Below, one piece after another: positions 1 to 64,000 of a stretch of DNA of 64,000 nucleotides (position 1 is the first letter of the stretch; each line of letters starts with the position of its first letter). The notes under the pieces were generated by a model. It was not told the DNA's origin and made no database searches. It saw nothing but the letters and a program-made list of their open reading frames with translations. The DNA is from Halalkalicoccus subterraneus. GTDB lineage: Archaea > Halobacteriota > Halobacteria > Halobacteriales > Halalkalicoccaceae. Position numbers and translations under genes: made by a program. The DNA lies in NCBI RefSeq assembly GCF_003697815.1, contig NZ_RDQG01000015.1, positions 1 through 64,000 on the forward strand, read 5' to 3'.

Positions 1-87
1 GATACAGCTGTAATAGATACTCTGTATCTTGCACGCCGCTCTACCAAGATACGGAGAGATCAAGACCGATACCGGTACGTGTATTCC

Positions 88-158
88 CTGTATGTAGCGC
101 TGAGTGCCGTCTTCATTTCCCGGCTAGAATGGATGAAGCACCTGGTACGTAGGACTGC
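88..158 (+). repeat. RepA copy 1 (70-bp imperfect palindrome)
   Basis: This is one of about ten full copies in the window. The left part is CTGTATGTAGCG, then TGCCGTCTTCATTTCC, a short loop, GGATGAAGCACC and the right part GGTACGTAGGACTGC. The left half can pair with the right half (GGTGC..TTCAT..CC against GGATGAAGCACC, and CTG-TAYGTA against TACGTAGCAG). It lies between genes. Confidence 0.85.
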
Positions 159-203
159 TTATTGACCAAAGAATATATGACACCATTAAAATAATAATTT
201 CCT

Positions 204-473
204 ATGCATTCGTCTCGATTCGTCACCCTCTGTTTCATTTATAGTGGTGTGCTGTTAGTGGTAATGCAGGTGGGGATATACAGCCCTGACCTGACAGTGG
301 CTACCATCGGGAACGCCGGTGCCGGTCTCTGTATCTTGTTTTTGGGAGTGTATAGACTGTATTCGGAAGAAGAAGAGAAGATACCTGAAGAGTATGGCCT
401 ATTTACCTATGTAGTGACAGCTCTCGCAGTTCTGATTACGCTCTTGTTTCTGACTAGCCTATCGCTATTCTGA
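204..473 (+). CDS. Small membrane protein, about 3 TM
   Basis: An 89-residue protein of unknown function. Hydrophobic segments lie at about residues 7-25, 31-51 and 68-88, with an acidic EEEEKIPEE loop between the last two, so it is an integral membrane protein. It starts 46 bases after RepA copy 1, with an AT-rich promoter-like stretch between. No catalytic motif is visible and I do not recognise the family. It is the first of a series of similarly sized membrane proteins bounded by RepA copies. Confidence 0.7.
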   Translation: MHSSRFVTLCFIYSGVLLVVMQVGIYSPDLTVATIGNAGAGLCILFLGVYRLYSEEEEKIPEEYGLFTYVVTALAVLITLLFLTSLSLF

Positions 474-541
474 CAGTGAAGACTGTTGTAGAGTCAACTA
501 ATAACCGGTACTGAACGGCAACTACACGTGCTTACTTATCA

Positions 542-709
542 TTAACGCCAGACAAAGAAAGCCGAGATAGCCAAACCGAACCCAATTCCTACCCCACTTA
601 TAATAGACTGTCGAAGCGGGACATCTGATATGACCTGAGTAATGAGAAGCGTTATTGAAATCCCAACAACAAAATACAGGGATGCTCTCTTAACGTTCTC
701 TCTATCCAT
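542..709 (-). CDS. Small membrane protein, 2 TM
   Basis: From the ATG at 709 this encodes 55 residues beginning MDRENVKRASLYF. An upstream in-frame ATG at 745 would add 12 residues. Two hydrophobic helices (about 10-28 and 34-54) fill almost the whole protein, which ends in FFVWR. It converges on the preceding gene, with 68 bases between the two stops. Function and family are unknown. It resembles the other one-gene units of this array in size and composition. Confidence 0.6.
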   Translation of the reverse strand: MDRENVKRASLYFVVGISITLLITQVISDVPLRQSIISGVGIGFGLAISAFFVWR

Positions 710-956
710 CTCAAATAACATATTGGGGTTCGGCCATATTATCATTTGGATTCAGTGTGCATGTCTGTGGTACGGGGTGATCTGTGCTTCACCTGTACTT
801 ACCGAAGGTAGTCACCACATCGAGGCGGGTTCTCACCATCTGGTTTGGAGTGAAACAACCGCTCAGTAGGTGTGCGAACTGAGTAATAAACAGCTATTGT
901 ACAAGCGGGAGAACTCCAGTCCCCCCAGTATTAGTGGATGGTCGTCTATTGCGAAT

Positions 957-1258
957 ATGATGGACGACAACCCTCAAATCACGGAACTGGACAACGAGAC
1001 GGTAGAACACTTGTTCAGAGAGCCAGACAGACCACATACTATACGCATCTCGTTGAGTTTCTCTCGAAAAGGTTGGGAGAGAAAATTCCAAAGAACCATA
1101 CACAGGCATTTGAGCGGGAGGATGGGCATCAGGTGATAGCCATTACTGATAGTACAGATCAAGCCAGTCTCCCACGTGTTGGTATCACATTTGTCTTTGA
1201 CGGAGAGGACGTGACCCACGCAGTTGCTGAAGTGAATTATAATGCTGAAATCAAATAA
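957..1258 (+). pseudogene. Frameshifted small acidic protein
   Basis: Reading from the ATG at 957 gives MMDDNPQITELDNETVEHLF, an acidic soluble start. From about 1035 the coding character moves to another frame (HLVEFLSKRLGEKIP onward) and ends at 1258. The two halves together would give about 100 residues, so a one-base shift near 1035-1045 probably broke the gene. No family is recognised. An alternative is one intact gene in the second frame with a non-ATG start. Confidence 0.4.
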
Positions 1259-1394
1259 AAAACAGAAACTGATTTATCCAGACGAATTCACACCTGACTC
1301 CGGAACAGTGTCTGAAAACTCAAGCACTATTAACACCCGTAAGTTCGAGAAGGTGACTGTCCACGAAATCGAATATCAGTGATCTCTACTTCAT

Positions 1395-1464
1395 CTGTAT
1401 GTAGTGGTTGTGCTGTCTTCATTTCCCGGTCAGAATGGATGAAGCGCCTGGTACGTAGCAGTGC
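1395..1464 (+). repeat. RepA copy 2
   Basis: Same architecture as the copy at 88: CTGTATGTAGTGG, TGTCTTCATTTCCC, GGATGAAGCGCC, then GGTACGTAGCAGTGC. The right end is the CAGTGC variant rather than GACTGC. It precedes the gene at 1514. Confidence 0.85.
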
Positions 1465-1513
1465 AAATCTAACGAACCATCAACGTTTTACATTTACTTA
1501 GGAATCTACAAAT

Positions 1514-1882
1514 ATGAATAGAAACAGAAATCTCCTGGTAGCCGTCATCTGTGGTCTACTAGTGGGTCTCGGCGTATACTGGTTTCTCGTCCCTGACTGG
1601 TTCGTTGCGGCGGGGATAGCGGCGATTTACAGTGGAGCGAGCTACTTCTACTTCTCATTTGATATTTCTCTCTTTAGTAGTGATATTCAGTTTGATAATC
1701 GAGTAGACAGATTCGGCTATGCTATTGGCCTGTTCGGTTTATCTGTGAGCGCAGTGGCGCTCGCACAGTACTACGGGCAACAAGGCACTACAACGCTTCC
1801 ATTTGTTATTTTGTTTATCGGAGTGATCGCATTTCTACTATTCATTTCGAAAGCCCAACAACAGACTGAATATAGCCACTGA
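1514..1882 (+). CDS. Membrane protein, about 4 TM
   Basis: A 122-residue hydrophobic protein with four likely membrane helices (about 7-24, 30-47, 69-88 and 96-113) and a short polar tail ending TEYSH. The ATG at 1514 lies 50 bases after RepA copy 2, downstream of an AT-rich stretch. It converges on the gene ending at 1915. The family is not recognised and no catalytic residues stand out. Confidence 0.7.
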   Translation: MNRNRNLLVAVICGLLVGLGVYWFLVPDWFVAAGIAAIYSGASYFYFSFDISLFSSDIQFDNRVDRFGYAIGLFGLSVSAVALAQYYGQQGTTTLPFVILFIGVIAFLLFISKAQQQTEYSH

Positions 1883-1914
1883 TACACCCGATTAAGCATG
1901 GTCAATAGGATATC

Positions 1915-2184
1915 TTACTGAGTATACTGAGTAGCAAAGTAATAGAGTGGGACGAAGCCTGGGACCATGAAGGGATACACGATGGGTCCAGTAATAGCTG
2001 ACTCCGTTCTGGCTATCCCGACAATTCCCACCATCGTGACAATAAAGTATCCAACACACGCCGCAAGAATGCCGTTCACCAGTCCGAAAAACCAGAAAAC
2101 GGCTGCGAGAGCAAGTATACCAATCTGCCCCCATGCCCCGAAACAAGATAACGTGGTAGGTTCAACGTTCATGCTTGTATTCAT
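1915..2184 (-). CDS. Small membrane protein, 2-3 TM
   Basis: An 89-residue protein. Hydrophobic stretches cover roughly residues 20-40, 42-60 and 66-82, and glycine is frequent within the helices. The start at 2184 is the first ATG; a second ATG four codons on is possible. It shares a RepA-bounded unit (1464-2221) with the convergent gene at 1514. Unknown function. Confidence 0.65.
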   Translation of the reverse strand: MNTSMNVEPTTLSCFGAWGQIGILALAAVFWFFGLVNGILAACVGYFIVTMVGIVGIARTESAITGPIVYPFMVPGFVPLYYFATQYTQ

Positions 2185-2220
2185 TATCTACGGCGATGGT
2201 TACTGTTCCGGATTTATCAC

Positions 2221-2291
2221 ATGTACGCAGTGATTGGTGCCATCTTCATTTCCTAGTCAGGATAGATGAAGTACCTATTACGTAGGACTGC
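2221..2291 (+). repeat. RepA copy 3
   Basis: A slightly diverged copy: ATGTACGCAGTGATTGGTGC, CATCTTCATTTCC, GATAGATGAAGTACC, then TATTACGTAGGACTGC. The central stem and the TACGTAG right end are kept. Confidence 0.8.
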
Positions 2292-2370
2292 ATACTGAAC
2301 ACGGAATTCTGGTCGGAGCTACCTGCAAAGAAGAACACTGATTCGCTCTGTAGACCTTTTCCTGAATGAA

Positions 2371-2676
2371 TCATCCAGACGTGATGAACCCCATTGAAAA
2401 GACAATAACGATCATAATAAGCGCGCTTCCCCCAAGCACTTGACCGATTCGCAGATATCGTTGAGTATTCTGATATACTCTTCCAGTAATAACACCAAAA
2501 GAGATGATAAGAATACCTAGGCAAACTGCAGTCACTAAACTAATCCACAGGACGATCTGTATATCTTGGAGATTCGGATCTAAGAACCAATGAATATACA
2601 AGGTGTGAATAGCCCAGACTACGGCAAATATCCCTGCTGCTACTTCCCACTTTGAGCGAGGATTGAACCAAGTCAT
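2371..2676 (-). CDS. Small membrane protein, 3 TM
   Basis: A 101-residue protein with helices at about 12-32, 41-63 and 79-98 and a basic loop (GRVYQNTQRYLR) between the second and third. It starts with MTWFNPRSKWE. The AT-rich sequence upstream of 2676 fits a haloarchaeal promoter. Unknown function. It is one of two genes in the unit between RepA copies 3 and 4. Confidence 0.65.
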   Translation of the reverse strand: MTWFNPRSKWEVAAGIFAVVWAIHTLYIHWFLDPNLQDIQIVLWISLVTAVCLGILIISFGVITGRVYQNTQRYLRIGQVLGGSALIMIVIVFSMGFITSG

Positions 2677-3019
2677 ACTAGAAACTACTTTTTACAAGCA
2701 AAAAATATTTCGTACAAAGCTCTATTGTACCTCCTTCAAGAGTTCGGAAACCGGAGAACCAACAAGAATCTCCTAATCAAAACACTACAACCTCCGAGCG
2801 CCCTCGTCACTACTGGTAACGGCTACTACACACTACTCCTCAGTATCATCGTCATTCTCTTCGTCCGCAGACTGTATCTACTACCGATCGGCACTCCAGT
2901 ATCTTTCCGACGACCTCACACGAAACGGCTGGTAAATGGTTCGTGCGTAGTTATTAGAACCATCATCGTCTAGCTCTGCGAAATCTATATGTCTTCTTAG
3001 GAGACACATTGAATCGAAT

Positions 3020-3445
3020 ATGGTCTTGCCTCCCCCTATTCGCATTCTCCCTACAGCATGGCGATTCGCGCTCATTGGTGCTTTAGCCTCGCTACCTGTC
3101 ACTGTCGTTCTAAACTGGCTGCCGAACTCAGAGGCGACCCCCGGTGGTGGTATCATGATAGTCGGGGCATTCATCGCTGGGGCCATTGCCACGATCTGCT
3201 CAACAGATCCGGATGCTGCCGGACTCCGTGCTGGTTTTCTTGCTGGCGTCCTTGAATTGCTCACGTTCATCGTATCAGTAGGCACGCCGGCGGCATGGTC
3301 GCTGTCCAGAGTCGTCTTCTTCGTCTTCGCCAGTGGGGTAGTCATATGCGTCGCCCCATTGTTCGGACGAGGATCCGGTCGTGTCGGTGGTTGGGTGGCA
3401 GATAGTGTTGTCTCACGATGGCAGGCCAGCCCGAACGCGTCGTAA
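3020..3445 (+). CDS. DUF5518-type membrane protein
   Basis: A 141-residue protein with the pattern I associate with haloarchaeal DUF5518 proteins: WRFALIGALASLPVTVVLNW near residues 14-33, a GGGIMIVGAFIAGAIA helix, then AAGLRAGFLAGVLELLTF and a last helix ending CVAPLFGRGSGRVGGW. Four membrane helices are likely. The biochemical role of the family is unknown to me. The GC content is higher than in neighbouring small genes, which suggests a separate origin. The unit ends at RepA copy 4. Confidence 0.75.
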   Translation: MVLPPPIRILPTAWRFALIGALASLPVTVVLNWLPNSEATPGGGIMIVGAFIAGAIATICSTDPDAAGLRAGFLAGVLELLTFIVSVGTPAAWSLSRVVFFVFASGVVICVAPLFGRGSGRVGGWVADSVVSRWQASPNAS

Positions 3446-3475
3446 TATTTCTCCGATAAATATTAGACAGATTGC

Positions 3476-3546
3476 CTGTATAGGGCGGTTAGGTCCGTCT
3501 TCATTTCTCGGCTCGACTGGATAAAACGCCTGTTACGTAGGACTAC
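3476..3546 (+). repeat. RepA copy 4
   Basis: A diverged copy: CTGTATAGGGCGGTTAGGTC, CGTCTTCATTTCTCGG, CTGGATAAAACGCC, then TGTTACGTAGGACTAC. It starts 31 bases after the stop of the DUF5518 gene. Confidence 0.75.
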
Positions 3547-3597
3547 GTATTCATCAGTCGTTTAAGATTAATAAAGAAGGGGACCAAAGATGTACAT

Positions 3598-3873
3598 ATG
3601 CCCTCAAAGAAGACAATCGGTATCGCACCACTGGTGACAGGGATTTTTCTTGCGAGTCAATCGTTTGGCCAGATCCTCGACACAGGCCTCTCGTTGTGGG
3701 CGGGCATTAGTTTCACCGGCGGGTTCAGCGCGATACTCGTAGGAGCTGGGATTCTCTTGCAGTGGGGAGGATTCGACACTGAATCTGAAGAGACATCCGG
3801 CCGTTTGACGACGATGCTTCTTGGGATTGCATTGGTCAGCTTCGTCGTTGGGGCTGCTGTGGCTATCATATAG
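3598..3873 (+). CDS. Small membrane protein, paralog of 17199-17402
   Basis: A 91-residue protein with three likely helices (about 6-24, 34-56 and 70-90). It aligns along its first two thirds with the product at 17199: KKTIGIAPLVTGIFLASQS against KKGIAIAPLIFGIIFIGQS, and a shared SAILVGAGI/SAVLVGVGI segment. This is the only gene in a 355-bp interval between RepA copies 4 and 5, so it is the clearest one-gene cassette. Unknown function. Confidence 0.7.
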   Translation: MPSKKTIGIAPLVTGIFLASQSFGQILDTGLSLWAGISFTGGFSAILVGAGILLQWGGFDTESEETSGRLTTMLLGIALVSFVVGAAVAII

Positions 3874-3901
3874 TTAGTTTCTCGTCCGAGAGATCTATCC
3901 T

Positions 3902-3970
3902 CTGTATGTAGCGAGGTGCTGTTTTCAATTCCTGGATAGAATGGATGAAGCACCTGTTACGTAGCAGTCC
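3902..3970 (+). repeat. RepA copy 5
   Basis: CTGTATGTAGCGAGGTGCTG, TTTTCAATTCC, GGATGAAGCACC, then TGTTACGTAGCAGTCC. It begins 28 bases after the stop of the preceding gene and ends 9 bases before the GTG start of the next. Confidence 0.85.
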
Positions 3971-3979
3971 GAATATATT

Positions 3980-4450
3980 GTGTCGGAATTACAGTATTCG
4001 GCACTGCAATTCTATAATGAAGAGATATCAAATCGCATAAAGAATTTTGTGAGCGGGAATTCAAGCGAAAATATGAGACACACTAAAGCTCTCTTGGCTG
4101 GTTCGATCCTTGGGTTTTGTCCGGTGGCCATTCTCTATACCGGCGGATTTTGGGATCCACTTCTCTCAGTATTTATTTGGGCGTCGTTCTCAACCATCGG
4201 TTATCTTCTCGTTCGTCGCAAGGATGAGATACAAAATTCAAACCCCTGGTGGAGCGTGCTCCACGTGTTTCTTGTCGTGGGAGGGGCATTTCTCGGGGCT
4301 CATACAGAGCTCCCATATCCAGAAGATCTTGCGATCGCCCTCTCGTTTCTCATTCTCGGGGTTGGGTGGGCAAGTATGCTGATTGGAATTCAAATGAGGC
4401 ATGAAATGAGTGAAACAAGAACGGAATCATCCACGCTAACAGCAGACTAG
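3980..4450 (+). CDS. Membrane protein, about 4 TM
   Basis: A 156-residue reading from GTG at 3980 (MSELQYSALQFY). An internal ATG at 4073 (MRHTKALLAGSILGF) would give a 125-residue form starting right at the first helix. Four hydrophobic segments follow (about 37-56, 62-78, 92-112 and 118-136 in the long form), with a polar tail rich in E, T and S. Family not recognised. It shares a unit with the convergent gene ending at 4543. Confidence 0.65.
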   Translation: MSELQYSALQFYNEEISNRIKNFVSGNSSENMRHTKALLAGSILGFCPVAILYTGGFWDPLLSVFIWASFSTIGYLLVRRKDEIQNSNPWWSVLHVFLVVGGAFLGAHTELPYPEDLAIALSFLILGVGWASMLIGIQMRHEMSETRTESSTLTAD

Positions 4451-4542
4451 GTCAAAGATATCGTACTGGTCACGGAAATTGAAATTGAAATTGTGAGTAG
4501 GGTGGTAGAGAAACCAGGAATTAATTAACCAAGTCCACTAGG

Positions 4543-4935
4543 CTACTGACTCTGAGCTGTGGTATCGAAGAACGACACGAGGAGTTTGAGAAAAATCAAA
4601 GCAGCGAGAGTAAGGAGCCCACCGGTTGCGAAGCTGTAGAGCGGTGTACGGACAAATGCGAATATCACCGTTATTGTCCCTATCACTGCTGCGAACGCGA
4701 TGATCGTGGTTAAACGGCCTGCTACTCCAATGCTTTTGAACCATGTTCCGATTCGTTGTCCACTATCTGAGGCTGCGCCGGGACCAGTTGCTAGCCCGAA
4801 TGCCGCGGAGCCACCAATGAACCACAACCATGAAATTTTGTCGTCAGCCGCGAGATTGAAGAGTGCTTCCGCGCCAATTGATACCGCTAGCGCAATTTCC
4901 CATCGACTCGGTTTCGTGCTGAGTGACCATGACAT
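4543..4935 (-). CDS. Membrane protein, 4 TM
   Basis: A 130-residue protein starting MSWSLSTKPSRWEIALAVS, with four hydrophobic segments. A polar cytoplasmic-type loop, AASDSGQRIGTWFKSIGVAG, separates the first pair from the second. A TATA-like AT-rich stretch lies upstream of 4935. Unknown function. It is bounded downstream by a convergent gene and upstream by RepA copy 6. Confidence 0.65.
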   Translation of the reverse strand: MSWSLSTKPSRWEIALAVSIGAEALFNLAADDKISWLWFIGGSAAFGLATGPGAASDSGQRIGTWFKSIGVAGRLTTIIAFAAVIGTITVIFAFVRTPLYSFATGGLLTLAALIFLKLLVSFFDTTAQSQ

Positions 4936-5040
4936 ACTGTGGCTATTTCTCTATATTTCAGAAATTATATTAAAGAATTTTGTGTGTTACAGCCCCTATC
5001 AGGCAAATAATCAGAGTACGAGACCCGATACATGCAGGGT

Positions 5041-5111
5041 CTGTATGTAGTGGTTGGGTCCATCTTCATTTCCCAACTGGAATGGATGAAGCACCTGGTA
5101 CGTAGGACTGC
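5041..5111 (+). repeat. RepA copy 6
   Basis: CTGTATGTAGTGGTTGGGTC, CATCTTCATTTCCC, GGATGAAGCACC, then TGGTACGTAGGACTGC. A near-consensus copy. Confidence 0.88.
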
Positions 5112-5220
5112 GAGTCTAACGCAGTGATCTGAGCCGATTCCAGCCTGCAATCAGGGGAAGAATTGCTTATAGGGCAAGATGAGGCCTCTTGTCAATCGTA
5201 GCGGGGTTTATGTTTGTAAC

Positions 5221-5436
5221 CTATCTCAGTGAGTCGTCCCCTGGCTGAGAGTGAGTTCTACTCCACCACGCACCGAAGTAGAGTACTGCAACGACTCCCC
5301 ATCCGGCTGCAATGAGTGTGTTACCCTCAATTAGAGCCACCAAAATGAGAAGTATAGAACCAAGCAACCATCCAAGATGAAATCGGCGTCCAGGTAAGTC
5401 CATAGGTAGAACCGTTTCGTATTGCTCATAGTTCAC
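5221..5436 (-). CDS. Small membrane protein, 2 TM
   Basis: A 71-residue protein with two adjacent helices (about 22-38 and 40-56) and a polar tail SRTHSQPGDDSLR. It begins MNYEQYETVLPMDLPGRR. It is the only gene in the 370-bp interval between RepA copies 6 and 7, so it is another single-gene unit, here in inverse orientation relative to the repeats. Unknown function. Confidence 0.6.
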   Translation of the reverse strand: MNYEQYETVLPMDLPGRRFHLGWLLGSILLILVALIEGNTLIAAGWGVVAVLYFGAWWSRTHSQPGDDSLR

Positions 5437-5482
5437 ATTTCAGTTACTATAACCGTGGTGTTGTTTCTAATCAATATACGCT

Positions 5483-5551
5483 CTGTATGTAGCGGTTAGT
5501 GCCGTATTCATTTCCAGACAGGATGGATGAAGCACCTGGTACGTAGCAGTG
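5483..5551 (+). repeat. RepA copy 7
   Basis: CTGTATGTAGCGGTTAGTGC, CGTATTCATTTCC, GGATGGATGAAGCACC, then TGGTACGTAGCAGTGG. Near-consensus. Confidence 0.88.
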
Positions 5552-5638
5552 GGAATCTATTGAATACGTGGCCGACAAATCTCGGAACAGAGGCTATATT
5601 TTGAAAATAGTTATAGTAGAATGATTAAATGAAAATAT

Positions 5639-5896
5639 ATGGCTACTGAATCAGACCCCGCACCGATTAGCGTCCAAAATATACTCCAAGAAGGAGGCCG
5701 AATCGCCCTAATCTTCCTATTCTGGGGCATACTCGCTGCGGTCGCACGCTACGGTATCGCGAACATTGGACTTGCCCGCCCTGGAAATTTCTTCTTCGAG
5801 GTGGGCTATCATCTCGCTCTCTTATTCGTGCTCACGGGGTTCACCAGTACTCTCATCTATGCCATCGCTCGCGGTATCCAACTCTCACGTCACTAA
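5639..5896 (+). CDS. Small membrane protein, 2 TM
   Basis: An 85-residue protein with an 18-residue polar head (ATESDPAPISVQNILQE), then two helices at about 22-42 and 55-78. The ATG at 5639 follows a strongly AT-rich stretch. It is the only gene between RepA copy 7 and the degenerate copy at 5929. Unknown function. Confidence 0.65.
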   Translation: MATESDPAPISVQNILQEGGRIALIFLFWGILAAVARYGIANIGLARPGNFFFEVGYHLALLFVLTGFTSTLIYAIARGIQLSRH

Positions 5897-5928
5897 TCGG
5901 CGTTTTCATCCTATCGATGGATACACGC

Positions 5929-5970
5929 TCTATATATAGTGACCTCCTGTTTCCAGTTCTGTATTTGATC
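5929..5970 (+). repeat. Degenerate RepA left half
   Basis: CTCTATATATAGTGACCTCC followed by TGTTTCCAGTTCTG resembles the left arm of RepA, but the right arm (GGATGAAGCACC with TACGTAG) is not recognisable. It occupies the expected place after a single-gene unit. Confidence 0.4.
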
Positions 5971-6063
5971 CGTTCTTGAACGGTTGTATTTCTTCGAACT
6001 TATGTGATTGTATGTCGCTCTCAAACAACAGAGAAAAAGGTACAGTAGTTCTCAAACCCAATA

Positions 6064-6825
6064 ATGAGGTCCCGTACAACGGATCTGACTCTCCAGAACT
6101 CTGCTAGCACGCTTGTGACCGTCCTCCTCATCGCAATTGGGGGGTTCCTTCTCGGCGCAGTACTAACCTCTGTTGGCACCGGTATTCTCAGTATCTTCGG
6201 GGTTAACGTGCTCGAACAACCGAGCCTACGGATCGTCATCAGTGCTCTTGCACTCCAAGGTCTTGGCTTTGGTTCGGTCGCAGTATTCTACCTACTAACC
6301 CACAACAAGGGGGTCGATTTTCTCATGCTATCGATGCCCGACTTCCGGGACTTACTTGCGATCGTCGGTGGAGTAGTCTCGTTGTTCGTTGTGCTAGTCG
6401 GAGTTTATCTCGTCCAGACGACGTTTGGTATTCAGTCAGCTGATCACGGTCTTGTTAAACGTGGCATGCAGAGTCCTGAAATCCTCCTCATACTCGTTCC
6501 ATTGTCGATTCTACTTGTCGGCCCTGGTGAGGAGCTCCTCTTTCGTGGTGTTATTCAGCAGTTACTCCGATTCCGTTTTGGAGCTATTATTGGTATCACT
6601 ATCGCAAGTGTGATCTTTTCAGTCGCTCATGTCGGATCACTCAGTGGCGAAGGACTAATCCCGTCGCTCGTTACCTATTTTCTTTTGAGTGTTATTCTTG
6701 GAGTGAGCTACGAGTATAGCGAAAACCTCATTGTCCCCTCACTGATCCATGGGTTATTCAATGCGGCTCAATTCCTTATCGTCTACGTGAGGGCAACGGG
6801 CAATCTTCCAATAAGTGTCATCTGA
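6064..6825 (+). CDS. CPBP (CAAX/ABI) intramembrane protease-like protein
   Basis: A 253-residue multi-pass membrane protein of the CPBP (CAAX prenyl protease 2 / ABI) family. All three family motifs are present: EExxxR as GPGEELLFRG (E156, E157, R161), FxxxH as FSVAH (F185-H189) and HxxxN as HGLFN (H229-N233), which together form the glutamate/histidine catalytic site inside the membrane. About seven helices are likely. In bacteria such proteins process prenylated proteins or bacteriocins, or give bacteriocin immunity; the substrate here is unknown. Its C-terminal end closely matches the fragment at 13802-13894. Confidence 0.9.
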   Translation: MRSRTTDLTLQNSASTLVTVLLIAIGGFLLGAVLTSVGTGILSIFGVNVLEQPSLRIVISALALQGLGFGSVAVFYLLTHNKGVDFLMLSMPDFRDLLAIVGGVVSLFVVLVGVYLVQTTFGIQSADHGLVKRGMQSPEILLILVPLSILLVGPGEELLFRGVIQQLLRFRFGAIIGITIASVIFSVAHVGSLSGEGLIPSLVTYFLLSVILGVSYEYSENLIVPSLIHGLFNAAQFLIVYVRATGNLPISVI

Positions 6826-7055
6826 AACAGTATAGTCGGTGCGCCACAGGATTTTTCGAACGTTGTTCTAGCTGACTCGGCTTGCGGTAGACTGACAAAA
6901 GAGCATGTGAGTGCCCGTCCCGGTCATGACCTGGGCAACTGACTGAGTGTTAATCCAATGAGTATACGGTCTGCTGTCGCTCTCATTGCTGGTTTCCAGT
7001 GCGTACCATCGTAGACAAGCAAAAATACATATGATAATCAAACAAACCAACCACC

Positions 7056-7445
7056 ATGTCGACCCTTAGCAATCTACGGTCATTGCTGACCACCAGCCGA
7101 TCAATCGAACTCGGTCAGCTCATGGGATGGGCAAGCATCCTAATGAGTCTCTGGATAGTGCTCAACCTAACAACCGATGGAATCTGGATAGTAGGAGCAG
7201 TCTTCCCTATAGGAACTCTCGCATTTGCATTGGGTATGGCTACTAGACAAAGGGCATACATCTTCCTAACACTAATCATTATCAGCCTACTGCTCATCTG
7301 TGGAATGGTAGCACTCGACTATCCAGAAGGTTTCAGCCTTGCTCTTCTCATTATCGCTGGTGGCTTCATCAATGTGCTAGTCTTTCTTCTTGGATATACT
7401 TACCCAGATACACAATACCAGCAGACCGAAGCAGAGGAAGGCTAA
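7056..7445 (+). CDS. Membrane protein, 4 TM
   Basis: A 129-residue protein with a polar N-terminus (STLSNLRSLLTTSRSIELGQ) and four hydrophobic helices, ending in an acidic tail (QQTEAEEG). The ATG at 7056 lies about 30 bases after an AT-rich box near 7020-7035, consistent with a short or absent leader. Unknown function. It is followed by the RepB copy at 7531. Confidence 0.65.
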   Translation: MSTLSNLRSLLTTSRSIELGQLMGWASILMSLWIVLNLTTDGIWIVGAVFPIGTLAFALGMATRQRAYIFLTLIIISLLLICGMVALDYPEGFSLALLIIAGGFINVLVFLLGYTYPDTQYQQTEAEEG

Positions 7446-7530
7446 AATTCACTGGGTTAGCTTTCTATTCTATCGTCGTCATGCTGTTTTATACTACAGT
7501 GGCTTTCACCTGTCTGGCAAGGCAGACATC

Positions 7531-7662
7531 TCATGCTTGCGGTGGCACTACTGTCCTGAGCGAGCGAGGAACCCCCGTCTCGGAGCCGACCAACGGGAGG
7601 CAAGAATACGGCGTTACTTGCTCGCGAGCAAGGGTTCCGGTCGTGAGCTGTGGCACGTCTCA
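7531..7662 (+). repeat. RepB copy 1 (about 110-130 bp structured repeat)
   Basis: One of six dispersed copies. The core reads GAGGAACCCCCGTCTCGG, then CAACGGGAGGCAAGAATACG, GCGTTACTTG and AGGGTTCCGG. Outer bases GGAACCC and GGGTTCC can pair. This copy and the one at 17431 also share flanks (GGTGGCACTACTGTCC and GTGGCACGT). It is possibly a right end or guide-RNA-like part of an IS200/IS605 (TnpB-type) element; no transposase is present. Confidence 0.75.
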
Positions 7663-7712
7663 TAAGTATGACTGTATATGTGCTTTCTGCGTGGACAGTA
7701 CTATTGAGCAAC

Positions 7713-8402
7713 TCACTCCAGTTGCTTGACTACGATAGCAATGAGACTAGCCGGCAGGTTTCCTGTTATGTGTGCCGCAGTACTTGCGCAGGTTCCTAAT
7801 CGGTGACGAACGAGACCGAAAATCGAACCCAGCCCAAATAGCATCGTAATCCGGTTAAGAGAGCGATCGACGATAGCATGTTTAAGACTGAATGATAGAC
7901 TGGTGAGAACGATCCCAGTTGTCGTACCGAACCGTTCGACGAAGGCCGTCTGAATAATTCCGCGCCAAACAAATTCCTCAACGATAGGTACGATAATCCC
8001 GTTTACAACAACCAGTAAGGAAGCAGCGGTGGTTGAGGTATCCTGCGTGACTATTTCGGTATTTTCTATACTTCCAAATAGAAGACGGTCGATTTGTGTC
8101 GTTATACTTAGGGAGGCTAGCCCGGCAACACCGGCAATAATCCCACCGCCGATAGCTCGAGGCGTCCATTGGTAACCTCGGTACTCCTGCTCAAATCCCA
8201 TTTGGTTCCCAATTCGGGCGATAACCCATCCCAGTAGAGGTATTGTTGCAAGTGAGACGAGCATGTCTCCGGTGAGGTCCTCGTCGAATTTTCTTATCCG
8301 GGATACAAGGATCCGGCGCGTGATAACCTCAACTGACGTCCAGAGACCTACGCCAAGTAAGACAAGAAGAAGTGGACGGCGCTTCCCGCGGGTGTCATTC
8401 AT
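7713..8402 (-). CDS. CPBP (CAAX/ABI) intramembrane protease-like protein
   Basis: A CPBP-family membrane protein. The motifs are VEEFVWRG (EExxxR), FSLKH (FxxxH) and HITGN (HxxxN), so the catalytic set is complete. I prefer the ATG at 8402 (MNDTRGKRRPLLL, 229 residues) over the upstream ATG at 8489. A TTAATAT box sits 22-28 bases before 8402, as expected for a leaderless haloarchaeal transcript, and the longer form would overlap the divergent cysteine-rich ORF. The role could be processing of, or immunity to, that peptide; this is inference from family and position. Confidence 0.88.
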   Translation of the reverse strand: MNDTRGKRRPLLLVLLGVGLWTSVEVITRRILVSRIRKFDEDLTGDMLVSLATIPLLGWVIARIGNQMGFEQEYRGYQWTPRAIGGGIIAGVAGLASLSITTQIDRLLFGSIENTEIVTQDTSTTAASLLVVVNGIIVPIVEEFVWRGIIQTAFVERFGTTTGIVLTSLSFSLKHAIVDRSLNRITMLFGLGSIFGLVRHRLGTCASTAAHITGNLPASLIAIVVKQLE

Positions 8403-8470
8403 ATCGGCAAGAAAATTGGTTGAGATATTAACCTTTCCCTGTAGTCGATTTAGAACTCGATTGTCGAGGA

Positions 8471-8626
8471 ATGGTCGAATATAGCGCATGTGTAGGCTGT
8501 GGCGGTGCCTGTCCTGGGTATCCAGGGCCGTGTGCTGTATGCTTGTTGACGCTCTGTAGTCGTGCTTTCAATAGTTGCTGTGACGACTACGGACCGGCGT
8601 GCGTCGACTGCGCTACGACACTATGA
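8471..8626 (+). CDS. Cysteine-rich 51-residue peptide, halocin-like candidate
   Basis: A short ORF (ATG 8471, TGA 8624-8626) of 51 residues with 10 cysteines, spaced in pairs and triplets: CVGCGGAC, PGPCAVC, SCCDDYGPACVDC. Cysteine is very rare in haloarchaeal proteins. A run of ten in 40 residues recalls halocin C8-type peptides, which also carry ten cysteines and a YG near the C-terminal end; the sequence itself is not clearly the same. No separate secretion signal is visible. It is divergent from a CPBP gene (69 bases between starts) and is followed by a hairpin at 8635. It could also be the surviving end of a longer precursor gene. Confidence 0.5.
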   Translation: MVEYSACVGCGGACPGYPGPCAVCLLTLCSRAFNSCCDDYGPACVDCATTL

Positions 8627-8634
8627 ATCGGTAA

Positions 8635-8652
8635 GGTGGATTTACATCCACC
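8635..8652 (+). terminator. Hairpin after the cysteine-rich ORF
   Basis: GGTGGAT-TTAC-ATCCACC is a perfect 7-bp inverted repeat with a 4-base loop, 8 bases after the stop. No long T-run follows, so it may be an RNA 3-prime end structure rather than a bacterial-style terminator. Confidence 0.45.
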
Positions 8653-8681
8653 TAACTACAATAGCACTATAGTATTAGAAT

Positions 8682-8972
8682 ATGGAGCTCAAAGAGAATT
8701 TGTTTCATGAGTCTCAAAGGGGTAAATTGCCGCTATTCTGGATTTTTATAGGATCTATCCTTACCGTTGTTGCACTCGCCGGATTTTTTATACAGGATTG
8801 GACGATAGTCGAGTTATCCGAACTATTACTCGGCCCGCTTATCTTCTTACTGATCGGCGCAGCGGAATTCGTCCCACGTGACAAAATCAAAATCGCCGCA
8901 GCCCTGCGACTGGGCTCTTTCTGCTGTATCCTAGCAGTTGGTCTACTAGTCCTCCGAGACGTTTTCGTATGA
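8682..8972 (+). CDS. Small membrane protein, 3 TM
   Basis: A 96-residue protein with a polar head (MELKENLFHESQRGKL) and three helices (about 16-36, 46-62 and 74-93). The last contains FCCIL. A TATA-like stretch (ACTATAGTATTAGAA) lies just upstream of the ATG at 8682. Unknown function; of the same type as the small membrane proteins around it. Confidence 0.65.
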   Translation: MELKENLFHESQRGKLPLFWIFIGSILTVVALAGFFIQDWTIVELSELLLGPLIFLLIGAAEFVPRDKIKIAAALRLGSFCCILAVGLLVLRDVFV

Positions 8973-8991
8973 TCAGGGCCGACGTTCCGTC

Positions 8992-9090
8992 TCAGTCCTC
9001 GCTCGTCGTGATATCCGCCGACAGCATCCGAGTCCTCTCGATGTCCCGGGAGTTGTTCAGCGTGAAGGCGGTGCACTCGGTGATGGCCTT
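8992..9090 (-). pseudogene. C-terminal gene fragment
   Basis: The minus strand reads 32 residues (AITECTAFTLNNSRDIERTR, then MLSADITTSED) before TGA. Codon use is GC-rich and coding-like, unlike the flanks, but there is no start. It is the end of an unidentified gene cut off about 30 bases before the inverted RepA copy at 9122. Confidence 0.4.
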
Positions 9091-9121
9091 AAGAGCCACC
9101 GAATTAGGTTACTCGTCCACA

Positions 9122-9190
9122 CGGACTACCTAACAGCTGCTTCATCCCTGTTAGTTGGAAACTGAAGGTGGCACCAACCGTTACATACAG
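9122..9190 (-). repeat. RepA copy, inverted
   Basis: On the minus strand this reads CTGTATGTAACGGTTGGTGC, CACCTTCAGTTTCC, GGGATGAAGCAGC, then TGTTAGGTAGTCCG. It is the only full inverted copy in the 0-17 kb array. It separates two truncated genes. Confidence 0.8.
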
Positions 9191-9203
9191 GGGAGGAATT
9201 TAG

Positions 9204-9551
9204 CACAGCGCAATCTATATCGGAGTAGCTGGAGGGGCGATTCTGTTATTCGCACCGCTGCTTCTCGCCGATGCTGGGACGGTATCTCAGCAGGTCGCAA
9301 TAACTCTTGCAAACGGTGCGACAGCCGCTCTTGAGGCGTTTATTACGACTCAGGCCTACCGTGGCTATCATCGGTACAACAACCGTGCAATGTTATTGCT
9401 CGCTGTTGGAATCAGATTGTTAACTATCGGTTCCTTCGTTGTTCTTAACATTCCGCCATCGAAGTTCACTGACGCTCTCCGGATTGGGGCTGTCTTAACC
9501 GTCGAACTTGCTGGACTGCTATCAATTGTAGTATCGTTCCGTGTCGAGTGA
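9204..9551 (+). pseudogene. N-terminally truncated DUF7521-like membrane protein
   Basis: An open frame of 115 codons ends at TGA 9549-9551 but has no usable start before the in-frame TAG at 9201. It contains QAYRGYHRYNNRAMLLLAVG followed by IRLLTIGSF, the signature I associate with DUF7521 haloarchaeal membrane proteins, and a last helix ending IVVSFRVE. The missing start lies exactly where the inverted RepA copy ends (9190), so the 5-prime end appears to have been lost by rearrangement at the repeat. Confidence 0.6.
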
Positions 9552-9940
9552 AGCCTCAAAACCATTCTATCGGCACCGTTGAAACCTCCTACAAATGACC
9601 AGTCTGGAGTATTAGCGCTACATACACGGCAAAAATGTGTCTTATCCTGTCTGTAAGAGTAGACGGCTGCATCGAGGGTAGTAGGAGCAAAAGTCCGCCA
9701 ATAATAAACAGGAGCTGGCACTACCGGGTAGCCATAGTAGTGAAAAGATAATATTTCACACATACGAGCCGAGGTGTATCAGTCCGACCGTTGGGATACC
9801 GACAAAGTAAGACTAGACGATGACAGAGACAGTGTTCATCGGAGGAGATCTTCTTCACGAACGTCGCTATTCCATTGGGTTACCCCTACTCCTACTCTTG
9901 TGTCGTTTATTTTTTACAACTCTGGTTTGACGAGTAACGC
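9552..9940. other. Gap with degraded array remnants
   Basis: There is no intact gene. An inverted partial RepA left arm (revcomp TGTATGTAGCGC) lies at about 9620-9635. The minus strand between 9640 and 9765 has a hydrophobic membrane-like reading interrupted by stops, consistent with a decayed small membrane gene. Confidence 0.4.
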
Positions 9941-10671
9941 ATGTCATTGGTAACCATCATCCTTGATGCACGTTTCAGTGACAAGACATCAACGCTCCGG
10001 GAACAACTCATCGCAATCGGTGAAGGGCTTACCCTTACTGTTACGAGTGTATTCACGAGAATACTCGCCGTTTTTGGAATTTCGATCGCCATCAACGCTG
10101 CTGGCATTCCCTCAACAGATGCCGTTCAATTACTCCGGTCGGCGTCGCACTCGCTTATCTCGCGGTCCGCACCACTCGCCGTCACGAGATCCAATTCGGG
10201 ATCCCGTCGTCCCGCGGTATCGCCTGGATTATCGCCATCCCTCTGTTAACCGCCGGAAGTGGCTATATTCTCGAGCCACTTCTTACGGTCGTCGGGATTG
10301 GGCCACCTGCCTCAATCAGATCAAGCGCCGTCGACGGATTCACGACCCGACCCCTCCTCTGGGTGGTTGTCCTCATTGGCTGGTTTGGCGTCGCTGCACC
10401 CGCAGAAGAACTGCTGTTCCGCGGTATCATCCAGGGACGACTTCGAGAGACCTTTTCTCCGTTCTCGGGAATCTTACTCGCTGCCGTGTGTTTTGCGTTA
10501 ATGCACGTCCCCGTCGCAGCACTGTCGGCCGGCATGACGCCTGCGAGCAGTTTCGTCGAGACACTCGTGAGTGGCGCCATCTTTGGCCTTGCATATGAAT
10601 GCACAGGTAATCTCCTCGTTCCATCTATCGCTCACGCAGGCCTCTGGACGGCAGGATTACTGGTTCTGTGA
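9941..10671 (+). pseudogene. Frameshifted CPBP family gene
   Basis: The first frame, from ATG 9941, gives a membrane N-terminus (MSLVTIILDARFSDKTSTLR). At about 10120-10135 the family sequence moves to another frame (VGVALAYLAVRTTRRHEIQF onward) and continues with PAEELLFRG (EExxxR) and FALMH (FxxxH) to a stop at 10671. The third motif position reads HAGLW instead of HxxxN. Joined, it would be about 243 residues, normal for CPBP. Either a real one-base loss inactivated it or the sequence has an error there. Confidence 0.8.
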
Positions 10672-10756
10672 GAAATACTGCTTTGTTGTATACCTTGCTC
10701 ATCCTCCACCTCTACTTCCCAAACAGCAAGTGGTCTTCTCGTGCGTCGGTATAACG

Positions 10757-10870
10757 ACTGTCCCGAGCGAGCGAGGAATCCCCGTCTCGGAGCTGACTGA
10801 AGGGAGGTGAGAATACGGCGTTTCTTGCTCGTGAGTGAGGGTTTCAGGAGTTAGCTGTGGCGCGTATCAG
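10757..10870 (+). repeat. RepB copy 2
   Basis: GAGGAATCCCCGTCTCGG, AAGGGAGGTGAGAATACGG, CGTTTCTTGCTCG, then GAGGGTTTCAGG and GTGGCGCGTATCAG. The core of RepB with a few changes in the arms. Confidence 0.7.
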
Positions 10871-10987
10871 AAATCAGTTCGTATTTGGAGGACCGATAGA
10901 TCTGGGTGAGTTAGTGATCGGGGGCATTTACCCGGATTTATCGAAACTAGTATCGCATCCGGTCAGAGCATATGGTAGAGCATCACG

Positions 10988-11034
10988 TTTATATAAATGT
11001 AAAGTATACTTTACTGTAAAGGGTGTTATACACC
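10988..11034 (+). promoter_or_regulatory. Promoter with two operator palindromes for DUF2178/XRE operon
   Basis: TTTATATAAA gives a TATA-like box. Overlapping its downstream side is a perfect 16-bp palindrome GTAAAGTATACTTTAC (10999-11014), followed by GGTGT-TAT-ACACC (11022-11034). The ATG is at 11046. This is a typical place for autoregulation by the small XRE repressor encoded second in the operon; the binding itself is inferred. Confidence 0.6.
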
Positions 11035-11045
11035 CCGCGATCACA

Positions 11046-11483
11046 ATGAGCGAAGAACTCACCGCAAAACAACGAGTCGAAAAGCGCGAGCAGTACAGGG
11101 ACTGGATCAATAAATCGGTCGGAGCTGGCGTCGCAAGCTTCTTTATTGCGACTGCAGCCTGGATACTTACCGACGAACCGCTGGTGCTTTTTGCCGGCTT
11201 GGGGCTTTACTGGCTTGGGTGTCTCGGGATGGGCATTGGATACTGGTACTCACCAGTTTCGGTCAGAGATGAACTTGAACAGCGGATGGAGCGGGAAGCG
11301 AGTCAAACAATGTTTGCGTTCGTCGCAGTCGTGGCGATAATCGGTCTTCCAGCAGATGTCGTGCTTAGCACGACTGGTGTCTATACTGCCCCCGCCGCTA
11401 TCCGGGGTGCGATCTGGGGATACCTTCTGTTGATCTTCATCTTTGGAGCCGTTCATTGGCGTGTGACCCGACAATACAGATGA
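11046..11483 (+). CDS. DUF2178-like membrane protein
   Basis: A 145-residue protein with a charged N-terminus (MSEELTAKQRVEKREQYRDW) and four membrane helices in two pairs, separated by a polar loop RDELEQRMEREAS. This matches the layout of DUF2178 proteins that commonly pair with a small XRE regulator. I start it at ATG 11046, after the palindromic promoter; a longer open frame upstream runs through the RepB repeat and is not used. The next gene begins 13 bases after its stop, so the two are an operon. Confidence 0.75.
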   Translation: MSEELTAKQRVEKREQYRDWINKSVGAGVASFFIATAAWILTDEPLVLFAGLGLYWLGCLGMGIGYWYSPVSVRDELEQRMEREASQTMFAFVAVVAIIGLPADVVLSTTGVYTAPAAIRGAIWGYLLLIFIFGAVHWRVTRQYR

Positions 11484-11496
11484 GCGTGGAGTGGTC

Positions 11497-11706
11497 ATGA
11501 AAACCAATATTACTGCCTACCGTGAACGCGAAGGGTTGAGTCAAGGGGAACTCGCGACAGCCGTTGGCGTTTCGCGACAGACGATAAATGCGATCGAACG
11601 AGATCGGTACAATCCGTCATTAGAGTTGGCGTTCAAACTTGCGGCCTACTTTGAGTGTCCGATCGAGGCCTTGTTTGAGCCCAATATCGAACCAGTTGGA
11701 GAGTGA
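11497..11706 (+). CDS. XRE/Cro-CI family HTH regulator
   Basis: A 69-residue DNA-binding protein, nearly all a Cro/CI-type helix-turn-helix: YREREGLSQGELATAVGVSR, QTINAIERDRYNPSLELAF, then KLAAYFECPIEALFE. The start is ATG 11497 (MKTNITAYRE). It is second in the operon after the DUF2178-like gene. It probably represses its own operon through the palindromes at 10999 and 11022. This small type is widespread in bacteria and archaea. Confidence 0.9.
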   Translation: MKTNITAYREREGLSQGELATAVGVSRQTINAIERDRYNPSLELAFKLAAYFECPIEALFEPNIEPVGE

Positions 11707-11809
11707 CCGAATGTACCGCGACGTTTCTGGGAAGCCTTCCACCCAGCGGGCTGTATCACGATCACTTCCCTATTCCCACATTTCAACGAATTTGAATAGA
11801 TCGACCAAA

Positions 11810-12544
11810 TCAAAAGGCCGTAAAGTAGGTTGTGAGAAACAGTGTTGCATTGTAGAGCCCATGAGCCAGTATCGGCAGAGACAGATTGTTGAACCATTCA
11901 TAAAGGGCACCCATTACTAAACCGAGTGAAAACGGCGCAATACTCAACAAGACGATAGCTCCGACTCCGCCAGTGTATCCGATTGCATGTGGAAGAACAA
12001 ACAGGAGGGAAGCAATAACGATTGCAGCGGATGCTCCCATGCTTTGTGAGAGTCTGCCCTGAATGACGCCCCGAAAGAGATACTCTTCAGCGGGCCCGAT
12101 GAGAACCACCGAGAGAACTACCAAGACGAGAACCATCTCCGGGCTCCCCGTGAGCAGCTGTTGATCAACGCGTCCGTATTGAATCCCTGTTGTGGAGCTT
12201 ACAATCTCGATTATGAGAGGGATGGCAAGCATACCGAGTGCACTCGCTACAATCCAGACAGCCTGGTACTTGGTTGGTATTTTGATTGATATCGTTTCAC
12301 TGAGCCATCGGCGGGCGTAGATCCAGCCGGTGATAGCGTAGCCTGCTTCTGAGAGGATGAATAGCGCGGTTAACGCGACGATGCTTGTTCCCCCGAGGAG
12401 AAGCGCTGGAACTGCGAGGATACCGCCCAAAACCGTCCCACCAACCACCAAAAGAACTCCAACTATAATAGCGCGAAGACGACCAGTCCAACTATCTGGT
12501 GAACGTGAGTCTGGTCGTTCGCTTGATTGCTGAACTGTGGACAT
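11810..12544 (-). CDS. CPBP (CAAX/ABI) intramembrane protease-like protein
   Basis: A 244-residue multi-pass protein with a polar 20-residue head (STVQQSSERPDSRSPDSW) and the complete CPBP motif set: GPAEEYLFRG (EExxxR), FVLPH (FxxxH) and HGLYN (HxxxN). It is convergent with the XRE operon. It is as diverged from the other CPBP proteins here as they are from each other, so these are independent family members rather than recent duplicates. Substrate unknown. Confidence 0.9.
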   Translation of the reverse strand: MSTVQQSSERPDSRSPDSWTGRLRAIIVGVLLVVGGTVLGGILAVPALLLGGTSIVALTALFILSEAGYAITGWIYARRWLSETISIKIPTKYQAVWIVASALGMLAIPLIIEIVSSTTGIQYGRVDQQLLTGSPEMVLVLVVLSVVLIGPAEEYLFRGVIQGRLSQSMGASAAIVIASLLFVLPHAIGYTGGVGAIVLLSIAPFSLGLVMGALYEWFNNLSLPILAHGLYNATLFLTTYFTAF

Positions 12545-12753
12545 ACGATCTACTCAACAAATCACTTAGATATAACTACCGGTGTATTTTGGATTGGTTT
12601 GGCCAGATTGCTCTGTGTAAAACGGATTTGGGGACGGACACAAGTGCTACGATTGAGTTTGTCCCACTAGATAATACCGGACTGTATATGATCATTCAGC
12701 ATCCTTAAAGAGTCAAACATAGATTTTTATATTATACTGACTACATCAGATTG

Positions 12754-13656
12754 ATGGACGATAGCGCTCTCAACTCACTCATCGAGGATGAAGCTAGTCG
12801 CCGGGCGCTAGCAAAAGTCCTTACGTACGCGGAAAACGGCGATGGAACCGTGACGTACGCTGCAGTGAATGACGTCATCGAAGCGGAAACGTGGGGACGT
12901 CTACTCAAAACCGGCGCGCTCATCCCTGTCGATAGCGTCTTTGTCATTGACGATCCACCAGCCGTTCGAGATGCTCTCGAGAAAGCGAATATCGAGGCCC
13001 CGGCCGGCAGCGATCAGACTAGCACAAGAACCGACGAATCGGCGTGGCGCCCGGTCGATAAACTTGCTGGCGTTGGCGCCCTGACGCTCGTCGCCGGCTA
13101 TCAGGTTCCGGCTATCAAATCAGTGATCGTCGGGCCGATGGATTTCGTTCTCGGTCCACTTGCCGGTCTGCTACCATTTCCGCTGTTAGTCATTGTTCTC
13201 GCAACAGTGGTTGCACTGGTCTCAACGGGAATCCGTCGTCAGCTTCTCGATCAAGAGCAAATGGACGCACAAAAAGAGCGGTTACAGCAGGTCCAAGACC
13301 GGCTTAGTGTAGCAAGACAGCGTGGAGATGACGCTGCTGTTGAGCGCCTCACTGATCGTCAGCAGGACCTGATGCGCGACCAGCTTGGACTCATGAAGAA
13401 TACATTCCGGCCACTAGTGTGGACGATGTTTGTCACAGTTCCGGTGTTTCTTTGGCTCTCGTGGTTTGTGATGAATCCCGCTGGCGCCATTGTCACAGCT
13501 GCGCCAGTGATTCCGGTAATCGACCAGATTGTCTGGAGTGCGCGGTTAGTTGGGCCGATGCAGATGTGGATGGTGTGGTACTTCATGAGTTCACTTGCTT
13601 CTAATTTACTCGTCAAACGAACGACTAGTCGATGGTTCGATTCTACCCCAGCATAG
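12754..13656 (+). CDS. DUF106 / EMC3-like (Oxa1 superfamily) membrane protein
   Basis: A 300-residue protein. An acidic N-terminal domain (about 1-95) precedes a membrane helix near 110-125 and another near 140-158. A charged coiled-coil stretch follows (RRQLLDQEQMDAQKERLQQV and on, about 160-215), then three C-terminal helices. The layout of helices with a cytosolic coiled coil is that of archaeal DUF106 proteins, related to EMC3/TMCO1 and YidC/Oxa1 insertases. I start at ATG 12754; a TTG just before is possible. Its N-terminal extension is longer than usual. A role in membrane protein insertion is inferred from the family. Confidence 0.75.
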   Translation: MDDSALNSLIEDEASRRALAKVLTYAENGDGTVTYAAVNDVIEAETWGRLLKTGALIPVDSVFVIDDPPAVRDALEKANIEAPAGSDQTSTRTDESAWRPVDKLAGVGALTLVAGYQVPAIKSVIVGPMDFVLGPLAGLLPFPLLVIVLATVVALVSTGIRRQLLDQEQMDAQKERLQQVQDRLSVARQRGDDAAVERLTDRQQDLMRDQLGLMKNTFRPLVWTMFVTVPVFLWLSWFVMNPAGAIVTAAPVIPVIDQIVWSARLVGPMQMWMVWYFMSSLASNLLVKRTTSRWFDSTPA

Positions 13657-13801
13657 CACTCTCAGTGTTAATTGATTTCTAGCTATTAGGTATCGTCTGA
13701 ACGATCTAGAGATGGGAGTTTAGTGCGTAAGCCCGGTACCGAACTCGCTGTGAAGTATAATTTCTGGATCTCATCAAATAAACCCATCACAGGATACACT
13801 C

Positions 13802-13894
13802 TTAGATGAGCAGTATTGGACTATCACCCGTCGCTCCCAAGTAAATAATAAGAAATTGGACCGCATTGAATAACCCATGGATCATTGAGGGGAC
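13802..13894 (-). pseudogene. CPBP C-terminal fragment
   Basis: Thirty residues (SMIHGLFNAVQFLIIYLGAT then GDSPILLI) nearly identical in pattern to the end of the CPBP protein at 6064 (SLIHGLFNAAQFLIVYVRAT), followed by TAA. The rest of the gene is absent; the sequence switches at about 13890 to mobilization-gene debris on the other strand. Confidence 0.75.
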
Positions 13895-14065
13895 GGAACA
13901 ACAGCACGACCGTAGACGCGATCGCGGAAGTGGGGGAGTTCGGTGACTGGTGGTCGAAATCCTCCTACCAGTGGCTGCGGTTGGGAGTGCGGCCGGGTTG
14001 GGCTTTGTCGCAAAGTGTAAAGTGTTCCCGCCTATGCCAAAGCCCGACGATGACCATCGAGGCAA
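13895..14065 (+). pseudogene. Remnant of relaxase end and coupling-protein start
   Basis: The first part reads an arginine-rich relaxase-like tail (EQQHDRRRDRGSGGVR, stop), like the tail of the protein at 19438. After a GTG at 13950 comes VEILLPVAAVGSAAGLGF then VFPPMPKPDDDH, which aligns with the first 36 residues of the coupling ATPase at 19956 (VLEALLPVATVGTAGLAYG, FFPAIPEPDEDH). The reading then continues into unrelated sequence to 14195. So a junction copy of the mob genes was captured and truncated here. Confidence 0.65.
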
Positions 14066-14349
14066 CCGTAACTGCCACCACCGCGGAAGCTGGCGAATGG
14101 ACGAAGAATGGCTGCATGCGCTCGAAAACGGCGATATCTCGGAAGTTGATTGCTCGGGGCGCGTCCTCGATACCCTCGAGGAACTGAATTACTGAGGAGG
14201 GATCGACACCGATCGACGTCCGCCTTCGGGTGCGTCTCCAGCGTTCGCAACGCTCATTCCGACCTCTATATATCCAACTATACCATAATTATTCTAATAT
14301 TGCCCTATTAGTTACTTAGACGGTTCGAAGGCGGATCGGTCCACATGCG

Positions 14350-15303
14350 ATGAAGGACACAACATCAACGGGCGTGGATCGGCGAACGTTCATCAAAAGT
14401 ACAGGAGCAGCGATCGGGGTTTCGGCGCTTGGAAGCACTGCGGTCAGTGCGAGCAATTCCGACGCAGCCAACGACGAGGGTTCGAATGAGCCGCCAGCAA
14501 TGATTGCTCATCGAGGCTACGCGGGTCGATACCCCGAGAACACGCTCCGAGCGGTCGAGGCAGCCTCGGAGACGGCCGCCATGATTGAAATCGACATCGT
14601 CCCCACCGCCGACGGGGAGGTGGTAGTCTTTCACGACGACAGGCTGAGTGGGCGCGATGGCGGTACGAAGGGGCTTACCGACGTCGAGGGGTATGTCTGG
14701 GAACAACCTTGGGAGGTCGTCCGTGAGGCGGAGGTCCTCGAAAGCGGCGAGACGGTGCCCTCGCTTGCGGCGGTACTCGATGCGATTCCCGACGAAGTGG
14801 GCATCAACATCGAGTTCAAGAACCCCGGATCGACCGAGATCCGGACGGGGGAGAAGCTCTGTGCGTCGGACCTCGAGATCCAGAAGGACCTCTGGCGACC
14901 GATGGCCGAGCGGGCGCTCGACCTGGCCGGGGCGGTCGACAACGAGGTCCTCGTCTCCTCGTTTGCTGAGGCGGCGCTCGCGGTCACTCGCGAGATCGAC
15001 CCGAGCGTACCGGTCGCCTTCCTGTTCTGGGATTCAATCGAGCCGGGTCTCGAGATCACCGAAGCGTACGACTGCGAGGCGCTGCACCCGCCGTGGAACC
15101 TCGTCAAGGGCACGCCGTTTTACGGCGACGACTACAGTGCCCCGGGGCCGTATGACTCCGATGTCGATCTGATTGACTGGGCCCACGATCGCGACATGGA
15201 CGTCCACGTATACACCATCCAGTCATGGTATCCGGCCAGCCAACTGGCCGACGCGGGCGTCGACGGTCTCATCACCGACTTCCCGAACCTGCTCGAGGAG
15301 TGA
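14350..15303 (+). CDS. Tat-exported glycerophosphodiester phosphodiesterase
   Basis: A 317-residue enzyme of the GDPD family, which hydrolyses glycerophosphodiesters to glycerol 3-phosphate and an alcohol. A twin-arginine signal (DRRTFIK, R11-R12) with a hydrophobic stretch (AAIGVSALGSTAVSA) indicates export through Tat. The GDPD motifs are clear: HRG (H54, R55), PENT (62-65), ExD (E80, D82) and HDD (H95, D96). The GC-rich codon use differs from the small-gene array, suggesting core-genome origin. Exported, it could release phosphate-containing compounds from lipids outside the cell. Confidence 0.93.
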   Translation: MKDTTSTGVDRRTFIKSTGAAIGVSALGSTAVSASNSDAANDEGSNEPPAMIAHRGYAGRYPENTLRAVEAASETAAMIEIDIVPTADGEVVVFHDDRLSGRDGGTKGLTDVEGYVWEQPWEVVREAEVLESGETVPSLAAVLDAIPDEVGINIEFKNPGSTEIRTGEKLCASDLEIQKDLWRPMAERALDLAGAVDNEVLVSSFAEAALAVTREIDPSVPVAFLFWDSIEPGLEITEAYDCEALHPPWNLVKGTPFYGDDYSAPGPYDSDVDLIDWAHDRDMDVHVYTIQSWYPASQLADAGVDGLITDFPNLLEE

Positions 15304-15426
15304 TCACTTGGGGTCGTCGAGGAACTCTTCGGCGTGGCCCTCGGGCGAGACACCCTGTTACGGAGAGGAGCTTACCGCGCACTTCTCCGAAGATTAATTA
15401 TCTGGCCCAGATTTGAACAGGATAGA

Positions 15427-15876
15427 GTGACCATCTCCATCGACTCCTTCTCGCGTGACAATTTGGATGAAGGTGTCCGATTGTATCATACCGTATTCAA
15501 CGAACCGCCCTGGAACGATGAATGGACGGTCGAAACAGCTCGTAGACGACTATCGCAAATCATCGAGACACCGGGATATCGAGGGTACAGCGCCTCTTTC
15601 AGAGGGGAACTTGTTGGGTTGGTAATGGGGAATCTCGAGCAATGGTACAGAGGGAAGCGCTTCTATTTAAAGGAGATGTGTGTCTGTCCGTCCCAACAAC
15701 GACGCGGTATCGGCACGACACTGATGGAGCATCTCGTCGAAAAGTTACGAAATGAGAGTGTCGAACGGGTTTATCTACTTACAATGCAGGAAAGCCCTGC
15801 ACGCGCGTTTTACGAGAAAAACGGGTTCCATCTTAATGAGCAGATGGGGATGCAATCCCTCCAGATAGAACCATAA
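15427..15876 (+). CDS. GNAT family N-acetyltransferase
   Basis: A 149-residue acetyl-CoA-dependent acetyltransferase. Motif A is KEMCVCPSQQRRGIGTTLME, with the Q/RxxGxG/A signature as QRRGIG, and motif B ends ARAFYEKNGF. I choose the GTG at 15427 (VTISIDSFSRDNLDEG); the open frame upstream of it is low-complexity read-through from the GDPD tail. Substrate unknown. RepA follows 16 bases after the stop. Confidence 0.85.
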   Translation: MTISIDSFSRDNLDEGVRLYHTVFNEPPWNDEWTVETARRRLSQIIETPGYRGYSASFRGELVGLVMGNLEQWYRGKRFYLKEMCVCPSQQRRGIGTTLMEHLVEKLRNESVERVYLLTMQESPARAFYEKNGFHLNEQMGMQSLQIEP

Positions 15877-15891
15877 TCAATACGTGGGCAC

Positions 15892-15963
15892 CTGTATCTG
15901 GCAGTTGGTTGTATCACCAGTTCCCAGCTAGAAGAGATAAGGCACCTGTTACGTAGCGATGCG
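15892..15963 (+). repeat. RepA copy (15.9 kb)
   Basis: CTGTATCTGGCAGTTGGTTG, ATCACCAGTTCCC, GAGATAAGGCACC, then TGTTACGTAGCGATGC. Diverged in the left stem but with intact right arm. Confidence 0.75.
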
Positions 15964-15988
15964 AATGTATCGAGAAGTAAATGTGTAC

Positions 15989-16393
15989 TTAGCCGGGGGC
16001 AGGTACTCGGTAGCGGTGATAGAGCAGTTGCATCACAGGCATTGTCCATGTAAATGCGAGTACAAACTGAAGCATCGTCCCAAGATACTGCCGGGGGACA
16101 ATAAGCCAGACAGCAATAGTTGCCACACAGATCCAGACGAGCGTGATGACCGTCGCCGTCACATTGTTAATGTTCCGTAAATCAACGTCGGCTAGTCCGA
16201 TAGTCGCTATGATTCCGAGAAACACGCCCAAACCAATTGCTGCTATCGTCGCCTCCAGTGAGACGATTTGACGGGCAGGCTCTATAAAGAATATCCATGG
16301 AGTCCCTACGAGGGCAATCAAGAACAACCGTAGGGCTCGCGCCCGTCCATCAACACCGAGTAACGGATGTTCTTCAGTGGAGGTTTGATTCAT
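15989..16393 (-). CDS. Membrane protein, 4 TM
   Basis: A 134-residue protein from ATG 16393 (MNQTSTEEHPLLGVDGRA). Four hydrophobic helices follow, the second pair separated by DLRNINN. Upstream in-frame codons run through the RepA copy at 16461 and are not used. It is the only gene in the 500-bp interval between two RepA copies. Unknown function. Confidence 0.65.
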   Translation of the reverse strand: MNQTSTEEHPLLGVDGRARALRLFLIALVGTPWIFFIEPARQIVSLEATIAAIGLGVFLGIIATIGLADVDLRNINNVTATVITLVWICVATIAVWLIVPRQYLGTMLQFVLAFTWTMPVMQLLYHRYRVPAPG

Positions 16394-16460
16394 GAAAGAA
16401 ATGTAGAAGGATGCGAATATATAGATTTTGTTCCACAGAATGCGCTGTAATGTTCGTACT

Positions 16461-16532
16461 CTGTATGTAGGGGTTGGTGCCGTCTTCAGTTCCCGGTCAG
16501 AATAGATGAAACAGCTGTTACATAGAGCGAGC
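16461..16532 (+). repeat. RepA copy (16.5 kb)
   Basis: CTGTATGTAGGGGTTGGTGC, CGTCTTCAGTTCCC, ATAGATGAAACAGC, then TGTTACATAGAGCGAGC. Confidence 0.8.
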
Positions 16533-16549
16533 ATATCCTTCGTTTCTAA

Positions 16550-16732
16550 TTAATAACGGGATTGATAGAGTTCCCAGCCAGAAATAAGAATTACGAGTAA
16601 CCACGCAACAGACGAAATCACTCCAAGGGTTCCCCCTTCCCCAATAAGTACCCGATAGACCTGTATCGACCCTGCTATACACGCTGCGATAACAATGAAC
16701 CACCATCGACGCTGAGAGATTGAATCAGACAT
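16550..16732 (-). CDS. Small membrane protein, 2 TM
   Basis: A 60-residue protein from ATG 16732 (MSDSISQRRWWF). Two helices (about 10-28 and 36-54) and a short polar end WELYQSRY. Downstream of the gene at 16808 on the same strand, in the same RepA-bounded unit. Unknown function. Confidence 0.55.
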   Translation of the reverse strand: MSDSISQRRWWFIVIAACIAGSIQVYRVLIGEGGTLGVISSVAWLLVILISGWELYQSRY

Positions 16733-16807
16733 TTTTATTTTGTTGTTATTTAACACGTTTTAGAAATACTCGCTGACTCAATGCACGACTAAGCCATGAA
16801 GTGAGGA

Positions 16808-17008
16808 TTAAAGCCATCGACGGGCAATTTCATATGAAATTGCTATAGGAATGAGAACCCAAAAGAGAACAAACCCAATCGTTTCTGTGGAGGGGGCTGA
16901 TTCTACTAACGCACTATAAAAGAACAGGGCACCTGTGGCAATCACCCCAACAATTGCTGCGATATAATCCGGATCACGCCATGAAGTTGGGAAACCATCA
17001 GCAGGCAT
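16808..17008 (-). CDS. Small membrane protein, 2 TM
   Basis: A 66-residue protein (MPADGFPTSWRDPDYIAAIV start) with two helices separated by VESAPSTETIG and a basic end YEIARRWL. The upstream region toward the RepA copy at 17041 is AT-rich. Possibly co-transcribed with the gene at 16550. Unknown function. Confidence 0.6.
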   Translation of the reverse strand: MPADGFPTSWRDPDYIAAIVGVIATGALFFYSALVESAPSTETIGFVLFWVLIPIAISYEIARRWL

Positions 17009-17040
17009 ACATATCTATTAATTTGCGATTCATTTAATCC

Positions 17041-17096
17041 TTGATGTAGCGGCTAGTTCTAGTTTCATTTCCCGGTCAGAATAGATGAAGTACCCA
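17041..17096 (+). repeat. RepA copy, right arm lost
   Basis: TTGATGTAGCGGCTAGTTCT, AGTTTCATTTCCCGG and AATAGATGAAGTACCC are present, but the TACGTAG end is missing. It is the last copy of the array. Confidence 0.7.
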
Positions 17097-17198
17097 GAGT
17101 ATCCAAAGTGATAGGATGTAAATATATTATCTCTCGGGCTCTAATAGTTGAATATTTACTGTACAAAGGTTAATCAATAAAGAGTGAAAATAGTTAAT

Positions 17199-17402
17199 AT
17201 GGAACAGAAGAAAGGAATTGCTATCGCACCGCTGATTTTTGGAATCATTTTCATTGGTCAATCTCTACGTCAACTTGTGGAGACTGGATTCTCACTGTTA
17301 CCAGCTATTATTCTTATTAGCGGAGTTAGCGCTGTTCTCGTCGGCGTTGGCATTATTTTTGGTTGGGGAGATTTTGGAACAGGAGAAATCGAATCAAACT
17401 AG
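17199..17402 (+). CDS. Small membrane protein, paralog of 3598-3873
   Basis: A 67-residue protein from ATG 17199 (MEQKKGIAIAPLIFGIIF) with two helices. It matches the product at 3598 through the first two helices but ends after FGWGDFGTGE, whereas the other has a third helix. Two members of one family inside the same RepA array suggest duplication and drift of a cassette-like unit. Unknown function. Confidence 0.6.
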   Translation: MEQKKGIAIAPLIFGIIFIGQSLRQLVETGFSLLPAIILISGVSAVLVGVGIIFGWGDFGTGEIESN

Positions 17403-17430
17403 TCCAGAGTAATCCCACCATCAGGCGGCC

Positions 17431-17565
17431 ATCTCGTGCTTACGGTGGCACTACTGTCCCGAGCGAGTGAGGAACCCCCGTCTCGGAGCCGACCAACGGG
17501 AGGCGAGAATACGGCGTTACTTGCTCACGAGTGAGGGTTCCAGTAGTGAGCGTGGCACGTATCAG
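17431..17565 (+). repeat. RepB copy 3
   Basis: GAGGAACCCCCGTCTCGG, CAACGGGAGGCGAGAATACG, GCGTTACTTGCTC, GAGGGTTCCAG. It shares left and right flanks with the copy at 7531 (GGTGGCACTACTGTCC; GTGGCACGT), so the repeat unit there is about 130 bp. Confidence 0.75.
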
Positions 17566-17632
17566 AGGTTAGTTTACACCTGTTGATTATACGTGGAGGA
17601 TCGAGAGATACAGAGGATCAATTGAACGAACG

Positions 17633-18331
17633 CTATGACTTTTCCAGTATTGCCCTCCATTGCACATCGCTATAGTTCACCTCGGCTACTTCCCACGGTG
17701 TCCCGATTGTCGCCTGTCGAAGCTGATTTATGCTGAATAAGCGGAACAACAGGGTTTCTCCTACTTCGCCCTGATATTCCATATGGTAGACGCGGTACGC
17801 AAGTCCGGGCATGGGGTCGTTACGGAAGGCGAACACTTCTTCTGTGGACTCGTTCTCTGGAGCATAGTTATCAAGAATTGCTGTTGCATTGGGAGTGGTC
17901 ACGAACGCGAGATCGTCAAGAAATTGGCGAACGCCTGCCATTGACCCGGCCAGCCCAACCTGTGTCCCGACAGCATGCGCCGACCGGAATCGGTCACGGT
18001 CGAAGTGACTGCGGAGTGTGAACATATTGGCCAATCGAACATCGCGTACTCCTCGGTCGCGCATCACTTCCACAAGGTGTTCACTCACCTCAATAGCGAT
18101 TGACTCAAATTGTTCTTGATAATAGAGGGTATCCCTCCCTGCACCAGCACCCATATCGAGCAATGGACCCTTCATCCACGCATCCCGCCAAGCGCCTTCG
18201 CTATGTTCTCCGAAATACCACTGTTCTATGGAGTGTTCTTGAGTCTCGCTCCCATCTCGATCAATGAGGGGCTTATCCTGTTTCCCGAGGTAGTGATCGC
18301 GTATAGCACGACCGTACGGGTCATTAGACAT
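17633..18331 (-). CDS. Class I SAM-dependent methyltransferase
   Basis: A 232-residue protein. Motif I is LLDMGAGAGRDTLYY (about 57-71), the S-adenosylmethionine-binding glycine loop. It is followed by an acidic strand end (AIEVSEHLVEVMRDRG) and a later strand (ATAILDNYAPEN). This is the fold of haloarchaeal class I methyltransferases acting on small molecules; the substrate cannot be told. It lies between RepB copy 3 and the mobilization module and has no obvious operon partner. Confidence 0.85.
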   Translation of the reverse strand: MSNDPYGRAIRDHYLGKQDKPLIDRDGSETQEHSIEQWYFGEHSEGAWRDAWMKGPLLDMGAGAGRDTLYYQEQFESIAIEVSEHLVEVMRDRGVRDVRLANMFTLRSHFDRDRFRSAHAVGTQVGLAGSMAGVRQFLDDLAFVTTPNATAILDNYAPENESTEEVFAFRNDPMPGLAYRVYHMEYQGEVGETLLFRLFSINQLRQATIGTPWEVAEVNYSDVQWRAILEKS

Positions 18332-18604
18332 TATAGCGTGCTATTCCATCTCAATTATAATAAAATTGTAATGAAGGATGGTACCGAGTTTCGTGGTCAT
18401 TTGATTGTTCGTTGCACTCTCCAGACCGACCAATTCGGCAGTGGTGTGCGTTGCTATGAGATACGCACTCTATTCAGTACAACCTGTGAATGTATCCAGT
18501 TGCGGACAAACTCCCGGGCGTTACATTCGCACGTTCTATGTATCAGTAAGGTTGCCGAAGTTTGACGTGAAACCAAGTCAGTCAAATCAGTCTCTGGGTT
18601 CCTT

Positions 18605-18653
18605 CCTTGTGCAACAATCGTCCTTGTGAGAAAAAAGAGTGTGTTGCACAAGG
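18605..18653. repeat. RepC copy 1 (47-bp palindrome)
   Basis: CCTTGTGCAACA and its exact complement TGTTGCACAAGG border about 25 unrelated bases. Five such elements occur in the window, all with the same 12-bp arms and different middles. This one is upstream of the mobilization genes. Confidence 0.85.
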
Positions 18654-18689
18654 TGAGACGAATCAAAAATATCGGATAAGAAGATACGT

Positions 18690-18858
18690 CCGGTATGCCC
18701 ACGTTCTCAGACCGGCCGGGTATGCCCACGTTTTTATCGCACTCAATGGGTAAAATACTAGAATACTGACCACAGTAGGGCTACTGTGTACCACAGTAGA
18801 CGAAATCAGCAGACGGCAGCGGTATGTGGCCTTGGCCACATCAGGTCTTTAACCTGCC
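18690..18858. other. Candidate oriT / control region
   Basis: A direct repeat GGTATGCCCACGTT occurs at about 18692 and 18719. Then come CACAGTAG-GG-CTACTGTG (18771-18788) with a further CACAGTAG at 18792, then ATGTGGCC-TT-GGCCACAT (18824-18841) and CAGGT-CTTTA-ACCTG. Such clusters of direct and inverted repeats next to mob genes are the usual form of a transfer origin and of MobC/RHH operators. No nick site can be assigned from sequence alone. Confidence 0.5.
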
Positions 18859-18925
18859 TTACTCTCAAATCACCCACCAAACAGCGCAGCTCCGCCCCGC
18901 CAGCATACCCCACCGAGGACAAGCT

Positions 18926-19435
18926 ATGACCGACAACAATGACAGTGGACGGACAAAACGGGTCACGTTCTACGTCTCGGAATCCGAACAAAACGCGCTC
19001 AAACGCGAAGCCGAAGAACAGGACAAATCATTGAGTGCCTACTGTCTCCAGCTTATCAGACGCCAGCGCCAGCTCGATGCTGAAGACCAACTCGCCGAGG
19101 ACCTCAACGTCGAACAGCGCCTCGAAGAGATTACCCAGCGAGCCATCGACCGGATCGACGACTCAGTTGAAGACGTTGAGGAAACGACCGATGCACTTCG
19201 CGACCTCCACGCCAGAGCCGGGAACTACCCCCTGGTGAACTTCCGACTGCTCATGCGCCAACACAAGCCGCCCAAAGCGTGGGTGGACGAACAGTTCAAG
19301 TGGTCCCGAAATAGGCTCCGCGAACCACTCGCCGAACACGACCCCGTCGACGGCCTCATGACCGACGATAGTAGTAACGACACGGATGACGGCGACGACT
19401 CGGGGAAGGTCGACGATATTGACGAACTACTCTAA
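18926..19435 (+). CDS. MobC-like ribbon-helix-helix protein
   Basis: A 169-residue acidic protein. Its N-terminus carries a ribbon-helix-helix-like pattern: KRVTFYVSESEQNALKREAE, then KSLSAYCLQLIRRQ. A long helical stretch and an acidic tail (DDGDDSGKVDDIDELL) follow. Position and form match accessory relaxosome proteins (MobC type) that bind oriT. The ATG at 18926 follows a GAGG element. The stop is 2 bases before the relaxase-like gene. Confidence 0.7.
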   Translation: MTDNNDSGRTKRVTFYVSESEQNALKREAEEQDKSLSAYCLQLIRRQRQLDAEDQLAEDLNVEQRLEEITQRAIDRIDDSVEDVEETTDALRDLHARAGNYPLVNFRLLMRQHKPPKAWVDEQFKWSRNRLREPLAEHDPVDGLMTDDSSNDTDDGDDSGKVDDIDELL

Positions 19436-19437
19436 CC

Positions 19438-19956
19438 ATGCACGGAGACGACCGTGACACGATCTACAAGACGAGTTACGCCGACGACGAAGGAACGGAG
19501 GCGCTCACGAACTACCTCCAGCACGATCAGCAAACGGTCCGCGACAGGACCGGCCGCCCCATGTCGAAAGAAGAGATCGAGCAGTTCAACGACAAGGCCG
19601 CCGGGAAACGGAACCGGCACATCATCATTAGTCCTCGAGACCACGACGATCTCTCCGACCGAGAGCTCGACCGTGGCACCCGCGAGTACATGAGTGAGAT
19701 GATCGAGGACCGACCGACTGCTGATTACGTCTACGCCGTTCACGACGACAAAGAGCACGGTAAAGACGTCCATATCGCCATGACGGCGAACGACAAACAG
19801 GACTTAGAAATGTACCCCGACGACATCAAGCGCGAGCGAAAGCACGCACACGAGACGTATCTCGAGTACGGGCGCGACCGGACTCGCGAGAATGAGCAGG
19901 AACCAGAACAGGAACGCGCTCGCACTCGCACTCGCGGGAATGGGAGGGGTCGATAA
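19438..19956 (+). CDS. Relaxase-like mobilization protein
   Basis: A 172-residue protein with features of small MobA/VirD2-type relaxases: an N-terminal tyrosine region (YKTSYADD, TNYLQHDQ), a strand RNRHIIISPRD, and a histidine cluster VHDDKEHGKDVHIAMT resembling the metal-binding HxxxHxH motif, though not in exact canonical spacing. The C-terminus is highly charged and arginine-rich. A relaxase would nick oriT and pilot the strand during transfer. Its stop overlaps the next start as TAATG, so it is coupled to the ATPase gene. Confidence 0.6.
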   Translation: MHGDDRDTIYKTSYADDEGTEALTNYLQHDQQTVRDRTGRPMSKEEIEQFNDKAAGKRNRHIIISPRDHDDLSDRELDRGTREYMSEMIEDRPTADYVYAVHDDKEHGKDVHIAMTANDKQDLEMYPDDIKRERKHAHETYLEYGRDRTRENEQEPEQERARTRTRGNGRGR

Positions 19957-21275
19957 TGGTGCTCGAAGCCCTCCTGCCAGTGGCCACTGTAGGAACGGCC
20001 GGGTTGGCCTACGGTGTAAAACGGAAATTCTTCCCGGCCATCCCGGAGCCCGACGAGGACCACTTTGTCCTGCCGATCGATCTCAAATCCGGTGACGCCG
20101 AAGACATCAGTAACCGCTTCGTTCGAGGCATTCAAATTCCCCGCCGGTCCTTGCTTACGCTCGGGGCGAGCGGGGCCGGTAAATCCGAGACGCTGAAACA
20201 CTTTGTCGATCAGCTCCAGAACGACCCGAACGAGCCGGTCGTCGTCTACGATCACAAAACCGACTATCAAGACTTCCTCGACGACCGCGAAACACCCACA
20301 ATTCGGCTCTCGTCCGGGGGTTCAGCCGACGAGAACGGGGACGCAATCGCGTGGAATATTTTCGCAGAGATCGAGGCCGAAGAGGACGCCGACGAACTCG
20401 CCCGTGGAATGTTCCCGGACGAAGGGGACGACTTTTGGACGGGTGCTGCTCGCCAACTGTTCGCAGCGACGCTGAAATACATTAGGCGGGAGGTGACGGA
20501 CCCGGATAACGCCGACCTCGTGCGCTACTGGGAACGCACCACGCCGGAGAAAATGTACGAGAAGCTTACTCGGGACGGCCACGAGGACCTCACGGCCGCA
20601 GCGAGTGCGATCAACCCCGAGACGGAACGCCAGGCCGGCTCCGTGTTCGCTACCGCTCAACAGCAAATCACGGATCTCTTTGTGGGCGACTTCGCCGAAT
20701 CGGGCGACTTCTCGGTCCGAGAGTACATGCAGGATCCGGACGGGCGGGTCTTAGTGCTCGATTACCCGACCCGGCAGTCCGGCACGATCGCGCCCGTGTT
20801 CCGGTACCTGATCGATCAGGCCATCATGCACGGGATGGACGATCCTGGCCGATCGGCGTACTACCTCCTGGACGAGATCGAGCATCTGGACGCGACGATC
20901 AAGCGCCTCGGCGAGCTGATCAATGTCGGGCGCGGCGTCAACTGTCAAGCGATCCTCTCGCTCCAGTCGATCGCCCAACTTGAGGACACCTACGGAAAGG
21001 AACGCGCCCATGCACTGCTGTCTGGTATGGTCACGGTGATTGGGCTTCGGACGGCCGATGAGGAGAGTGTGAATTATCTCCGTGAGGCTGTCGGGACGTC
21101 CTTCGAGCAGTACACGCGGAACTCAGGCGACGACCGTACGCCGAGTGAGAGCGAGGAGAAAGAGGAGTATCAATTCGCGAAGGGTGACCTCCGGAATTTT
21201 GATCCAGGCGAGGCTGTGATCTGCCGACAGGGTGAGGGCTGGGTCCACGGTCGGATCAAGATGCTCGAGGAGTAG
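19956..21275 (+). CDS. VirD4/TraD-type coupling ATPase
   Basis: A 439-residue protein. One N-terminal membrane helix (about 5-21) precedes a Walker A GASGAGKS (70-77). Next come the coupling-protein signature YDHKTDYQDF, AWNIF, and FWTGAARQLFAATLKYIR, and Walker B YYLLDEIEHL (about 304-313). ISLQS-type switch residues (AILSLQSIAQLE) follow. This is the type IV coupling protein order of TrwB/VirD4, which pumps relaxase-bound DNA to a secretion channel. No secretion channel genes are in this window, so the module may be mobilizable rather than self-transmissible. Confidence 0.87.
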   Translation: MVLEALLPVATVGTAGLAYGVKRKFFPAIPEPDEDHFVLPIDLKSGDAEDISNRFVRGIQIPRRSLLTLGASGAGKSETLKHFVDQLQNDPNEPVVVYDHKTDYQDFLDDRETPTIRLSSGGSADENGDAIAWNIFAEIEAEEDADELARGMFPDEGDDFWTGAARQLFAATLKYIRREVTDPDNADLVRYWERTTPEKMYEKLTRDGHEDLTAAASAINPETERQAGSVFATAQQQITDLFVGDFAESGDFSVREYMQDPDGRVLVLDYPTRQSGTIAPVFRYLIDQAIMHGMDDPGRSAYYLLDEIEHLDATIKRLGELINVGRGVNCQAILSLQSIAQLEDTYGKERAHALLSGMVTVIGLRTADEESVNYLREAVGTSFEQYTRNSGDDRTPSESEEKEEYQFAKGDLRNFDPGEAVICRQGEGWVHGRIKMLEE

Positions 21276-21372
21276 TCGGCGCTTTTCGTTTACCTTACCT
21301 CTTCACTGCCTCGTTGTTAGCCAGATCGTTACGAGGTGAGGCGCAGTAAACATCAGAGAGCATTGGTTCTGA

Positions 21373-21576
21373 TTACCGAGTATCCAAGATATAGTGAATA
21401 CCACCAAAAACAAGAGCCGAGATCCCTCCTATACCTGTGGCTCTTACTAATGAGTCTTCGCCGAGAACAGTCCATATGAGGATCCATGTAGCGAAAAATG
21501 CTCCCGCCAGTATGAGAGCATGTTGGGTGCGGGTTATATTTTCAGTCCACCATCCCTGTAGCCGGTTTTGATTCAT
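21373..21576 (-). CDS. Small membrane protein, 2 TM
   Basis: A 67-residue protein (MNQNRLQGWWTENITRTQHA start) with helices at about 20-38 and 45-63, ending YILDTR. It is convergent with the coupling ATPase gene, with 97 bases between stops. It is of the same general kind as the membrane proteins of the 1-17 kb array. Unknown function. Confidence 0.6.
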   Translation of the reverse strand: MNQNRLQGWWTENITRTQHALILAGAFFATWILIWTVLGEDSLVRATGIGGISALVFGGIHYILDTR

Positions 21577-21678
21577 AGAACCACGTTATGTCTACATTGT
21601 ATTCATTTTTATCCTATAATTTTCCGTCTTCTGGTCCAGGACTCGTTCTACGACCAGTACCACGACGTCGGTGGCTTC

Positions 21679-21725
21679 CCTTGTGCAACATTGGCCTTTC
21701 GTGAAAGGGGGAGCGTTGAACAAGG
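21679..21725. repeat. RepC copy 2
   Basis: CCTTGTGCAACA at the left; the right arm is slightly changed (TTGAACAAGG). The middle contains a second small hairpin CCTTTC-GT-GAAAGG. With RepC copy 3 it brackets the vapBC genes. Confidence 0.75.
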
Positions 21726-21912
21726 CGAATGACATCACCGTCCATCTGCCTACTGGTGGGCAAAGCGTCTGGCTGTATTATGAGGCGACACTATCGAATT
21801 TCGCGATTCGGACGACGACCACTCGCTCCGTTCAACGATCCCAGGACGTGTTCACCACTTCTAACGACGTAATTGGCGAACTGTTTTACAACTGGCCGTC
21901 ATCTAGTGGGAT

Positions 21913-22065
21913 ATGGGCGTGTACGCTGACGATGCGAACGAGTTTGCTCGCTCCGACACCGATTCTGATGAGCGATTACCACTCGGCCAGCGACTGAAGG
22001 GAATGGCGTCAGAACTAGATGTCGATTCAGTATCGGAAGTTCGCGAGCTTCGCGAACAGCCATGA
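21913..22065 (+). CDS. VapB-like antitoxin (short)
   Basis: A 50-residue acidic ORF (MGVYADDANEFARSDTDSDE start, ending SEVRELREQP). Its stop overlaps the vapC start as ATGA, the usual arrangement of antitoxin before toxin. It lacks a clear DNA-binding head, so the antitoxin may be N-terminally truncated or a later start may be read here. The call rests on position and size, not on a motif. Confidence 0.55.
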   Translation: MGVYADDANEFARSDTDSDERLPLGQRLKGMASELDVDSVSEVRELREQP

Positions 22066-22451
22066 GGCTCTTTCTCGATACAAACATCTTCATTGCAGCG
22101 GCTACCGACGAACCTGAAACAGGAGCTATCGCTGTCGAGTTACTAGATAGCGATCACGAGTTTCTCACGTCGACAATGAACCTCATGGAGCTGCGCTCCG
22201 TGTTAACGAAGAAGCAGCGTCTTGAGTTGCCACGCGCCGAAGCAATTCAAGACGAAATCACTGCCGACGTGCGGGTTGTGATCCCTGATGCTTCAGATAT
22301 GATGGATGCCAACCGATTGCAGCGAGAGACGCTATTGTATCCCTTGGATTGTTTAATTCTTGCCTGTGCGCAAAGTCATGACGCGGAACTTGTCTCCTTT
22401 GATTCAGAATTGCAGGAATCTGGCACGCTCGCACCAACCGACTGTCTCTGA
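22062..22451 (+). CDS. VapC-type PIN-domain ribonuclease toxin
   Basis: A 129-residue PIN-domain protein. The acidic metal-binding set is present: D6 (LFLDTN), E43 (LMELRSV), D96 (YPLDCLILACA) and D114 (VSFDSEL). VapC toxins cleave tRNA or rRNA and are held off by VapB. It is translationally coupled to the short ORF before it and bracketed by RepC palindromes at 21679 and 22531, so it may stabilise the plasmid or travel as a unit. Confidence 0.9.
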   Translation: MRLFLDTNIFIAAATDEPETGAIAVELLDSDHEFLTSTMNLMELRSVLTKKQRLELPRAEAIQDEITADVRVVIPDASDMMDANRLQRETLLYPLDCLILACAQSHDAELVSFDSELQESGTLAPTDCL

Positions 22452-22530
22452 GCACTCTACAGTACCTCGAGATCAAGCACTGTCAACTCGGTTTCAATCG
22501 ATTGTATCTCTGAGTTACCCAAATAGATAG

Positions 22531-22576
22531 CCTTGTGCAACATCAGCGTACTTAGGAAAGCGGTTGTTGCACAAGG
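22531..22576. repeat. RepC copy 3
   Basis: CCTTGTGCAACA ... TGTTGCACAAGG, perfect 12-bp arms, middle unlike the other copies. Confidence 0.87.
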
Positions 22577-22639
22577 CGTAGAAGGGCGTAAGCCAGACGT
22601 CTGACGTACTACTATCTAAACACGGTGTATGCCGAGCGT

Positions 22640-22990
22640 ATGCAGCGGGTGAGCGTGAAATTAGACGGGGACATGGTCGAACAGCTCGATTCGCTGGCCG
22701 ATGATCAGAGTGTCACACGGTCGGATGTCATTCGTGATACGTTGGATGATGGACTGAATACGGATGATGACGTGGAGATTCAGCGCCTTCAGGAACGGAT
22801 TACTGACCTCGAAACGGAGAACGAGCGTCTACGGCGTGAGAAGCGCCTTGTCCTAGAGCAGCGCGAGGAACACACCGACCTTGTGAGCACTGTCGAGCGC
22901 CAGCAGTCCCTCACCGAGCGGAAGGCCAGCGCCAGTGTGTTCAGGCGGGCGAAGTGGTGGCTCGTCGGGATAGAAGACGACCGCGGATAA
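22640..22990 (+). CDS. RHH (CopG-type) protein with coiled coil
   Basis: A 116-residue protein from ATG 22640; a GTG at 22625 is an alternative start. The N-terminus is a ribbon-helix-helix: RVSVKLDGDMVEQLDSLADD, then VTRSDVIRDTLDDGL. A coiled coil of heptads (ERITDLETENERLRREKRL) and a basic, tryptophan-containing end FRRAKWWLVGIE follow. The same three-part build is seen in the broken gene at 50603. Likely a DNA-binding dimer that may attach to membrane or partner through its tail; role unknown. Confidence 0.75.
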   Translation: MQRVSVKLDGDMVEQLDSLADDQSVTRSDVIRDTLDDGLNTDDDVEIQRLQERITDLETENERLRREKRLVLEQREEHTDLVSTVERQQSLTERKASASVFRRAKWWLVGIEDDRG

Positions 22991-23222
22991 GGGAGCGTAG
23001 CGCGGCCGTCGGAACCTCTAGAACGCAAATAGGGCCGCCGTTTTTCGGCGTTGAGCCGGTGGGAGCTTTCGCCGCGCTTCTCGCGACGATCGACTATCTT
23101 AATCCAATACCTGGAGCCTACTAGAGTTTTTGGTTATACCAGTGACAAATCAGACAGCGAGAAGGTCCTCAGTCCCCGATCGCCGATTCGGGGAACTCGC
23201 GATATAACTCGGCGCGCTCGAG

Positions 23223-23374
23223 GATCCGACCGGACACCGAGCGAGAGCGAGGAGAAAGAAGAGTATCAGTTCGAGAAAGGCGATCTCCGGAACTTCGACC
23301 CCGGTAAAGCCGTGATCTGCCGACAGGGGAAGGCTGGGTCCACGGTCGGATCAAGATGCTCGAGGCACTGAATT
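23223..23374 (+). pseudogene. Coupling ATPase C-terminal fragment
   Basis: The reading TPSESEEKEEYQFEKGDLRN then FDPGKAVICRQG is almost the same as the end of the ATPase at 19956. A one-base loss after CRQG puts the rest (GWVHGRIKMLE) out of frame, and everything upstream of the fragment is missing. It is debris from a second copy of the mobilization module. Confidence 0.8.
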
Positions 23375-23601
23375 CCTAATACGTTCGCGATCACAGTAAT
23401 GATAGACACCAAATCAGTCTGCAAGCTTGTCCAAAATTCCACCTTAAAGATCAACTACAATATAAGTTTTATAATTGTCAAGTGAAAATAAGACACGTGA
23501 ATAAATTGTGGTTTATATGCATTTAGGTAGATATTATAAGTGAACATAGATAATAGGGAAGAACTTATTTGTTCATCTCCTAACCCAAGATATGTATTCA
23601 C

Positions 23602-24873
23602 ATGCCAGAAGTGAAATTCGAAGTTGATGTCGACAGTCCACCGGACGAACAGCCGGGCGCAAACCCGTTCAACCGCTGGCACCCCGACATTCCGGCAGCA
23701 GTTGAGGCAGACGTAGGCGAGACGCTGCGGCTGGAAGCGCTCGACTGGACCGGTGGACAGATCGAAGACAACGATGACCCGAACGAAATCCGCGATGTGG
23801 ACCTCACGCAAGTCCACTACCTTGCAGGTCCTGTCCATGTGAATGGTGCCGAGCCTGGCGACCTACTGAAGGTCGACTTCCACAACATGGGCCCGCTCAA
23901 CGATCGAGCGGAGTTCGGATTCACTGGGACGTTCTCCCAGCAAAATGGTGGTGGGTTCCTCACCGACCACTTTCCGGATGCGGCAAAATCAATCTGGGAT
24001 ATCGACGGCTATACCGTCTCATCCCGGCACGTACCAGATGTCCGGTATGAAGGGAAAATTCATCCTGGACTCGCAGGCTGTCTCCCAAGCAAGGAACTCT
24101 TGGAGGAGTGGAATGAGCGCGAACAGGAGCTCATCGACAAGCACGAAGAGGACCCCGATTCCATCCCGAACCACCCAACCGGTGAAGCAGAGCCAGGCGT
24201 TGCAAACCCACCGACAGAAGAGGGTGCTCAGATGGGGGAGATGGATCCGGAAGAAGCCGAAGCGGCCGCACAAGAGGGAGCTCGGACTGTCCCACCGCGC
24301 GAGAACGGTGGCAACCACGACATCAAAGACCTCTCGATTGGCTCGACGATTTACTTTCCAGTGTATGTCGAAGGCGGAATGTTCGCTGTTGGAGACTTCC
24401 ACGCCTCGCAGGGTGACGGTGAAATCACGTTCTGTGGTGCCATCGAAATGCCCGGATACGTCGACGTTGAGTTCGACATCGTCAAGGATGGAATGGACAA
24501 ATATAGCGTCGATCATCCCATCTTCGAGCCCGGCCACCGTGGCCCTAACTTCGAGGACTACATCACGTTCAGTGGCTACTCTGTGACTGAAGACGGCGAA
24601 CAGCGGTACCTCGACTCTCACACCGCCTACCGCCGGGCGTGTCTAGAGGGAATTGAGTACCTGAAACAATTCGGTTACACGGGTCAGCAGGCACTACATA
24701 TTCTCGGAACTGTTCCCGTCGAGGGGCGCCAGAGTGGCGTCGTCGACGTGCCAAACGCATGTTCGACGCTCGCACTTCCGAAGGGTGTCTTCGAATTCGA
24801 TGTCTCCCCGGGCAATCTCGACAATAGTGCTGATCGTGGTGACCTCGTCGTGACAGACAACCCGCTCGAGTAA
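23602..24873 (+). CDS. fmdA: Formamidase (acetamidase/formamidase family)
   Basis: A 423-residue member of the FmdA/AmdA family, which hydrolyses formamide to formate and ammonia. Family segments seen include WHPDIPAAVEADVGETLRLE, DVDLTQVHYLAGPVHVNGAE, GDLLKVDFHNMGPL, HPGLAGCLPS and VGDFHASQGDGEITFCGAIE, with the Asp and His residues that hold the metal. Length is normal for the formamidase branch. It probably supplies nitrogen from amides. It is followed after 61 bases by a thermosome-like gene on the same strand, which suggests co-expression. The leader upstream of 23602 is long and AT-rich. Confidence 0.92.
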   Translation: MPEVKFEVDVDSPPDEQPGANPFNRWHPDIPAAVEADVGETLRLEALDWTGGQIEDNDDPNEIRDVDLTQVHYLAGPVHVNGAEPGDLLKVDFHNMGPLNDRAEFGFTGTFSQQNGGGFLTDHFPDAAKSIWDIDGYTVSSRHVPDVRYEGKIHPGLAGCLPSKELLEEWNEREQELIDKHEEDPDSIPNHPTGEAEPGVANPPTEEGAQMGEMDPEEAEAAAQEGARTVPPRENGGNHDIKDLSIGSTIYFPVYVEGGMFAVGDFHASQGDGEITFCGAIEMPGYVDVEFDIVKDGMDKYSVDHPIFEPGHRGPNFEDYITFSGYSVTEDGEQRYLDSHTAYRRACLEGIEYLKQFGYTGQQALHILGTVPVEGRQSGVVDVPNACSTLALPKGVFEFDVSPGNLDNSADRGDLVVTDNPLE

Positions 24874-24934
24874 CGCTTGAGACAGCCGCCAACCAGCGAC
24901 ACTAATTATTCAATCGACTGAGTTCGATTCATAG

Positions 24935-26590
24935 ATGCAGGAACTGTCTACATCAATCGGCGAAGCACAGGGCAGCAAGACAAGTCGCTCGACCATCCTT
25001 GGACCACCACAAGCTGTTGCAGCAGCACTCCGTACGACACTCGGTCCGAATGGCATGGATAAGATGGTCGTCGAGCAAAATGGGACCGTCATCGTCACTA
25101 ACACCGGTTCGAGCATTCTTGACCGAGTGGATGTCGAAGCCCCGACTGCGCGAATGGTGACGGAGGCCACGGAGGTACAGGCTCAGACAGTCAGTGATGG
25201 GACGACAACGACTGTCTTGCTCGTTGGGGAACTACTCAATGCTGCGGAGTCGCTACTCGAAAACGGACTCCATCCGACCTCAATTGTGGAAGGGTACGCA
25301 AAGGCGACAGCACATACCCGAGAACGTCTACAAGAATATTCGACGCCGGTATCGGAACATAACAGTGATCGCCTCCGTTCCATCGCAGCGATGACAGTTA
25401 CCGGTCGATGGGATGAGACCGCAACGGCGTTGTTCGCTGATCTCGCTGTTTCTGGACTGCAATCAGCCGATTTCAATAGCTCCCAGCTGACTCTTCACGC
25501 CCATCCTGGTGGGAGTCTCGATGACTCCGAAGTCGTCGACGGCATCGCTGTAGATATGGACACCTCGTCGACTTCCATCGACGTATTCGAAACTCCCGAG
25601 CTACAGGCGTTCTCGAACCCACGGATCGCTCTCGTCGATGCAGAAATCTCCCCGGGAGACACGGATGTGTCGGGAAAAGTGACTATCGAGGACGTTGAAG
25701 ATCTCGATGAGGTCCGCGAATACGAGCGGAACAACCGATCGGCAGTAATTCAATCAATCCATGAACTCGACGTCGACGTACTCTTCTGTCAGAAATCGAT
25801 TGACGATGCGGTTCAGACAACACTCTCGCACTCAGGAGTGCTCACAGTCGAGCGCACTCGCCAGGACGAGCTCGATGCGATATCGCGAGCAATCGGTGCA
25901 GAGACCGTCACATCTGCCGTTGACCTTGATAGCGGTTCTCTCGGTAAGGCGGGAAGCGTTTGTCAGGAGACAATTGGCGGGGCCGAGTCCCTGCTCGTCA
26001 TGGACTGTCCAGAAGAAAAACACGCGTCACTGGTCCTACGTGGTGGGACACCACACGTCTCCGATGAGATCAACCGCGTCGTAGCTGACTGTGTAGACGC
26101 CGTCCGGCTTGCACTCCGTGTAGGGAGCGTACTTCCTGGGGGCGGCGCAACCGCGATGGCACTTTCGCGAGACGTACTGAGGTATGCAGACAGCATCGGC
26201 GACCGCGAGCAATACGCGGTCAAAGCATTCGCGAACGCTCTCGAGTGTATCCCCCGGACACTTGCCGAGAACGCGGGACGAGACTTAGTCAACACCCTCG
26301 TCACGCTTCGGAATCAGCATCACGATGGCGCTACGTCCGTCGGCGTTGACGAATCTGGAGAACTTCGCGACATGCGCAAATCGGGTGTGTTCGAACCGAT
26401 AACAGTACTCGATGCATGTCTCGGGAACGCGTTGGAAACGAGCGCGCTCGTACTCCGAATCGATGACGTCCTCGAATCAGGGAGCGAAAGCGGAGGTGAA
26501 CACGCCGGACACGACCATAATCACGGACAGGGGGGTGAACCACACACGGAGAGCGACATGAACGGGTACCCGTGGGCGCTCAGTCACTGA
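24935..26590 (+). CDS. Divergent thermosome (group II chaperonin) paralog with His-rich tail
   Basis: A 551-residue chaperonin-family protein with thermosome landmarks: LGPNGMDKM (37-44), SDGTTTTVLL (87-96) and LPGGGATAMAL. It is atypical. The usual NDGATI is NTGSSI, so Thr57 replaces the aspartate that corresponds to the catalytic Asp52 of GroEL. GDGTT is SDGTT. The C-terminus, normally a short Gly-rich end, is long and rich in histidine (GGEHAGHDHNHGQGG). It may have weak ATPase activity or bind metal; it might serve the formamidase beside it. The last point is inference from position. Confidence 0.88.
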   Translation: MQELSTSIGEAQGSKTSRSTILGPPQAVAAALRTTLGPNGMDKMVVEQNGTVIVTNTGSSILDRVDVEAPTARMVTEATEVQAQTVSDGTTTTVLLVGELLNAAESLLENGLHPTSIVEGYAKATAHTRERLQEYSTPVSEHNSDRLRSIAAMTVTGRWDETATALFADLAVSGLQSADFNSSQLTLHAHPGGSLDDSEVVDGIAVDMDTSSTSIDVFETPELQAFSNPRIALVDAEISPGDTDVSGKVTIEDVEDLDEVREYERNNRSAVIQSIHELDVDVLFCQKSIDDAVQTTLSHSGVLTVERTRQDELDAISRAIGAETVTSAVDLDSGSLGKAGSVCQETIGGAESLLVMDCPEEKHASLVLRGGTPHVSDEINRVVADCVDAVRLALRVGSVLPGGGATAMALSRDVLRYADSIGDREQYAVKAFANALECIPRTLAENAGRDLVNTLVTLRNQHHDGATSVGVDESGELRDMRKSGVFEPITVLDACLGNALETSALVLRIDDVLESGSESGGEHAGHDHNHGQGGEPHTESDMNGYPWALSH

Positions 26591-26980
26591 GCGATTCTAT
26601 TCGATTCTGACTAGCACCAGAAACGTTTCTAAACGCCTATTTTCTGAGTGACAACCTATTATTGGTTTCAGGAAATTACTATACTAATTGTTAGTATGAT
26701 AGGACTGGGCGCTTGAGAGCAAAGCTGGAGAAGTCTCCATAGATTAATCCGTCCGAAACCACGTATCACAGCCCCGATAAACCCGCTGTAGTCTCAACTT
26801 CCAAATTCGGCCAGTAGTTGAGACCAGGGATCTCAATGCATATCGAGATCGGAGAATTCGTCGATAATTGGTTATGTAAATACCGAACTCGTATCTCTAC
26901 ACGAATGCTTTCGATCTTCGCATTGATGGGGGCATCAATAATAACAAATGATTTGGACTTCCGGCTAAACGTACTGAAGT
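26591..26980. other. Intergenic, with one perfect inverted repeat
   Basis: No gene is seen. ATACTAA-TTG-TTAGTAT (26682-26698) is a perfect 17-base inverted repeat about 90 bases after the chaperonin stop and may be an RNA 3-prime structure or an operator. The rest is AT-rich without coding character. Confidence 0.5.
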
Positions 26981-27409
26981 ATGACTTCTGAGGAGAAATC
27001 GATCTCCATCAATGAAGAACCGAATACGGACCCTGCAGACGCATTCGGAGCACTCAGCGATCCTCTCAGAGTCGATATTCTTTAAGCATTAGGAGGCTAC
27101 TATCGTGAAACTGATTACGAGAAGACCATCGGATTCGCCGATCTCCGCAGGCGTGTCGGAGTTGAGGATTCCGGACGGTTTCGCTACCACCTGAAACAAC
27201 TTCGCGGTGATTTCGTTGAAAAGGCCAATGATGGATATCGACTCACGTATGCTGGCGAGGCGTGTGTGATGAGAGAGATACGGCGTTTAAACAGATGGTG
27301 GGATGAGTCACACGGGATATGGAGATCCTCAAAATGGTTGCTGACCCGGATTCACAACAGAATCTTCCACCCGAGATGCAAAACGATGCTTCCATCGTGC
27401 TAAAGGAAC
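26981..27409 (+). pseudogene. ArsR-like winged-helix regulator with in-frame stop
   Basis: From ATG 26981 the reading is acidic and then typical of haloarchaeal ArsR/DUF7347 winged-helix regulators: AFGALSDPLRVDIL, stop (TAA 27083-27085), ALGGYYRETDYEKTIGFADL, GRFRYHLKQLRGDFVEK. The stop falls in the first DNA-binding helix, and the later part loses similarity after about 27280. A dead regulator copy is the simplest reading. Confidence 0.7.
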
Positions 27410-27516
27410 CTTCAGAAGAGGAACTAAGGGAGATTCGAGACGCACGCTTGGAAGAGAGTCTCCAACCAATCGAAGAAGTCGAAGCAAACGCTGAGACGGA
27501 GGATAATAGAGAGTAG
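27319..27516 (+). CDS. Small acidic protein, uncertain
   Basis: A 65-residue highly acidic ORF (MEILKMVADPDSQQNLPPEM start, ending EVEANAETEDNRE) in a different frame from the regulator remnant it overlaps. The composition fits a haloarchaeal protein, but it could equally be the frame-shifted tail of the broken regulator, since it begins where that reading fades. No family recognised. Confidence 0.4.
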   Translation: MEILKMVADPDSQQNLPPEMQNDASIVLKEPSEEELREIRDARLEESLQPIEEVEANAETEDNRE

Positions 27517-27622
27517 CGGTAATTGGTACGCGAATTAGTACTCCAGAATCATCACAACTGGTAACAAGGATGAAAGCAGCGGAAAACGGAGACGTATTGA
27601 CGCAGTAGCTACGTTATGAGCC

Positions 27623-28036
27623 ATGGAAAAGACATCCCTTCTTGAGCGCATTTCCGAGAGCCTCGCCGAAGTAATCGCTCTCCTGTCGATGGGTGTGGTG
27701 GTTATGGGCACAATGCTTGGAATAGACTGGATCTTGGCCGTCGGTGCCATCGGGTTCATCGTCGGAACCCCTCTCGTGTTGCTCCTTGAGCCTGATTACG
27801 AGACGACGGCGGAGCGGAATGGTGATGACGCCGATAATTCCTCACAAGAAGATCCCCTGGAGACCCTCAAAGCCCGATATGCAGAGGGAACGCTGTCTGA
27901 GGACGAATTTGAGCGAAAAGTAGGTCGCCTTCTTGAGGTAGACAGCACCGAAGCAATCGATTCGAGATCTCAAAAGCCGTCTACGATCAAAGAGACGGAC
28001 TGTGATACGGATATTGCTAGCCTTAAGAAAGAATAG
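27623..28036 (+). CDS. SHOCT-domain membrane protein
   Basis: A 137-residue protein. Two membrane helices (about 14-36 and 38-57) are followed by an acidic linker and a SHOCT domain: DPLETLKARYAEGTLSEDEF, ERKVGRLLEV (about 77-107). A polar tail of 30 residues follows. SHOCT domains are short C-terminal helical modules found with membrane segments; their role is mostly unknown. The ATG at 27623 gives the first helix a short charged lead (MEKTSLLERISESLAE). Confidence 0.8.
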   Translation: MEKTSLLERISESLAEVIALLSMGVVVMGTMLGIDWILAVGAIGFIVGTPLVLLLEPDYETTAERNGDDADNSSQEDPLETLKARYAEGTLSEDEFERKVGRLLEVDSTEAIDSRSQKPSTIKETDCDTDIASLKKE

Positions 28037-28061
28037 ATAAGTTGGTGAATGATATAACAGC

Positions 28062-28104
28062 GCGACTGCCGAGCAGTCATACGTGTAGTGGGCTCGACTC
28101 CCAC
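28062..28104 (+). other. tRNA-like fragment (T-arm)
   Basis: GTGGG-CTCGACT-CCCAC (28088-28104) has the exact 5-bp stem and 7-base loop of a tRNA T-arm. Upstream, GACT-GCCGAGC-AGTC could be a degenerate anticodon arm. No acceptor stem or D-arm is seen, so this is at most a tRNA remnant such as integrating elements leave at attachment sites. Confidence 0.25.
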
Positions 28105-28259
28105 GTTAAAATATCGCCACGCTAAAGAATGGGATTTTCAACATAGTCAAAATAGCAACTCTATCGAATCGTCCGATATATTCGTAGATGTAATGACTGG
28201 CAGTTTCACCGGATATGTGTCTCAAGAAACGGCTTTCAATGGAGCCCTTCAATTCGCCA

Positions 28260-28520
28260 TTAGGAAGCGAGCGTTTCTTCAAAATAGGCGATAACCTTTC
28301 GTGTCGCCTCAGCAGTAACATCCTCCGTAAGTTGCCCTTGGTAGCCATTCCTCGGAACATCGTTGTCTGAAATGCTGTCAAGACGAGCGATGAGATCACC
28401 AGTTGTGTCCAAAAATCGCTGTTGAATCGCAGAGATGACCACAGCATGATCAACGACCCCTCTGGTGAGCCGCCTTCTACCCAGTCCTCCTCTGAGAGAG
28501 GAATTGATTCGTCGTGCCAT
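28260..28520 (-). CDS. Hypothetical protein
   Basis: An 86-residue ORF with a basic head (MARRINSSLRGGLGRRRL) and an acidic second half (RLDSISDNDVPRNGYQGQLT, EATRKVIAYFEETLAS). The second half looks coding, with a haloarchaeal composition. The head may be read-through from an upstream region. Family not recognised. Confidence 0.4.
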   Translation of the reverse strand: MARRINSSLRGGLGRRRLTRGVVDHAVVISAIQQRFLDTTGDLIARLDSISDNDVPRNGYQGQLTEDVTAEATRKVIAYFEETLAS

Positions 28521-29308
28521 GTTCGCGTCGTGAGCGTAAGGCAGATATATTGCTCAGGATGGAACGGGACAGCATCAGTGCTGATGATCAGCTACGGATG
28601 CGGTGTAACATCACCATCGTCAAGAGATGTTTCGTGGTTCGCCGAGGACGGCTATGTGGGTATCTAATGCACGAAAGACGACGAAACCAACCAAAACGCC
28701 TGATCAGCGTGGGCGGCGAGGAACGACAAGACACGTTCCGGTTGTGTGCGTCCACCGCCAAGTGCATCTTCTGAACTCCGAGCTACGACAAGTGGTGGAA
28801 AATTGGTGGTTTGTAGAAATCCAAACGCAGAATCTCTGGTTCCACGGATTAAGAGTTCTGTATATCACTATGTAGTATATAGAATAGATAAACAAGCAGA
28901 GGAGCGCTGTAGTGCTCGAATTCGGTCGATGAAGTGCTTCGCTGATTCACTTTTGATTAGTGCAATAATCATAAGTGGTGGCGACGGGGTCGCCGCTGTC
29001 TATGAAACATGAAATTGACAACGAAAGAAAGCAGGAGTTGACCATTAATAGAAAAGAGACATATTTCTGATGAACGCCTGCCACCGGCTCAGAACTAAGC
29101 AACCATAGGCTCACGTCCTTCACCGCATAGACAAATATCGGCCTCAGGTAAGTCGAAATACTCAGATGTCTCACGTAAGCTATCGCTGTCGGCGTATCAC
29201 ACGCCGATTGATCTTCGTTGCGATCCGACAGAGTTTGTTCGGGGATTTCGATAGCCGCATCTATCCCTCTGCTCCCAATGATGACTGGAGGAATAGATAC
29301 CTCCCATA
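28521..29308. other. Long gap without a convincing gene
   Basis: About 790 bases with only short, compositionally non-haloarchaeal readings on both strands. I see no repeat of the RepA-C families here and no recognisable protein remnant. Confidence 0.5.
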
Positions 29309-29818
29309 TCAACGTACACTCTCAGAGGTACTATCAGAATGTCGCTCAAAAGAGGGCGATTCCTTATCCGACTCACTATCCGACGAATCTTCTTCCTCAG
29401 TATTAATTTTGTCAACCGCGGACACTTCCTCTTCTTCCTGATCCTCCTGCAGCTGACGGTATTGCTCAGCAACAAACATTTGCGCAACATCTGATTTCGT
29501 CATTAGATGGCGCTCTACTTCCTGTCCAAGGAACTCATCAAGCTGCTCAGACGGTCTAAAGCTTACCGTTCTACTCATTCTTACACCCTCTGACATATCC
29601 TGTAACGGTGAATTCCCGATTGACTTTCGAACTCGATCAAAAATATAGGCCCACGCCATTAGCGTCGTGCCAGGACCCACAAATCCTAAATCAAGAAAAA
29701 GCACATCTATAGCACCACCTACAGCGACAACACCCGCAACGAGCAGCGCCGCCCACCATAAGATGAGTGATGCATCTACCCGATCACCAAAAGACCGGAT
29801 TGATGTATCTCTCGACAA
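29309..29818 (-). CDS. Membrane protein with RHH-like C-terminal domain
   Basis: A 169-residue protein. I start it at TTG 29818, because GGAGGT lies exactly 6 bases before it and the same GGAGG-6-TTG layout is kept in the paralog at 47252. It begins LSRDTSIRSFGDRVDASL, has two membrane helices (about 18-38 and 40-62), then a ribbon-helix-helix-like segment (MSRTVSFRPSEQLDEFLGQE, LMTKSDVAQMFVAEQYRQ) and an acidic/serine tail. A membrane-anchored DNA-binding protein is suggested. The upstream 100-450 bases are conserved with the other locus. Confidence 0.65.
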   Translation of the reverse strand: MSRDTSIRSFGDRVDASLILWWAALLVAGVVAVGGAIDVLFLDLGFVGPGTTLMAWAYIFDRVRKSIGNSPLQDMSEGVRMSRTVSFRPSEQLDEFLGQEVERHLMTKSDVAQMFVAEQYRQLQEDQEEEEVSAVDKINTEEEDSSDSESDKESPSFERHSDSTSESVR

Positions 29819-29920
29819 GGTATAACCTCCAAATACCGCTATACCGCTAACCGGAAGCACTACTCAACATTCAATTCTAGAGTAATACAAACGAATCTAC
29901 AGCGCTAAGCCACAACTCAC

Positions 29921-30265
29921 GCAAAACACAGACTCTCCCCAACAATACAGACACCTCTCGACCGAGAGGAGCCTTTGCGTCTCGTAGATCGTGTCCCATA
30001 TCTACTAGGAGTGGAAGATTGGCTAAACCTACCACTGCTGGACAAGCAGCCCCACGCAGAGCCACTTTTTAGCGAACTTTGATTATCTGTAATCGTTCCT
30101 AACCACCAGCGCACCATAAAACCTCTCACAAATAGACAAAAGCAAGGCTGGCTTCTGACGCAGCCCGCTTATTGCGCCCTTTCTAAGTTCGCGCCAACGG
30201 TCATCGCGTCAGCATCGCGTGGCGGTAATATGGGAGTAGCGAACACTGCACCTGGCCACACAGCA
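29921..30265. ncRNA. Conserved structured noncoding block, copy 1
   Basis: This stretch has no gene but matches 47361-47872. Shared pieces are CAGACTCTCCCC, CGTCTCGTAGATC, TCTACT.GGAG, TTTAGCGA, GCAGCCCGCTTA and TCATCGCGTCAGCATC. A hairpin CCTCTCG-AC-CGAGAGG (29954-29969) is replaced in the other copy by CTCC-GTTAAA-GGAG, so pairing is kept while sequence changes. A second stem GTAGAT/ATCTAC is kept. It could be a structured leader of the membrane gene at 29818 or an independent RNA; the strand is not known. Confidence 0.5.
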
Positions 30266-30554
30266 ATTTAGCTATGATAGCGGGAGCCGATTCAAGGAGG
30301 CACAGTTTTTCTCGTCTGTGTCATGTATTCTTTCGGCGCACACTTAGGTTTGTTGCCGACCAATATTAGCACCAGAATTAGTGAGGGAGAATCAGCCCAA
30401 TTTTGGGTTAATACAAGATATTTTTGAAAAGATGGTAGAAACAGACTGCTGTTACAGTACGTAAGTTACTTGTCATCAATTTCGTCAGTCAACGCGGCGT
30501 AGAGTTCAGGGTTCTCTTCCACGCTCCTCGCCATGTCGTATTCGGGAACGTCGA
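30266..30554. other. Intergenic with gene-tail remnant
   Basis: The minus strand at about 30470-30560 reads a plausible C-terminal tail (MARSVEENPELYAALTDEID then DK, stop). A similar but diverged tail sequence recurs at 31494-31562 on the other side of the toxin-antitoxin pair. The rest of the stretch shows nothing recognisable. Confidence 0.45.
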
Positions 30555-31022
30555 TTACGCCGACACGGCCGACTCTGACCCTTCGCCACGTGGCAGGCCG
30601 AACTCAACCTCAATCCGGACCGTGTCGTAGGGAACGTATGGCTTCTTCGCACGGCCATCCTCTTCGAAGTGGATAATACCGTACTCGGCTAGCAGGTGCA
30701 GATCGTTGTGGACGTCGTGGACGTCACGGTCGAGGCGATCGGCCAGTGCACGAATACTCTCGGGCGGGTGCTCCATCACCTCTTCGAGCAGTTCCATCCG
30801 TCGGTCGGTGAGTAGCTGGCGGAGCCGCGCACGGTCTTCGAAGTTGACGACATGCGGTACTTCTTCACCCTGCTCCCACTGTTCGGCGCGCTCGATGGCT
30901 GCCGCCTGCGCCTGTTTCGCTGGAAGCGACGTGATGCGGAGGATCGAGGGGTACTCCACGTCGTCCGGGTCGGGCGTGAATTCGTCGTGCGTCGGTTCGG
31001 TGTTAGTCGGTTCATCGCTCAT
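30555..31022 (-). CDS. tumA: TumA-type antitoxin (HVO_A0114-like DNA-binding protein)
   Basis: A 155-residue acidic protein. A winged-helix is visible in the centre: LTDRRMELLEEVMEHPPESI, RALADRLDRDVHDVHNDLHL, LAEYGIIHFEEDGRAKKP, where the last part forms the wing. This is the HVO_A0114/TumA family, which follows TumE toxins in haloarchaea. It overlaps the toxin gene by 11 bases and is second in the operon. It probably binds the two operators at 31322-31376. Confidence 0.8.
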   Translation of the reverse strand: MSDEPTNTEPTHDEFTPDPDDVEYPSILRITSLPAKQAQAAAIERAEQWEQGEEVPHVVNFEDRARLRQLLTDRRMELLEEVMEHPPESIRALADRLDRDVHDVHNDLHLLAEYGIIHFEEDGRAKKPYVPYDTVRIEVEFGLPRGEGSESAVSA

Positions 31023-31311
31023 AAATTTCGTTCACCTCGGTTTGGAAGTCGTTGATTAGGTCGGAGAGGCCTGTGAATTCCAGCTTCGTGATGGCACCCT
31101 CGGGCGCATGCCGATGGTGCCGGCCGACGTCCAGGTGGTAGGGCGAGTTGTCGTACCGGAGGAGCGTCTCGCCGTCAGCGTCCATGTACTGGAAGCTGTA
31201 CTTCAGCCCCTGCGGGAAGTCCTCGCTCACCGGGACCTGCCACGCAACCATCTCGTACCGGCTCCCGTTCGGTTTCTCGTCTTCCTCCCGATAGACGACT
31301 GTCGCAGGCAT
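31012..31311 (-). CDS. tumE: TumE-type toxin (DUF6516)
   Basis: A 99-residue protein of the TumE family (DUF6516): a strand-rich head (ATVVYREEDEKPNGSRYEMV), KYSFQYMDADGETLLRYDNS, the conserved histidine cluster GRHHRHAPEG and a helical end SDLINDFQTEVNEIYER. The arginine/histidine centre is the likely active site of this RNase-like toxin family. It is first in a two-gene operon with its antitoxin. Confidence 0.8.
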   Translation of the reverse strand: MPATVVYREEDEKPNGSRYEMVAWQVPVSEDFPQGLKYSFQYMDADGETLLRYDNSPYHLDVGRHHRHAPEGAITKLEFTGLSDLINDFQTEVNEIYER

Positions 31312-31321
31312 CGGTCTCCTA

Positions 31322-31376
31322 TGTTGGGGTTGTATCCCAACAGGGTTAAACCTTATCGTTGGGAACGAAGCCCAAC
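31322..31376 (-). promoter_or_regulatory. Twin operators upstream of tumE
   Basis: TGTTGGG-7-CCCAACA (31322-31342) and GTTGGG-7-CCCAAC (31358-31376) are two inverted repeats with the same arms and the same 7-base spacer, just before the toxin start at 31311. They are well placed for autorepression by the TumA/TumE complex. Confidence 0.65.
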
Positions 31377-31564
31377 AGTACTAAGGGCCCGTCCCTCTTT
31401 TGCGTAGATCTACAAACTACTGTGTTTTGTCAGGGCGCCGGCGGTCAGACGTGACGGCACTGGAATGTGTGGAAACGCTGCTCCAAGGATACAGTAGAAA
31501 TGGACTAGTGGTGCGATACGTAATCTACTCGTCATCACTTCCGCCAGCCAACGCGTAGTTTAAA

Positions 31565-31636
31565 AACGTATCCAGTATCCGAATACACATCATGGAGTAA
31601 GTATATGTATCTTGTATCTGTATACTGGATACAGAT
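31565..31636. promoter_or_regulatory. Iteron/operator region before parA
   Basis: Repeats of the type GTATCC/GTATCTG lie in both orientations: GTATCCAGTATCCGAATACA, then TGTATCTTGTATCTG and TATACTGGATACAGATATGG right at the ATG. The same GTATCTAGTATC-type words recur after the partner gene (32883-32932). Likely partition site and autoregulatory operator. Confidence 0.6.
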
Positions 31637-32482
31637 ATGGTAAACGCCATACAACGAGCGACGACTTACGTCCCAAAAGGCGGCGTCGGGAAAACGACAT
31701 CAACAGCGCACATTGCAGTATCGGCATACAACGATCATGGCCTCGACACACTCCTAATCGATCTCGCGGGGACCCAGAATGACCTCGCAACTCAGTTCGG
31801 ACTAGCCAACGATGTACTCGACCCTGACGCGCCGATTTCTGCGGTATTCAGCGAAAATTGGTCGTTCATCCGTGAGAACATCGACAACGTGTTCGAGCGC
31901 ATGGTTTTTGAAACGGAGGAAGGACCAGATCTCATCCCTGCTGACAACGGTCTCGGGGCCGAGGATAACAACCTCGCAAACGTTCCACGGGAGAACCGCT
32001 ACAACCGCCTCGAGAAGTTCATCACTGATGAAGTAGCATCACGGTACGATCTAGTATTGCTCGACTTGCCCGGCAAGGAGGACAACATCACGATCAACGG
32101 TCTGTTTGCCGCCGAAAACGTAATCGCACCGCTGAAGCCAGGCGAGTTCGAGCGGAAGCAACTCGAAAATCTCCAGCGCGAGCTGGCGGCGATTCGAGAC
32201 GACGGCGACCATGATGCACAGCCAATGTTGCAGCTCGTCTTCGCGACGATGGTCGATTCAACCACGAACCTCGCAGACGAGTTTACAAACGTACTCGCCG
32301 AGGAATATTCTGATATTTCCGGCCCGCCCGTCTCAGAGTCGGCGAATATTGGAAACGAACAGGCGAACGGACGAACACTTTTTGCCCTGTCCGACGACGA
32401 ACTCTATGATACGGGACGGCGCGCACGCGAGGCGTATCGACAGCTCACGACCAGTCTACTCGAGCGATTGGAGGCCAGATAA
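31637..32482 (+). CDS. parA: ParA-type partition ATPase
   Basis: A 281-residue member of the ParA/MinD ATPases. The deviant Walker A KGGVGKTT (14-21), the Walker A-prime region LLIDLAGTQND and the switch YDLVLLDLPGKEDN are in order. It segregates plasmid copies together with a small DNA-binding partner. That partner is likely the next gene, which starts 2 bases after this stop. GTATC-type iterons on both sides of the pair mark the partition site. Confidence 0.92.
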   Translation: MVNAIQRATTYVPKGGVGKTTSTAHIAVSAYNDHGLDTLLIDLAGTQNDLATQFGLANDVLDPDAPISAVFSENWSFIRENIDNVFERMVFETEEGPDLIPADNGLGAEDNNLANVPRENRYNRLEKFITDEVASRYDLVLLDLPGKEDNITINGLFAAENVIAPLKPGEFERKQLENLQRELAAIRDDGDHDAQPMLQLVFATMVDSTTNLADEFTNVLAEEYSDISGPPVSESANIGNEQANGRTLFALSDDELYDTGRRAREAYRQLTTSLLERLEAR

Positions 32483-32483
32483 C

Positions 32484-32876
32484 ATGAGCAACGACAAGGA
32501 CAAGGCCGAGAAGCTTCTCCAAGAATCGAAAGGCCAGTCCCGACATAAGACCGAACCTGAGAGTGCAGGGACGCCAACGCTTGAGGACGCAGTGGCCGAC
32601 GCCTACCGACGACTTGACAACAACGACTTGCCGTCAAATATCACCCTTCGAGACGATAATCTCGCAGCACTGTTCGTCGGACTCGAGAAGTCTGATGAAC
32701 TCGTTCCACTTGGGGAAGCGACTGCTGATGCACTCGGACGCGAGGCCACGATCGACACGCGGGCCGATGTCCTCCGATTGTTACTCCGATATGCTATCTC
32801 GGAGATAGACGGCTCGATACTCGAACGTGGGAAAGCTGGGAGAACACAGTATCTGACGGAATCCGACGATTTTTAG
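32484..32876 (+). CDS. Probable partition partner protein
   Basis: A 130-residue acidic protein from ATG 32484 (MSNDKDKAEKLLQESKGQ). It has a helical middle (ADAYRRLDNNDLPSNITLRD, ADVLRLLLRYAISEIDGS) and no known ParB nuclease motif. Its position directly behind parA, with iterons just after the stop, fits a ParB-analogue DNA-binding protein. This is by context only; the sequence family is not recognised. Confidence 0.7.
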   Translation: MSNDKDKAEKLLQESKGQSRHKTEPESAGTPTLEDAVADAYRRLDNNDLPSNITLRDDNLAALFVGLEKSDELVPLGEATADALGREATIDTRADVLRLLLRYAISEIDGSILERGKAGRTQYLTESDDF

Positions 32877-32882
32877 ATTTGG

Positions 32883-32932
32883 ATATTGTATCTAGATACT
32901 AGATACGGATATCAGATACAGATACTAGATGC
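32883..32932. repeat. Iterons after the partition operon (centromere-like)
   Basis: TATCTAGATACTAGATACGG and ATATCAGATACAGATACTAG contain five or six direct and inverted copies of the word ATCTAGATAC / AGATAC. It matches the words upstream of parA. Confidence 0.7.
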
Positions 32933-33330
32933 AAGGTTCAAGTAGCAGACTGACACCAAGTTCGAGCCCGGAGTAGAACGGTCAAGAAAGTGAATCAGAC
33001 GAAAGAGGGAATAGAAAAGGGCTCTTGGCCTTGTGCAACATTTTTACGAAGTACCCGCCTCAATGTTGCACAAGGTTTGATACCCCACCGACTGTACCAT
33101 CGACGCTCCCGAGGTAGATCGTTGATAGATCCCCGAGACAGGACGAACCCGCCGTTCGCAACGCGATCACGACCTGCCGAGACCATATTCTTCTGTTCCT
33201 GCTAATTACGCTCGTAGGCGTCGTGATCGACGCGTGCACTACCGGAGTGCTCGTGGGTGTACTACCTGATCTGGGTCGACGATCTGCCACGGCTCCGAAA
33301 CGCCGCTCAAACGGATTTGTGGTTTCCCGG
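32933..33330. other. Gap with RepC copy and degraded sequence
   Basis: It holds RepC copy 4 at 33029-33075. The following 250 bases have interrupted GC-rich readings on both strands that may be old transposase debris, but nothing that can be named. Confidence 0.4.
33029..33075. repeat. RepC copy 4
   Basis: CCTTGTGCAACA (33029-33040) and TGTTGCACAAGG (33064-33075), perfect arms, 23 unrelated bases between. Confidence 0.87.
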
Positions 33331-33840
33331 ACCCTATCGTTCGAGTGAATTAGCGTCCACGAGAGAAAAATCGTTGTTCGATCCCAGTACCGGATGACAA
33401 GGCTCAGTGACGTGGTGGCCGGAGCTGACGACGGTGGTTAGGACGTCCGCCCGGAACAGGCCGGCTGCGACGCGCTGTGTAAGTCCGCTGCACTGGCGAT
33501 CCTGTGTCGATGCCGGTCGTGAGATAGTGTCAGGTCGAACCACTCGTTCAAGTGAGTGTTTTTATTTATAAACACCCCCTCCCCATCGTTCGAGTGAATT
33601 GACTCATATGAGTAGGGGGGTCGCCCACGACCCCCCTTTGCACCGCCTTCTGCTCTGCAATCTATTTCTAGTACGGGTTTGGTTGTATGGGTGGTGTGAT
33701 AAGTATTTCTCTACCTAGAGTCTTGTCTATGACACCCCACCCCCATCTTTGTCTGCAAATTCACTTGAACAGCGGGGTGGGGGTGTTAGGACGATTGGTT
33801 TAAGACAAATCATGCACTTGAAACACTTGAACGGGTGGTC
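33331..33840. other. Replication origin with ORB-type repeats
   Basis: Three ORB-like elements: TTCACTCGAACGAT (minus strand) at 33331-33351 and 33571-33600, the latter with the G-run GGGGAGGGGG, and TTCACTTGAACAGC with GGGGTGGGGG (plus) at 33760-33785. The last two face each other across an unwinding-type stretch. Also present are CACTTGAACGGGTGG (33825-33839), the palindrome ACTCATATGAGT (33602-33613) and GGGGGGTCG-CCCA-CGACCCCCC (33615-33636). Inverted ORBs beside orc1 are the standard haloarchaeal origin. Confidence 0.85.
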
Positions 33841-33883
33841 GGTAAAGCTAAGTGAGTTTGATCCACACTACTTGAGTACGCAA

Positions 33884-35086
33884 ATGGGACAGTTCGATTT
33901 CACCCCTGGCAATCACCCATTCCGCAATCGCAACGCACTCCTCGACGATTACACGCCAGACGAGATGGTCGGTCGTGATAACGAGCTCGAGGAGTACCAC
34001 GGTGCTCTCAAGCCAGCGATCAACGGCTCTCAGCCCGACAACATCTTCCTCTACGGGAAAACCGGCGTTGGCAAGACTGCTGCGACCAACTTCCTGCTCG
34101 CTCGTCTCGAGAACGCCTCGGTCGAACACGACATCACGATCCACACGAAGATCATCAACTGTGACGGCCTCAATACGAGCTATCGGGTCGCCGTCGAGCT
34201 CGTCAATACCTTCCTGTCTAACGATTCAATCAGCGAAACCGGCCACTCGCGAAGCAGTGTCTATGAGAAGATGTGGGACGCGCTCGATGCACTCGGCGGG
34301 CTATTCGTTATTGTCCTCGACGAGATCGACCATCTCCAAGATGACAGTCTTCTCTATCAGCTCTCACGAGCACGAGAGAATCATAACCTCACGAACGCCC
34401 GCGTCTCCGTCGTCGGCATCAGCAACGATCTCAGTTTTCGCGATCGCCTCAGCCCGAAGGTCCGCTCGAGTCTCTGCGAGCGAAGCATCAATTTTCCGGC
34501 GTACGATGCTGACGGGCTTAGTGAGGTGCTTGCTCAGCGCCAATCTCTTGCGTTTCGCAACGACACCGTCGAGACGGACGTTATCCCGCTCTGTGCGGCC
34601 TATGGCGCCCAAGAATCGGGTGATGCACGGAAGGCACTCGACCTCCTGTTGAAAGCGGGTGACGTCGCCCATGACGCGAATGCCGATTTAGTCCGAGCCG
34701 AGCACGTTCGTCATGGACGTGAATTGATCCAACGCGAGGAGATCACACGTGGGATCCTTGGCCTCAACTCTCACGAACGGATCCTGCTCTATGCGCTCGC
34801 GACATTCGAGGCTGCCGAGGAGACGCCGACACGATCACGTGATCTCTACGAACGCTATGAGCGCTTTGTCGAACAGACCGGCACCGATGTCCTCACAAGC
34901 CGGTGGATGCACGACCATCTCGACGAACTCGAAATGCTCGGCCTCGTCACCATCGAAAAGCGCAACGAAGGCTCGACTGGTGGACAGTACAAAACCGCCG
35001 GGCTGAATCAAGACCTCGAATCCGTTCTCAATGCTCTTGAGGAAACTATCGCCGACGTCGGTGTTCACTCTACGATCGCAGGGTGA
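33884..35086 (+). CDS. orc1: Orc1/Cdc6 replication initiator
   Basis: A 400-residue AAA+ initiator that binds ORB repeats and loads the MCM helicase. Walker A GKTGVGKT is at 58-65, Walker B VIVLDEIDH at about 142-150, and sensor 1 at VVGISNDL. The arginine-rich RLSPKVRSSL and a C-terminal winged helix (SRDLYERYERFVEQTGTDVL to LEMLGLVTIEKRNEGSTGGQ) follow. I use ATG 33884 (MGQFDFTPGN), because the longer open frame from 33749 runs through ORB repeats. It defines this molecule as a replicon or a replicon fused into a larger one. Confidence 0.93.
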   Translation: MGQFDFTPGNHPFRNRNALLDDYTPDEMVGRDNELEEYHGALKPAINGSQPDNIFLYGKTGVGKTAATNFLLARLENASVEHDITIHTKIINCDGLNTSYRVAVELVNTFLSNDSISETGHSRSSVYEKMWDALDALGGLFVIVLDEIDHLQDDSLLYQLSRARENHNLTNARVSVVGISNDLSFRDRLSPKVRSSLCERSINFPAYDADGLSEVLAQRQSLAFRNDTVETDVIPLCAAYGAQESGDARKALDLLLKAGDVAHDANADLVRAEHVRHGRELIQREEITRGILGLNSHERILLYALATFEAAEETPTRSRDLYERYERFVEQTGTDVLTSRWMHDHLDELEMLGLVTIEKRNEGSTGGQYKTAGLNQDLESVLNALEETIADVGVHSTIAG

Positions 35087-35246
35087 TATCCTTCTACCCT
35101 GAAAGAGGAGGCTTCTGCTATAGCTACCCATCCGTCCTCGGACTCTTCTTCGATCGACCGATGGGCTAATCCATTCGGAAAGAACAGAATTAGTACAACG
35201 AACACTTAGCGGAGCACGCCGAACGATATATCACGAGGTTCAAAGA

Positions 35247-35531
35247 ATGGCATCCGACCGATACCTAACTGACGCCGATAATGAGCGTGCGTCTCCAAGC
35301 CACGAGGAACGTGTCGCTGCTGCTCGAGCTGTCGTCTATGGTGATGACGAGGAGCTCATCGACGCTGAAGAGCTGGATGCAGCGCTCGAAGAGTACGGTG
35401 TTAGTATCGGTGAAAGTGAGGATGGGCTCCCAGAGTACCGGGATGTCCCTCGGGAGCTGTCGCTCTCGGCGTGTCACATGGCGGTCGACCTTCGGCGTGA
35501 TCCGGCAGAATTCATCGCCCCGCGCGCCTAA
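35247..35531 (+). CDS. Small acidic plasmid protein
   Basis: A 94-residue very acidic protein (MASDRYLTDADNERASPSHE start) with a helical middle and the end LSACHMAVDLRRDPAEFIAP. It lies 160 bases after orc1 on the same strand. The composition is clearly haloarchaeal; no family recognised. A role in copy control is possible by position only. Confidence 0.65.
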   Translation: MASDRYLTDADNERASPSHEERVAAARAVVYGDDEELIDAEELDAALEEYGVSIGESEDGLPEYRDVPRELSLSACHMAVDLRRDPAEFIAPRA

Positions 35532-35748
35532 ACAGGTCTTCCCTCTTCTCGCTATGAGCGCGATATATACTGTCGCTACTAGGTGAGAGACCATTCCATG
35601 TACCGAGAATTCGGACGGTTTTCTTATTCTGCCAAGGCGCGGCTTCGCCGTGTGATGATAGGGTAGCGGCGGTTGGTGGAAAGACACCTACTTGCTTTAG
35701 CGCGCTCAGAATTTTTTGTCGTTCGGAGAGTAGTGTAAGGATGATTAG

Positions 35749-35925
35749 ATGCGCTACTACTGTTTGACGTGCACCTGGACAGCAGCTACAGATGAACCAA
35801 TGAAGAACGAATCAGGGCAGGCAGCTATCGACCATCACGTTGCGACGGGCCGTTCGATTGTCTCCAAGAGAGTCTGCCCGGATACAAGCAAGAGTAACTA
35901 TCGAGTACAGCAGGTTTTGAAGTAA
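35749..35925 (+). CDS. Small zinc-finger-like protein
   Basis: A 58-residue protein (MRYYCLTCTWTAATDEPMKN) with CxxC near the start, AIDHHVATG in the middle and a later cysteine. The spacing suggests one metal site. The protein at 43323-43514 has the same head (MRAWCEKCDWSAS, MDHFKQSGH), so they form a small family. The last 20 codons and the sequence after the stop recur at 43815, where the rest of the gene is absent. Confidence 0.6.
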   Translation: MRYYCLTCTWTAATDEPMKNESGQAAIDHHVATGRSIVSKRVCPDTSKSNYRVQQVLK

Positions 35926-35979
35926 GTCTCAGGCAGTCATATCTGGTCGGCAGTCATCCCATATTTGCAGTAAATACGA

Positions 35980-36075
35980 CTATCCCGAGCGAGCGAGGAA
36001 TCCCCGTCTCGGAGCGACCAGCGGGAGCGAGAATACGGCGTTTCTTGGAGCACTGCGAGGGTTCCGATGTGCTGA
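35980..36075 (+). repeat. RepB copy 4
   Basis: GAGGAATCCCCGTCTCGG, GCGGGAGCGAGAATACGG, CGTTTCTTGG and CGAGGGTTCCG. Together with the preceding 75 bases (from about 35904) it is duplicated at 43815-43995. Confidence 0.75.
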
Positions 36076-36285
36076 CTGCGGGACCGAAAACAACGCACCT
36101 CAGGTAGAGATCAACGAAGAACTGTGTTCTCGGACGGAGGGAAACAACACCCATGTGAGTAACGTTATTTCGATGGGTGATGGCGGTATTTCGGGTATCC
36201 CAGTTTCTGAAACACTCTCCGAACACAACACACCCGCCTGATAGTCAGTTCCATAACCATGGTTCGGTCTCAGAGAGATTCGCGG

Positions 36286-36412
36286 CTCTGTTGAAATTCG
36301 CCACAGATAACCTGGTCGGGGTACCCAGCGCTACATACAGGTTAAATAGATACCGGAGCACCAATCGGCGTCACTGATAGCTGTCAAGAGTGGTGTGCTG
36401 AATACAGACACT
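36286..36412 (+). mobile_element. IS5-type end fragments
   Basis: CTCTGTTGAAATTC (36286-36299) resembles the left end of haloarchaeal IS5-type elements. GTGCTGAATACAGAC (about 36394-36408) is the inverse of a sequence near their right end. Between lies a partial inverted RepA arm (AGCGCTACATACAG). No transposase remains. Confidence 0.45.
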
Positions 36413-36490
36413 GCGTCCAGCACAGAGCTTCGAGTGGTTCGCGTCATCTGCAACACTCCGATCGCTTGGACATTTTATGTACTTCACTTG

Positions 36491-36679
36491 TTAGGCGGTT
36501 TTCTCTGTTTGGAAAGCGGGATCGGGCGAATAGTCGATGACTCGAAACTCCGTTGATCCACATCGACACGTAGTACACCCAATCGGTTGGATTGTCCCCT
36601 CAGACCATTTTTTAACTGCATACGCAGCATTACAATCAGCACATCTTCCAAGCTTTCGTTTATATTCTCCAGTGGCCAT
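36491..36679 (-). CDS. Small zinc-ribbon protein
   Basis: A 62-residue protein from ATG 36679 (MATGEYKRKLGRCADCNAAY). Two cysteine pairs (CADC and CTTCRCGS) form a zinc ribbon. It ends in an acidic tail. Such micro zinc-finger proteins are common in haloarchaea and mostly act in protein-protein or nucleic acid contacts. No operon partner. Confidence 0.7.
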   Translation of the reverse strand: MATGEYKRKLGRCADCNAAYAVKKWSEGTIQPIGCTTCRCGSTEFRVIDYSPDPAFQTEKTA

Positions 36680-36837
36680 TATACGTCTACTGCCGTCGCA
36701 AGCCATGGTCAGTATTTCTTTTGGTTATACAACACCTTTTTAAGCAACTGTCTGACTCGGTTGCTCCGCCTCGAAAAGCGTATTTTGAGAAGCTCCATTT
36801 GATAACCCTGGTTGATGGAAATAAGCGCGTTAGATTC

Positions 36838-36906
36838 GCACTGCTACGTATCAGGTGTTTCATCTCTCTTCGCTGGGAACTAAAGACAGCACTAACCGCT
36901 ACAGAC
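36838..36906 (-). repeat. RepA copy, inverted, outside the array
   Basis: On the minus strand: CTGTAGCGGTTAGTGC, TGTCTTTAGTTCCC, GAGAGATGAAACACC, then TGATACGTAGCAGTGC. It is about 20 kb from the array, so RepA can occur apart from it. Confidence 0.8.
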
Positions 36907-37046
36907 AGACGAGGGAGATACTAAACCTGATTCCAGTGGCGATCGAGTCTCACTGCATCCCTCGACCTCTTATGCACCCATCGTTTCGTACGGCAAGCGA
37001 GCCGAGTATAGGATAGATTAAACACGGGGCGAACCACCCAATGAAT

Positions 37047-37712
37047 ATGGCCACCGAGGCGACCGTTACCGTCCCATCCGAGACGTTTCCACTCGGAACT
37101 GTCTTCGAAGCGCTTCCAGACGTGGAGGTCGAGATCGAACGGATCATCCCCGGCGCGGACGTCATTATTCCCTATTTCTGGGTCCGGGGTGTCCCCACCG
37201 ACGACATCACCACAGCGTTCTCCGACCACCCCGGCGTGAAGGATCTCCGCCTGATCGACAGCATCGAGGACGAGCACCTCCTCCGCGTGGAGTGGGAGCC
37301 CGACTACGTCGGGATCCTCACAACCCTGACCGAGACTGGCGTTCCGCTCGTCGGGGCGGTCGGAACCACCGAGCAGTGGACGTTCGACATCCGCGGGGAT
37401 ACCCAGGAGGATATAGCTGCATTCATGCGGCTGTGTCGAGAGCGGGATATCCCAGTCACGTTGACGGCACTCCACGCACTCACGCCCGTCGAAACGGTGT
37501 CGGAGAAGACCCTCACAGACGCCCAGCAGGAGATAATAGACCTGGCCTACGAACGGGGGTACTTCGAGTCGCCACGACAGGTGACCATGGAGGAGCTCGG
37601 CGAGGAGCTCGGCATCTCCCAGCAAGCGGTCGCCTCTCGACTTCGACGTGGAACCAAGAGCATTCTCGGACAGACCCTCTCGGCCCTGAACGGAACGTCG
37701 TCGAGTACATAA
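37047..37712 (+). CDS. HTH_10 (Bat-like) transcription regulator
   Basis: A 221-residue regulator of the haloarchaeal bacterio-opsin-activator type. The N-terminal 150 residues form the sensor-like domain shared by this family (TVTVPSETFPLGTVFEALPD start). The C-terminal HTH_10 reads TDAQQEIIDLAYERGYFESP then RQVTMEELGEELGISQQAVA and SRLRRGTKSI. I use ATG 37047 to match its two paralogs; ATG 37041 is also possible. Target genes unknown. Confidence 0.9.
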   Translation: MATEATVTVPSETFPLGTVFEALPDVEVEIERIIPGADVIIPYFWVRGVPTDDITTAFSDHPGVKDLRLIDSIEDEHLLRVEWEPDYVGILTTLTETGVPLVGAVGTTEQWTFDIRGDTQEDIAAFMRLCRERDIPVTLTALHALTPVETVSEKTLTDAQQEIIDLAYERGYFESPRQVTMEELGEELGISQQAVASRLRRGTKSILGQTLSALNGTSSST

Positions 37713-37886
37713 ACGGGTTGTATACCCAAAAAGCAGATGGATTGTTCTACGACGAGAATTATGCTGTATCATGCCATTGAATGAAATTTCTGTCGCGTGG
37801 AGAGAACACAATGAGTCCGTTTCCGTCAAGTGTTCGACGCGAATCGGTGGGCGGCGGCCAGGCGAGACTACCGAGGTGCAGACGCT

Positions 37887-38222
37887 ATGAGCCTCGAAGC
37901 CGATTTTGCCGGCGAACGTAAAGCCGACCACCTCTCGCGTTACCACGTAACGGCGCGGATCGGGATCGAAACTGAGACCACGGATGTCCACCTGGCCAGT
38001 CGTGTGGAGGACGCCGCTTATCTCCATCAACAGTCCGCCACACTGAGTGCCGACGGACTCGGGATCGAGATCGCGGACGTCCAACTGGCCGGTCGCGCAG
38101 AGGATGCCGCTCACATCCATCACCAGTCCGTCGAAACGATTGCCGACGAGCTCGGGGTTGAGATCACGGAGTACGAGCTGTTGGAGATTGACGAGCATAG
38201 AGGGATGATACCGCGTGACTAG
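37887..38222 (+). CDS. Repeat-containing acidic protein, strand uncertain
   Basis: From ATG 37887 (MSLEADFAGERKADHLSRYH) 111 residues contain two and a half repeats of 31-33 residues with the core GIEIADVQLAGRAEDAAHIH then HQSVETIADEL. No known domain. The opposite strand is also open through this stretch, so the coding strand is not certain; the plus reading has the acidic composition of haloarchaeal proteins. It lies between two HTH_10 genes. Confidence 0.45.
   Translation: MSLEADFAGERKADHLSRYHVTARIGIETETTDVHLASRVEDAAYLHQQSATLSADGLGIEIADVQLAGRAEDAAHIHHQSVETIADELGVEITEYELLEIDEHRGMIPRD
37962..38153 (+). repeat. Tandem repeat, 99 + 93 bp
   Basis: Unit 1 (37962-38060) and unit 2 (38061-38153) both start GGGATCGA and share CATCAACAGTCCG/CATCACCAGTCCG and GCCGACGGACTC/GCCGACGAGCTC. 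Length differs by 6 bases, so reading frame is kept. A third partial unit follows. Confidence 0.75.
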
Positions 38223-38341
38223 CGGTAGATTCTCAACTGCGACGGTGACAATCGCAGCGGTGCTTGGATTCCGAAGACACGGTCGAGAATGCGTCCGGAC
38301 CCGCCCCCTGATTCTTTGGTTCACTCTCCACTACTGTTGGT

Positions 38342-38992
38342 ATGGCGATTGAAGCCTCATTCACGACCACCGAGGGCGAATTCCCCTTAGCTGCTGTGTT
38401 CGAGGATTTCCCCGGGACGCAAATCGAACTCGATCGCGTTGTCCCCACAGATGGAGCGATTATCCCGTATTTCTGGATCGAAGACGCGGATGTTGATACT
38501 ATTGACATGAGTACCGTTGCCCATCCCGGAATTCGCGATATTTGTGTGCTCGATACCGTCGACGGTAACGCGTTCATCCGTATCGACTGGGATTTCGAGT
38601 ACGAGAGTATCTTAACCGCCATTCTTGAAACGGACGTGGAACTTATCTCGGCCATTGGAACACAGGCAAACTGGACGTTCGACATCCGCGGCGAGGAGCA
38701 ACAGGCGATCTCCCAGTTCCACACGTACTGCAACGAGCACGAGATTCCCGTCGAACTGTCCCAACTGCACGCGCTGTCCCCGGTACGATCAGGGCACGAG
38801 TATGATCTGACCGACGCCCAACGAGAGGCGTTGACGCTCGCGTATACCCGTGGATACTATGATTCGCCGCGGCAACTCCCCCAACAAGCACTCGCTGACG
38901 AGCTTGGGATCACGAGACAGGCGGTGGCCTCCCGACTCCAACGCGGTACCAGACGCCTCCTTGCGAGTACCGTGATCACTCCGGACGAATGA
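38342..38992 (+). CDS. HTH_10 (Bat-like) transcription regulator
   Basis: A 216-residue paralog of the regulator at 37047. It starts MAIEASFTTTEGEFPLAAVF; the C-terminal HTH_10 reads LTDAQREALTLAYTRGYYDS then LADELGITRQAVASRLQRGT. Both proteins share IIPYFWI/V and WTFDIRG in the sensor half. Close similarity and 630-base spacing suggest a tandem duplication. Confidence 0.9.
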   Translation: MAIEASFTTTEGEFPLAAVFEDFPGTQIELDRVVPTDGAIIPYFWIEDADVDTIDMSTVAHPGIRDICVLDTVDGNAFIRIDWDFEYESILTAILETDVELISAIGTQANWTFDIRGEEQQAISQFHTYCNEHEIPVELSQLHALSPVRSGHEYDLTDAQREALTLAYTRGYYDSPRQLPQQALADELGITRQAVASRLQRGTRRLLASTVITPDE

Positions 38993-39025
38993 GTATATAA
39001 TGGAGTCCGACGGATGGGTATATAA

Positions 39026-39244
39026 ATGGATTACGCAAGCAACAGTCAGCCTCACCCGCGAAACGACCATAACTCTACTGTGTATCAATGGGATTCAAAC
39101 ACCAGGAGAGCGGGTACCTTTCCACAACAGGTGGTCGTCGACGATGGCGACTATCCCGATTTGCGTATCGAGGATGACCTGCTCGATTCAGCGGACGAGA
39201 TCATGGCGAACAGTCACGGGGTAATCGAGGTGAACCGACGATGA
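39026..39244 (+). CDS. Hypothetical protein, first of a coupled pair
   Basis: A 72-residue ORF. The second half is acidic and coding-like (VVVDDGDYPDLRIEDDLLDS, ADEIMANSHGVIEVNRR); the first third is less so, and the true start may be later. Its stop overlaps the next start as ATGA, which supports both being translated. No family recognised. Confidence 0.5.
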   Translation: MDYASNSQPHPRNDHNSTVYQWDSNTRRAGTFPQQVVVDDGDYPDLRIEDDLLDSADEIMANSHGVIEVNRR

Positions 39245-39465
39245 CGTATGTAGCGTTCGACGATGTTGAGGGGGCGACGGGAACGATTGCCACAGATTGG
39301 ACGATCGAGTATGACGGGGCGTTTACCGAGACAACCGACGCTGTTATCTCGAATATGGATCGGAATGGGAACGGGAACGCGAGTAGTAAGGATCTCCAAC
39401 GGCTTATGCTAACTCTCTACCAAAAAGGCCACCTCGAGAAGATCGAGCTGATCGACGACACATAA
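39241..39465 (+). CDS. Hypothetical acidic protein
   Basis: A 74-residue protein (MTYVAFDDVEGATGTIATDW start) with a helical end (SSKDLQRLMLTLYQKGHLEK). The composition is typical of haloarchaea. It overlaps the preceding ORF by ATGA. Unknown function. Confidence 0.55.
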   Translation: MTYVAFDDVEGATGTIATDWTIEYDGAFTETTDAVISNMDRNGNGNASSKDLQRLMLTLYQKGHLEKIELIDDT

Positions 39466-39584
39466 CGTTAGGAGTCGCTCAGGGGGCAATCGAGGGCAGA
39501 CCGACATTGACTCAGGGGACGATCCCACCGAAGAGCGCTGAGATCGAATCTCTCTCTATCCGTCTCTAAGCACTTGCACTGTTC

Positions 39585-39777
39585 ATGGCGACAATCGCGG
39601 AGATCCACCTTCCAGCCGACGAGTTCGCGCTGAGCTAGACACTCGACACCATCGAGGTCGTGAATATCGAGATCGAGCGAATTGCTGGCGTCAACTGCCA
39701 AGTGATCATCTCCCTCCAGAGTAGTGCCCAGCTCGAGGTTCGGGTCGGTGATGAGCGTCTCCTCTCGCTGGTGATTA
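39585..39777 (+). pseudogene. Chimeric remnant: HTH_10 start joined to coupling-ATPase piece
   Basis: ATG 39585 opens MATIAEIHLPADEFALS, stop, TLDTIEVVNIEIERIA, which matches the start of the HTH_10 protein at 40232 (MATIFEFEVPTNEFALEATL, IEIERVVA). The same frame then runs into GVNCQVIISLQSSAQLEV, matching GVNCQAILSLQSIAQLED of the coupling ATPase. A TAG interrupts the first part and RepC copy 5 follows at once. Two unrelated genes were joined and both are dead. Confidence 0.6.
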
Positions 39778-39823
39778 CCTTGTGCAACAACCGCCGTTGG
39801 TGGAACGAAACTGTTGCACAAGG
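39778..39823. repeat. RepC copy 5
   Basis: CCTTGTGCAACA and TGTTGCACAAGG with perfect 12-bp arms; the middle (ACCGCCGTTGGTGG) is unlike the other copies. It adjoins coupling-ATPase debris, as RepC copies 1-3 lie around the intact mob module. Confidence 0.87.
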
Positions 39824-39870
39824 GCCGCATCTCGGCGAATTCGTTCGGCAATGAGGGTGGTAAGCCAAGT

Positions 39871-40080
39871 ATGGGAACTATACTTATTGCTACCGAACCA
39901 CAATATCTGACCCGACCGTATGATATTAGCAGCGAGTGGGAACTGCAACGGGAGCTATCGCGTCTCTTTCAATCCGCCTACAGGAATGACGTGCCAATCG
40001 GGCCCACATGGGTCTGTGAGTACACAGACCGGCCCGATCTAGAACTATTGGCAATCGAGCCTGCGAAGAACCGAGACTAG
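39871..40080 (+). CDS. Hypothetical protein
   Basis: A 69-residue protein from ATG 39871 (MGTILIATEPQYLTRPYDIS). It has a helical centre (EWELQRELSRLFQSAYRN) and ends ELLAIEPAKNRD. The reading is coding-like, but no family is recognised. It lies between RepC copy 5 and the third HTH_10 gene. Confidence 0.5.
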   Translation: MGTILIATEPQYLTRPYDISSEWELQRELSRLFQSAYRNDVPIGPTWVCEYTDRPDLELLAIEPAKNRD

Positions 40081-40231
40081 AACGGAGAGCACTGAGATAG
40101 AGAGCGCGAGCATCCCCTTTTGGGTCACGTTACACACTGACAGACGTACTCGCCAGTTTAGTGGGCGATCTTCAGCGGCGAAACTACCAGAAGAGCACAG
40201 CCTTATCCCTGGGCAATAACCTTGCATGTGC

Positions 40232-40894
40232 ATGGCGACGATCTTCGAATTCGAGGTTCCGACCAACGAATTCGCGCTTGAAGCAACGCTGTCAGAATGC
40301 CCGGAAGCGGTCATCGAAATCGAACGGGTTGTGGCGGATGATCCAGACCGGATCACTCCGTACGTATGGGCGCACGCTGATGACTTTGCGGCACTCGAAG
40401 CCGCCTTCGACGACGATCCAACAGTCGAAGAGCTCACTCTACTCTCGGAGATGGGTGAGGAACGCTCGTACCAAATGACCTGGACTGGATCGGTTGAGCG
40501 AATTGTTCCACTCCTAACCGACCATGAAGGGACAATTACGCATGCAACTGGTTCGGTGGATGGGTGGAGCCTTCGTGTTTTGTTTCCGGATCGAGCAGCC
40601 CTCTCTGAGGCCCATGATTATCTGGAAGAAGCGGGCTTTTCGCTGACGGTTAGAGCGATATACGAAGCGAAAGATGACGGCCATATCCAGCACGGACTGA
40701 CTGAAACGCAACACGAGACCATCATCGCAGCATTTGAAGCCGGCTATTTCACGGTCCCACGGGAGGTAACACAGACAGAACTCGCTGAACAACTCGGATT
40801 ATCACATCAAGCACTCTCTGAACAACTTCGACGGGCGACGGGCGCACTCGTTGAATCGACGTTAATCACCGGCGGTGAGAAAACAGAAGAGTGA
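40232..40894 (+). CDS. HTH_10 (Bat-like) transcription regulator
   Basis: A 220-residue third member of the local HTH_10 family, more diverged than the two at 37-39 kb. Start MATIFEFEVPTNEFALEATL (ATG 40232; ATG 40226 possible). The C-terminal HTH reads LTETQHETIIAAFEAGYFTV then LAEQLGLSHQALSEQLRRAT. It lies just before the IS5-type element at 40974. Targets unknown. Confidence 0.9.
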   Translation: MATIFEFEVPTNEFALEATLSECPEAVIEIERVVADDPDRITPYVWAHADDFAALEAAFDDDPTVEELTLLSEMGEERSYQMTWTGSVERIVPLLTDHEGTITHATGSVDGWSLRVLFPDRAALSEAHDYLEEAGFSLTVRAIYEAKDDGHIQHGLTETQHETIIAAFEAGYFTVPREVTQTELAEQLGLSHQALSEQLRRATGALVESTLITGGEKTEE

Positions 40895-41024
40895 GTCGAC
40901 TCTCGCAGTAGTAGAAATTGCCGGAACGTTGTTTTCTCGACTTGTTCTTACCGGGCTTCCCAAAATATGGGTCGGCCTTGTTGAAATCCTTGTTGAGAAA
41001 CATAACGAGTGAGTAGCGTGAGGT

Positions 41025-41465
41025 ATGGTGGATGGTCTCCCGAAGTCTCAACTTCTCCAGTTCGCCGAACGCGCGATGGTGTTGGCTCGTCGTGCAGTAG
41101 CTCGGTTCTCGACACGCTATTCACGGAAGCGGTTCACGCTCCGCCAGCACGTTGTCCTGCTCTGTCTGAAAGTGAAGAAGACGACCACATACCGAGATCT
41201 CGTTGATGAACTTATCGAGATGCCTCGCATTCGTGACGCCCTCAATCTCGATTCGATCCCCGCACCCTCGACGCTCTGTAAGGCGTTCGACCGCTTGGAT
41301 ATGACTGTCTGGCGGGTTCTCCTGAACGTCTCGCTCACAGATTTGCCGGTCAACGGTATCACCGGTATCGATGCGTCCGGGTTTGAACGAACCCACACCT
41401 CAGCTCACTACAACAATCTGGAGCGAAGCCTCGCTATTTCATACGAGGACAGCGAATGTACGTGA
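41025..41465 (+). pseudogene. Truncated IS5-family transposase
   Basis: 146 residues of a haloarchaeal IS5/ISH-type transposase N-terminus: VDGLPKSQLLQFAERAMVLA start, KKTTTYRDLVDELIEMPRIR, APSTLCKAFDRLDM and the first catalytic region GIDASGFERTHTSAHY, in which D is the first residue of the DDE triad. The reading then degenerates (LERSLAISYEDSECT, stop), and the remaining catalytic half is missing, replaced by unrelated sequence and the permease gene. Confidence 0.85.
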
Positions 41466-41617
41466 TTCGAAAGGAACGGACTGCTGAATACAGAGGATCA
41501 AGTCAGCACAGCGGTCTTGATATCAAAGACGCCAACCCTTACCACTCGCGCACGATTCTTGTAGATGGGCGGTGCCTCTGACCACGACTGAGGCCGATGG
41601 ACAGACGAGGTGTTCTC

Positions 41618-42877
41618 TTAGCCGAGGAGTGAAAACAAGGCATAGGACCCCACGAGCGACATCATCGGCGTGATCACCCAGAGTGTCATGACGCGAGCTG
41701 CCGCTGCGTGGTGGAACAGGCCTTCGGCGGATAGTTCCTCTGGGTCTTTTTCGCCGATGCTAGACACACTATCCCCGGATGCGTGCTGCCTGTCCGGGTG
41801 AGGAGTCTCGCCTTCAGCGAGTTCGCCCACAGTCGGGCCCGAATTGACCCCCTTGTTGCCTTCAACTGGGTGAAGTTTGAGTGCACCAGTCGTAAACTTT
41901 GGAGCGGATTCATCGGCAGGGGACTGTGTGACTATGTCTGCGAGCGTCCGCGCTCGGCTTGCACGGCCCCACCCGAGTCCAATAATACAACTGGTCGTAC
42001 TCACGGCGAGACTGGCTGGAATTCCGAGCCACGATAGGACGGTGATAATCGTCGCACCCACGGTCGAAACAATGAGCGCTGCCAGAATCGGCATCTCAGT
42101 AATATCGTTGCCAACGGTCGCCAGCGTTCGCCGGGCAATCGTGAAGCCGCCCACGCTGATGGCCCCGATTGCGAGGAGAATCGCCGGGCTGGGGTCAAGG
42201 GAACCGTTACCGACAAGCGGAGCGACTGCGTTCGCCGCGTTCGAGGCCCCGGCACTGAACCCCATGTAGCAGGCAATTGCCACCACAAGCGCCGACCCGA
42301 TCAGATCCCGAGGCGAGACGTTATCGTTGACCGATAGCCGTGGGAGCCTCCCCTGGGTATCGATTGCGATCAACGGGTTCCTCAGGCGACCAAATTCGAA
42401 TTTGGCGTCAAGGTGCGGGTACAGATATCTGCCGATAAACGCACCTGTGAAGACGGCGATCAGTGGGGCGACGATCCATGCCGACAGGATGATAAACATC
42501 AGCGCAGTGTTGAGCGTCCCCGTTGCCAATCCGAGTCCGACGATTGCTGCGACGGCTGTCATCGAGGTTGACGCCGGGACACCGTAGAGGTTCGAGATCA
42601 GGAGTGCGAGCCCGGTAAAAAAGAGGACACCAACGCTCGTTTCGGGTGTAAAGGCTGCTGCATCGACGATTTCGCTACTCATCGTCGTGATGACCTTCCG
42701 CCCAATCGTCCACGCTCCGAGGAACGCAAACACGGTAAACAGTGCCCCGGCAGTGACTTTTCTGACGGCCCGGCTGCCAACTGCCGGACCGAAGGCAACA
42801 CCGGTTGATGACCCGCCGATATTGTACCCGACGAACACCGCCACCAGCAATCCCACCAGAATTAGTAATTCTGCCAC
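41618..42877 (-). CDS. PiT-family inorganic phosphate permease
   Basis: A 419-residue transporter. The two PiT signature regions are present: GYNIGGSSTGVAFGPAVGSR near the N-terminus and SAGASNAANAVAPLVGN in the middle. About ten membrane helices are likely, with a cytosolic loop before the last one (about residues 320-400). I start it at GTG 42877 (VAELLILVGLLVAVF), since upstream codons lack hydrophobic or family character. It takes up phosphate with a cation. It lies inside the IS5-type cassette, so it is a passenger gene. Confidence 0.9.
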   Translation of the reverse strand: MAELLILVGLLVAVFVGYNIGGSSTGVAFGPAVGSRAVRKVTAGALFTVFAFLGAWTIGRKVITTMSSEIVDAAAFTPETSVGVLFFTGLALLISNLYGVPASTSMTAVAAIVGLGLATGTLNTALMFIILSAWIVAPLIAVFTGAFIGRYLYPHLDAKFEFGRLRNPLIAIDTQGRLPRLSVNDNVSPRDLIGSALVVAIACYMGFSAGASNAANAVAPLVGNGSLDPSPAILLAIGAISVGGFTIARRTLATVGNDITEMPILAALIVSTVGATIITVLSWLGIPASLAVSTTSCIIGLGWGRASRARTLADIVTQSPADESAPKFTTGALKLHPVEGNKGVNSGPTVGELAEGETPHPDRQHASGDSVSSIGEKDPEELSAEGLFHHAAAARVMTLWVITPMMSLVGSYALFSLLG

Positions 42878-43053
42878 GTGCGTGTACTCGGTTCGTACGC
42901 GAAAAAATAGTGCCGTTTCGCTGCTGAACTGTTGGCTACGACCGATAGACACAGTAACACGAAGATTTAGCACTTCACAACTGAAGTCCCGCTAGTCTCT
43001 ACCGATTCGTCTCCACACGGGTTGCTCAAAGATCAGTGACCGATATACGCTGT

Positions 43054-43106
43054 GTATTCAGCACGGCTACTGAAACCTATCAGCGCTTGAGGGTTTCAAC
43101 AAGGCC
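43054..43106 (-). mobile_element. Right end of the IS5-type cassette
   Basis: GTATTCAGCACGGCTACTG, AAACCTATCAGCGC, GGGTTTCAACAAGGCC. Related ends without a partner occur at 60424 and 62873 with the same order of words (GTATNCAG.AC, CTGAAACCTATC, TTTCAA). Confidence 0.75.
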
Positions 43107-43322
43107 TATGGGTCACATGTCGAGAAAGACCCTTCCCCGCTTTTGCACGTCAATGGTTCAATTCCATGTGCAAAAGCTGACTCTCGATCTGTCGATTTAA
43201 TCCACCAGTAGCTGAATAGACACTACCTCGGGACTATAGCAGCAAATCGAAGGAAAATCAGGCAGTGAGTGACCCAAAATAGATCACTCTCCCGGATTGA
43301 GATACAAGAATCCAGAGAGTGA

Positions 43323-43514
43323 TTACGGGATTCGATAGGTAGAACGGTGCTTGAAAAAGATATTCCGACGATCCTGGTCTCCTCCACGACTCGTCTGAAT
43401 CGGGGTATGACCAGATTGTTTGAAATGATCCATGGCCGCTTCGGAAACCTCAGTTGAGGAATGTCCAGTCGTAGTACTGGCAGACCAGTCACACTTCTCA
43501 CACCACGCTCTCAT
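43323..43514 (-). CDS. Small zinc-finger-like protein
   Basis: A 63-residue protein (MRAWCEKCDWSASTTTGHSS start) with CxxC and a histidine pair (MDHFKQSGHTP), related to the protein at 35749. The first 40 residues carry the conserved part; the tail is basic and may be drift. It probably binds one zinc. Function unknown. Confidence 0.6.
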   Translation of the reverse strand: MRAWCEKCDWSASTTTGHSSTEVSEAAMDHFKQSGHTPIQTSRGGDQDRRNIFFKHRSTYRIP

Positions 43515-43814
43515 ATATTGTCTCTAACCGCGAGAGCCCATAGGCAATCTACACGCTACTCCAAGCCATCTATTACGCCCACACTTCGCCGCCGGGCTCA
43601 ATACAATATTCGAGTTGTTCGGCGGGGGAGATGACGGTTTCAGCGTTCAGCACTGAGTCCCTTCGGATGGCGAGATATTCTGACCTCGTGTTAGGATTCG
43701 GTCACGTCGCGCCGGCCTCTCTTTGAGAGCAGTCGATATCAGTGATTGATTGGAGTAGTCAGATACGCGAGCGCGATGTGCGCCACCACCATCACTGCTT
43801 TCTTGCAGCCCACA

Positions 43815-43995
43815 CCCACGAGAAGTACAGCAGGTTTTGAAGTAAGTCTCAGACACTCATATCTGGTCGGCGGCCATCCCATAGTTGCGGTACATATGAG
43901 TGTCCCGAGCAGCGCGAGAACCCCCGTCTCGGAGCGACCACCGGGAGCGAGAATACGGCGTTTCTTGGAGTGCTGCGAGGGTTCTGGTGTACTGG
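43815..43995 (+). repeat. RepB copy 5 with duplicated upstream flank
   Basis: GTACAGCAGGTTTTGAAGTA, ATATCTGGTCGGCGGCCATC match 35904 onward, followed by the RepB core GAGAACCCCCGTCTCGG, CCGGGAGCGAGAATACGG, CGTTTCTTGG, CGAGGGTTCTGG. So the unit here is about 170 bp and includes the end of the zinc-finger gene at 35749. Confidence 0.75.
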
Positions 43996-44135
43996 TTCTG
44001 GGGATGAAAGAATATATCTCAAAAGGAGATTGGCGTAGGGGACGGGACTCGCTCGATTACCTTGGCCACCTAGCGACCGCAAGACATTCTCGGTCGGAAC
44101 GTTAGCACTTTCTGACGGCGTAGTGGCGATACAAC

Positions 44136-45302
44136 ATGGCCTCTGACGTGTCCGAAACTCCTGCTGATTCCGGAGATGACTATAAACGCTTGCTGGCACT
44201 GTTGAACGACTACGGCATCTCCGAACGTCTTCAACGGCTGCTCGCACTCCAGCTGGCCGGCGGCTGTACTCGGACCGAGAACGGCAAAACTGTCCGCGGT
44301 GAGATCAATCTCCAGCTGGTCGTCGATCCAATTGTAGATCAGACTGGGCTCCTCGAGCTTCTTTCCGAACTGACGCCCACCAGTACGACGATCAACGGGA
44401 CCGACGTGAGCTTCAGCGGGTTGTTCGCCAATGCCTCCGGACGCTCGCTTGAAAATGGTGTCCTCCTTGATGATCAGTACGACTGGTATTTCATCTATCA
44501 AGCGGGCGATCTCAGCCACCAATCGGTGCGGGCACTCGGTGGCCTGCTCGATTCGGGCACTCACACTGTGACCAAATCCGGCATCCACGAGCATCTCGAA
44601 AACCACGCGAGTCATCTCCTGATTGATACGCCGAAATACGGCCATTGGGATTCGTATGAGCCACTGATTGAGCAGATCTCACCGTACGGTGAGATTTCTT
44701 CGAAGGTCGACCTCGTCGCGGCGAGTTCCTCGCCTGAGCCACTCTCGTACGACAACGAGGCGTTCACTGTCGATGAGGCCGCAGAGTATCTCGACGCTGT
44801 GCGGATGATCACGCCGACAGTCTCCGACGCGCTGGCCGAGGAGATCGCCGCCTCCACTCACCACCTGAACGAGGCCATTGAGGAGGCAGGCGTCTCGCTG
44901 CAGATCCATCCTAACGCGGTGCGGCGATTAGTCGAGGCGAACGCCCGTCTCACCACCTCTGAGACAGTTGAGGAACGCCACCTCACCGACGTCTTGGATC
45001 TAATCCAAGACTGTCTCGAGCAGCTCGGCGTCGCCACTGAGGAGGAGGAGGGTGAATACGACGTTGAGGTAAACGAGACTGGACAAGCGAAGGTGGATCA
45101 CGAACGCGTGACGGCGATCAAGACGATCGTCCACGACCTGCAGGAGATAGACGACGGCAGGCTCGGTGCCCCCGCGGAGAAAGTTTACCAGCGTGCTGAG
45201 CAGGAGGGCATGCCACCGAAGCGGACCAAGCACGAGATTCAGAAGCTCCGCGACAAGGGCGAGATCTACTCGCCCGACCAGGACTACCTCCGACTTGTGT
45301 GA
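44136..45302 (+). CDS. MCM-like protein without ATPase motifs
   Basis: A 388-residue protein that follows the MCM helicase ATPase domain and C-terminal winged helix but lacks the usual N-terminal DNA-binding half. Each catalytic site is changed: Walker A (GDPGTGKS in MCM) is DPIVDQTG at 64-71, Walker B (DELDK) is QAGDL at 122-126, sensor 1 is IDTPKYG, and the arginine finger SRFD is SKVD at 189-192. Flanking family features are kept (TVRGEIN, KSGIHEHLENHASHLL, YEPLIEQI, and the end GMPPKRTKHEIQKLRDKGEI). It cannot be an active helicase; it may be a structural partner or a regulator of MCM. Confidence 0.8.
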   Translation: MASDVSETPADSGDDYKRLLALLNDYGISERLQRLLALQLAGGCTRTENGKTVRGEINLQLVVDPIVDQTGLLELLSELTPTSTTINGTDVSFSGLFANASGRSLENGVLLDDQYDWYFIYQAGDLSHQSVRALGGLLDSGTHTVTKSGIHEHLENHASHLLIDTPKYGHWDSYEPLIEQISPYGEISSKVDLVAASSSPEPLSYDNEAFTVDEAAEYLDAVRMITPTVSDALAEEIAASTHHLNEAIEEAGVSLQIHPNAVRRLVEANARLTTSETVEERHLTDVLDLIQDCLEQLGVATEEEEGEYDVEVNETGQAKVDHERVTAIKTIVHDLQEIDDGRLGAPAEKVYQRAEQEGMPPKRTKHEIQKLRDKGEIYSPDQDYLRLV

Positions 45303-46005
45303 GAGAACCCTTCCTTTTAGGTATCCGCTGATATCTGAACGCAGTACCGTATTCTGCCAGAGCGCCGGCGGGCGCGACGGCAGGGACGGTGTAATGGCGA
45401 TATGGCTCTCTGAGTTTTCGACAGAAGGTATATGCAGTTCTCATCGCATGAGTGGAATTCGGCCAGGCGAACAACCCCGTCATTTCGCCTAAGGGGCTAT
45501 GTCGAGGCAGCACTTCCCCTACTTTAGAGCGTACAGGGAAGGGTCCTCCCGCCTGCTGCGACCATCAGGGATCAGCTGACAGTCCGCTTCGCGAGCAGCC
45601 ACCCGACCGCGCCCAACGGAAGCACCATGAGCCCCGTTGTGGTCTTTTTCACGAGATATCTCGTGTTCACATTGCGGAGGGTGCCTATCCCCAGGCCAAA
45701 GGTTTGACCCTAGGGCCCTTCGTCAAGATCTTCCTTCCACAATCAAAATAAATATCCACTATAATAAGTATTACTATACTTCAATTTGACCAACATATCT
45801 AGCCTTCCTTCACTCCAGGAGGGACTTACTCAGTTCCTTGAAGAAAAATTGAAAGGCAACTACCGGCGGAACGCAAAGCGTGTCATTACCCGCTATATCG
45901 GCTGACTCGAGCAACGAGAAAAACAGATGAGATTAGGAGAGAGACTATCGAGTGCTACCTATTGGTATTACTAGTCAGGATTTCTGGCAGTGACGCTCGC
46001 TAGTC
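45303..46005. other. Gap without an intact gene
   Basis: The only recognisable part is the integrase-like fragment at 45786. A GC-rich word at about 45350 (GCCAGAGCGCCGGCGG) resembles one at about 31428 (GTCAGGGCGCCGGCGG) but has no assigned function. The rest shows no coding character. Confidence 0.5.
45786..45905 (+). pseudogene. Tyrosine-recombinase N-terminal fragment
   Basis: Reading from TTG 45786 gives LTQFLEEKLKGNYRRNAKRV then ITRYIG and a stop. This is the SAM-like core-binding start seen in haloarchaeal phage-type integrases. The catalytic domain is absent. It could mark an old integration event. Confidence 0.45.
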
Positions 46006-46905
46006 CTACATCACCTGATGGATGTGGGCGTTCGGACCGTCATCCCCTTTCGCGTGGCCGACCGATCGCAGCACCTCTTTCATCGCCGAATTCGGACTCT
46101 CAACGAAGTAGTGGTTAGCCGCCTCTTCGCCGTACCAAGGCGCACCGATCTCGTCCCACCAGAACTTAACAAGTGCGCTGCCGATGCCCTGGTTTCGATA
46201 GGATTCTGCGAGATAGAGATGGCGAAGCACTAACTCGGTTTCATCGCTCGTTGGACAGTAGGCGAGGTAGCCAACGACATCTCCTCCATCCAACGCAAGG
46301 ATCGCGCTGTGGATGCCGATTCGAAAGCGGCCGATGTGATCGACGGTGGCCTTCGCTGCCCAGTTCGCCAACCAGACGGCATCGGTCATCCGGGTCCGAT
46401 TCGATGAGTCGACGGTGATACCGCCGATATCCCGGGGCTCGTGAATTCGATGTTGAACGAAGTTTCCCGGGAATTGAAGCAGTTCTATCGGCTGATGGAT
46501 GACCGCATCGCGATAGAGTGCGAGAATATTGAGACAGCGATCCTCTCGACAGACCCAGTACTTGATGTCAGAGTCTTTGAGCCGCTCGATTGTGAGTCGT
46601 TGATCCCATCCACACGTGAGACAGCGGACTTGAACCTCGTCTTCAGGACCATCGAGAGTCGGAGCTTCGTGCGGATAACACCCTCTGAGACACACGGATT
46701 CATCGATGAATTGCACAGCAAACGGGTCTGAAGAGAGCCGAATAAATCTATGGTTCAGAATGAACCGCCTGATTGGCGTGCTTGGACGCCTCTCGTGGTG
46801 GCCTCTGCTTCGAGTCGGCTTCTCGCCGCTTCTGCGCCTGTAATTTAGACGACATCGCCCTCTCCTCAAGTTGAAGAATCTTCTCCTCGTTTCATCAATA
46901 TTCAC
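46006..46905 (-). CDS. GNAT acetyltransferase with zinc-ribbon N-terminus
   Basis: The C-terminal half is a GNAT domain: AILALDGGDVVGYLAYCP, ELVLRHLYLAESYRNQGIGS (motif A, RNQGIG) and the end NHYFVESPNSAMKEVLRSVG. The middle has cysteine pairs VCLRGC, RCLTCGW and VCREDRC, like a zinc ribbon. The first 55 residues are basic and unlike a haloarchaeal protein, so the true start is probably inside, near 46740. Substrate unknown. Confidence 0.75.
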   Translation of the reverse strand: MNIDETRRRFFNLRRGRCRLNYRRRSGEKPTRSRGHHERRPSTPIRRFILNHRFIRLSSDPFAVQFIDESVCLRGCYPHEAPTLDGPEDEVQVRCLTCGWDQRLTIERLKDSDIKYWVCREDRCLNILALYRDAVIHQPIELLQFPGNFVQHRIHEPRDIGGITVDSSNRTRMTDAVWLANWAAKATVDHIGRFRIGIHSAILALDGGDVVGYLAYCPTSDETELVLRHLYLAESYRNQGIGSALVKFWWDEIGAPWYGEEAANHYFVESPNSAMKEVLRSVGHAKGDDGPNAHIHQVM

Positions 46906-47003
46906 GAGCGCGCGTCACGCGGATAGGTCTAAGACTGCCTGTGCTGCTCGTAACAGTAGGCAATCCTTTTCGGCTATTTTCTCACCTCTAAATCTCTGAC
47001 AAT

Positions 47004-47252
47004 TCATACACTATCACCCTCTACTCGCTCCCGAACAAGTCCAATCAGATTCTGGAACTGCACCATCGCCTGGCAGAATATCGGGATCGCCACCCACTCT
47101 GAGAGGAACCACCAAGCCGCAAATCCCAGTGCCACGAAGAATAGAGCGAGAAAAAGCTGAGAGAAAAGGTCGATCGTCCACAGAAAAGAACTGGGCGAGA
47201 GAGATGTATCTTCCCGATCCCCTGAAGACCGGGTTGATGTATCTCGTGACAA
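47004..47252 (-). CDS. Membrane protein, paralog of 29309-29818
   Basis: An 82-residue protein starting at TTG 47252, with GGAGGA six bases upstream. It begins LSRDTSTRSSGDREDTSLSP, the same head as the protein at 29818, then two membrane helices, and stops after VRERVEGDSV. The RHH-like second half of the paralog is absent. The noncoding block upstream is also shared. Unknown function. Confidence 0.6.
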   Translation of the reverse strand: MSRDTSTRSSGDREDTSLSPSSFLWTIDLFSQLFLALFFVALGFAAWWFLSEWVAIPIFCQAMVQFQNLIGLVRERVEGDSV

Positions 47253-47360
47253 ACTATGTCCTCCAAAAGTACCGCGCTATTATCGTAAGCCGCCGCTCTG
47301 CGCCTACCGCTCACTTCTATTGTAATAGCCGACAATATGACAGATTGACCTACAGAAAAA

Positions 47361-47872
47361 TCGCAGACTCTCCCCCAGAAGTACAAACTCCTCCGTTAAA
47401 GGAGCTGTAGCGTCTCGTAGATCTATGACAGATCTACTGGAGCCACCTCTATCGGACCAGCAACCCGATGTAGTGGGTGACTGTTTAGCGAGTTCCGTAT
47501 CTGTGTGACTACCACTCACACCTGAAATCCTGTAAAGGATTGGAATTGCTTAGAATCCAATCAACTGCCAAATGAGAGAAATCAGCCTGTCATGGGCCTC
47601 GCGTGGTCATCAGACATTTCGCACGCCGAGACGATCTAAATATACTCGCTATTGCTTGGTGTAGACGGACCAGAAGCCCGCCTAGGTCTAAACGTCCTGT
47701 ACCAACAACGAGCGTTCATGGAAGTATAAGCCTATTCCTAAGACAGAAGCCAGGCTACAGCTGAACGCAGCCCGCTTACTACGCCCTGTCTATGATCATC
47801 CCGACAGTCATCGCGTCAGCATCTCGCCGGGACTGGGGCCGGGGGACTAGCAAACACTGTATTCCTGGCTAC
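47361..47872. ncRNA. Conserved structured noncoding block, copy 2
   Basis: Counterpart of 29921-30265: GCAGACTCTCCCCC, CTCC-GTTAAA-GGAG (47391-47404), GTAGATC-TATGACA-GATCTAC (47417-47437), TTTAGCGA, CGCAGCCCGCTTA, TCATCGCGTCAGCATC. It lies upstream of the paralogous membrane gene, as copy 1 does. Length between the outer conserved words differs, so spacers have drifted while words and stems are kept. Confidence 0.5.
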
Positions 47873-47910
47873 ACAGTGGATCTCACTGCACTCACGGGGG
47901 CCATTATATG

Positions 47911-47935
47911 GAATACAGATTTTATATCTGTATTC
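47911..47935. repeat. 25-base hairpin
   Basis: GAATACAGAT-TTTAT-ATCTGTATTC, perfect 10-bp arms. It stands alone between the noncoding block and the convergent end of the gene at 48135. It could be an operator or an RNA structure. The bases to 48134 hold nothing else recognisable. Confidence 0.6.
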
Positions 47936-48134
47936 GATAATTGTCAGACTTAACACTTATATTTTACTGACGGTTCATCAGGAGGCGGACAATCGTCCCC
48001 CGTCTCAACTCAATCAGCTCCACCGTCATACGGGTTCAGCAGCTCGATTGTCTCACCACCATCGTACGTCCTTGACCAACGCTCTTACTAAGAGTAACCC
48101 TAAGTATCTTATTGGTAGCAGAATGTCAAATTTA

Positions 48135-49106
48135 CTATTTCTTTTTCATCGACTCTATATCATATTCGAAGATTCCATATTTCTGTTTACAGTATGATCT
48201 TAGCTCCTTTAATGAATTTAGTATATATTTTTGATTCTTTGTTATTTCTCTCGCTCCATGAATTGTTGGATGGTCAAAAGCTGCTTCACGGAGTTCCACA
48301 TCATATCTTGATAAAAAAGCCTCGCTTTCATCAATATTGAGTGGTTCTCCAGTAACTAGTGAGTGTGCTAAGTCATCTGCTACATCATCGCGTATAACCG
48401 TTCTCATCCGCTTATTTCCCACACTTCTTTCTAATTCAAACGGAATCTTTCTCGATAATCTTGGGACCAGCTCTTTCCTATCTTTTCTATATTCTTTCCA
48501 ATTATTACGATATCGGGAGATTTCATATCCAAGATGTCTGTCAAAGTGTTCTCTCTTGCTGCATCGAAAGCAAAAATCCTCAAAATCTGTGTAAATATCA
48601 TCTGAGTCTGGCCCATTCCATGGTGGGAGTTCTCGGTATTTGAAGGGATGAAGCTTGTTTTCTTCATTCTCAACTCGGTCAATTAACCTTTGTAAAAAAC
48701 CTCTCTTTTTCTCAGCTGGAAGGTTGACACTTAAGGAATCAACATGATGTCGGTGTGAACTTATTTCTTCTATTAAGGGATCAATCGCAAAGACAATAAA
48801 CCATTTGACGTGTTCATATTCTCGGTCACGACGGGCTTCTGTGACTAATTCTTGGTTAGTCTGCTGCATTTGGATAGATGCGTAAGTATAGATGATTGTG
48901 GCGATTAAAAGAAAAGCACTTAAGATCACTTCTGAAACAGACGTTGCTTCTGGTATTGCAATTCTTCCCAAGAATACAAGTATTATTACTAAAATAAGCG
49001 CACAAATTAACCCTATTGGGATTGCAAGCGCGACCTTTCTCATCAGCCATCGAATAGATTTGAGTAATTTACGCTTCCATAGCCACGGCAAAAGCTGTCG
49101 TCGCAC
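48135..49106 (-). CDS. Membrane protein with soluble C-terminal domain
   Basis: A 323-residue protein with two N-terminal helices (about 27-47 and 57-78) and a long, charged cytosolic part with no recognised motif. Features include RDREYEHVKWFIVFAIDPLI and a CxxC-less lysine-rich end IESMKKK. Base composition is much more AT-rich than the surroundings and the protein is not strongly acidic, so it was probably acquired recently. It stands before the Mrr-type nuclease gene, in a defence-like area. Confidence 0.65.
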   Translation of the reverse strand: MRRQLLPWLWKRKLLKSIRWLMRKVALAIPIGLICALILVIILVFLGRIAIPEATSVSEVILSAFLLIATIIYTYASIQMQQTNQELVTEARRDREYEHVKWFIVFAIDPLIEEISSHRHHVDSLSVNLPAEKKRGFLQRLIDRVENEENKLHPFKYRELPPWNGPDSDDIYTDFEDFCFRCSKREHFDRHLGYEISRYRNNWKEYRKDRKELVPRLSRKIPFELERSVGNKRMRTVIRDDVADDLAHSLVTGEPLNIDESEAFLSRYDVELREAAFDHPTIHGAREITKNQKYILNSLKELRSYCKQKYGIFEYDIESMKKK

Positions 49107-49136
49107 AAATTCTCTCTTTGGTCATTTCAGATAAAT

Positions 49137-49313
49137 TTATATGGTTTTGAGATCCTCTCCGTTCGCTTCTGCGCGATTCCAGAAATAATCCGCGAGAGCG
49201 AACCACGTAAGCAAGGCCGTTCTAGTAACAACTACGAACAAACCGAGAATAGTACAGTAGTAGTGTCGGTAGTAGAAACGATTTTGGCTGTTTTGGCTTT
49301 GCGAAGATATCAC
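49137..49313 (-). CDS. Small membrane ORF with GTG start
   Basis: 58 residues from GTG 49311-49313: VISSQSQNSQNRFYYRHYYC, one helix TILGLFVVVTRTALLTWFAL, then ADYFWNRAEANGEDLKTI. The end is coding-like. It lies 30 bases upstream of the membrane gene at 49106 on the same strand. A perfect inverted repeat ATCACACC-AC-GGTGTGAT (49309-49326) overlaps its start. No ATG, so uncertain. Confidence 0.4.
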   Translation of the reverse strand: MISSQSQNSQNRFYYRHYYCTILGLFVVVTRTALLTWFALADYFWNRAEANGEDLKTI

Positions 49314-49326
49314 ACCACGGTGTGAT

Positions 49327-49558
49327 TAGATACAGAAGGTTTGTCTATTGCTCTACAGAGTTATCTTCTGTTCTGATCCCATGTTATCCCATTGAATCCC
49401 ATAGAGCGGCTTTATCGTGGAGACCGTATATCTGTTTAACTATGGGCGAAATCGGAACAGCCAAAATAGTCAAGCGAGGACGTCTCGTTTATCAAAAGCA
49501 GTGCGAGAGGCACTTGGCATCTATGGAAATAGGCACTGTGTGTTAATTGATATCTAAT
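49327..49558. other. Intergenic before the Mrr gene
   Basis: Nothing recognisable except AT-rich promoter-like stretches. Short open readings here have no haloarchaeal character. Confidence 0.5.
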
Positions 49559-50566
49559 ATGAAGGAAGAATCAAACAAGAAACGTGCAAAGGAGCTGGCT
49601 GCAAATGCAGAAGGCAATATCAAGTCAAGAAGATTGACTAAAGTAGGAAGTGGAATTCTTGCTGGCTACCTGAATGATCGGCCATTTATAGATCTCCTCA
49701 GTGAAGATGAACAGCCGCACTATTTCTTTTTCAATGATGTTAAGGGTGTGAATATTACTGGGAAAATCGTCCGAGCCGGTTGGATGAATCCCTATCGTAG
49801 TGGGATGTGGATCACCGATCGGGGTATTCATTTTACTGTAGGACGAGAAAATGGAGACTATCATTTCTATCTCAAATTCAACATAGTTGATGACATCGAA
49901 GTGCGAGAAGGATTGACTACCTATAGATTCATATACCAGACGCATCGAGGTGAATATCAATTTCCGGCAAATGCGTCAGGACCCCACGATTCGGCTAAGA
50001 GCTACATAGAAAATCAAATCGAGAATCAGGTTGCGAATCAGATATCTTCGCAAAGTCCTCCTACAATCGTCTCAGACAAATCTACCTCCGACAACGTGCA
50101 AACCCAAATTGAAAACAGGGTTATAAACCAGAAACCACTACAGAGTTCTCAGACTAATATTTCAGATGTATCTCCTCTACAAAGACTACAAAAGATGGAT
50201 GAATACAAGTTTGAGCATTTAGTTGCGGATATCTGGAAAAATCAAGGATGGGAAGTTAATCTGACAGCAGGAACCGCAGATCGGGGGGTGGATATTATCG
50301 CTATTAGGGATGATCTGTTTGAACAGCGGCAGCTTATTCAGGCGAAAAGATACTCTGCTGGAAATAAGGTTGGAAGCAGTGAAATACAAAAATACTCCGG
50401 ACTCTATATGCGCAACGAATTGATTGATGCTGTCGTTGTAGTCACAACCTCCGAATTCACAAATGAAGCGAGGGAGGTTGCTAAACAAAGAAATGTAAAG
50501 ACAGTAAATGGATTGAAACTAGTTAAGATACTAGAAGAATCTGAGATATCGTCATTTGAAGAATAG
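49559..50566 (+). CDS. Mrr-like restriction endonuclease with PH-like N-terminus
   Basis: A 335-residue protein from ATG 49559 (MKEESNKKRAKELAANAEG). Residues about 45-145 look like a bacterial PH-type beta domain (YFFFNDVKGVNITGKIVRAG, WITDRGIHFTVGREN). A polar repeat-like linker (ENQIENQVANQISSQ) follows. The C-terminal 115 residues are the Mrr catalytic fold: FEHLVADIWKNQGWEV, ADRGVDIIAI with D near 244, and LIQAKRY, giving the D-x(n)-QxK site. Mrr-type enzymes cut modified or foreign DNA. Confidence 0.85.
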   Translation: MKEESNKKRAKELAANAEGNIKSRRLTKVGSGILAGYLNDRPFIDLLSEDEQPHYFFFNDVKGVNITGKIVRAGWMNPYRSGMWITDRGIHFTVGRENGDYHFYLKFNIVDDIEVREGLTTYRFIYQTHRGEYQFPANASGPHDSAKSYIENQIENQVANQISSQSPPTIVSDKSTSDNVQTQIENRVINQKPLQSSQTNISDVSPLQRLQKMDEYKFEHLVADIWKNQGWEVNLTAGTADRGVDIIAIRDDLFEQRQLIQAKRYSAGNKVGSSEIQKYSGLYMRNELIDAVVVVTTSEFTNEAREVAKQRNVKTVNGLKLVKILEESEISSFEE

Positions 50567-50602
50567 AATATCTATGGGGATATAGGTCTCTCTACGGCTA
50601 GA

Positions 50603-50914
50603 TTAGTCTAGAAAGCCAAAAATCCAGTATTTCGCTCGCCTCCAAACAGGCACATTCGCTTTCTGCTGCTGTTTTTGGAGTTTCCGCTCCTCTTCCATAT
50701 ATTCGACAAGCTCCTTGGTATCGTCGATTCGCTGATTCGTAGCAGCTAATTTGTCTTTCAAACGCTGATCCTATCATTTAATTCCATTGAAATAAAACCC
50801 CTGTTTCAGAAGGGTTCGCACGGCCTCTGCTTTCGTCGTATCGATTTCATCCGAAAACGCATCAATTTGATCGTTCAAGTTGTTAGAGACTCGTGCTGTA
50901 ATCTGATTCTCCAT
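50603..50914 (-). pseudogene. RHH/coiled-coil gene with tandem stop codons
   Basis: From ATG 50914: MENQITARVSNNLNDQIDAF, TTKAEAVRTLLKQGFYFNGI, K, then TGA TAG, and in the same frame DQRLKDKLAATNQRIDDTKE, EERKLQKQQQKAN, VWRRAKYWIFGFLD, stop. The order RHH, coiled coil and WRRAKYW tail is that of the intact protein at 22640. Two neighbouring stops with no frame change point to a dead or split gene. Confidence 0.75.
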
Positions 50915-51015
50915 ATGATTTCTTGCCAGCGAGCGCAGGCACAAGCGCTGGCAGGAGCTGGCCAGAGGATACGTCACTCCCGGCAGACGGTCCACTCGTG
51001 TTTTGTGGCGGGCTA

Positions 51016-51110
51016 CTATCTCGAGCAGTGCGAGAACCCCCGTCTCGGAGCCGACCGACGGGAGGCGAGAATACGGCGTTACTTGGAGCGCCGCGAGGGT
51101 TCCGGTAATA
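51016..51110 (+). repeat. RepB copy 6
   Basis: GAGAACCCCCGTCTCGG, GACGGGAGGCGAGAATACGG, CGTTACTTGG and CGAGGGTTCCGG. The upstream 100 bases (CGAGCGCAGGCACAAGCGCT) are not shared with the other copies. Confidence 0.75.
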
Positions 51111-51481
51111 CTATTCTAGTTAACATTTTTTTTGGATAGCTAATGAGTGTGTTTTGATACCCGGTCTCTGAACCATTTCGGCTTCTATAGTTATCCAGGT
51201 ATACGACCATTCTTAGATAGTCTGGTATGCTACCTTCTCGAAGGGCAGGTGACCGAAACCTTCTAGCCAATCGATATATCGTCATTTAATGTGGCAACAT
51301 TAGTATGAACACGACAGATGAGAGGCGAATAGTGACCAAACCAATGCGGATTTCAACTTACCTTCTCGCCTTCTCGATCTCGAAGTGAGTCTACTACACG
51401 CGACATGATAAAATACCATCAATTCAGTATAGTCTAACGAAAGACTATATACTCTGGTTGAAAGCATCTCAAACAGTACTA

Positions 51482-51673
51482 ATGGCCCGCAAGCAAGTCG
51501 GCCGGAATACCGGGCACTCCGGTCGCGTCAATCTCTCCGGATCCGAACTCAGCGAACTCGAAATTGAAATCGGCGACACAATCGAGATCGATGTCGCTGA
51601 GACCAAAGAGATCGCACATGCGCTGATCAACAGCAAAGACTCCGATCAGTTCCTCATCGTCACTCCAGTTTAA
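51482..51673 (+). CDS. AbrB-like small protein
   Basis: A 63-residue protein from ATG 51482: MARKQVGRNTGHSGRVNLSG, SELSELEIEIGDTIEIDVAE, ending SDQFLIVTPV. The alternating strands with ..IGDTIEIDV.. look like an AbrB/SpoVT swapped-hairpin DNA-binding protein. It is 5 bases before the methylase gene and so is the first gene of the restriction operon, probably its regulator. Confidence 0.65.
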   Translation: MARKQVGRNTGHSGRVNLSGSELSELEIEIGDTIEIDVAETKEIAHALINSKDSDQFLIVTPV

Positions 51674-51678
51674 CCACC

Positions 51679-54600
51679 ATGCAGACAGCACTTAGCTACC
51701 GAACGAACCGAGACCTCTTTTCTAACTACTATCTTGACGAGCACCTCCCTGAAACCGAAGAATGGGACGAGATTAGCGAGGACGAGCTCAGCGAGGCATA
51801 CGAGGAAATCAACGAGCTCTGGGAGCGCGAAAAGAATACAGCACCCAAGCGTAACGAATCCCAGCTCGAAGAGAAGTTCATCCGGCCGATGTTCCGGAAG
51901 CTGGGTATTCCATTCGAGGTCGAAGAGAGTACCAGCCGGACCCAGCGTCGGCCCGATTACGGCTTCTTCGAATCAGAGCAAGCGGCTCGTGGCGCGTTCG
52001 AACGTCGTGAAGAGGGTGGCGACTTCTACGAGAATACCGTCGCCGTTGCAGACGCGAAACGCTGGGGACGCCCGCTCGACACGCGTGGGAGTGGTGAACA
52101 TGAGCGTGACTTCGAGAACCCCAGCTATCAGATTCATGTCTACCTTCAAGAGACAGACGCCCGCTGGGCGGTTCTGACTGACGGACAGAAATGGCGGCTG
52201 TACTATGGCCCCACGAGCCATCGGCTGGACTCGTACTACGAGATCGACCTTCCGACTGTCCTGGAAAAGGGCGATATCGAGGACTTCAAATATTTCTACT
52301 TGTTTTTCCGCCACGAAGCATTTCTCAAGGACGCAAGCGGAGATAGTTTCCTGGACGACGTCTACGGGGAGAGCAACGTCTTCGCACAGGAGTTAGGGGA
52401 GGACCTCCAGGACAACATCTACGACGCGATTAAGGTCCTCTCTGAAGGATTCCTCCAGTATCCTGAGAATGATCTCAACGAGGATGATCTCGATCGGATA
52501 CACGATAGCTCACTCATCTACCTGTATCGGCTGATTTTCGTCCTGTATGCCGAGAGTGAAGGACGTGACCTGCTCAATACGGACAACGAGATCTACGAGC
52601 AGTCATACAGCCTGAACTCACTCAAACAGGAGATTGCCGAGGAGCTCGATAGCGCGGATCCTAAGTACCGAAACTGGCAGGATAACCTCTGGTCCCGCTT
52701 AGAGGAGCTGTTCAAACTCATCGACCAAGGGAGTAAGTCTCGCGGTATTCCGGAGGAAGACCTCTATATTCCAGCCTACAACGGTGGGCTCTTCCGTACA
52801 AATCCAGATGCAAACGACAGCCAAGAAGCACGGTTTCTCGCCAATCACGAGGTCGGTGACGCGTATCTCGCCCGCGTAATCGAACTGCTTACTCGTAGTC
52901 AGAGCGAGGGTGGAAAGATATTCGTCGACTACTCGTCACTCGACGTGCGCCACCTCGGAAGCATCTATGAAGGGCTCCTTGAGTATCAGCTCAACGTAGC
53001 CGACGAGCCGTTGGCACTCGACGATGGAGAGTACGTAATTCCCGACGAAGACGATGAGATCATCGTGGAAGCAGGAGAGGTCTATCTTACAACAGGCTCT
53101 GGTGAGCGGAAAGCGACTGGGTCCTACTACACACCGGAATACGTCGTCGAATATATCGTCGATAATACGCTCGAACCACTGGTTGACGACATTCGCGAAG
53201 ACCTCGTTGGACAGAGTGCGCGTGGCGACGAACGAGGGTTTGCCGAGCAGTTCGCCAACCGTGTATTCGATCTGAAGGTTCTCGATCCAGCAATGGGGAG
53301 CGGGCATTTCCTTACGAACGCTGTCGACTACCTGGCCCGCGAAATCATCGACGCTCAGGAGAAGCAGGCTGCACAGCAGGGAATCGAGACTGTCGACGAA
53401 GACCACGACATTAACTGGGCTCGCCGCCAAGTTGCCCAGCGTTGTATCTACGGAGTAGACCTGAACCCGCTCGCCGTCGAGTTGGCCAAGGTATCTCTGT
53501 GGCTGCGAACGCTCGCCGCTGAACAGCCGCTTGCCTTCCTTGATCATCACCTGAAGACCGGAAACTCGCTCGTTGGAAGTGACATTGAAGAGATCGAGGA
53601 ACTAGAGTCAGAAGGTGGTGGTGACGAGCAGAACGCTTCTCTCGCAGACTTCGGTGTAGCTCGGAAAGGGACTATTGAGCAGCTGATGCGGATCTACGAG
53701 GATTTCATCGCTATTGAGAACCAGGAACTCGCGGACGTCAAGGAGATGGAGTCCAAGTACGACGAGTTTGAGCGAAACAAGCTTCGACAGCGGCTGGAGT
53801 CGATGGCGAACGTTCAGGTGGCCAAACGGGTCGGTCTGAGTAATGTTCCCTTAGACGCTCAAAAGCGGATGGCTGCTGCTCTAGAAGACGATCAGAAGTG
53901 GAGCGACTTGGCAGCTTCACAATGGTTTCAAGATTCACAAAGATGGGGCGATAAAGCTCGGTATTTTCACTGGAAATTAGAATATCCAGAAGTATTCTAT
54001 AATCAGGATGGTTCTCCAAAAAATGAACCCGGATTCGACGCCATTGTCGGTAATCCTCCCTATGTTGACTTCAAAACACTTCCACAAAGTCAAAAAGACT
54101 TGATTGAGCCTCTCCATTCAACCTGCAATGGGAAATTCGACGTCTATATACCCTTTATGGAGGATGCTATCCGATTGTCCAGAAGAATGGTTTCATTCAT
54201 TGTTCCCTCAATGTTTATGAAGAGGGACTACGGCCGGGATCTCCGTCAATACTTAGTCAACAATACTTCACTGAGGACTCTTCTTGATTTCCAACATCTA
54301 CAGATTTTTGGTGATGCCACTAATTTCACCTGTACAGTAATATTCGATAGGCAATCTTCTAATACTGCATATTATAAGAAATTAAGTAAAGACAAGCAAC
54401 TTGCTGACTTACTTGAATACTCAGAACCGGATTACTCCGAGATCCTCACCGACGTTCTAACTGCTGATCCTTGGCAATTCCTTACCGAAAACCAAGTCCA
54501 AGCCCTTGGAAAGCTGAGGGAACAGTCTGTCTCCCTTGAAGACGTTACTGCTGGAATTCGACAAGGATTAGTGACAAGTAAGGACTCCGTGTTCCTACTT

Positions 54601-55815
54601 TCGGAAGACGAGGTAAGTGAACGCAATCTTGAAACCGAGCTTTGGCGTCCACTGGCGCGCGGTGAGGATGTTTCTCGGTGGAGTATGGATAGTCCTGAAA
54701 CTAGGGTGTTCTACCCTTATACTGTAGAAGACCAACTAATCCCTGAAGAAAGGTTGGACAATGACTTCCCAAACACGTACGATTATTTGCTCAAAAAACG
54801 AGACGAGCTGAAGGGCCGATCTTACTATGAAGATGTAAATAAAGAGTGGTACGAACTTTGGCGGCCTCGTGAGACGAGTGTGTTTAGTGATGATAAAATC
54901 CTAGTTCAGGAAATCTCCGACAAGAACGTGTTCTGCTTTGATTCGGAGGGTTACTACTTCAATACGAAGGCATTTGGTATCCACCCAAAAGAGATCGACA
55001 TGAAATATCTCCTCGGTCTACTGAATTCGAGCCTGCTTGAATTCGATCTGAAAACTAGATCGGTTCCGAAGAGGGGTGGTTACTACGAATATAATACTCA
55101 ATTCCTGAAAAAATTATCAATTGTCGAAAGTCCGGAGGAAGATATAAAGGAACAAATAGTAACCGAAGTTGAGGCGGCGGTCCAAGCGAGCACTACCTAT
55201 AGACAGCTTAATCTCAACCTGTTTGATTATATTGCCACATCGAGTTCTAGCTTCGATGGCCAGGAGTTGAGTGAACTGTATACACCTTCGGAAGGGCTTG
55301 CTACGTCAACGTTAGTCGAGGATGAGTCTACGAGGGAAGGATTACGCATTCAGTCTGGTAACGTTGTAAAAAAGCCTGGAAAGTTGCAACTCCAAGTTAC
55401 AGTTCGGTATAAACCGGGCGACCCCGAAAACCATGATATTGATAGGTGGGGTTACACAGGGAGTGAGCCACTGGCAGCAATGGACTTTATTAGCGTATCT
55501 CCGGAGGAAGAAGCCCTAATTACTGAATTTGTGCCGTATGCAATTGAAGAAGCAAGTGGGTTTGCTAACTTTAGAAGAAACGCGACTCAGACAAAAACTC
55601 TGATTGACCGTCTTGAACAGCTTACCCTTCCCGAAACGGACAGAACTCAGGCAGACCTACAACGATACATAGATGTAAAGAAGGAAGCATCCGATCTGAA
55701 AACAGAGGTGAAGGAGGCTGAGGTAGAACTTGACGAATTAGTATATGAGTTATATGATATAACTAAAGAAGAACAAGAAACTATCGAATCCTGGTTATCG
55801 AATGACCGACTTTGA
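51679..55815 (+). CDS. Type IIG-like restriction enzyme / N6-adenine methylase
   Basis: A 1378-residue fused enzyme. The N-terminal nuclease part has RRPDYGFFES (P92-D93) and VAVADAKRW (D125-x-K127), a PD-(D/E)XK site. The methylase has motif I VLDPAMGSGHFL (about 534-545) and motif IV NPPYVDF (about 791-797), the latter typical of N6-adenine methylases of the Eco57I/PglX kind. A target-recognition region follows (about 930-1200), and the end has coiled coils. Codons become more AT-rich in the recognition region (about 53.9-55.7 kb), a usual sign of domain exchange. It overlaps the helicase gene by 14 bases. Confidence 0.9.
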   Translation: MQTALSYRTNRDLFSNYYLDEHLPETEEWDEISEDELSEAYEEINELWEREKNTAPKRNESQLEEKFIRPMFRKLGIPFEVEESTSRTQRRPDYGFFESEQAARGAFERREEGGDFYENTVAVADAKRWGRPLDTRGSGEHERDFENPSYQIHVYLQETDARWAVLTDGQKWRLYYGPTSHRLDSYYEIDLPTVLEKGDIEDFKYFYLFFRHEAFLKDASGDSFLDDVYGESNVFAQELGEDLQDNIYDAIKVLSEGFLQYPENDLNEDDLDRIHDSSLIYLYRLIFVLYAESEGRDLLNTDNEIYEQSYSLNSLKQEIAEELDSADPKYRNWQDNLWSRLEELFKLIDQGSKSRGIPEEDLYIPAYNGGLFRTNPDANDSQEARFLANHEVGDAYLARVIELLTRSQSEGGKIFVDYSSLDVRHLGSIYEGLLEYQLNVADEPLALDDGEYVIPDEDDEIIVEAGEVYLTTGSGERKATGSYYTPEYVVEYIVDNTLEPLVDDIREDLVGQSARGDERGFAEQFANRVFDLKVLDPAMGSGHFLTNAVDYLAREIIDAQEKQAAQQGIETVDEDHDINWARRQVAQRCIYGVDLNPLAVELAKVSLWLRTLAAEQPLAFLDHHLKTGNSLVGSDIEEIEELESEGGGDEQNASLADFGVARKGTIEQLMRIYEDFIAIENQELADVKEMESKYDEFERNKLRQRLESMANVQVAKRVGLSNVPLDAQKRMAAALEDDQKWSDLAASQWFQDSQRWGDKARYFHWKLEYPEVFYNQDGSPKNEPGFDAIVGNPPYVDFKTLPQSQKDLIEPLHSTCNGKFDVYIPFMEDAIRLSRRMVSFIVPSMFMKRDYGRDLRQYLVNNTSLRTLLDFQHLQIFGDATNFTCTVIFDRQSSNTAYYKKLSKDKQLADLLEYSEPDYSEILTDVLTADPWQFLTENQVQALGKLREQSVSLEDVTAGIRQGLVTSKDSVFLLSEDEVSERNLETELWRPLARGEDVSRWSMDSPETRVFYPYTVEDQLIPEERLDNDFPNTYDYLLKKRDELKGRSYYEDVNKEWYELWRPRETSVFSDDKILVQEISDKNVFCFDSEGYYFNTKAFGIHPKEIDMKYLLGLLNSSLLEFDLKTRSVPKRGGYYEYNTQFLKKLSIVESPEEDIKEQIVTEVEAAVQASTTYRQLNLNLFDYIATSSSSFDGQELSELYTPSEGLATSTLVEDESTREGLRIQSGNVVKKPGKLQLQVTVRYKPGDPENHDIDRWGYTGSEPLAAMDFISVSPEEEALITEFVPYAIEEASGFANFRRNATQTKTLIDRLEQLTLPETDRTQADLQRYIDVKKEASDLKTEVKEAEVELDELVYELYDITKEEQETIESWLSNDRL

Positions 55816-58738
55816 GGTCGGCGACCACGTCAAGTTCGCCGGCGGACAGGGCGAAATCACGAAAATAGAGAACCGCCCTAATGGAGGTCAACTCCTTCAT
55901 GTCTACACCACAGAGGGACAGCTCCGAAAATTCCCAAGCGGCTTACCCCATATCGAGCGGATCGACTCCGTCGTTGACCGGCTCGCAGCCAAGCAGGTTG
56001 ACGACCCGCTCCACCACGATCTCCGAGAGCGTGCGACTCGTCTCGACCTTGCCTATCGGTACGACCGGTTCCTCTCGCTGACGAACAACCGCATCGAGAT
56101 CGAACCCTATCAGGTCCAAGCCGCCTACGAGATCCTGAACTCCTACGACCACCGCTATCTCGTCGGCGACGAGGTCGGCCTCGGAAAGACCATCGAGGCT
56201 GGGATCGTCATTGAGGAACTCATCGCCCGAGGACGCGCCGAACGGGTACTTATCGTCGCCCCCGCACCGCTGGCCGTCCAGTGGCAAGAGGAGCTCCGCG
56301 AGAAGTTCGACCGGAACTTCATCCTCTATGATCGCAACACCGTTCAGACGTATCGTCAGTCACATCCGAACCAGAACGTCTGGCAACAGGAAGACCGTAT
56401 CATCACGTCGATCGACTTCGCCAAACAGGATGACGTACTCGAAGCCCTGCACAATCTCGAAGAGGAATGGGACATTGCCGTGTTCGACGAGGCGCACCAC
56501 CTGACTGCCCGCCGTTCGAGCGATGACTCGACTGAACGCACACAACGCTACATGGTTGGCGAGGCCGTCGCGAACAACTCGAATGCGCTTCTCCTGCTCA
56601 CTGGGACACCACACAAAGGAAAATCTGACCAGTTCTATCACCTTGTTAGCCTCCTCGATCCGTATCGGTTCAGCCACGAGTCCCAGATCACCCCCAAAGG
56701 TTTGGAGGATCTGATGATCCGCCGGCTCAAGGACGATATGTACGAGACCGACGGGACTCGGATGTTTCCCGAGAAGAACATTGAGGCACTTCCTGTTGAG
56801 ATGACTCCCGAGGAGCGCGAGCTCTACAACGACGTGACTGAATACATCCGCGAGTACTACAACCTCGCACAGAACGAGGAGAACCAGGCTGCCGGCTTCA
56901 CGATGGTTATCTACCAGAAACGGCTCGTCTCGAGCATTCACGCCATCCGGAAATCGCTCGAAAACCGAATGCGTGCGATCCAAAATGATGCCGTTGCCGA
57001 AGATCTACCCGACGACGTTCAGGAACTCATCCCGCGCTACAGCACGGAGCCCGAGACGCTCACCGATGCCGAACGTGCTCGCGTTGAGGAGGCCCTTGAA
57101 CACGTCACGATCACGCTCAATCGATCACAGATAGATGCGGAACTCGGACGCGTCAAGCAGCTCTGGCGGCAGGCAAAGGCGATCGAGACCGATTCCAAGG
57201 CAGAACTCCTCCGGGAATTCGTCGAGCGCATTCTCGCCGAGGACCCTGACGAGAAGATCCTGATCTTCACTGAGTACACGGACACGCTCAAGTATCTGCG
57301 TGATACCGTCTTTCCAGAACACGATATTGCGCAGGTGTACGGCGATCTCGAACAAGAGCGTCGGCGTCGAGAGATGGAGAAGTTCGAGGAGGAAGCAAAT
57401 CTGATGTTGGCGACCGACGCCGCACAGGAGGGTCTCAATCTCCAGTTCGCCCACATTATGGTGAACTACGACCTGCCGTGGAATCCGATCCGGATCGATC
57501 AACGAATGGGTCGACTCCACCGCTATGGGCAGGACCGGACCGTCGAGATACGTAACCTCTTCTTCGATAACACGCGGGAAAGCGATATTCTCGAACTCCT
57601 TCTCGAGAAGACCGATCAGATCGAGGCCGATCTCGGGATGCGATCAGACGTACTCGGTCGAATTCTCGAGAACGTCGACCTCGACGAGACGATCATGGCC
57701 GCTATCGCGGAAGGCCGACCAACCGAAGAGGTAGTTGCCGACATCGAAGCGACGATCGAAGAGCGAAAGCAAGCGCTCGAAACGGTCGAAAACGACTTTC
57801 TCATCCGCGATCGGTTCGATCTCTCTGATGAAGATCGAGAAATCTTGGAAATCATCGAGCGGAGTCGCCACGGCGAGGTGGGTGAAGACGACATTGAAGC
57901 GCTCGTCCGGGAGTTCTTCGACGAGTTCGGTGGGACGATCAAAGGAGTACGTCCTGGACCTGCTCGATCGAGTGGTGATATCTTCCGTCTTGGGATCCCA
58001 AACGTCCTCACCGGAGACCAAATCAAGAGCCACTACGACACGGCAACGTTCACGAAAGATGTCGCGATGGAAGAAGACGAGGTCGACTTCATCGCACTCG
58101 ATCATCCGCTAGTCCAGTCGCTTATCGACTACTGTCTCGATTCGAACCGTGTCCAGGGCCAAATCGCCGTGAAAGTAGCGGCGAACCCCGAGGTGACACC
58201 GGGGATTCTGTTTAACTACCGGCTTGGATACGTGTCGGGTACAGGTGATGCGATCACTGAGAAGTTCGTTAGGCTGTACGCGACGCGTGAAGAGACGATC
58301 ACAACAGAGATACCAACGTTCGAGAAAACGCTGTCGCCGAACGACAATGTCGTTAATTCGGGCTCAACCCTTGATCAACTTGCATCGAAAGCATCGCAAC
58401 TCTACGATGTAGCCGAAGCGAGAGCGTGGGACGAGGTCGAATCGTTTGCGGATGAAGCTCGAACCGAACGGGAACGAGAGATCGGAATCAAACGCAAGCA
58501 CGCTGAACGCTACTTTACGGATCAGATCGAGGAGTGGGAAGAGCGTCTTGAGACATATCAGCAGCGTACTGAGCAGGGAGCTGATATGAGCGCACCGATT
58601 GGGAATGCCCAGCGTGAGCTCGAACACCTTCGACGACAACGAGACAAAGAATTGAGCCAGCTCGAAGAGGAGCAGCACGTCACACCAGAAGAGCCAGAGT
58701 TAGTCACCGCTGCCCTTGTAATTCCTTCAGAGGAGTGA
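55802..58738 (+). CDS. SNF2-family helicase (DrmD-like) of the restriction operon
   Basis: A 978-residue SF2 translocase of the SNF2 type. Walker A GDEVGLGKT (122-130), DEAHH (229-233), TGTPHKGK (motif III region) and the second RecA part LMLATDAAQEGLNLQFAH with RIDQRMGRLHRYGQ (motifs V and VI) are all intact. The C-terminal third is charged and coiled coil. The pair with a large N6-adenine methylase resembles the DrmD/DrmMI part of class 1 DISARM, but the core drmABC genes are not here, so it is better seen as a two-gene restriction system. It starts inside the end of the methylase gene. Confidence 0.9.
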   Translation: MTDFEVGDHVKFAGGQGEITKIENRPNGGQLLHVYTTEGQLRKFPSGLPHIERIDSVVDRLAAKQVDDPLHHDLRERATRLDLAYRYDRFLSLTNNRIEIEPYQVQAAYEILNSYDHRYLVGDEVGLGKTIEAGIVIEELIARGRAERVLIVAPAPLAVQWQEELREKFDRNFILYDRNTVQTYRQSHPNQNVWQQEDRIITSIDFAKQDDVLEALHNLEEEWDIAVFDEAHHLTARRSSDDSTERTQRYMVGEAVANNSNALLLLTGTPHKGKSDQFYHLVSLLDPYRFSHESQITPKGLEDLMIRRLKDDMYETDGTRMFPEKNIEALPVEMTPEERELYNDVTEYIREYYNLAQNEENQAAGFTMVIYQKRLVSSIHAIRKSLENRMRAIQNDAVAEDLPDDVQELIPRYSTEPETLTDAERARVEEALEHVTITLNRSQIDAELGRVKQLWRQAKAIETDSKAELLREFVERILAEDPDEKILIFTEYTDTLKYLRDTVFPEHDIAQVYGDLEQERRRREMEKFEEEANLMLATDAAQEGLNLQFAHIMVNYDLPWNPIRIDQRMGRLHRYGQDRTVEIRNLFFDNTRESDILELLLEKTDQIEADLGMRSDVLGRILENVDLDETIMAAIAEGRPTEEVVADIEATIEERKQALETVENDFLIRDRFDLSDEDREILEIIERSRHGEVGEDDIEALVREFFDEFGGTIKGVRPGPARSSGDIFRLGIPNVLTGDQIKSHYDTATFTKDVAMEEDEVDFIALDHPLVQSLIDYCLDSNRVQGQIAVKVAANPEVTPGILFNYRLGYVSGTGDAITEKFVRLYATREETITTEIPTFEKTLSPNDNVVNSGSTLDQLASKASQLYDVAEARAWDEVESFADEARTEREREIGIKRKHAERYFTDQIEEWEERLETYQQRTEQGADMSAPIGNAQRELEHLRRQRDKELSQLEEEQHVTPEEPELVTAALVIPSEE

Positions 58739-58960
58739 TCGTGAGGGGGGAACGTCCCTAAGCCAGACGTAGACCCGCTCAAAATATCGCGAAAAGAAGC
58801 ATAGTAGTCAGTCACTCTGTTCTACCTCGTCGTTACGCTCCCGACAGCCGAGTTAGTTAACGCCATCAAAGAGGAGCGTTCGCTCACGTACTATGTTATC
58901 TTCCTCTCTCAAATAGGAAGAAAGATTAAGTGGAGCAAGCGTATGTGTTCACGTGGAACG

Positions 58961-59419
58961 ATGTCACCAACGATCAATCTCGATGAGAAATTGCACAGAG
59001 AACTCGCTAGCTATGGGAATAGAGATGAATCGTACAACACAATCCTAGCACGTATTCTCAATCACGTTGATGAAGAAGAAGCGCAAAGAGACCGAATGAA
59101 CCGAGACACTACGTTTGAAACCGACGAGGAAGAGGATACTTCGAGTAACCTTGCTGTTGAACAATTAGACGACGGGACGGAAGTTCGATTCAAGATTGAG
59201 CGCGGAGAGTACGCAGGAGAAGAAAGAACAGGGATCGTGAGAGGAGGGCGGATTGAATATAATGGAAGTACGTGGAGTCCTACAGGCATGGCCCGCGAAG
59301 CGGATCACGATATTCGCGGTTCTGACGCTCGTAATAGTGGATCATATAGCGGTCCACGAGAGGTTAAATATCAGGATGAAAGCGGACAGTGGGTGCCCAT
59401 TCAGACAGCGTTGGAGTAA
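58961..59419 (+). CDS. RHH plus RAMA-like domain protein
   Basis: A 152-residue protein from ATG 58961 (MSPTINLDEKLHRELASYGN). The first 45 residues are VapB/RHH-like (DESYNTILARILNHV). An acidic linker follows. The C-terminal part (about 75-150) reads VRFKIERGEYAGEERTGIVR, GGRIEYNGSTWSPTGMAREA, ending ESGQWVPIQTALE, which resembles the RAMA domain often linked to restriction enzymes and DNA methylases. It could sense modified DNA for the adjacent system. The domain call is by eye. Confidence 0.65.
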   Translation: MSPTINLDEKLHRELASYGNRDESYNTILARILNHVDEEEAQRDRMNRDTTFETDEEEDTSSNLAVEQLDDGTEVRFKIERGEYAGEERTGIVRGGRIEYNGSTWSPTGMAREADHDIRGSDARNSGSYSGPREVKYQDESGQWVPIQTALE

Positions 59420-59453
59420 CCTCAGCGCATATGAGGAAGTGGGTCAATCTTAA

Positions 59454-59759
59454 TTGGCTAATAGACGACGATTCGCACCTCTAAGGTTGATCCGCTCGAG
59501 GCTTTCCATTCGATACGCTTCCCATCAAATCAAGGACGTTGCCAAGGGCTTTGGAGATCGTGGTTTAGTACTGTCCGTTTTGGTTCTGGTTGGCGGTGGT
59601 CCAGGTGGTTTCGAGATCTATGTTAACACTATTTATACTAACGTTGTTTTGACTGGTGCTGTAGGTGTTTCAGTTATCTCGGTTTCTGAAATACCTTCGG
59701 TATACGATATACTCACCCGATCGCCGGTCCTAACATCGTGGTTCGGTCTTAGCGATTAG
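59454..59759 (+). CDS. Possible small membrane protein
   Basis: A 101-residue reading with only a TTG start. A basic head (ANRRRFAPLRLIRSRLSIR) is followed by two hydrophobic stretches (GLVLSVLVLVGGGPGGF and NVVLTGAVGVSVISV). The end looks coding (EIPSVYDILTRSPVLTSW). It might be translated or be a remnant. It stands directly before the membrane gene at 59792. Confidence 0.35.
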   Translation: MANRRRFAPLRLIRSRLSIRYASHQIKDVAKGFGDRGLVLSVLVLVGGGPGGFEIYVNTIYTNVVLTGAVGVSVISVSEIPSVYDILTRSPVLTSWFGLSD

Positions 59760-59791
59760 AATATAAGCAGAAGAGATGAGTTTGTAACAAG

Positions 59792-60337
59792 ATGCCCTAC
59801 ATGGCAATTGGCTCGGCACTAACGATTATTGGGGCGTTTATATTCATGATTTTGCAAACCTCCTTTACTCGAAAAAGGTGGTCTCCGGATCCATATGAGG
59901 AATGTCGAAGACAACTCTTTGACACCACATCAGTTACTGATGAGCATAACGAAAAACATCACCGTTATCTCACTAAAATCGTTGAGAAGAATTGGGACGG
60001 TGATCTTTCTGAAGAACCTTGGTTGTATCTTCTTGAGGGCCATCCAAGTAGACCGAAATCTCTGTTAGCAGTGTACGACCGAGACAGCAAAGGTCCGTTC
60101 GGAGACAATATGGAAATAAAAAGAAGTGGTGAAGAACCTGACTTACTAAGTATGACAGATATCAATGAATCAGAAAAGTGGGACTGGGTCTGTGCCAAAG
60201 GGGTACTAGATGATTGGTTCGAAAGAGAAATTGCAAATCGAGAAATACCGATCAAATATGCTCGATACATCGGTTTTGCCATATTCCTAATCGGAGTTTT
60301 GTTACACCTTCCTCCTCTCTACTACTACATTACATAA
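59792..60337 (+). CDS. Membrane protein with terminal helices
   Basis: A 181-residue protein with one helix at the N-terminus (GSALTIIGAFIFMILQTSF) and one at the C-terminus (YIGFAIFLIGVLLHLPPLYY). Between them is a charged soluble domain (DEHNEKHHRYLTKIVEKNWD, EEPWLYLLEGHPSRPKSL). Family not recognised. It lies between the restriction operon and the IS end at 60424. Confidence 0.65.
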   Translation: MPYMAIGSALTIIGAFIFMILQTSFTRKRWSPDPYEECRRQLFDTTSVTDEHNEKHHRYLTKIVEKNWDGDLSEEPWLYLLEGHPSRPKSLLAVYDRDSKGPFGDNMEIKRSGEEPDLLSMTDINESEKWDWVCAKGVLDDWFEREIANREIPIKYARYIGFAIFLIGVLLHLPPLYYYIT

Positions 60338-60423
60338 TCTCATTCGCTGCTATTACGAATGAGTTCTTTCTGATCAACCGCTATCCTCATTGGTTGAGAT
60401 GGTCAATATTACATCCGCGCTCT

Positions 60424-60476
60424 GTATGCAGTACGTTCGCTGAAACCTATCGTGAACTCGGAATTTCAACAGAGTC
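60424..60476 (-). mobile_element. Solo IS5-type end
   Basis: GTATGCAGTACGTTCGCTG, AAACCTATCGTGAACTC and GGAATTTCAACAGAGTC follow the word order of the right end at 43054. No partner end or transposase is found nearby. Confidence 0.6.
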
Positions 60477-60496
60477 AAACTCAGTTCATAATTGGA

Positions 60497-61390
60497 TTAG
60501 AACTCGCCCAACTTCTTTTGACGCAGATCAGCCTCAAGGTCAGAAATGAATTCGTCTGCCTTGTTCCGCAGAGCTTGGAATGAACTCGACTTGTGGAACC
60601 ATGCTGGCTTGTCGTCCTTCTGCACCTTCCGCAGATGCTCATCTAACCCCTTCTTATTGTACTTATCGAGGAACTTTTCGCCCCATGTTCGCAACTCCTT
60701 CTTCTTCACCTCACTCATTGATCCCCAGAGCTTGTGCGACTCAGCTAACAGCTCATCTACGTTAAATGGGTCTGAGCCGTACTCACCTGCCAACTGAATC
60801 GCAGCATTCAACATATAGATACAGAACTGAGTATGATCCTCATCCTCAGCATCAAACGGATAGTAATCCGTGGGGATGTCCTTTCCGTGAGGCACCTCAA
60901 TTGGAAACGCATCATCTAGGTCGGGCTCGCCAAACTCCTCTGAGCCCACGATCTCGATACGTAGGTTTGCATCCCCAACGTGTGCCTCAAATTGTACGGT
61001 CGTGAAATTGAACTCGCTTAAGTCATGGATCTCGGTCAGATCACCAAACGAAGAATACGAGAAATCGACACTCAGTTCATCCGGAGAGACACCTTGGACA
61101 GCTCCACGAAGTACGAGTTGGTCGGGATTCTGAACTGCTGTGTCGTACCGCTCGTTTTGGTGATTTTTCAAGTGATATGATTTAAAATCCAATAGCAAAC
61201 TATGCTTGCGCCGATGAGCAGTCAGAATCAAATCCGGCTGAATGTAGTCGCCCTTAATGGGGATGCCTGGTTCAATGATATCCACGGTATACCCTAACTT
61301 TGATAGGGTATCTGGGAATCGGTCGTCTAGTTGGCACAAACCTATCCATGCATTCATCTGTACCGTGTGCGGCGATAGATAGTACGTCAT
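60497..61390 (-). CDS. PD-(D/E)XK nuclease-like protein
   Basis: A 297-residue protein. GDYIQPDLILTAHRRKHSLL then LDFKSYHLKN gives D53 and D68-x-K70, the PD-x(14)-DxK pattern of the nuclease superfamily. The rest is acidic with a helical end (SFQALRNKADEFISDLEADL). It starts one base inside the stop of the gene before it (TAATG), so the two are made together. A DNA-cutting effector of an unknown two-gene system is likely; the pairing is seen, the function is inferred. Confidence 0.65.
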   Translation of the reverse strand: MTYYLSPHTVQMNAWIGLCQLDDRFPDTLSKLGYTVDIIEPGIPIKGDYIQPDLILTAHRRKHSLLLDFKSYHLKNHQNERYDTAVQNPDQLVLRGAVQGVSPDELSVDFSYSSFGDLTEIHDLSEFNFTTVQFEAHVGDANLRIEIVGSEEFGEPDLDDAFPIEVPHGKDIPTDYYPFDAEDEDHTQFCIYMLNAAIQLAGEYGSDPFNVDELLAESHKLWGSMSEVKKKELRTWGEKFLDKYNKKGLDEHLRKVQKDDKPAWFHKSSSFQALRNKADEFISDLEADLRQKKLGEF

Positions 61391-62559
61391 TATGCCGTCA
61401 GACCAACTTTCGAGTTCTTTGGATTACTTCGCTCGCCAAAGGAGGCCTCTGCATCGTAGTATCGCTGGATGTTGGAAAAGATTCGCAAGGCAGTGTTTCC
61501 ACACGCGTCATCAGGGAGGTAGAGTCGAATCCAATCTCGCTTGATTTCTAGCGTGAAGCTGTCGTTGTTGTGGAGGTCAGTCCCTCGAACCTTGTAGTAG
61601 TCGTCCGCAAGCCAAGTACCAACTCCCCAGAGTCGGAGTGGTTTTGTGGCGGAGGTGAAACTGTCGGCGAACTCTTTCAGATTCTCCACTGTGTTGGCGA
61701 GGTTGATTACTATTGGAGTTCCCTCAATGGATTGGCCTGATGAATGCCGTTCGTCTTCTTCAACCTCGATTTCGCGGATTGGATATCCAATCCGACTTTC
61801 TTCTTCAATTCCTCGAATGAGGTCTGCATAGAGTTCTCGTATGGTTTCGACGAACGACAGGTGCGCTTGAATGTCATTACCACCTCTAGTAGTTATCCGG
61901 CCATTGTTATCGATCCGCTCGATCACAGCCCCTTCTTCCACCTCCCGACGAATTTTCACCGAGGATAGCGACATGAACCGCTTCAGATCGGCGTCACTCA
62001 ATGCATCCAGCAGCCAACTCGTTCCTTGGCCTGAACTCTGAATTGACAGTTCCCCGAATGGCAGATGTTCGTCAATATATTCCTCAGAGAATACGTCCTC
62101 AGCATCGTAATTGATGCCTGCCCCTTGGAACTTGCCAAGCGTAGTGAAGTAGCGCTGTAACTGCGCCGGGAACCAGAGATAGTCCAGTCCACTTTGTTCC
62201 GCCATAATCAAGTCCTCCATTGCATCCTTCGCTGGTCGGGACTTCTCGATCGAATAGAATGTCCAGAACCGCTCATCCTGGCTGTCTAAGTAAAACGTCA
62301 GGATTTCTTCGTCGTCCTCATCGCTTGAAGTATCGATGAGTACCTCAAATAGACTGTAATCCACCTTTTCGACAGTCACGTATTCAAATTTCTCCTTGAG
62401 GGTGGTAGCCTCAATATTAGTTTCGACGAGGAATGATTTGAGCATATTCTGTTTGTAGTTCAATTTCTGCTCTTCCAGCAGCTGGTCATAGGTTCCTTCT
62501 ATTACGTGCTGGAAGTGCTCGTAAAGTTCCCGTCGATCCGTCGGTTCTATAGGTGGCAT
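61390..62559 (-). CDS. Unknown protein coupled to a nuclease gene
   Basis: A 389-residue acidic soluble protein, first gene of a two-gene unit. The N-terminal part is helical (DRRELYEHFQHVIEGTYDQL). A middle segment is mixed (WLLDALSDADLKRFMSLSSV). The end has TFTLEIK-type strands and RDWIRLYLPDDACG. I recognise no domain. It could be the sensor or recognition part for the PD-(D/E)XK protein that follows. IS5-type ends lie on both sides (60424 and 62873). Confidence 0.7.
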   Translation of the reverse strand: MPPIEPTDRRELYEHFQHVIEGTYDQLLEEQKLNYKQNMLKSFLVETNIEATTLKEKFEYVTVEKVDYSLFEVLIDTSSDEDDEEILTFYLDSQDERFWTFYSIEKSRPAKDAMEDLIMAEQSGLDYLWFPAQLQRYFTTLGKFQGAGINYDAEDVFSEEYIDEHLPFGELSIQSSGQGTSWLLDALSDADLKRFMSLSSVKIRREVEEGAVIERIDNNGRITTRGGNDIQAHLSFVETIRELYADLIRGIEEESRIGYPIREIEVEEDERHSSGQSIEGTPIVINLANTVENLKEFADSFTSATKPLRLWGVGTWLADDYYKVRGTDLHNNDSFTLEIKRDWIRLYLPDDACGNTALRIFSNIQRYYDAEASFGERSNPKNSKVGLTA

Positions 62560-62955
62560 AAGTGGATCACGAAGTCGTCCCTTGGTTGGACATTAGCGTA
62601 TAATGGTTGAAAGGGTTTGGCATAGGCTGCAAGTGGAATTCTACAGGCCATTCGCTTCAATTCTTGGGGGGAGACAGAGGGTGCAGACAACACACAAACA
62701 GTGATCTCTCCCGCGAGACGTTGCCCTGTGTTGAAATCGTTCCTGTGGCGTAATCAAATTGGATCGCTTCCAGTCAGAGGTTCACTATCTCGTGAAAATA
62801 TCGTAGCAATTCCTCTCTCTCGAAGAATTGTGATTGATCATACGAACAGTGGATTTGATGAAAATGCGCCATGTATTCAGCACAACTTCTGAAACCTATC
62901 ATCGTCTGATTGTTTCAAGAAGGTGACTAATTCATACAGTCGTTGTCCTCGGGAC
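62560..62955. other. Intergenic with IS end
   Basis: Upstream of the gene pair; no coding sequence. The IS5-type end at 62873-62924 is the only recognised element. Confidence 0.5.
62873..62924 (-). mobile_element. Solo IS5-type end
   Basis: GTATTCAGCACAACTTCTG, AAACCTATCATCGTC and GATTGTTTCAAGAAGG, matching the end at 43054 word for word in the first half. No partner in the window. Confidence 0.6.
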
Positions 62956-63504
62956 TTATCGGAGCGCGCACTCCTCGGCGTGGAACTCGGAGCACTCTAC
63001 GTCCCCACGACGGAGCGACTCGCGGCCACAGTCCTCGCACCGGTAGTACGTTGCGCCACCCTGCTCCGGCGGCTCGAGATGCGGGCCGGTAATGAGCGTC
63101 TCGTCGTCCTGAGTGGGCGATTCAGTGGCAACACCACCGTCGGTCACGACCACGGCGTCGTCAACAGGCCGGTGCTCGACGGTCGAATCACCCAGTCCGC
63201 GGTAGTCCTCGCGAGCGGCGATCATCATCTCAACGTCCGTGGTCTCGTCGAGATCGGGCACGGCGCGCCGACCAAGCTCCATTTCGACGCGGCGCTGGTG
63301 CTTGCAGGGGCCGTCATGGTACTTCGAGCTCGGACAGTCACAGGTCTCGGTGATCAGACGGACGCAGTACACTGAGCCGCTCTCGCTGTAAACGTTAAAC
63401 TCGTCGGGCTGGCCAGCGTGGTGATCGATGCGCATGCTCTCGGTCGCGGCGCGGATCGTTCGCTTGTCGATACCTTCTTTCGTGTTCGCTTGTTTCGTGC
63501 TCAT
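62956..63504 (-). CDS. SWIM zinc-finger protein
   Basis: A 182-residue protein from ATG 63504 (MSTKQANTKEGIDKRTIRAA). A SWIM motif CxCx(n)CxH is seen in ITETCDCPSSKYHDGPCKHQ. A second metal site (YRCEDCGRESLRRGDVEC) is at the C-terminus. Such proteins are frequent on haloarchaeal plasmids and proviruses; DNA or protein binding is assumed. It is divergent from the small gene at 63705 with the operator repeats between. Confidence 0.85.
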   Translation of the reverse strand: MSTKQANTKEGIDKRTIRAATESMRIDHHAGQPDEFNVYSESGSVYCVRLITETCDCPSSKYHDGPCKHQRRVEMELGRRAVPDLDETTDVEMMIAAREDYRGLGDSTVEHRPVDDAVVVTDGGVATESPTQDDETLITGPHLEPPEQGGATYYRCEDCGRESLRRGDVECSEFHAEECALR

Positions 63505-63612
63505 GGGTTTGTTCTCTCGACCCGAGACAACCCCGCTCGCCTGTTCTAGCAGGCGGGCGACCATTCATTTCCGTTCCAAGCCACCCCAAGGAGCGGGTCT
63601 GTCTCTACTCAT

Positions 63613-63706
63613 AGTTACTATATACAGTAACTTAAGAGTTACCAAAAGCAGTAACAATACTATATAGAGTAACTATTATAAGAAGGGATACCGTAAATAG
63701 TAACAT
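63613..63706 (+). promoter_or_regulatory. Four operator repeats before 63705
   Basis: AGTTACTATATACAGTAACT (63613-63632), GTTACCAAAAGCAGTAAC, ACTATATAGAGTAAC and ACCGTAAATAGTAAC lie in a row; each is an imperfect form of GTTACT-n-AGTAAC. The last touches the ATG at 63705. One regulator could control both divergent genes. Confidence 0.7.
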
Positions 63707-63932
63707 GGCAGCCATCAAGCCTCGGGTCATGGCTGACGAGCAATACCGCTCACTCTTAACGGAGCGTGAACGGGAGATAATCAGAGGTGAGGCGGACGTC
63801 TCCGAGAGTTATTATTATCGGGTTGTCTCCCGCGTTCGCGATAAGATCGAGGGTCTGGAACATGACTTAGAGGTACTTGAGCATCACGAGACGCTCGCCG
63901 ATGAGCTTCGGGGGGTCGTCTGCGATGAATGA
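63705..63932 (+). CDS. Small helical protein
   Basis: A 75-residue protein (MAAIKPRVMADEQYRSLLTE) of two or three helices: REREIIRGEADVSESYYYRV, VSRVRDKIEGLEHDLEVLEH. Similar small proteins are common on haloarchaeal plasmids and viruses, and the SESYYYRVVSRVR part may be DNA-binding. Its leader is almost absent and its promoter is covered by four operator repeats, so it is tightly controlled and may be its own repressor. Confidence 0.65.
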   Translation: MAAIKPRVMADEQYRSLLTEREREIIRGEADVSESYYYRVVSRVRDKIEGLEHDLEVLEHHETLADELRGVVCDE

Positions 63933-64000
63933 CCGTTCCCTCTGTCGAATTGAGTCCCTGGATTTAAAGTAACGGCATAATGAACTAAAGATGAGATAAG

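Follow-up and report, generated by a model that had tools for sequence, protein, structure and literature searches.

A predicted ATPase-dead MCM paralogue with a host-lineage-like winged helix on a haloarchaeal replicon

The window, the whole stretch of 64,000 nucleotides of Halalkalicoccus subterraneus DNA that was analysed, corresponds to positions 1-64000 of the 77,418-base contig C15. In addition to the initiator and partition genes listed in Table 1, the contig encodes a TrwB-like coupling protein. The plasmid DNA most similar to it is for the most part from Halalkalicoccus. The orc1 reading frame opens at a TTG at 33749, under an ORB-like repeat, and has an in-frame ATG at 33884. Further copies of the ORB-like core are found at 33332-33351 and 33539-33558, all of them just upstream of orc1, and this arrangement is as described for haloarchaeal origins (PMC7776575). 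Given the orc1 and ParA genes, the coupling protein and the haloarchaeal-type origin repeats, the contig is very likely a genuine Orc1-type replicon, in agreement with the preliminary description of this DNA, which had placed a dead MCM paralogue on a replicon. The ORB-flanked origin is 10 kb from the gene for this paralogue.

Table 1. Positions in the window of the replication genes, the probable origin and the parts of the dead MCM gene.
Feature	Position	Strand	Description
ParA-type partition ATPase	31637..32482	+	
Probable replication origin	33571..33787	.	Inverted pair of ORB-like 30-nt repeats that include a G/C string, 33571-33600 and 33758-33787, 83% complementary
orc1/cdc6	33884..35086	+	Cdc6_lid 7e-23, Cdc6_C 1e-18; AAA+, lid and WH domains
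Dead MCM paralogue	44136..45302	+	388 aa, single open frame; MCM N-terminal domain absent; from MCM matches and alignment with host MCM and family
Predicted ATPase-dead AAA+ core and lid	44220..45047	+	Residues ~29-304; family-specific chassis; motif losses, unique common deletions, clade 100/100
Former Walker A	44322..44345	+	Residues 63-70, VDPIVDQT vs host GDPGTGKS
Former Walker B	44487..44507	+	Residues 118-124, YFIYQAG vs host AAVDELD (FIYQAGD vs AVDELDK)
Presensor-1 (PS1) hairpin	44568..44582	+	Lys147 invariant across dead family and MCM
Former sensor 1	44622..44642	+	IDTPKYG vs host AANPKYG
Former arginine finger	44697..44717	+	SSKVDLV vs host ISRFDLI (ISSKVDL vs LISRFDL)
Linker and winged helix	45048..45299	+	Residues 305-388; host-lineage-like MCM C-terminus, breakpoint ~residue 305

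The window protein is a member of the MCM superfamily; the homology sets in where the AAA+ domain begins and extends through the C-terminus. It matches the Pfam MCM P-loop domain (E=1e-14, residues 30-195) and MCM_lid (E=2.5e-4) and the NCBIfam MCM model (E=1.7e-29, best stretch 260-387), and its best PDB match by phmmer is an archaeal MCM (E=7e-22). The archaeal MCM C-terminal winged helix of ~60-70 residues is present with the MCM signature; taken alone, Pfam MCM_WH_arc scores below its cut-off. The lid and winged helix are confident in the AlphaFold model and the AAA+ core is poor (pLDDT 35-45 at ~82-189), yet the PDB matches listed for this model by Foldseek are all MCM, the best at E=1e-14. 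Sequence and structure matches alike thus bear out the earlier identification of an MCM paralogue with ATPase and winged-helix regions. A structure model of the dead MCM from Natronorubrum (pLDDT 55) was too poor to use.

The motifs were compared with those of the host's single intact MCM (700 aa, contig C30) and of the dead family. The Walker A lysine, the Walker B Asp-Glu, the sensor 1 asparagine and the SRF finger of the replicative helicase have all been replaced, as had been claimed, and no GxxxxGK[ST] motif is found anywhere in the protein. The neighbouring family residues that were said to be kept are indeed there: RGE, the PS1-hairpin Lys147, PKYGxxDxYEP, Asp192 and Arg264, the last of which aligns with the host position that we take to be the trans sensor-2 arginine. 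Beyond what had been noted before, the entire N-terminal tier, with its zinc-binding cysteines and OB fold, is missing, the helix-2 insert hairpin of the AAA+ domain is deleted, and the winged helix has, on the comparisons below, a history different from that of the AAA+ part.

These losses place the window protein in a discrete and rare family, proposed here, whose 8 intact members come from four haloarchaeal families and are without exception predicted to be dead. The family is recognised by the absence of the N-terminal domain, a dead ATPase and three deletions: two residues (YG), the helix-2 insert of 8 residues, and a stretch of ~40 residues that followed the former finger. The window protein has all of these, and its C-terminus is like that of the MCM in its own host lineage. 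The other members are found in G202, a genome of the same genus, in Natronorubrum texcoconense (on a 60-kb contig), in G129, in Haloferax profundi (a tandem pair close to an integrase, on a 14.6 kb contig without Orc1/Cdc6), and on the plasmids pNPA70 of Natrinema pallidum and CP031299 of N. thermotolerans, the last two being annotated 'hypothetical protein'. The G202 ortholog (387 aa, 52% amino acid identity) is intact and equally dead, and its gene is chromosomal, following mcm at a distance of 88 bp on the strand that carries both. The ATPase sites are dead in 8/8, so relatives with the same catalytic losses, for which a homologue search had been suggested, do exist.

A profile of the eight proteins scores the six members that occur in 394 sampled haloarchaeal genomes at E<1e-150 and ordinary MCM no better than 1e-57; as the members are scored by their own profile, the telling point is the gap and not the E-value. 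Only two decayed copies rank between the two groups. Family-wide searches of three member families added no further members. All eight dead proteins are on one side of a 100/100 branch in the AAA+/lid tree, and this clade is independently supported by the three deletions, which are found in both dead sub-groups and in no other aligned MCM. With a profile made from the window and G202 proteins only, the six other dead proteins all rank above every full-length MCM; the reverse profile, from those six, does not separate the window and G202 proteins from full-length MCM. A viral origin was considered and rejected, as two queries found no relatives in IMG/VR and the only match of the window protein in a phage collection is a full-length viral MCM. 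Two plasmids of the genus Haladaptatus carry other short MCM-like proteins: a 291-aa dead AAA+-like MCM relative on a long branch, annotated 'hypothetical', in Hap. caseinilyticus (L192:2830-3705), and a 121-aa stand-alone MCM winged-helix protein in Hap. pallidirubidus (L194:2872-3237).

Inactive MCMs are already known as a kind. Methanopyrus kandleri MCM2 (PDB 3F8T) is mentioned in PMC3972481 as a catalytically inactive MCM homologue, citing Bae et al. 2009, and is thus, like the window protein, an archaeal MCM homologue without catalysis. However, its structure, as described in PMC4619765, has N-terminal subdomains A, B and C, none of which the window protein has. The 3F8T chain is absent from the best 60 of the 70 PDB chains matched by the dead-family profile, and no report of a host-tracking winged helix for M. 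kandleri MCM2 was found in the papers searched. The core haloarchaeal MCM, for example HVO_0220 of Hfx. volcanii, shares with the dead proteins the AAA+/lid fold, the PS1-hairpin lysine, PKYG and the C-terminal winged helix, which in the window and G202 proteins is 59-80% identical to that of the core MCM of their own genus. It differs in having the N-terminal domain, the helix-2 insert, Walker A/B, sensor 1 and the arginine finger, and in an AAA+ part that is ~25% identical. Kristensen et al. 2014 (PMC3972481) surveyed 39 haloarchaeal MCMs and assigned 26 of them to the core and 13 to the outliers. The outliers too are extra MCMs of haloarchaea, some of them on plasmids, but four consist of the N-terminal domain only, the nine with AAA+ all have the Walker A lysine, Walker B and SRF, and the survey has no class with a dead AAA+ and winged helix without the N-terminal domain (PMC3972481). 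A literature search that took in few subscription journals found no NTD-less, ATPase-dead MCM family with a host-tracking winged helix.

Full-length plasmid MCMs in which the finger has become Gln (SQFD/TQCD) and the Walker B Glu is lost are encoded at L067:6960-9056 (pNYT2), L059:7059-9161 (pHsi139), L058, L061 and L063, with Walker A also lost in two. The proteins of Har. sinaiiensis pHsi139 and Har. taiwanensis pNYT2, annotated 'MCM' or 'AAA family ATPase', differ from the dead family in having the N-terminal domain and the helix-2 insert. They fall outside the dead-short clade, and the C-terminus of the pHsi139 protein groups with core Haloarcula MCM (98/93). A placement of the Gln-finger proteins with the dead-short clade in the AAA+ tree is not rejected (AU p=0.40), and they could thus represent a halfway stage towards this family.

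The C-terminus of the dead proteins tells a different story from the AAA+ part. Amino acid identity between the window protein and its host MCM is 26% in the AAA+/lid and 58.8% over residues 304-388; for the G202 ortholog and its own host MCM the values are 25% and 79%. Nucleotide similarity to host mcm starts at codon ~306 (nt 916 in the window gene) and continues to the end or nearly, at 71% identity for the window gene and 82% for that of G202. In the C-terminus tree the two proteins are among the MCMs of their own genus (97/96), and a single clade of dead C-termini is rejected (AU p=0.0002). In all 7 lineages, which cover four host families, the host MCM C-terminus with the highest score belongs to the member's own family (permutation p=0.0016, the smallest value possible with 630 permutations). 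For the adjoining lid segment this is so in 0/7 lineages (p=0.89), and for the whole AAA+ part, a control from which loci holding the dead gene were left out, in 3/7, a weak signal (p=0.035). In bits, the own-family C-terminus compares with the best of the other three member families at 107 vs at most 80 for the window protein, 139 vs 98 for that of G202 and 77 vs 50 for H. profundi copy b, the margin being only 2-4 bits in three of the seven lineages (two Natrialbaceae and G129).

Derivation of the window and G202 AAA+ part from an own-genus MCM is rejected (AU p=0.008), and with it a local duplication of the host's own mcm for this part of the gene, although the C-terminus alone suggests one. 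The dead MCM is a two-module mosaic, in which an inherited dead AAA+/lid chassis is joined to a host-lineage-like MCM tail of ~85 residues. The simplest reading is that a dead chassis has repeatedly captured the MCM tail of its host. It is possible that the host tracking is a neutral by-product of gene conversion in the one stretch where similarity still permits recombination; the gene would not be a pseudogene even then, although its tail would say nothing about its function.

The gene is under purifying selection. With 28 synonymous against 30 non-synonymous polarised changes, the branch leading to the window gene has an omega of ~0.34 and departs from neutrality (p=5e-5). Nei-Gojobori ratios are 0.27 between the window gene and its G202 ortholog and 0.32 between it and a copy on contig C85 of its own genome (0.16 in the AAA+ part), and a second dead pair, that of the two Natrinema plasmids, has an omega of 0.24. 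With values of 0.24-0.34 in three comparisons, selection is not relaxed in the manner of a pseudogene, and the selective retention that the preliminary description had proposed, with dN/dS as its check, is upheld. The intact MCM of the window's genus has a ratio of 0.03-0.09; the constraint on the dead MCM is therefore real, but looser than that on the helicase. Decayed copies are also found. The C85 copy (frameshifted, with stops, 87% nucleotide identity) and one on G217:C17, from the same genus (5'-truncated, 87%), are clear pseudogenes, and a third remnant is on a plasmid of Natrinema versiforme. For the window gene itself, recent decay to a pseudogene is rejected on omega and the common ancestral losses.

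We give a rough probability of 0.45 to the reading that the dead MCM uses its winged helix as a decoy or adaptor at origins bound by Orc1, which best explains a protein that has no motor and matches its host in the winged helix only. The chassis has a single origin, in an MCM from which the N-terminal tier, the helix-2 insert and all ATPase residues were lost, and the C-terminus joined to it tracks the host-lineage MCM, as is most simply explained by repeated recombination with the 3' ends of host mcm. The winged helix, presumably the working end, would mimic the docking module of the host MCM and bind Orc1/Cdc6 at origins. There the dead MCM would occupy or pre-shape the docking site without forming an active helicase, since the N-terminal tier and the motor are absent. 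MCM loading could in this way be throttled or redirected, for example in copy control of the element's own replicon or against host or rival origins. In Sulfolobus the C-terminal winged helix of MCM contacts ORB-bound Orc1-1 and sets the geometry of recruitment, according to PMC12141716, which discusses earlier work; the contact is established for Sulfolobus and not for haloarchaea. This precedent favours the decoy or adaptor, together with the dead sites, the common deletions and AAA+ clade, the purifying selection, the host-tracking C-terminus, the ORB-flanked origin 10 kb from the window gene and the presence of Orc1/Cdc6 on 5/5 plasmid-like contigs with the dead gene (G000:C15, which is the window contig, G117:C1, G129:C7 and both Natrinema plasmids). 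Against it, the intact G202 member is directly behind a chromosomal mcm and not beside an origin, and the host tracking amounts to a few bits in three of the seven lineages. A broader proposal, held a little more tentatively, is that the family represents a class of mobile-element mimicry: an inert MCM AAA+ chassis would present a host-captured winged helix and compete at, or load onto, Orc1/Cdc6 sites as a non-helicase 'blank', with its host range re-set by recombination with host mcm.

The preliminary description had offered two roles, poisoning or tuning of the host helicase and partnership with the plasmid Orc1. The sequence comparisons lean towards the Orc1 route: host likeness is confined to the winged helix, and the AAA+ part, with the ring interface, is only ~25% identical to the host MCM. 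A poison or tuning subunit, which would join the host ring and, for want of an arginine finger and an ATP site, slow the helicase down or stop it, is unlikely by comparison. The AAA+/lid fold and the invariant Arg264 and PS1-hairpin Lys147 are in keeping with it, and the position of the G202 gene behind mcm would allow co-expression. However, the parts that form the ring are missing or diverged: there is no N-terminal tier, on which the formation of hexamers depends to an important degree (PMC7776575), nor a helix-2 insert, and the AAA+ part hardly tracks the host.

A replicon-specific regulator (a repressor, or an origin or partition factor) that works via a DNA-binding winged helix, independently of MCM and Orc1, is somewhat less probable again. 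The retained winged helix and PS1 lysine would suit such a role, as would the small HTH gene among the neighbours in Natrialbaceae plasmids, but a regulator of the element's own DNA would have no need to resemble the MCM winged helix of its current host. Lower still is the likelihood of an exclusion or counter-measure function, in which MCM loading would be blocked at the origins of competing plasmids, proviruses or the host, giving incompatibility or superinfection exclusion. This shares the molecular logic of the winged-helix decoy and would fit the patchy occurrence on plasmids and integrated elements and the tandem copies beside an integrase in Haloferax profundi, but there is no PADLOC match. 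That the gene is a functionless, decaying remnant of an MCM duplication, made host-like at its C-terminus only by gene conversion from mcm, is very improbable: the three decayed relatives speak for it, but the other frames have stayed open under constraint after the catalytic losses, and the common deletions make the dead state ancestral, not recent.

A split MCM, consisting of the dead part and a separate N-terminal-domain protein, was also considered. No separate gene for an MCM N-terminal domain is found on the window contig, G117:C1 or pNPA70, and such proteins are fairly widespread without a dead MCM, occurring at E<=1e-60 in 10 of 394 genomes, none of which is a dead-MCM genome. The split-MCM reading is no more than a lead. 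N-terminal-domain-only MCMs of ~315 aa are encoded on two of the dead-MCM replicons, the N. thermotolerans plasmid (L179:1480-2421, CP031299) and G129:C7 (L186:1471-2424), in both cases directly behind a similar gene of ~440-470 aa without assigned function.

The recruitment of MCM by archaeal Orc1/Cdc6 is poorly understood, as is the way in which a single host helicase serves many Orc1-type replicons in the same cell. A motor-less MCM under selection, host-matched only in its winged helix, would be a ready-made separation-of-function tool for this problem, and it predicts that the winged helix is a species-specific docking surface exploited by elements. In addition, haloarchaeal plasmid genes annotated 'minichromosome maintenance protein MCM' are not helicases in every case.

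Other features of the window may be recorded. A dispersed repeat of ~90-180 bp has at least six copies (7520-7648, 10727-10855, 17423-17551, 35904-36089, 43824-44009 and 50985-51113), one of which ends ~130 bp before the dead mcm, and an Rfam scan of the window gave no match, this repeat included. An 87-nt repeat is present in seven copies within the first 16.5 kb (72-16531), at 62-80% identity to the reference copy. Three membrane proteins (6064-6825, 7713-8489 and 11810-12544) have the look of CPBP/CAAX-type proteases by their E-E-x-x-x-R motifs. A large N6-methylase, with DrmMI as its best PADLOC match, is followed by an SNF2-type helicase that is BrxHII/DrmD-like (51679-58738), and these probably form a DISARM- or BREX-like or related defence locus. 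A thermosome-like protein of 551 aa (24935-26590) has apparently altered nucleotide-binding motifs, for example VTNTGSSIL where thermosomes usually have NDGATIL; with it, this replicon may carry another core host machine in degenerate form besides the dead MCM.
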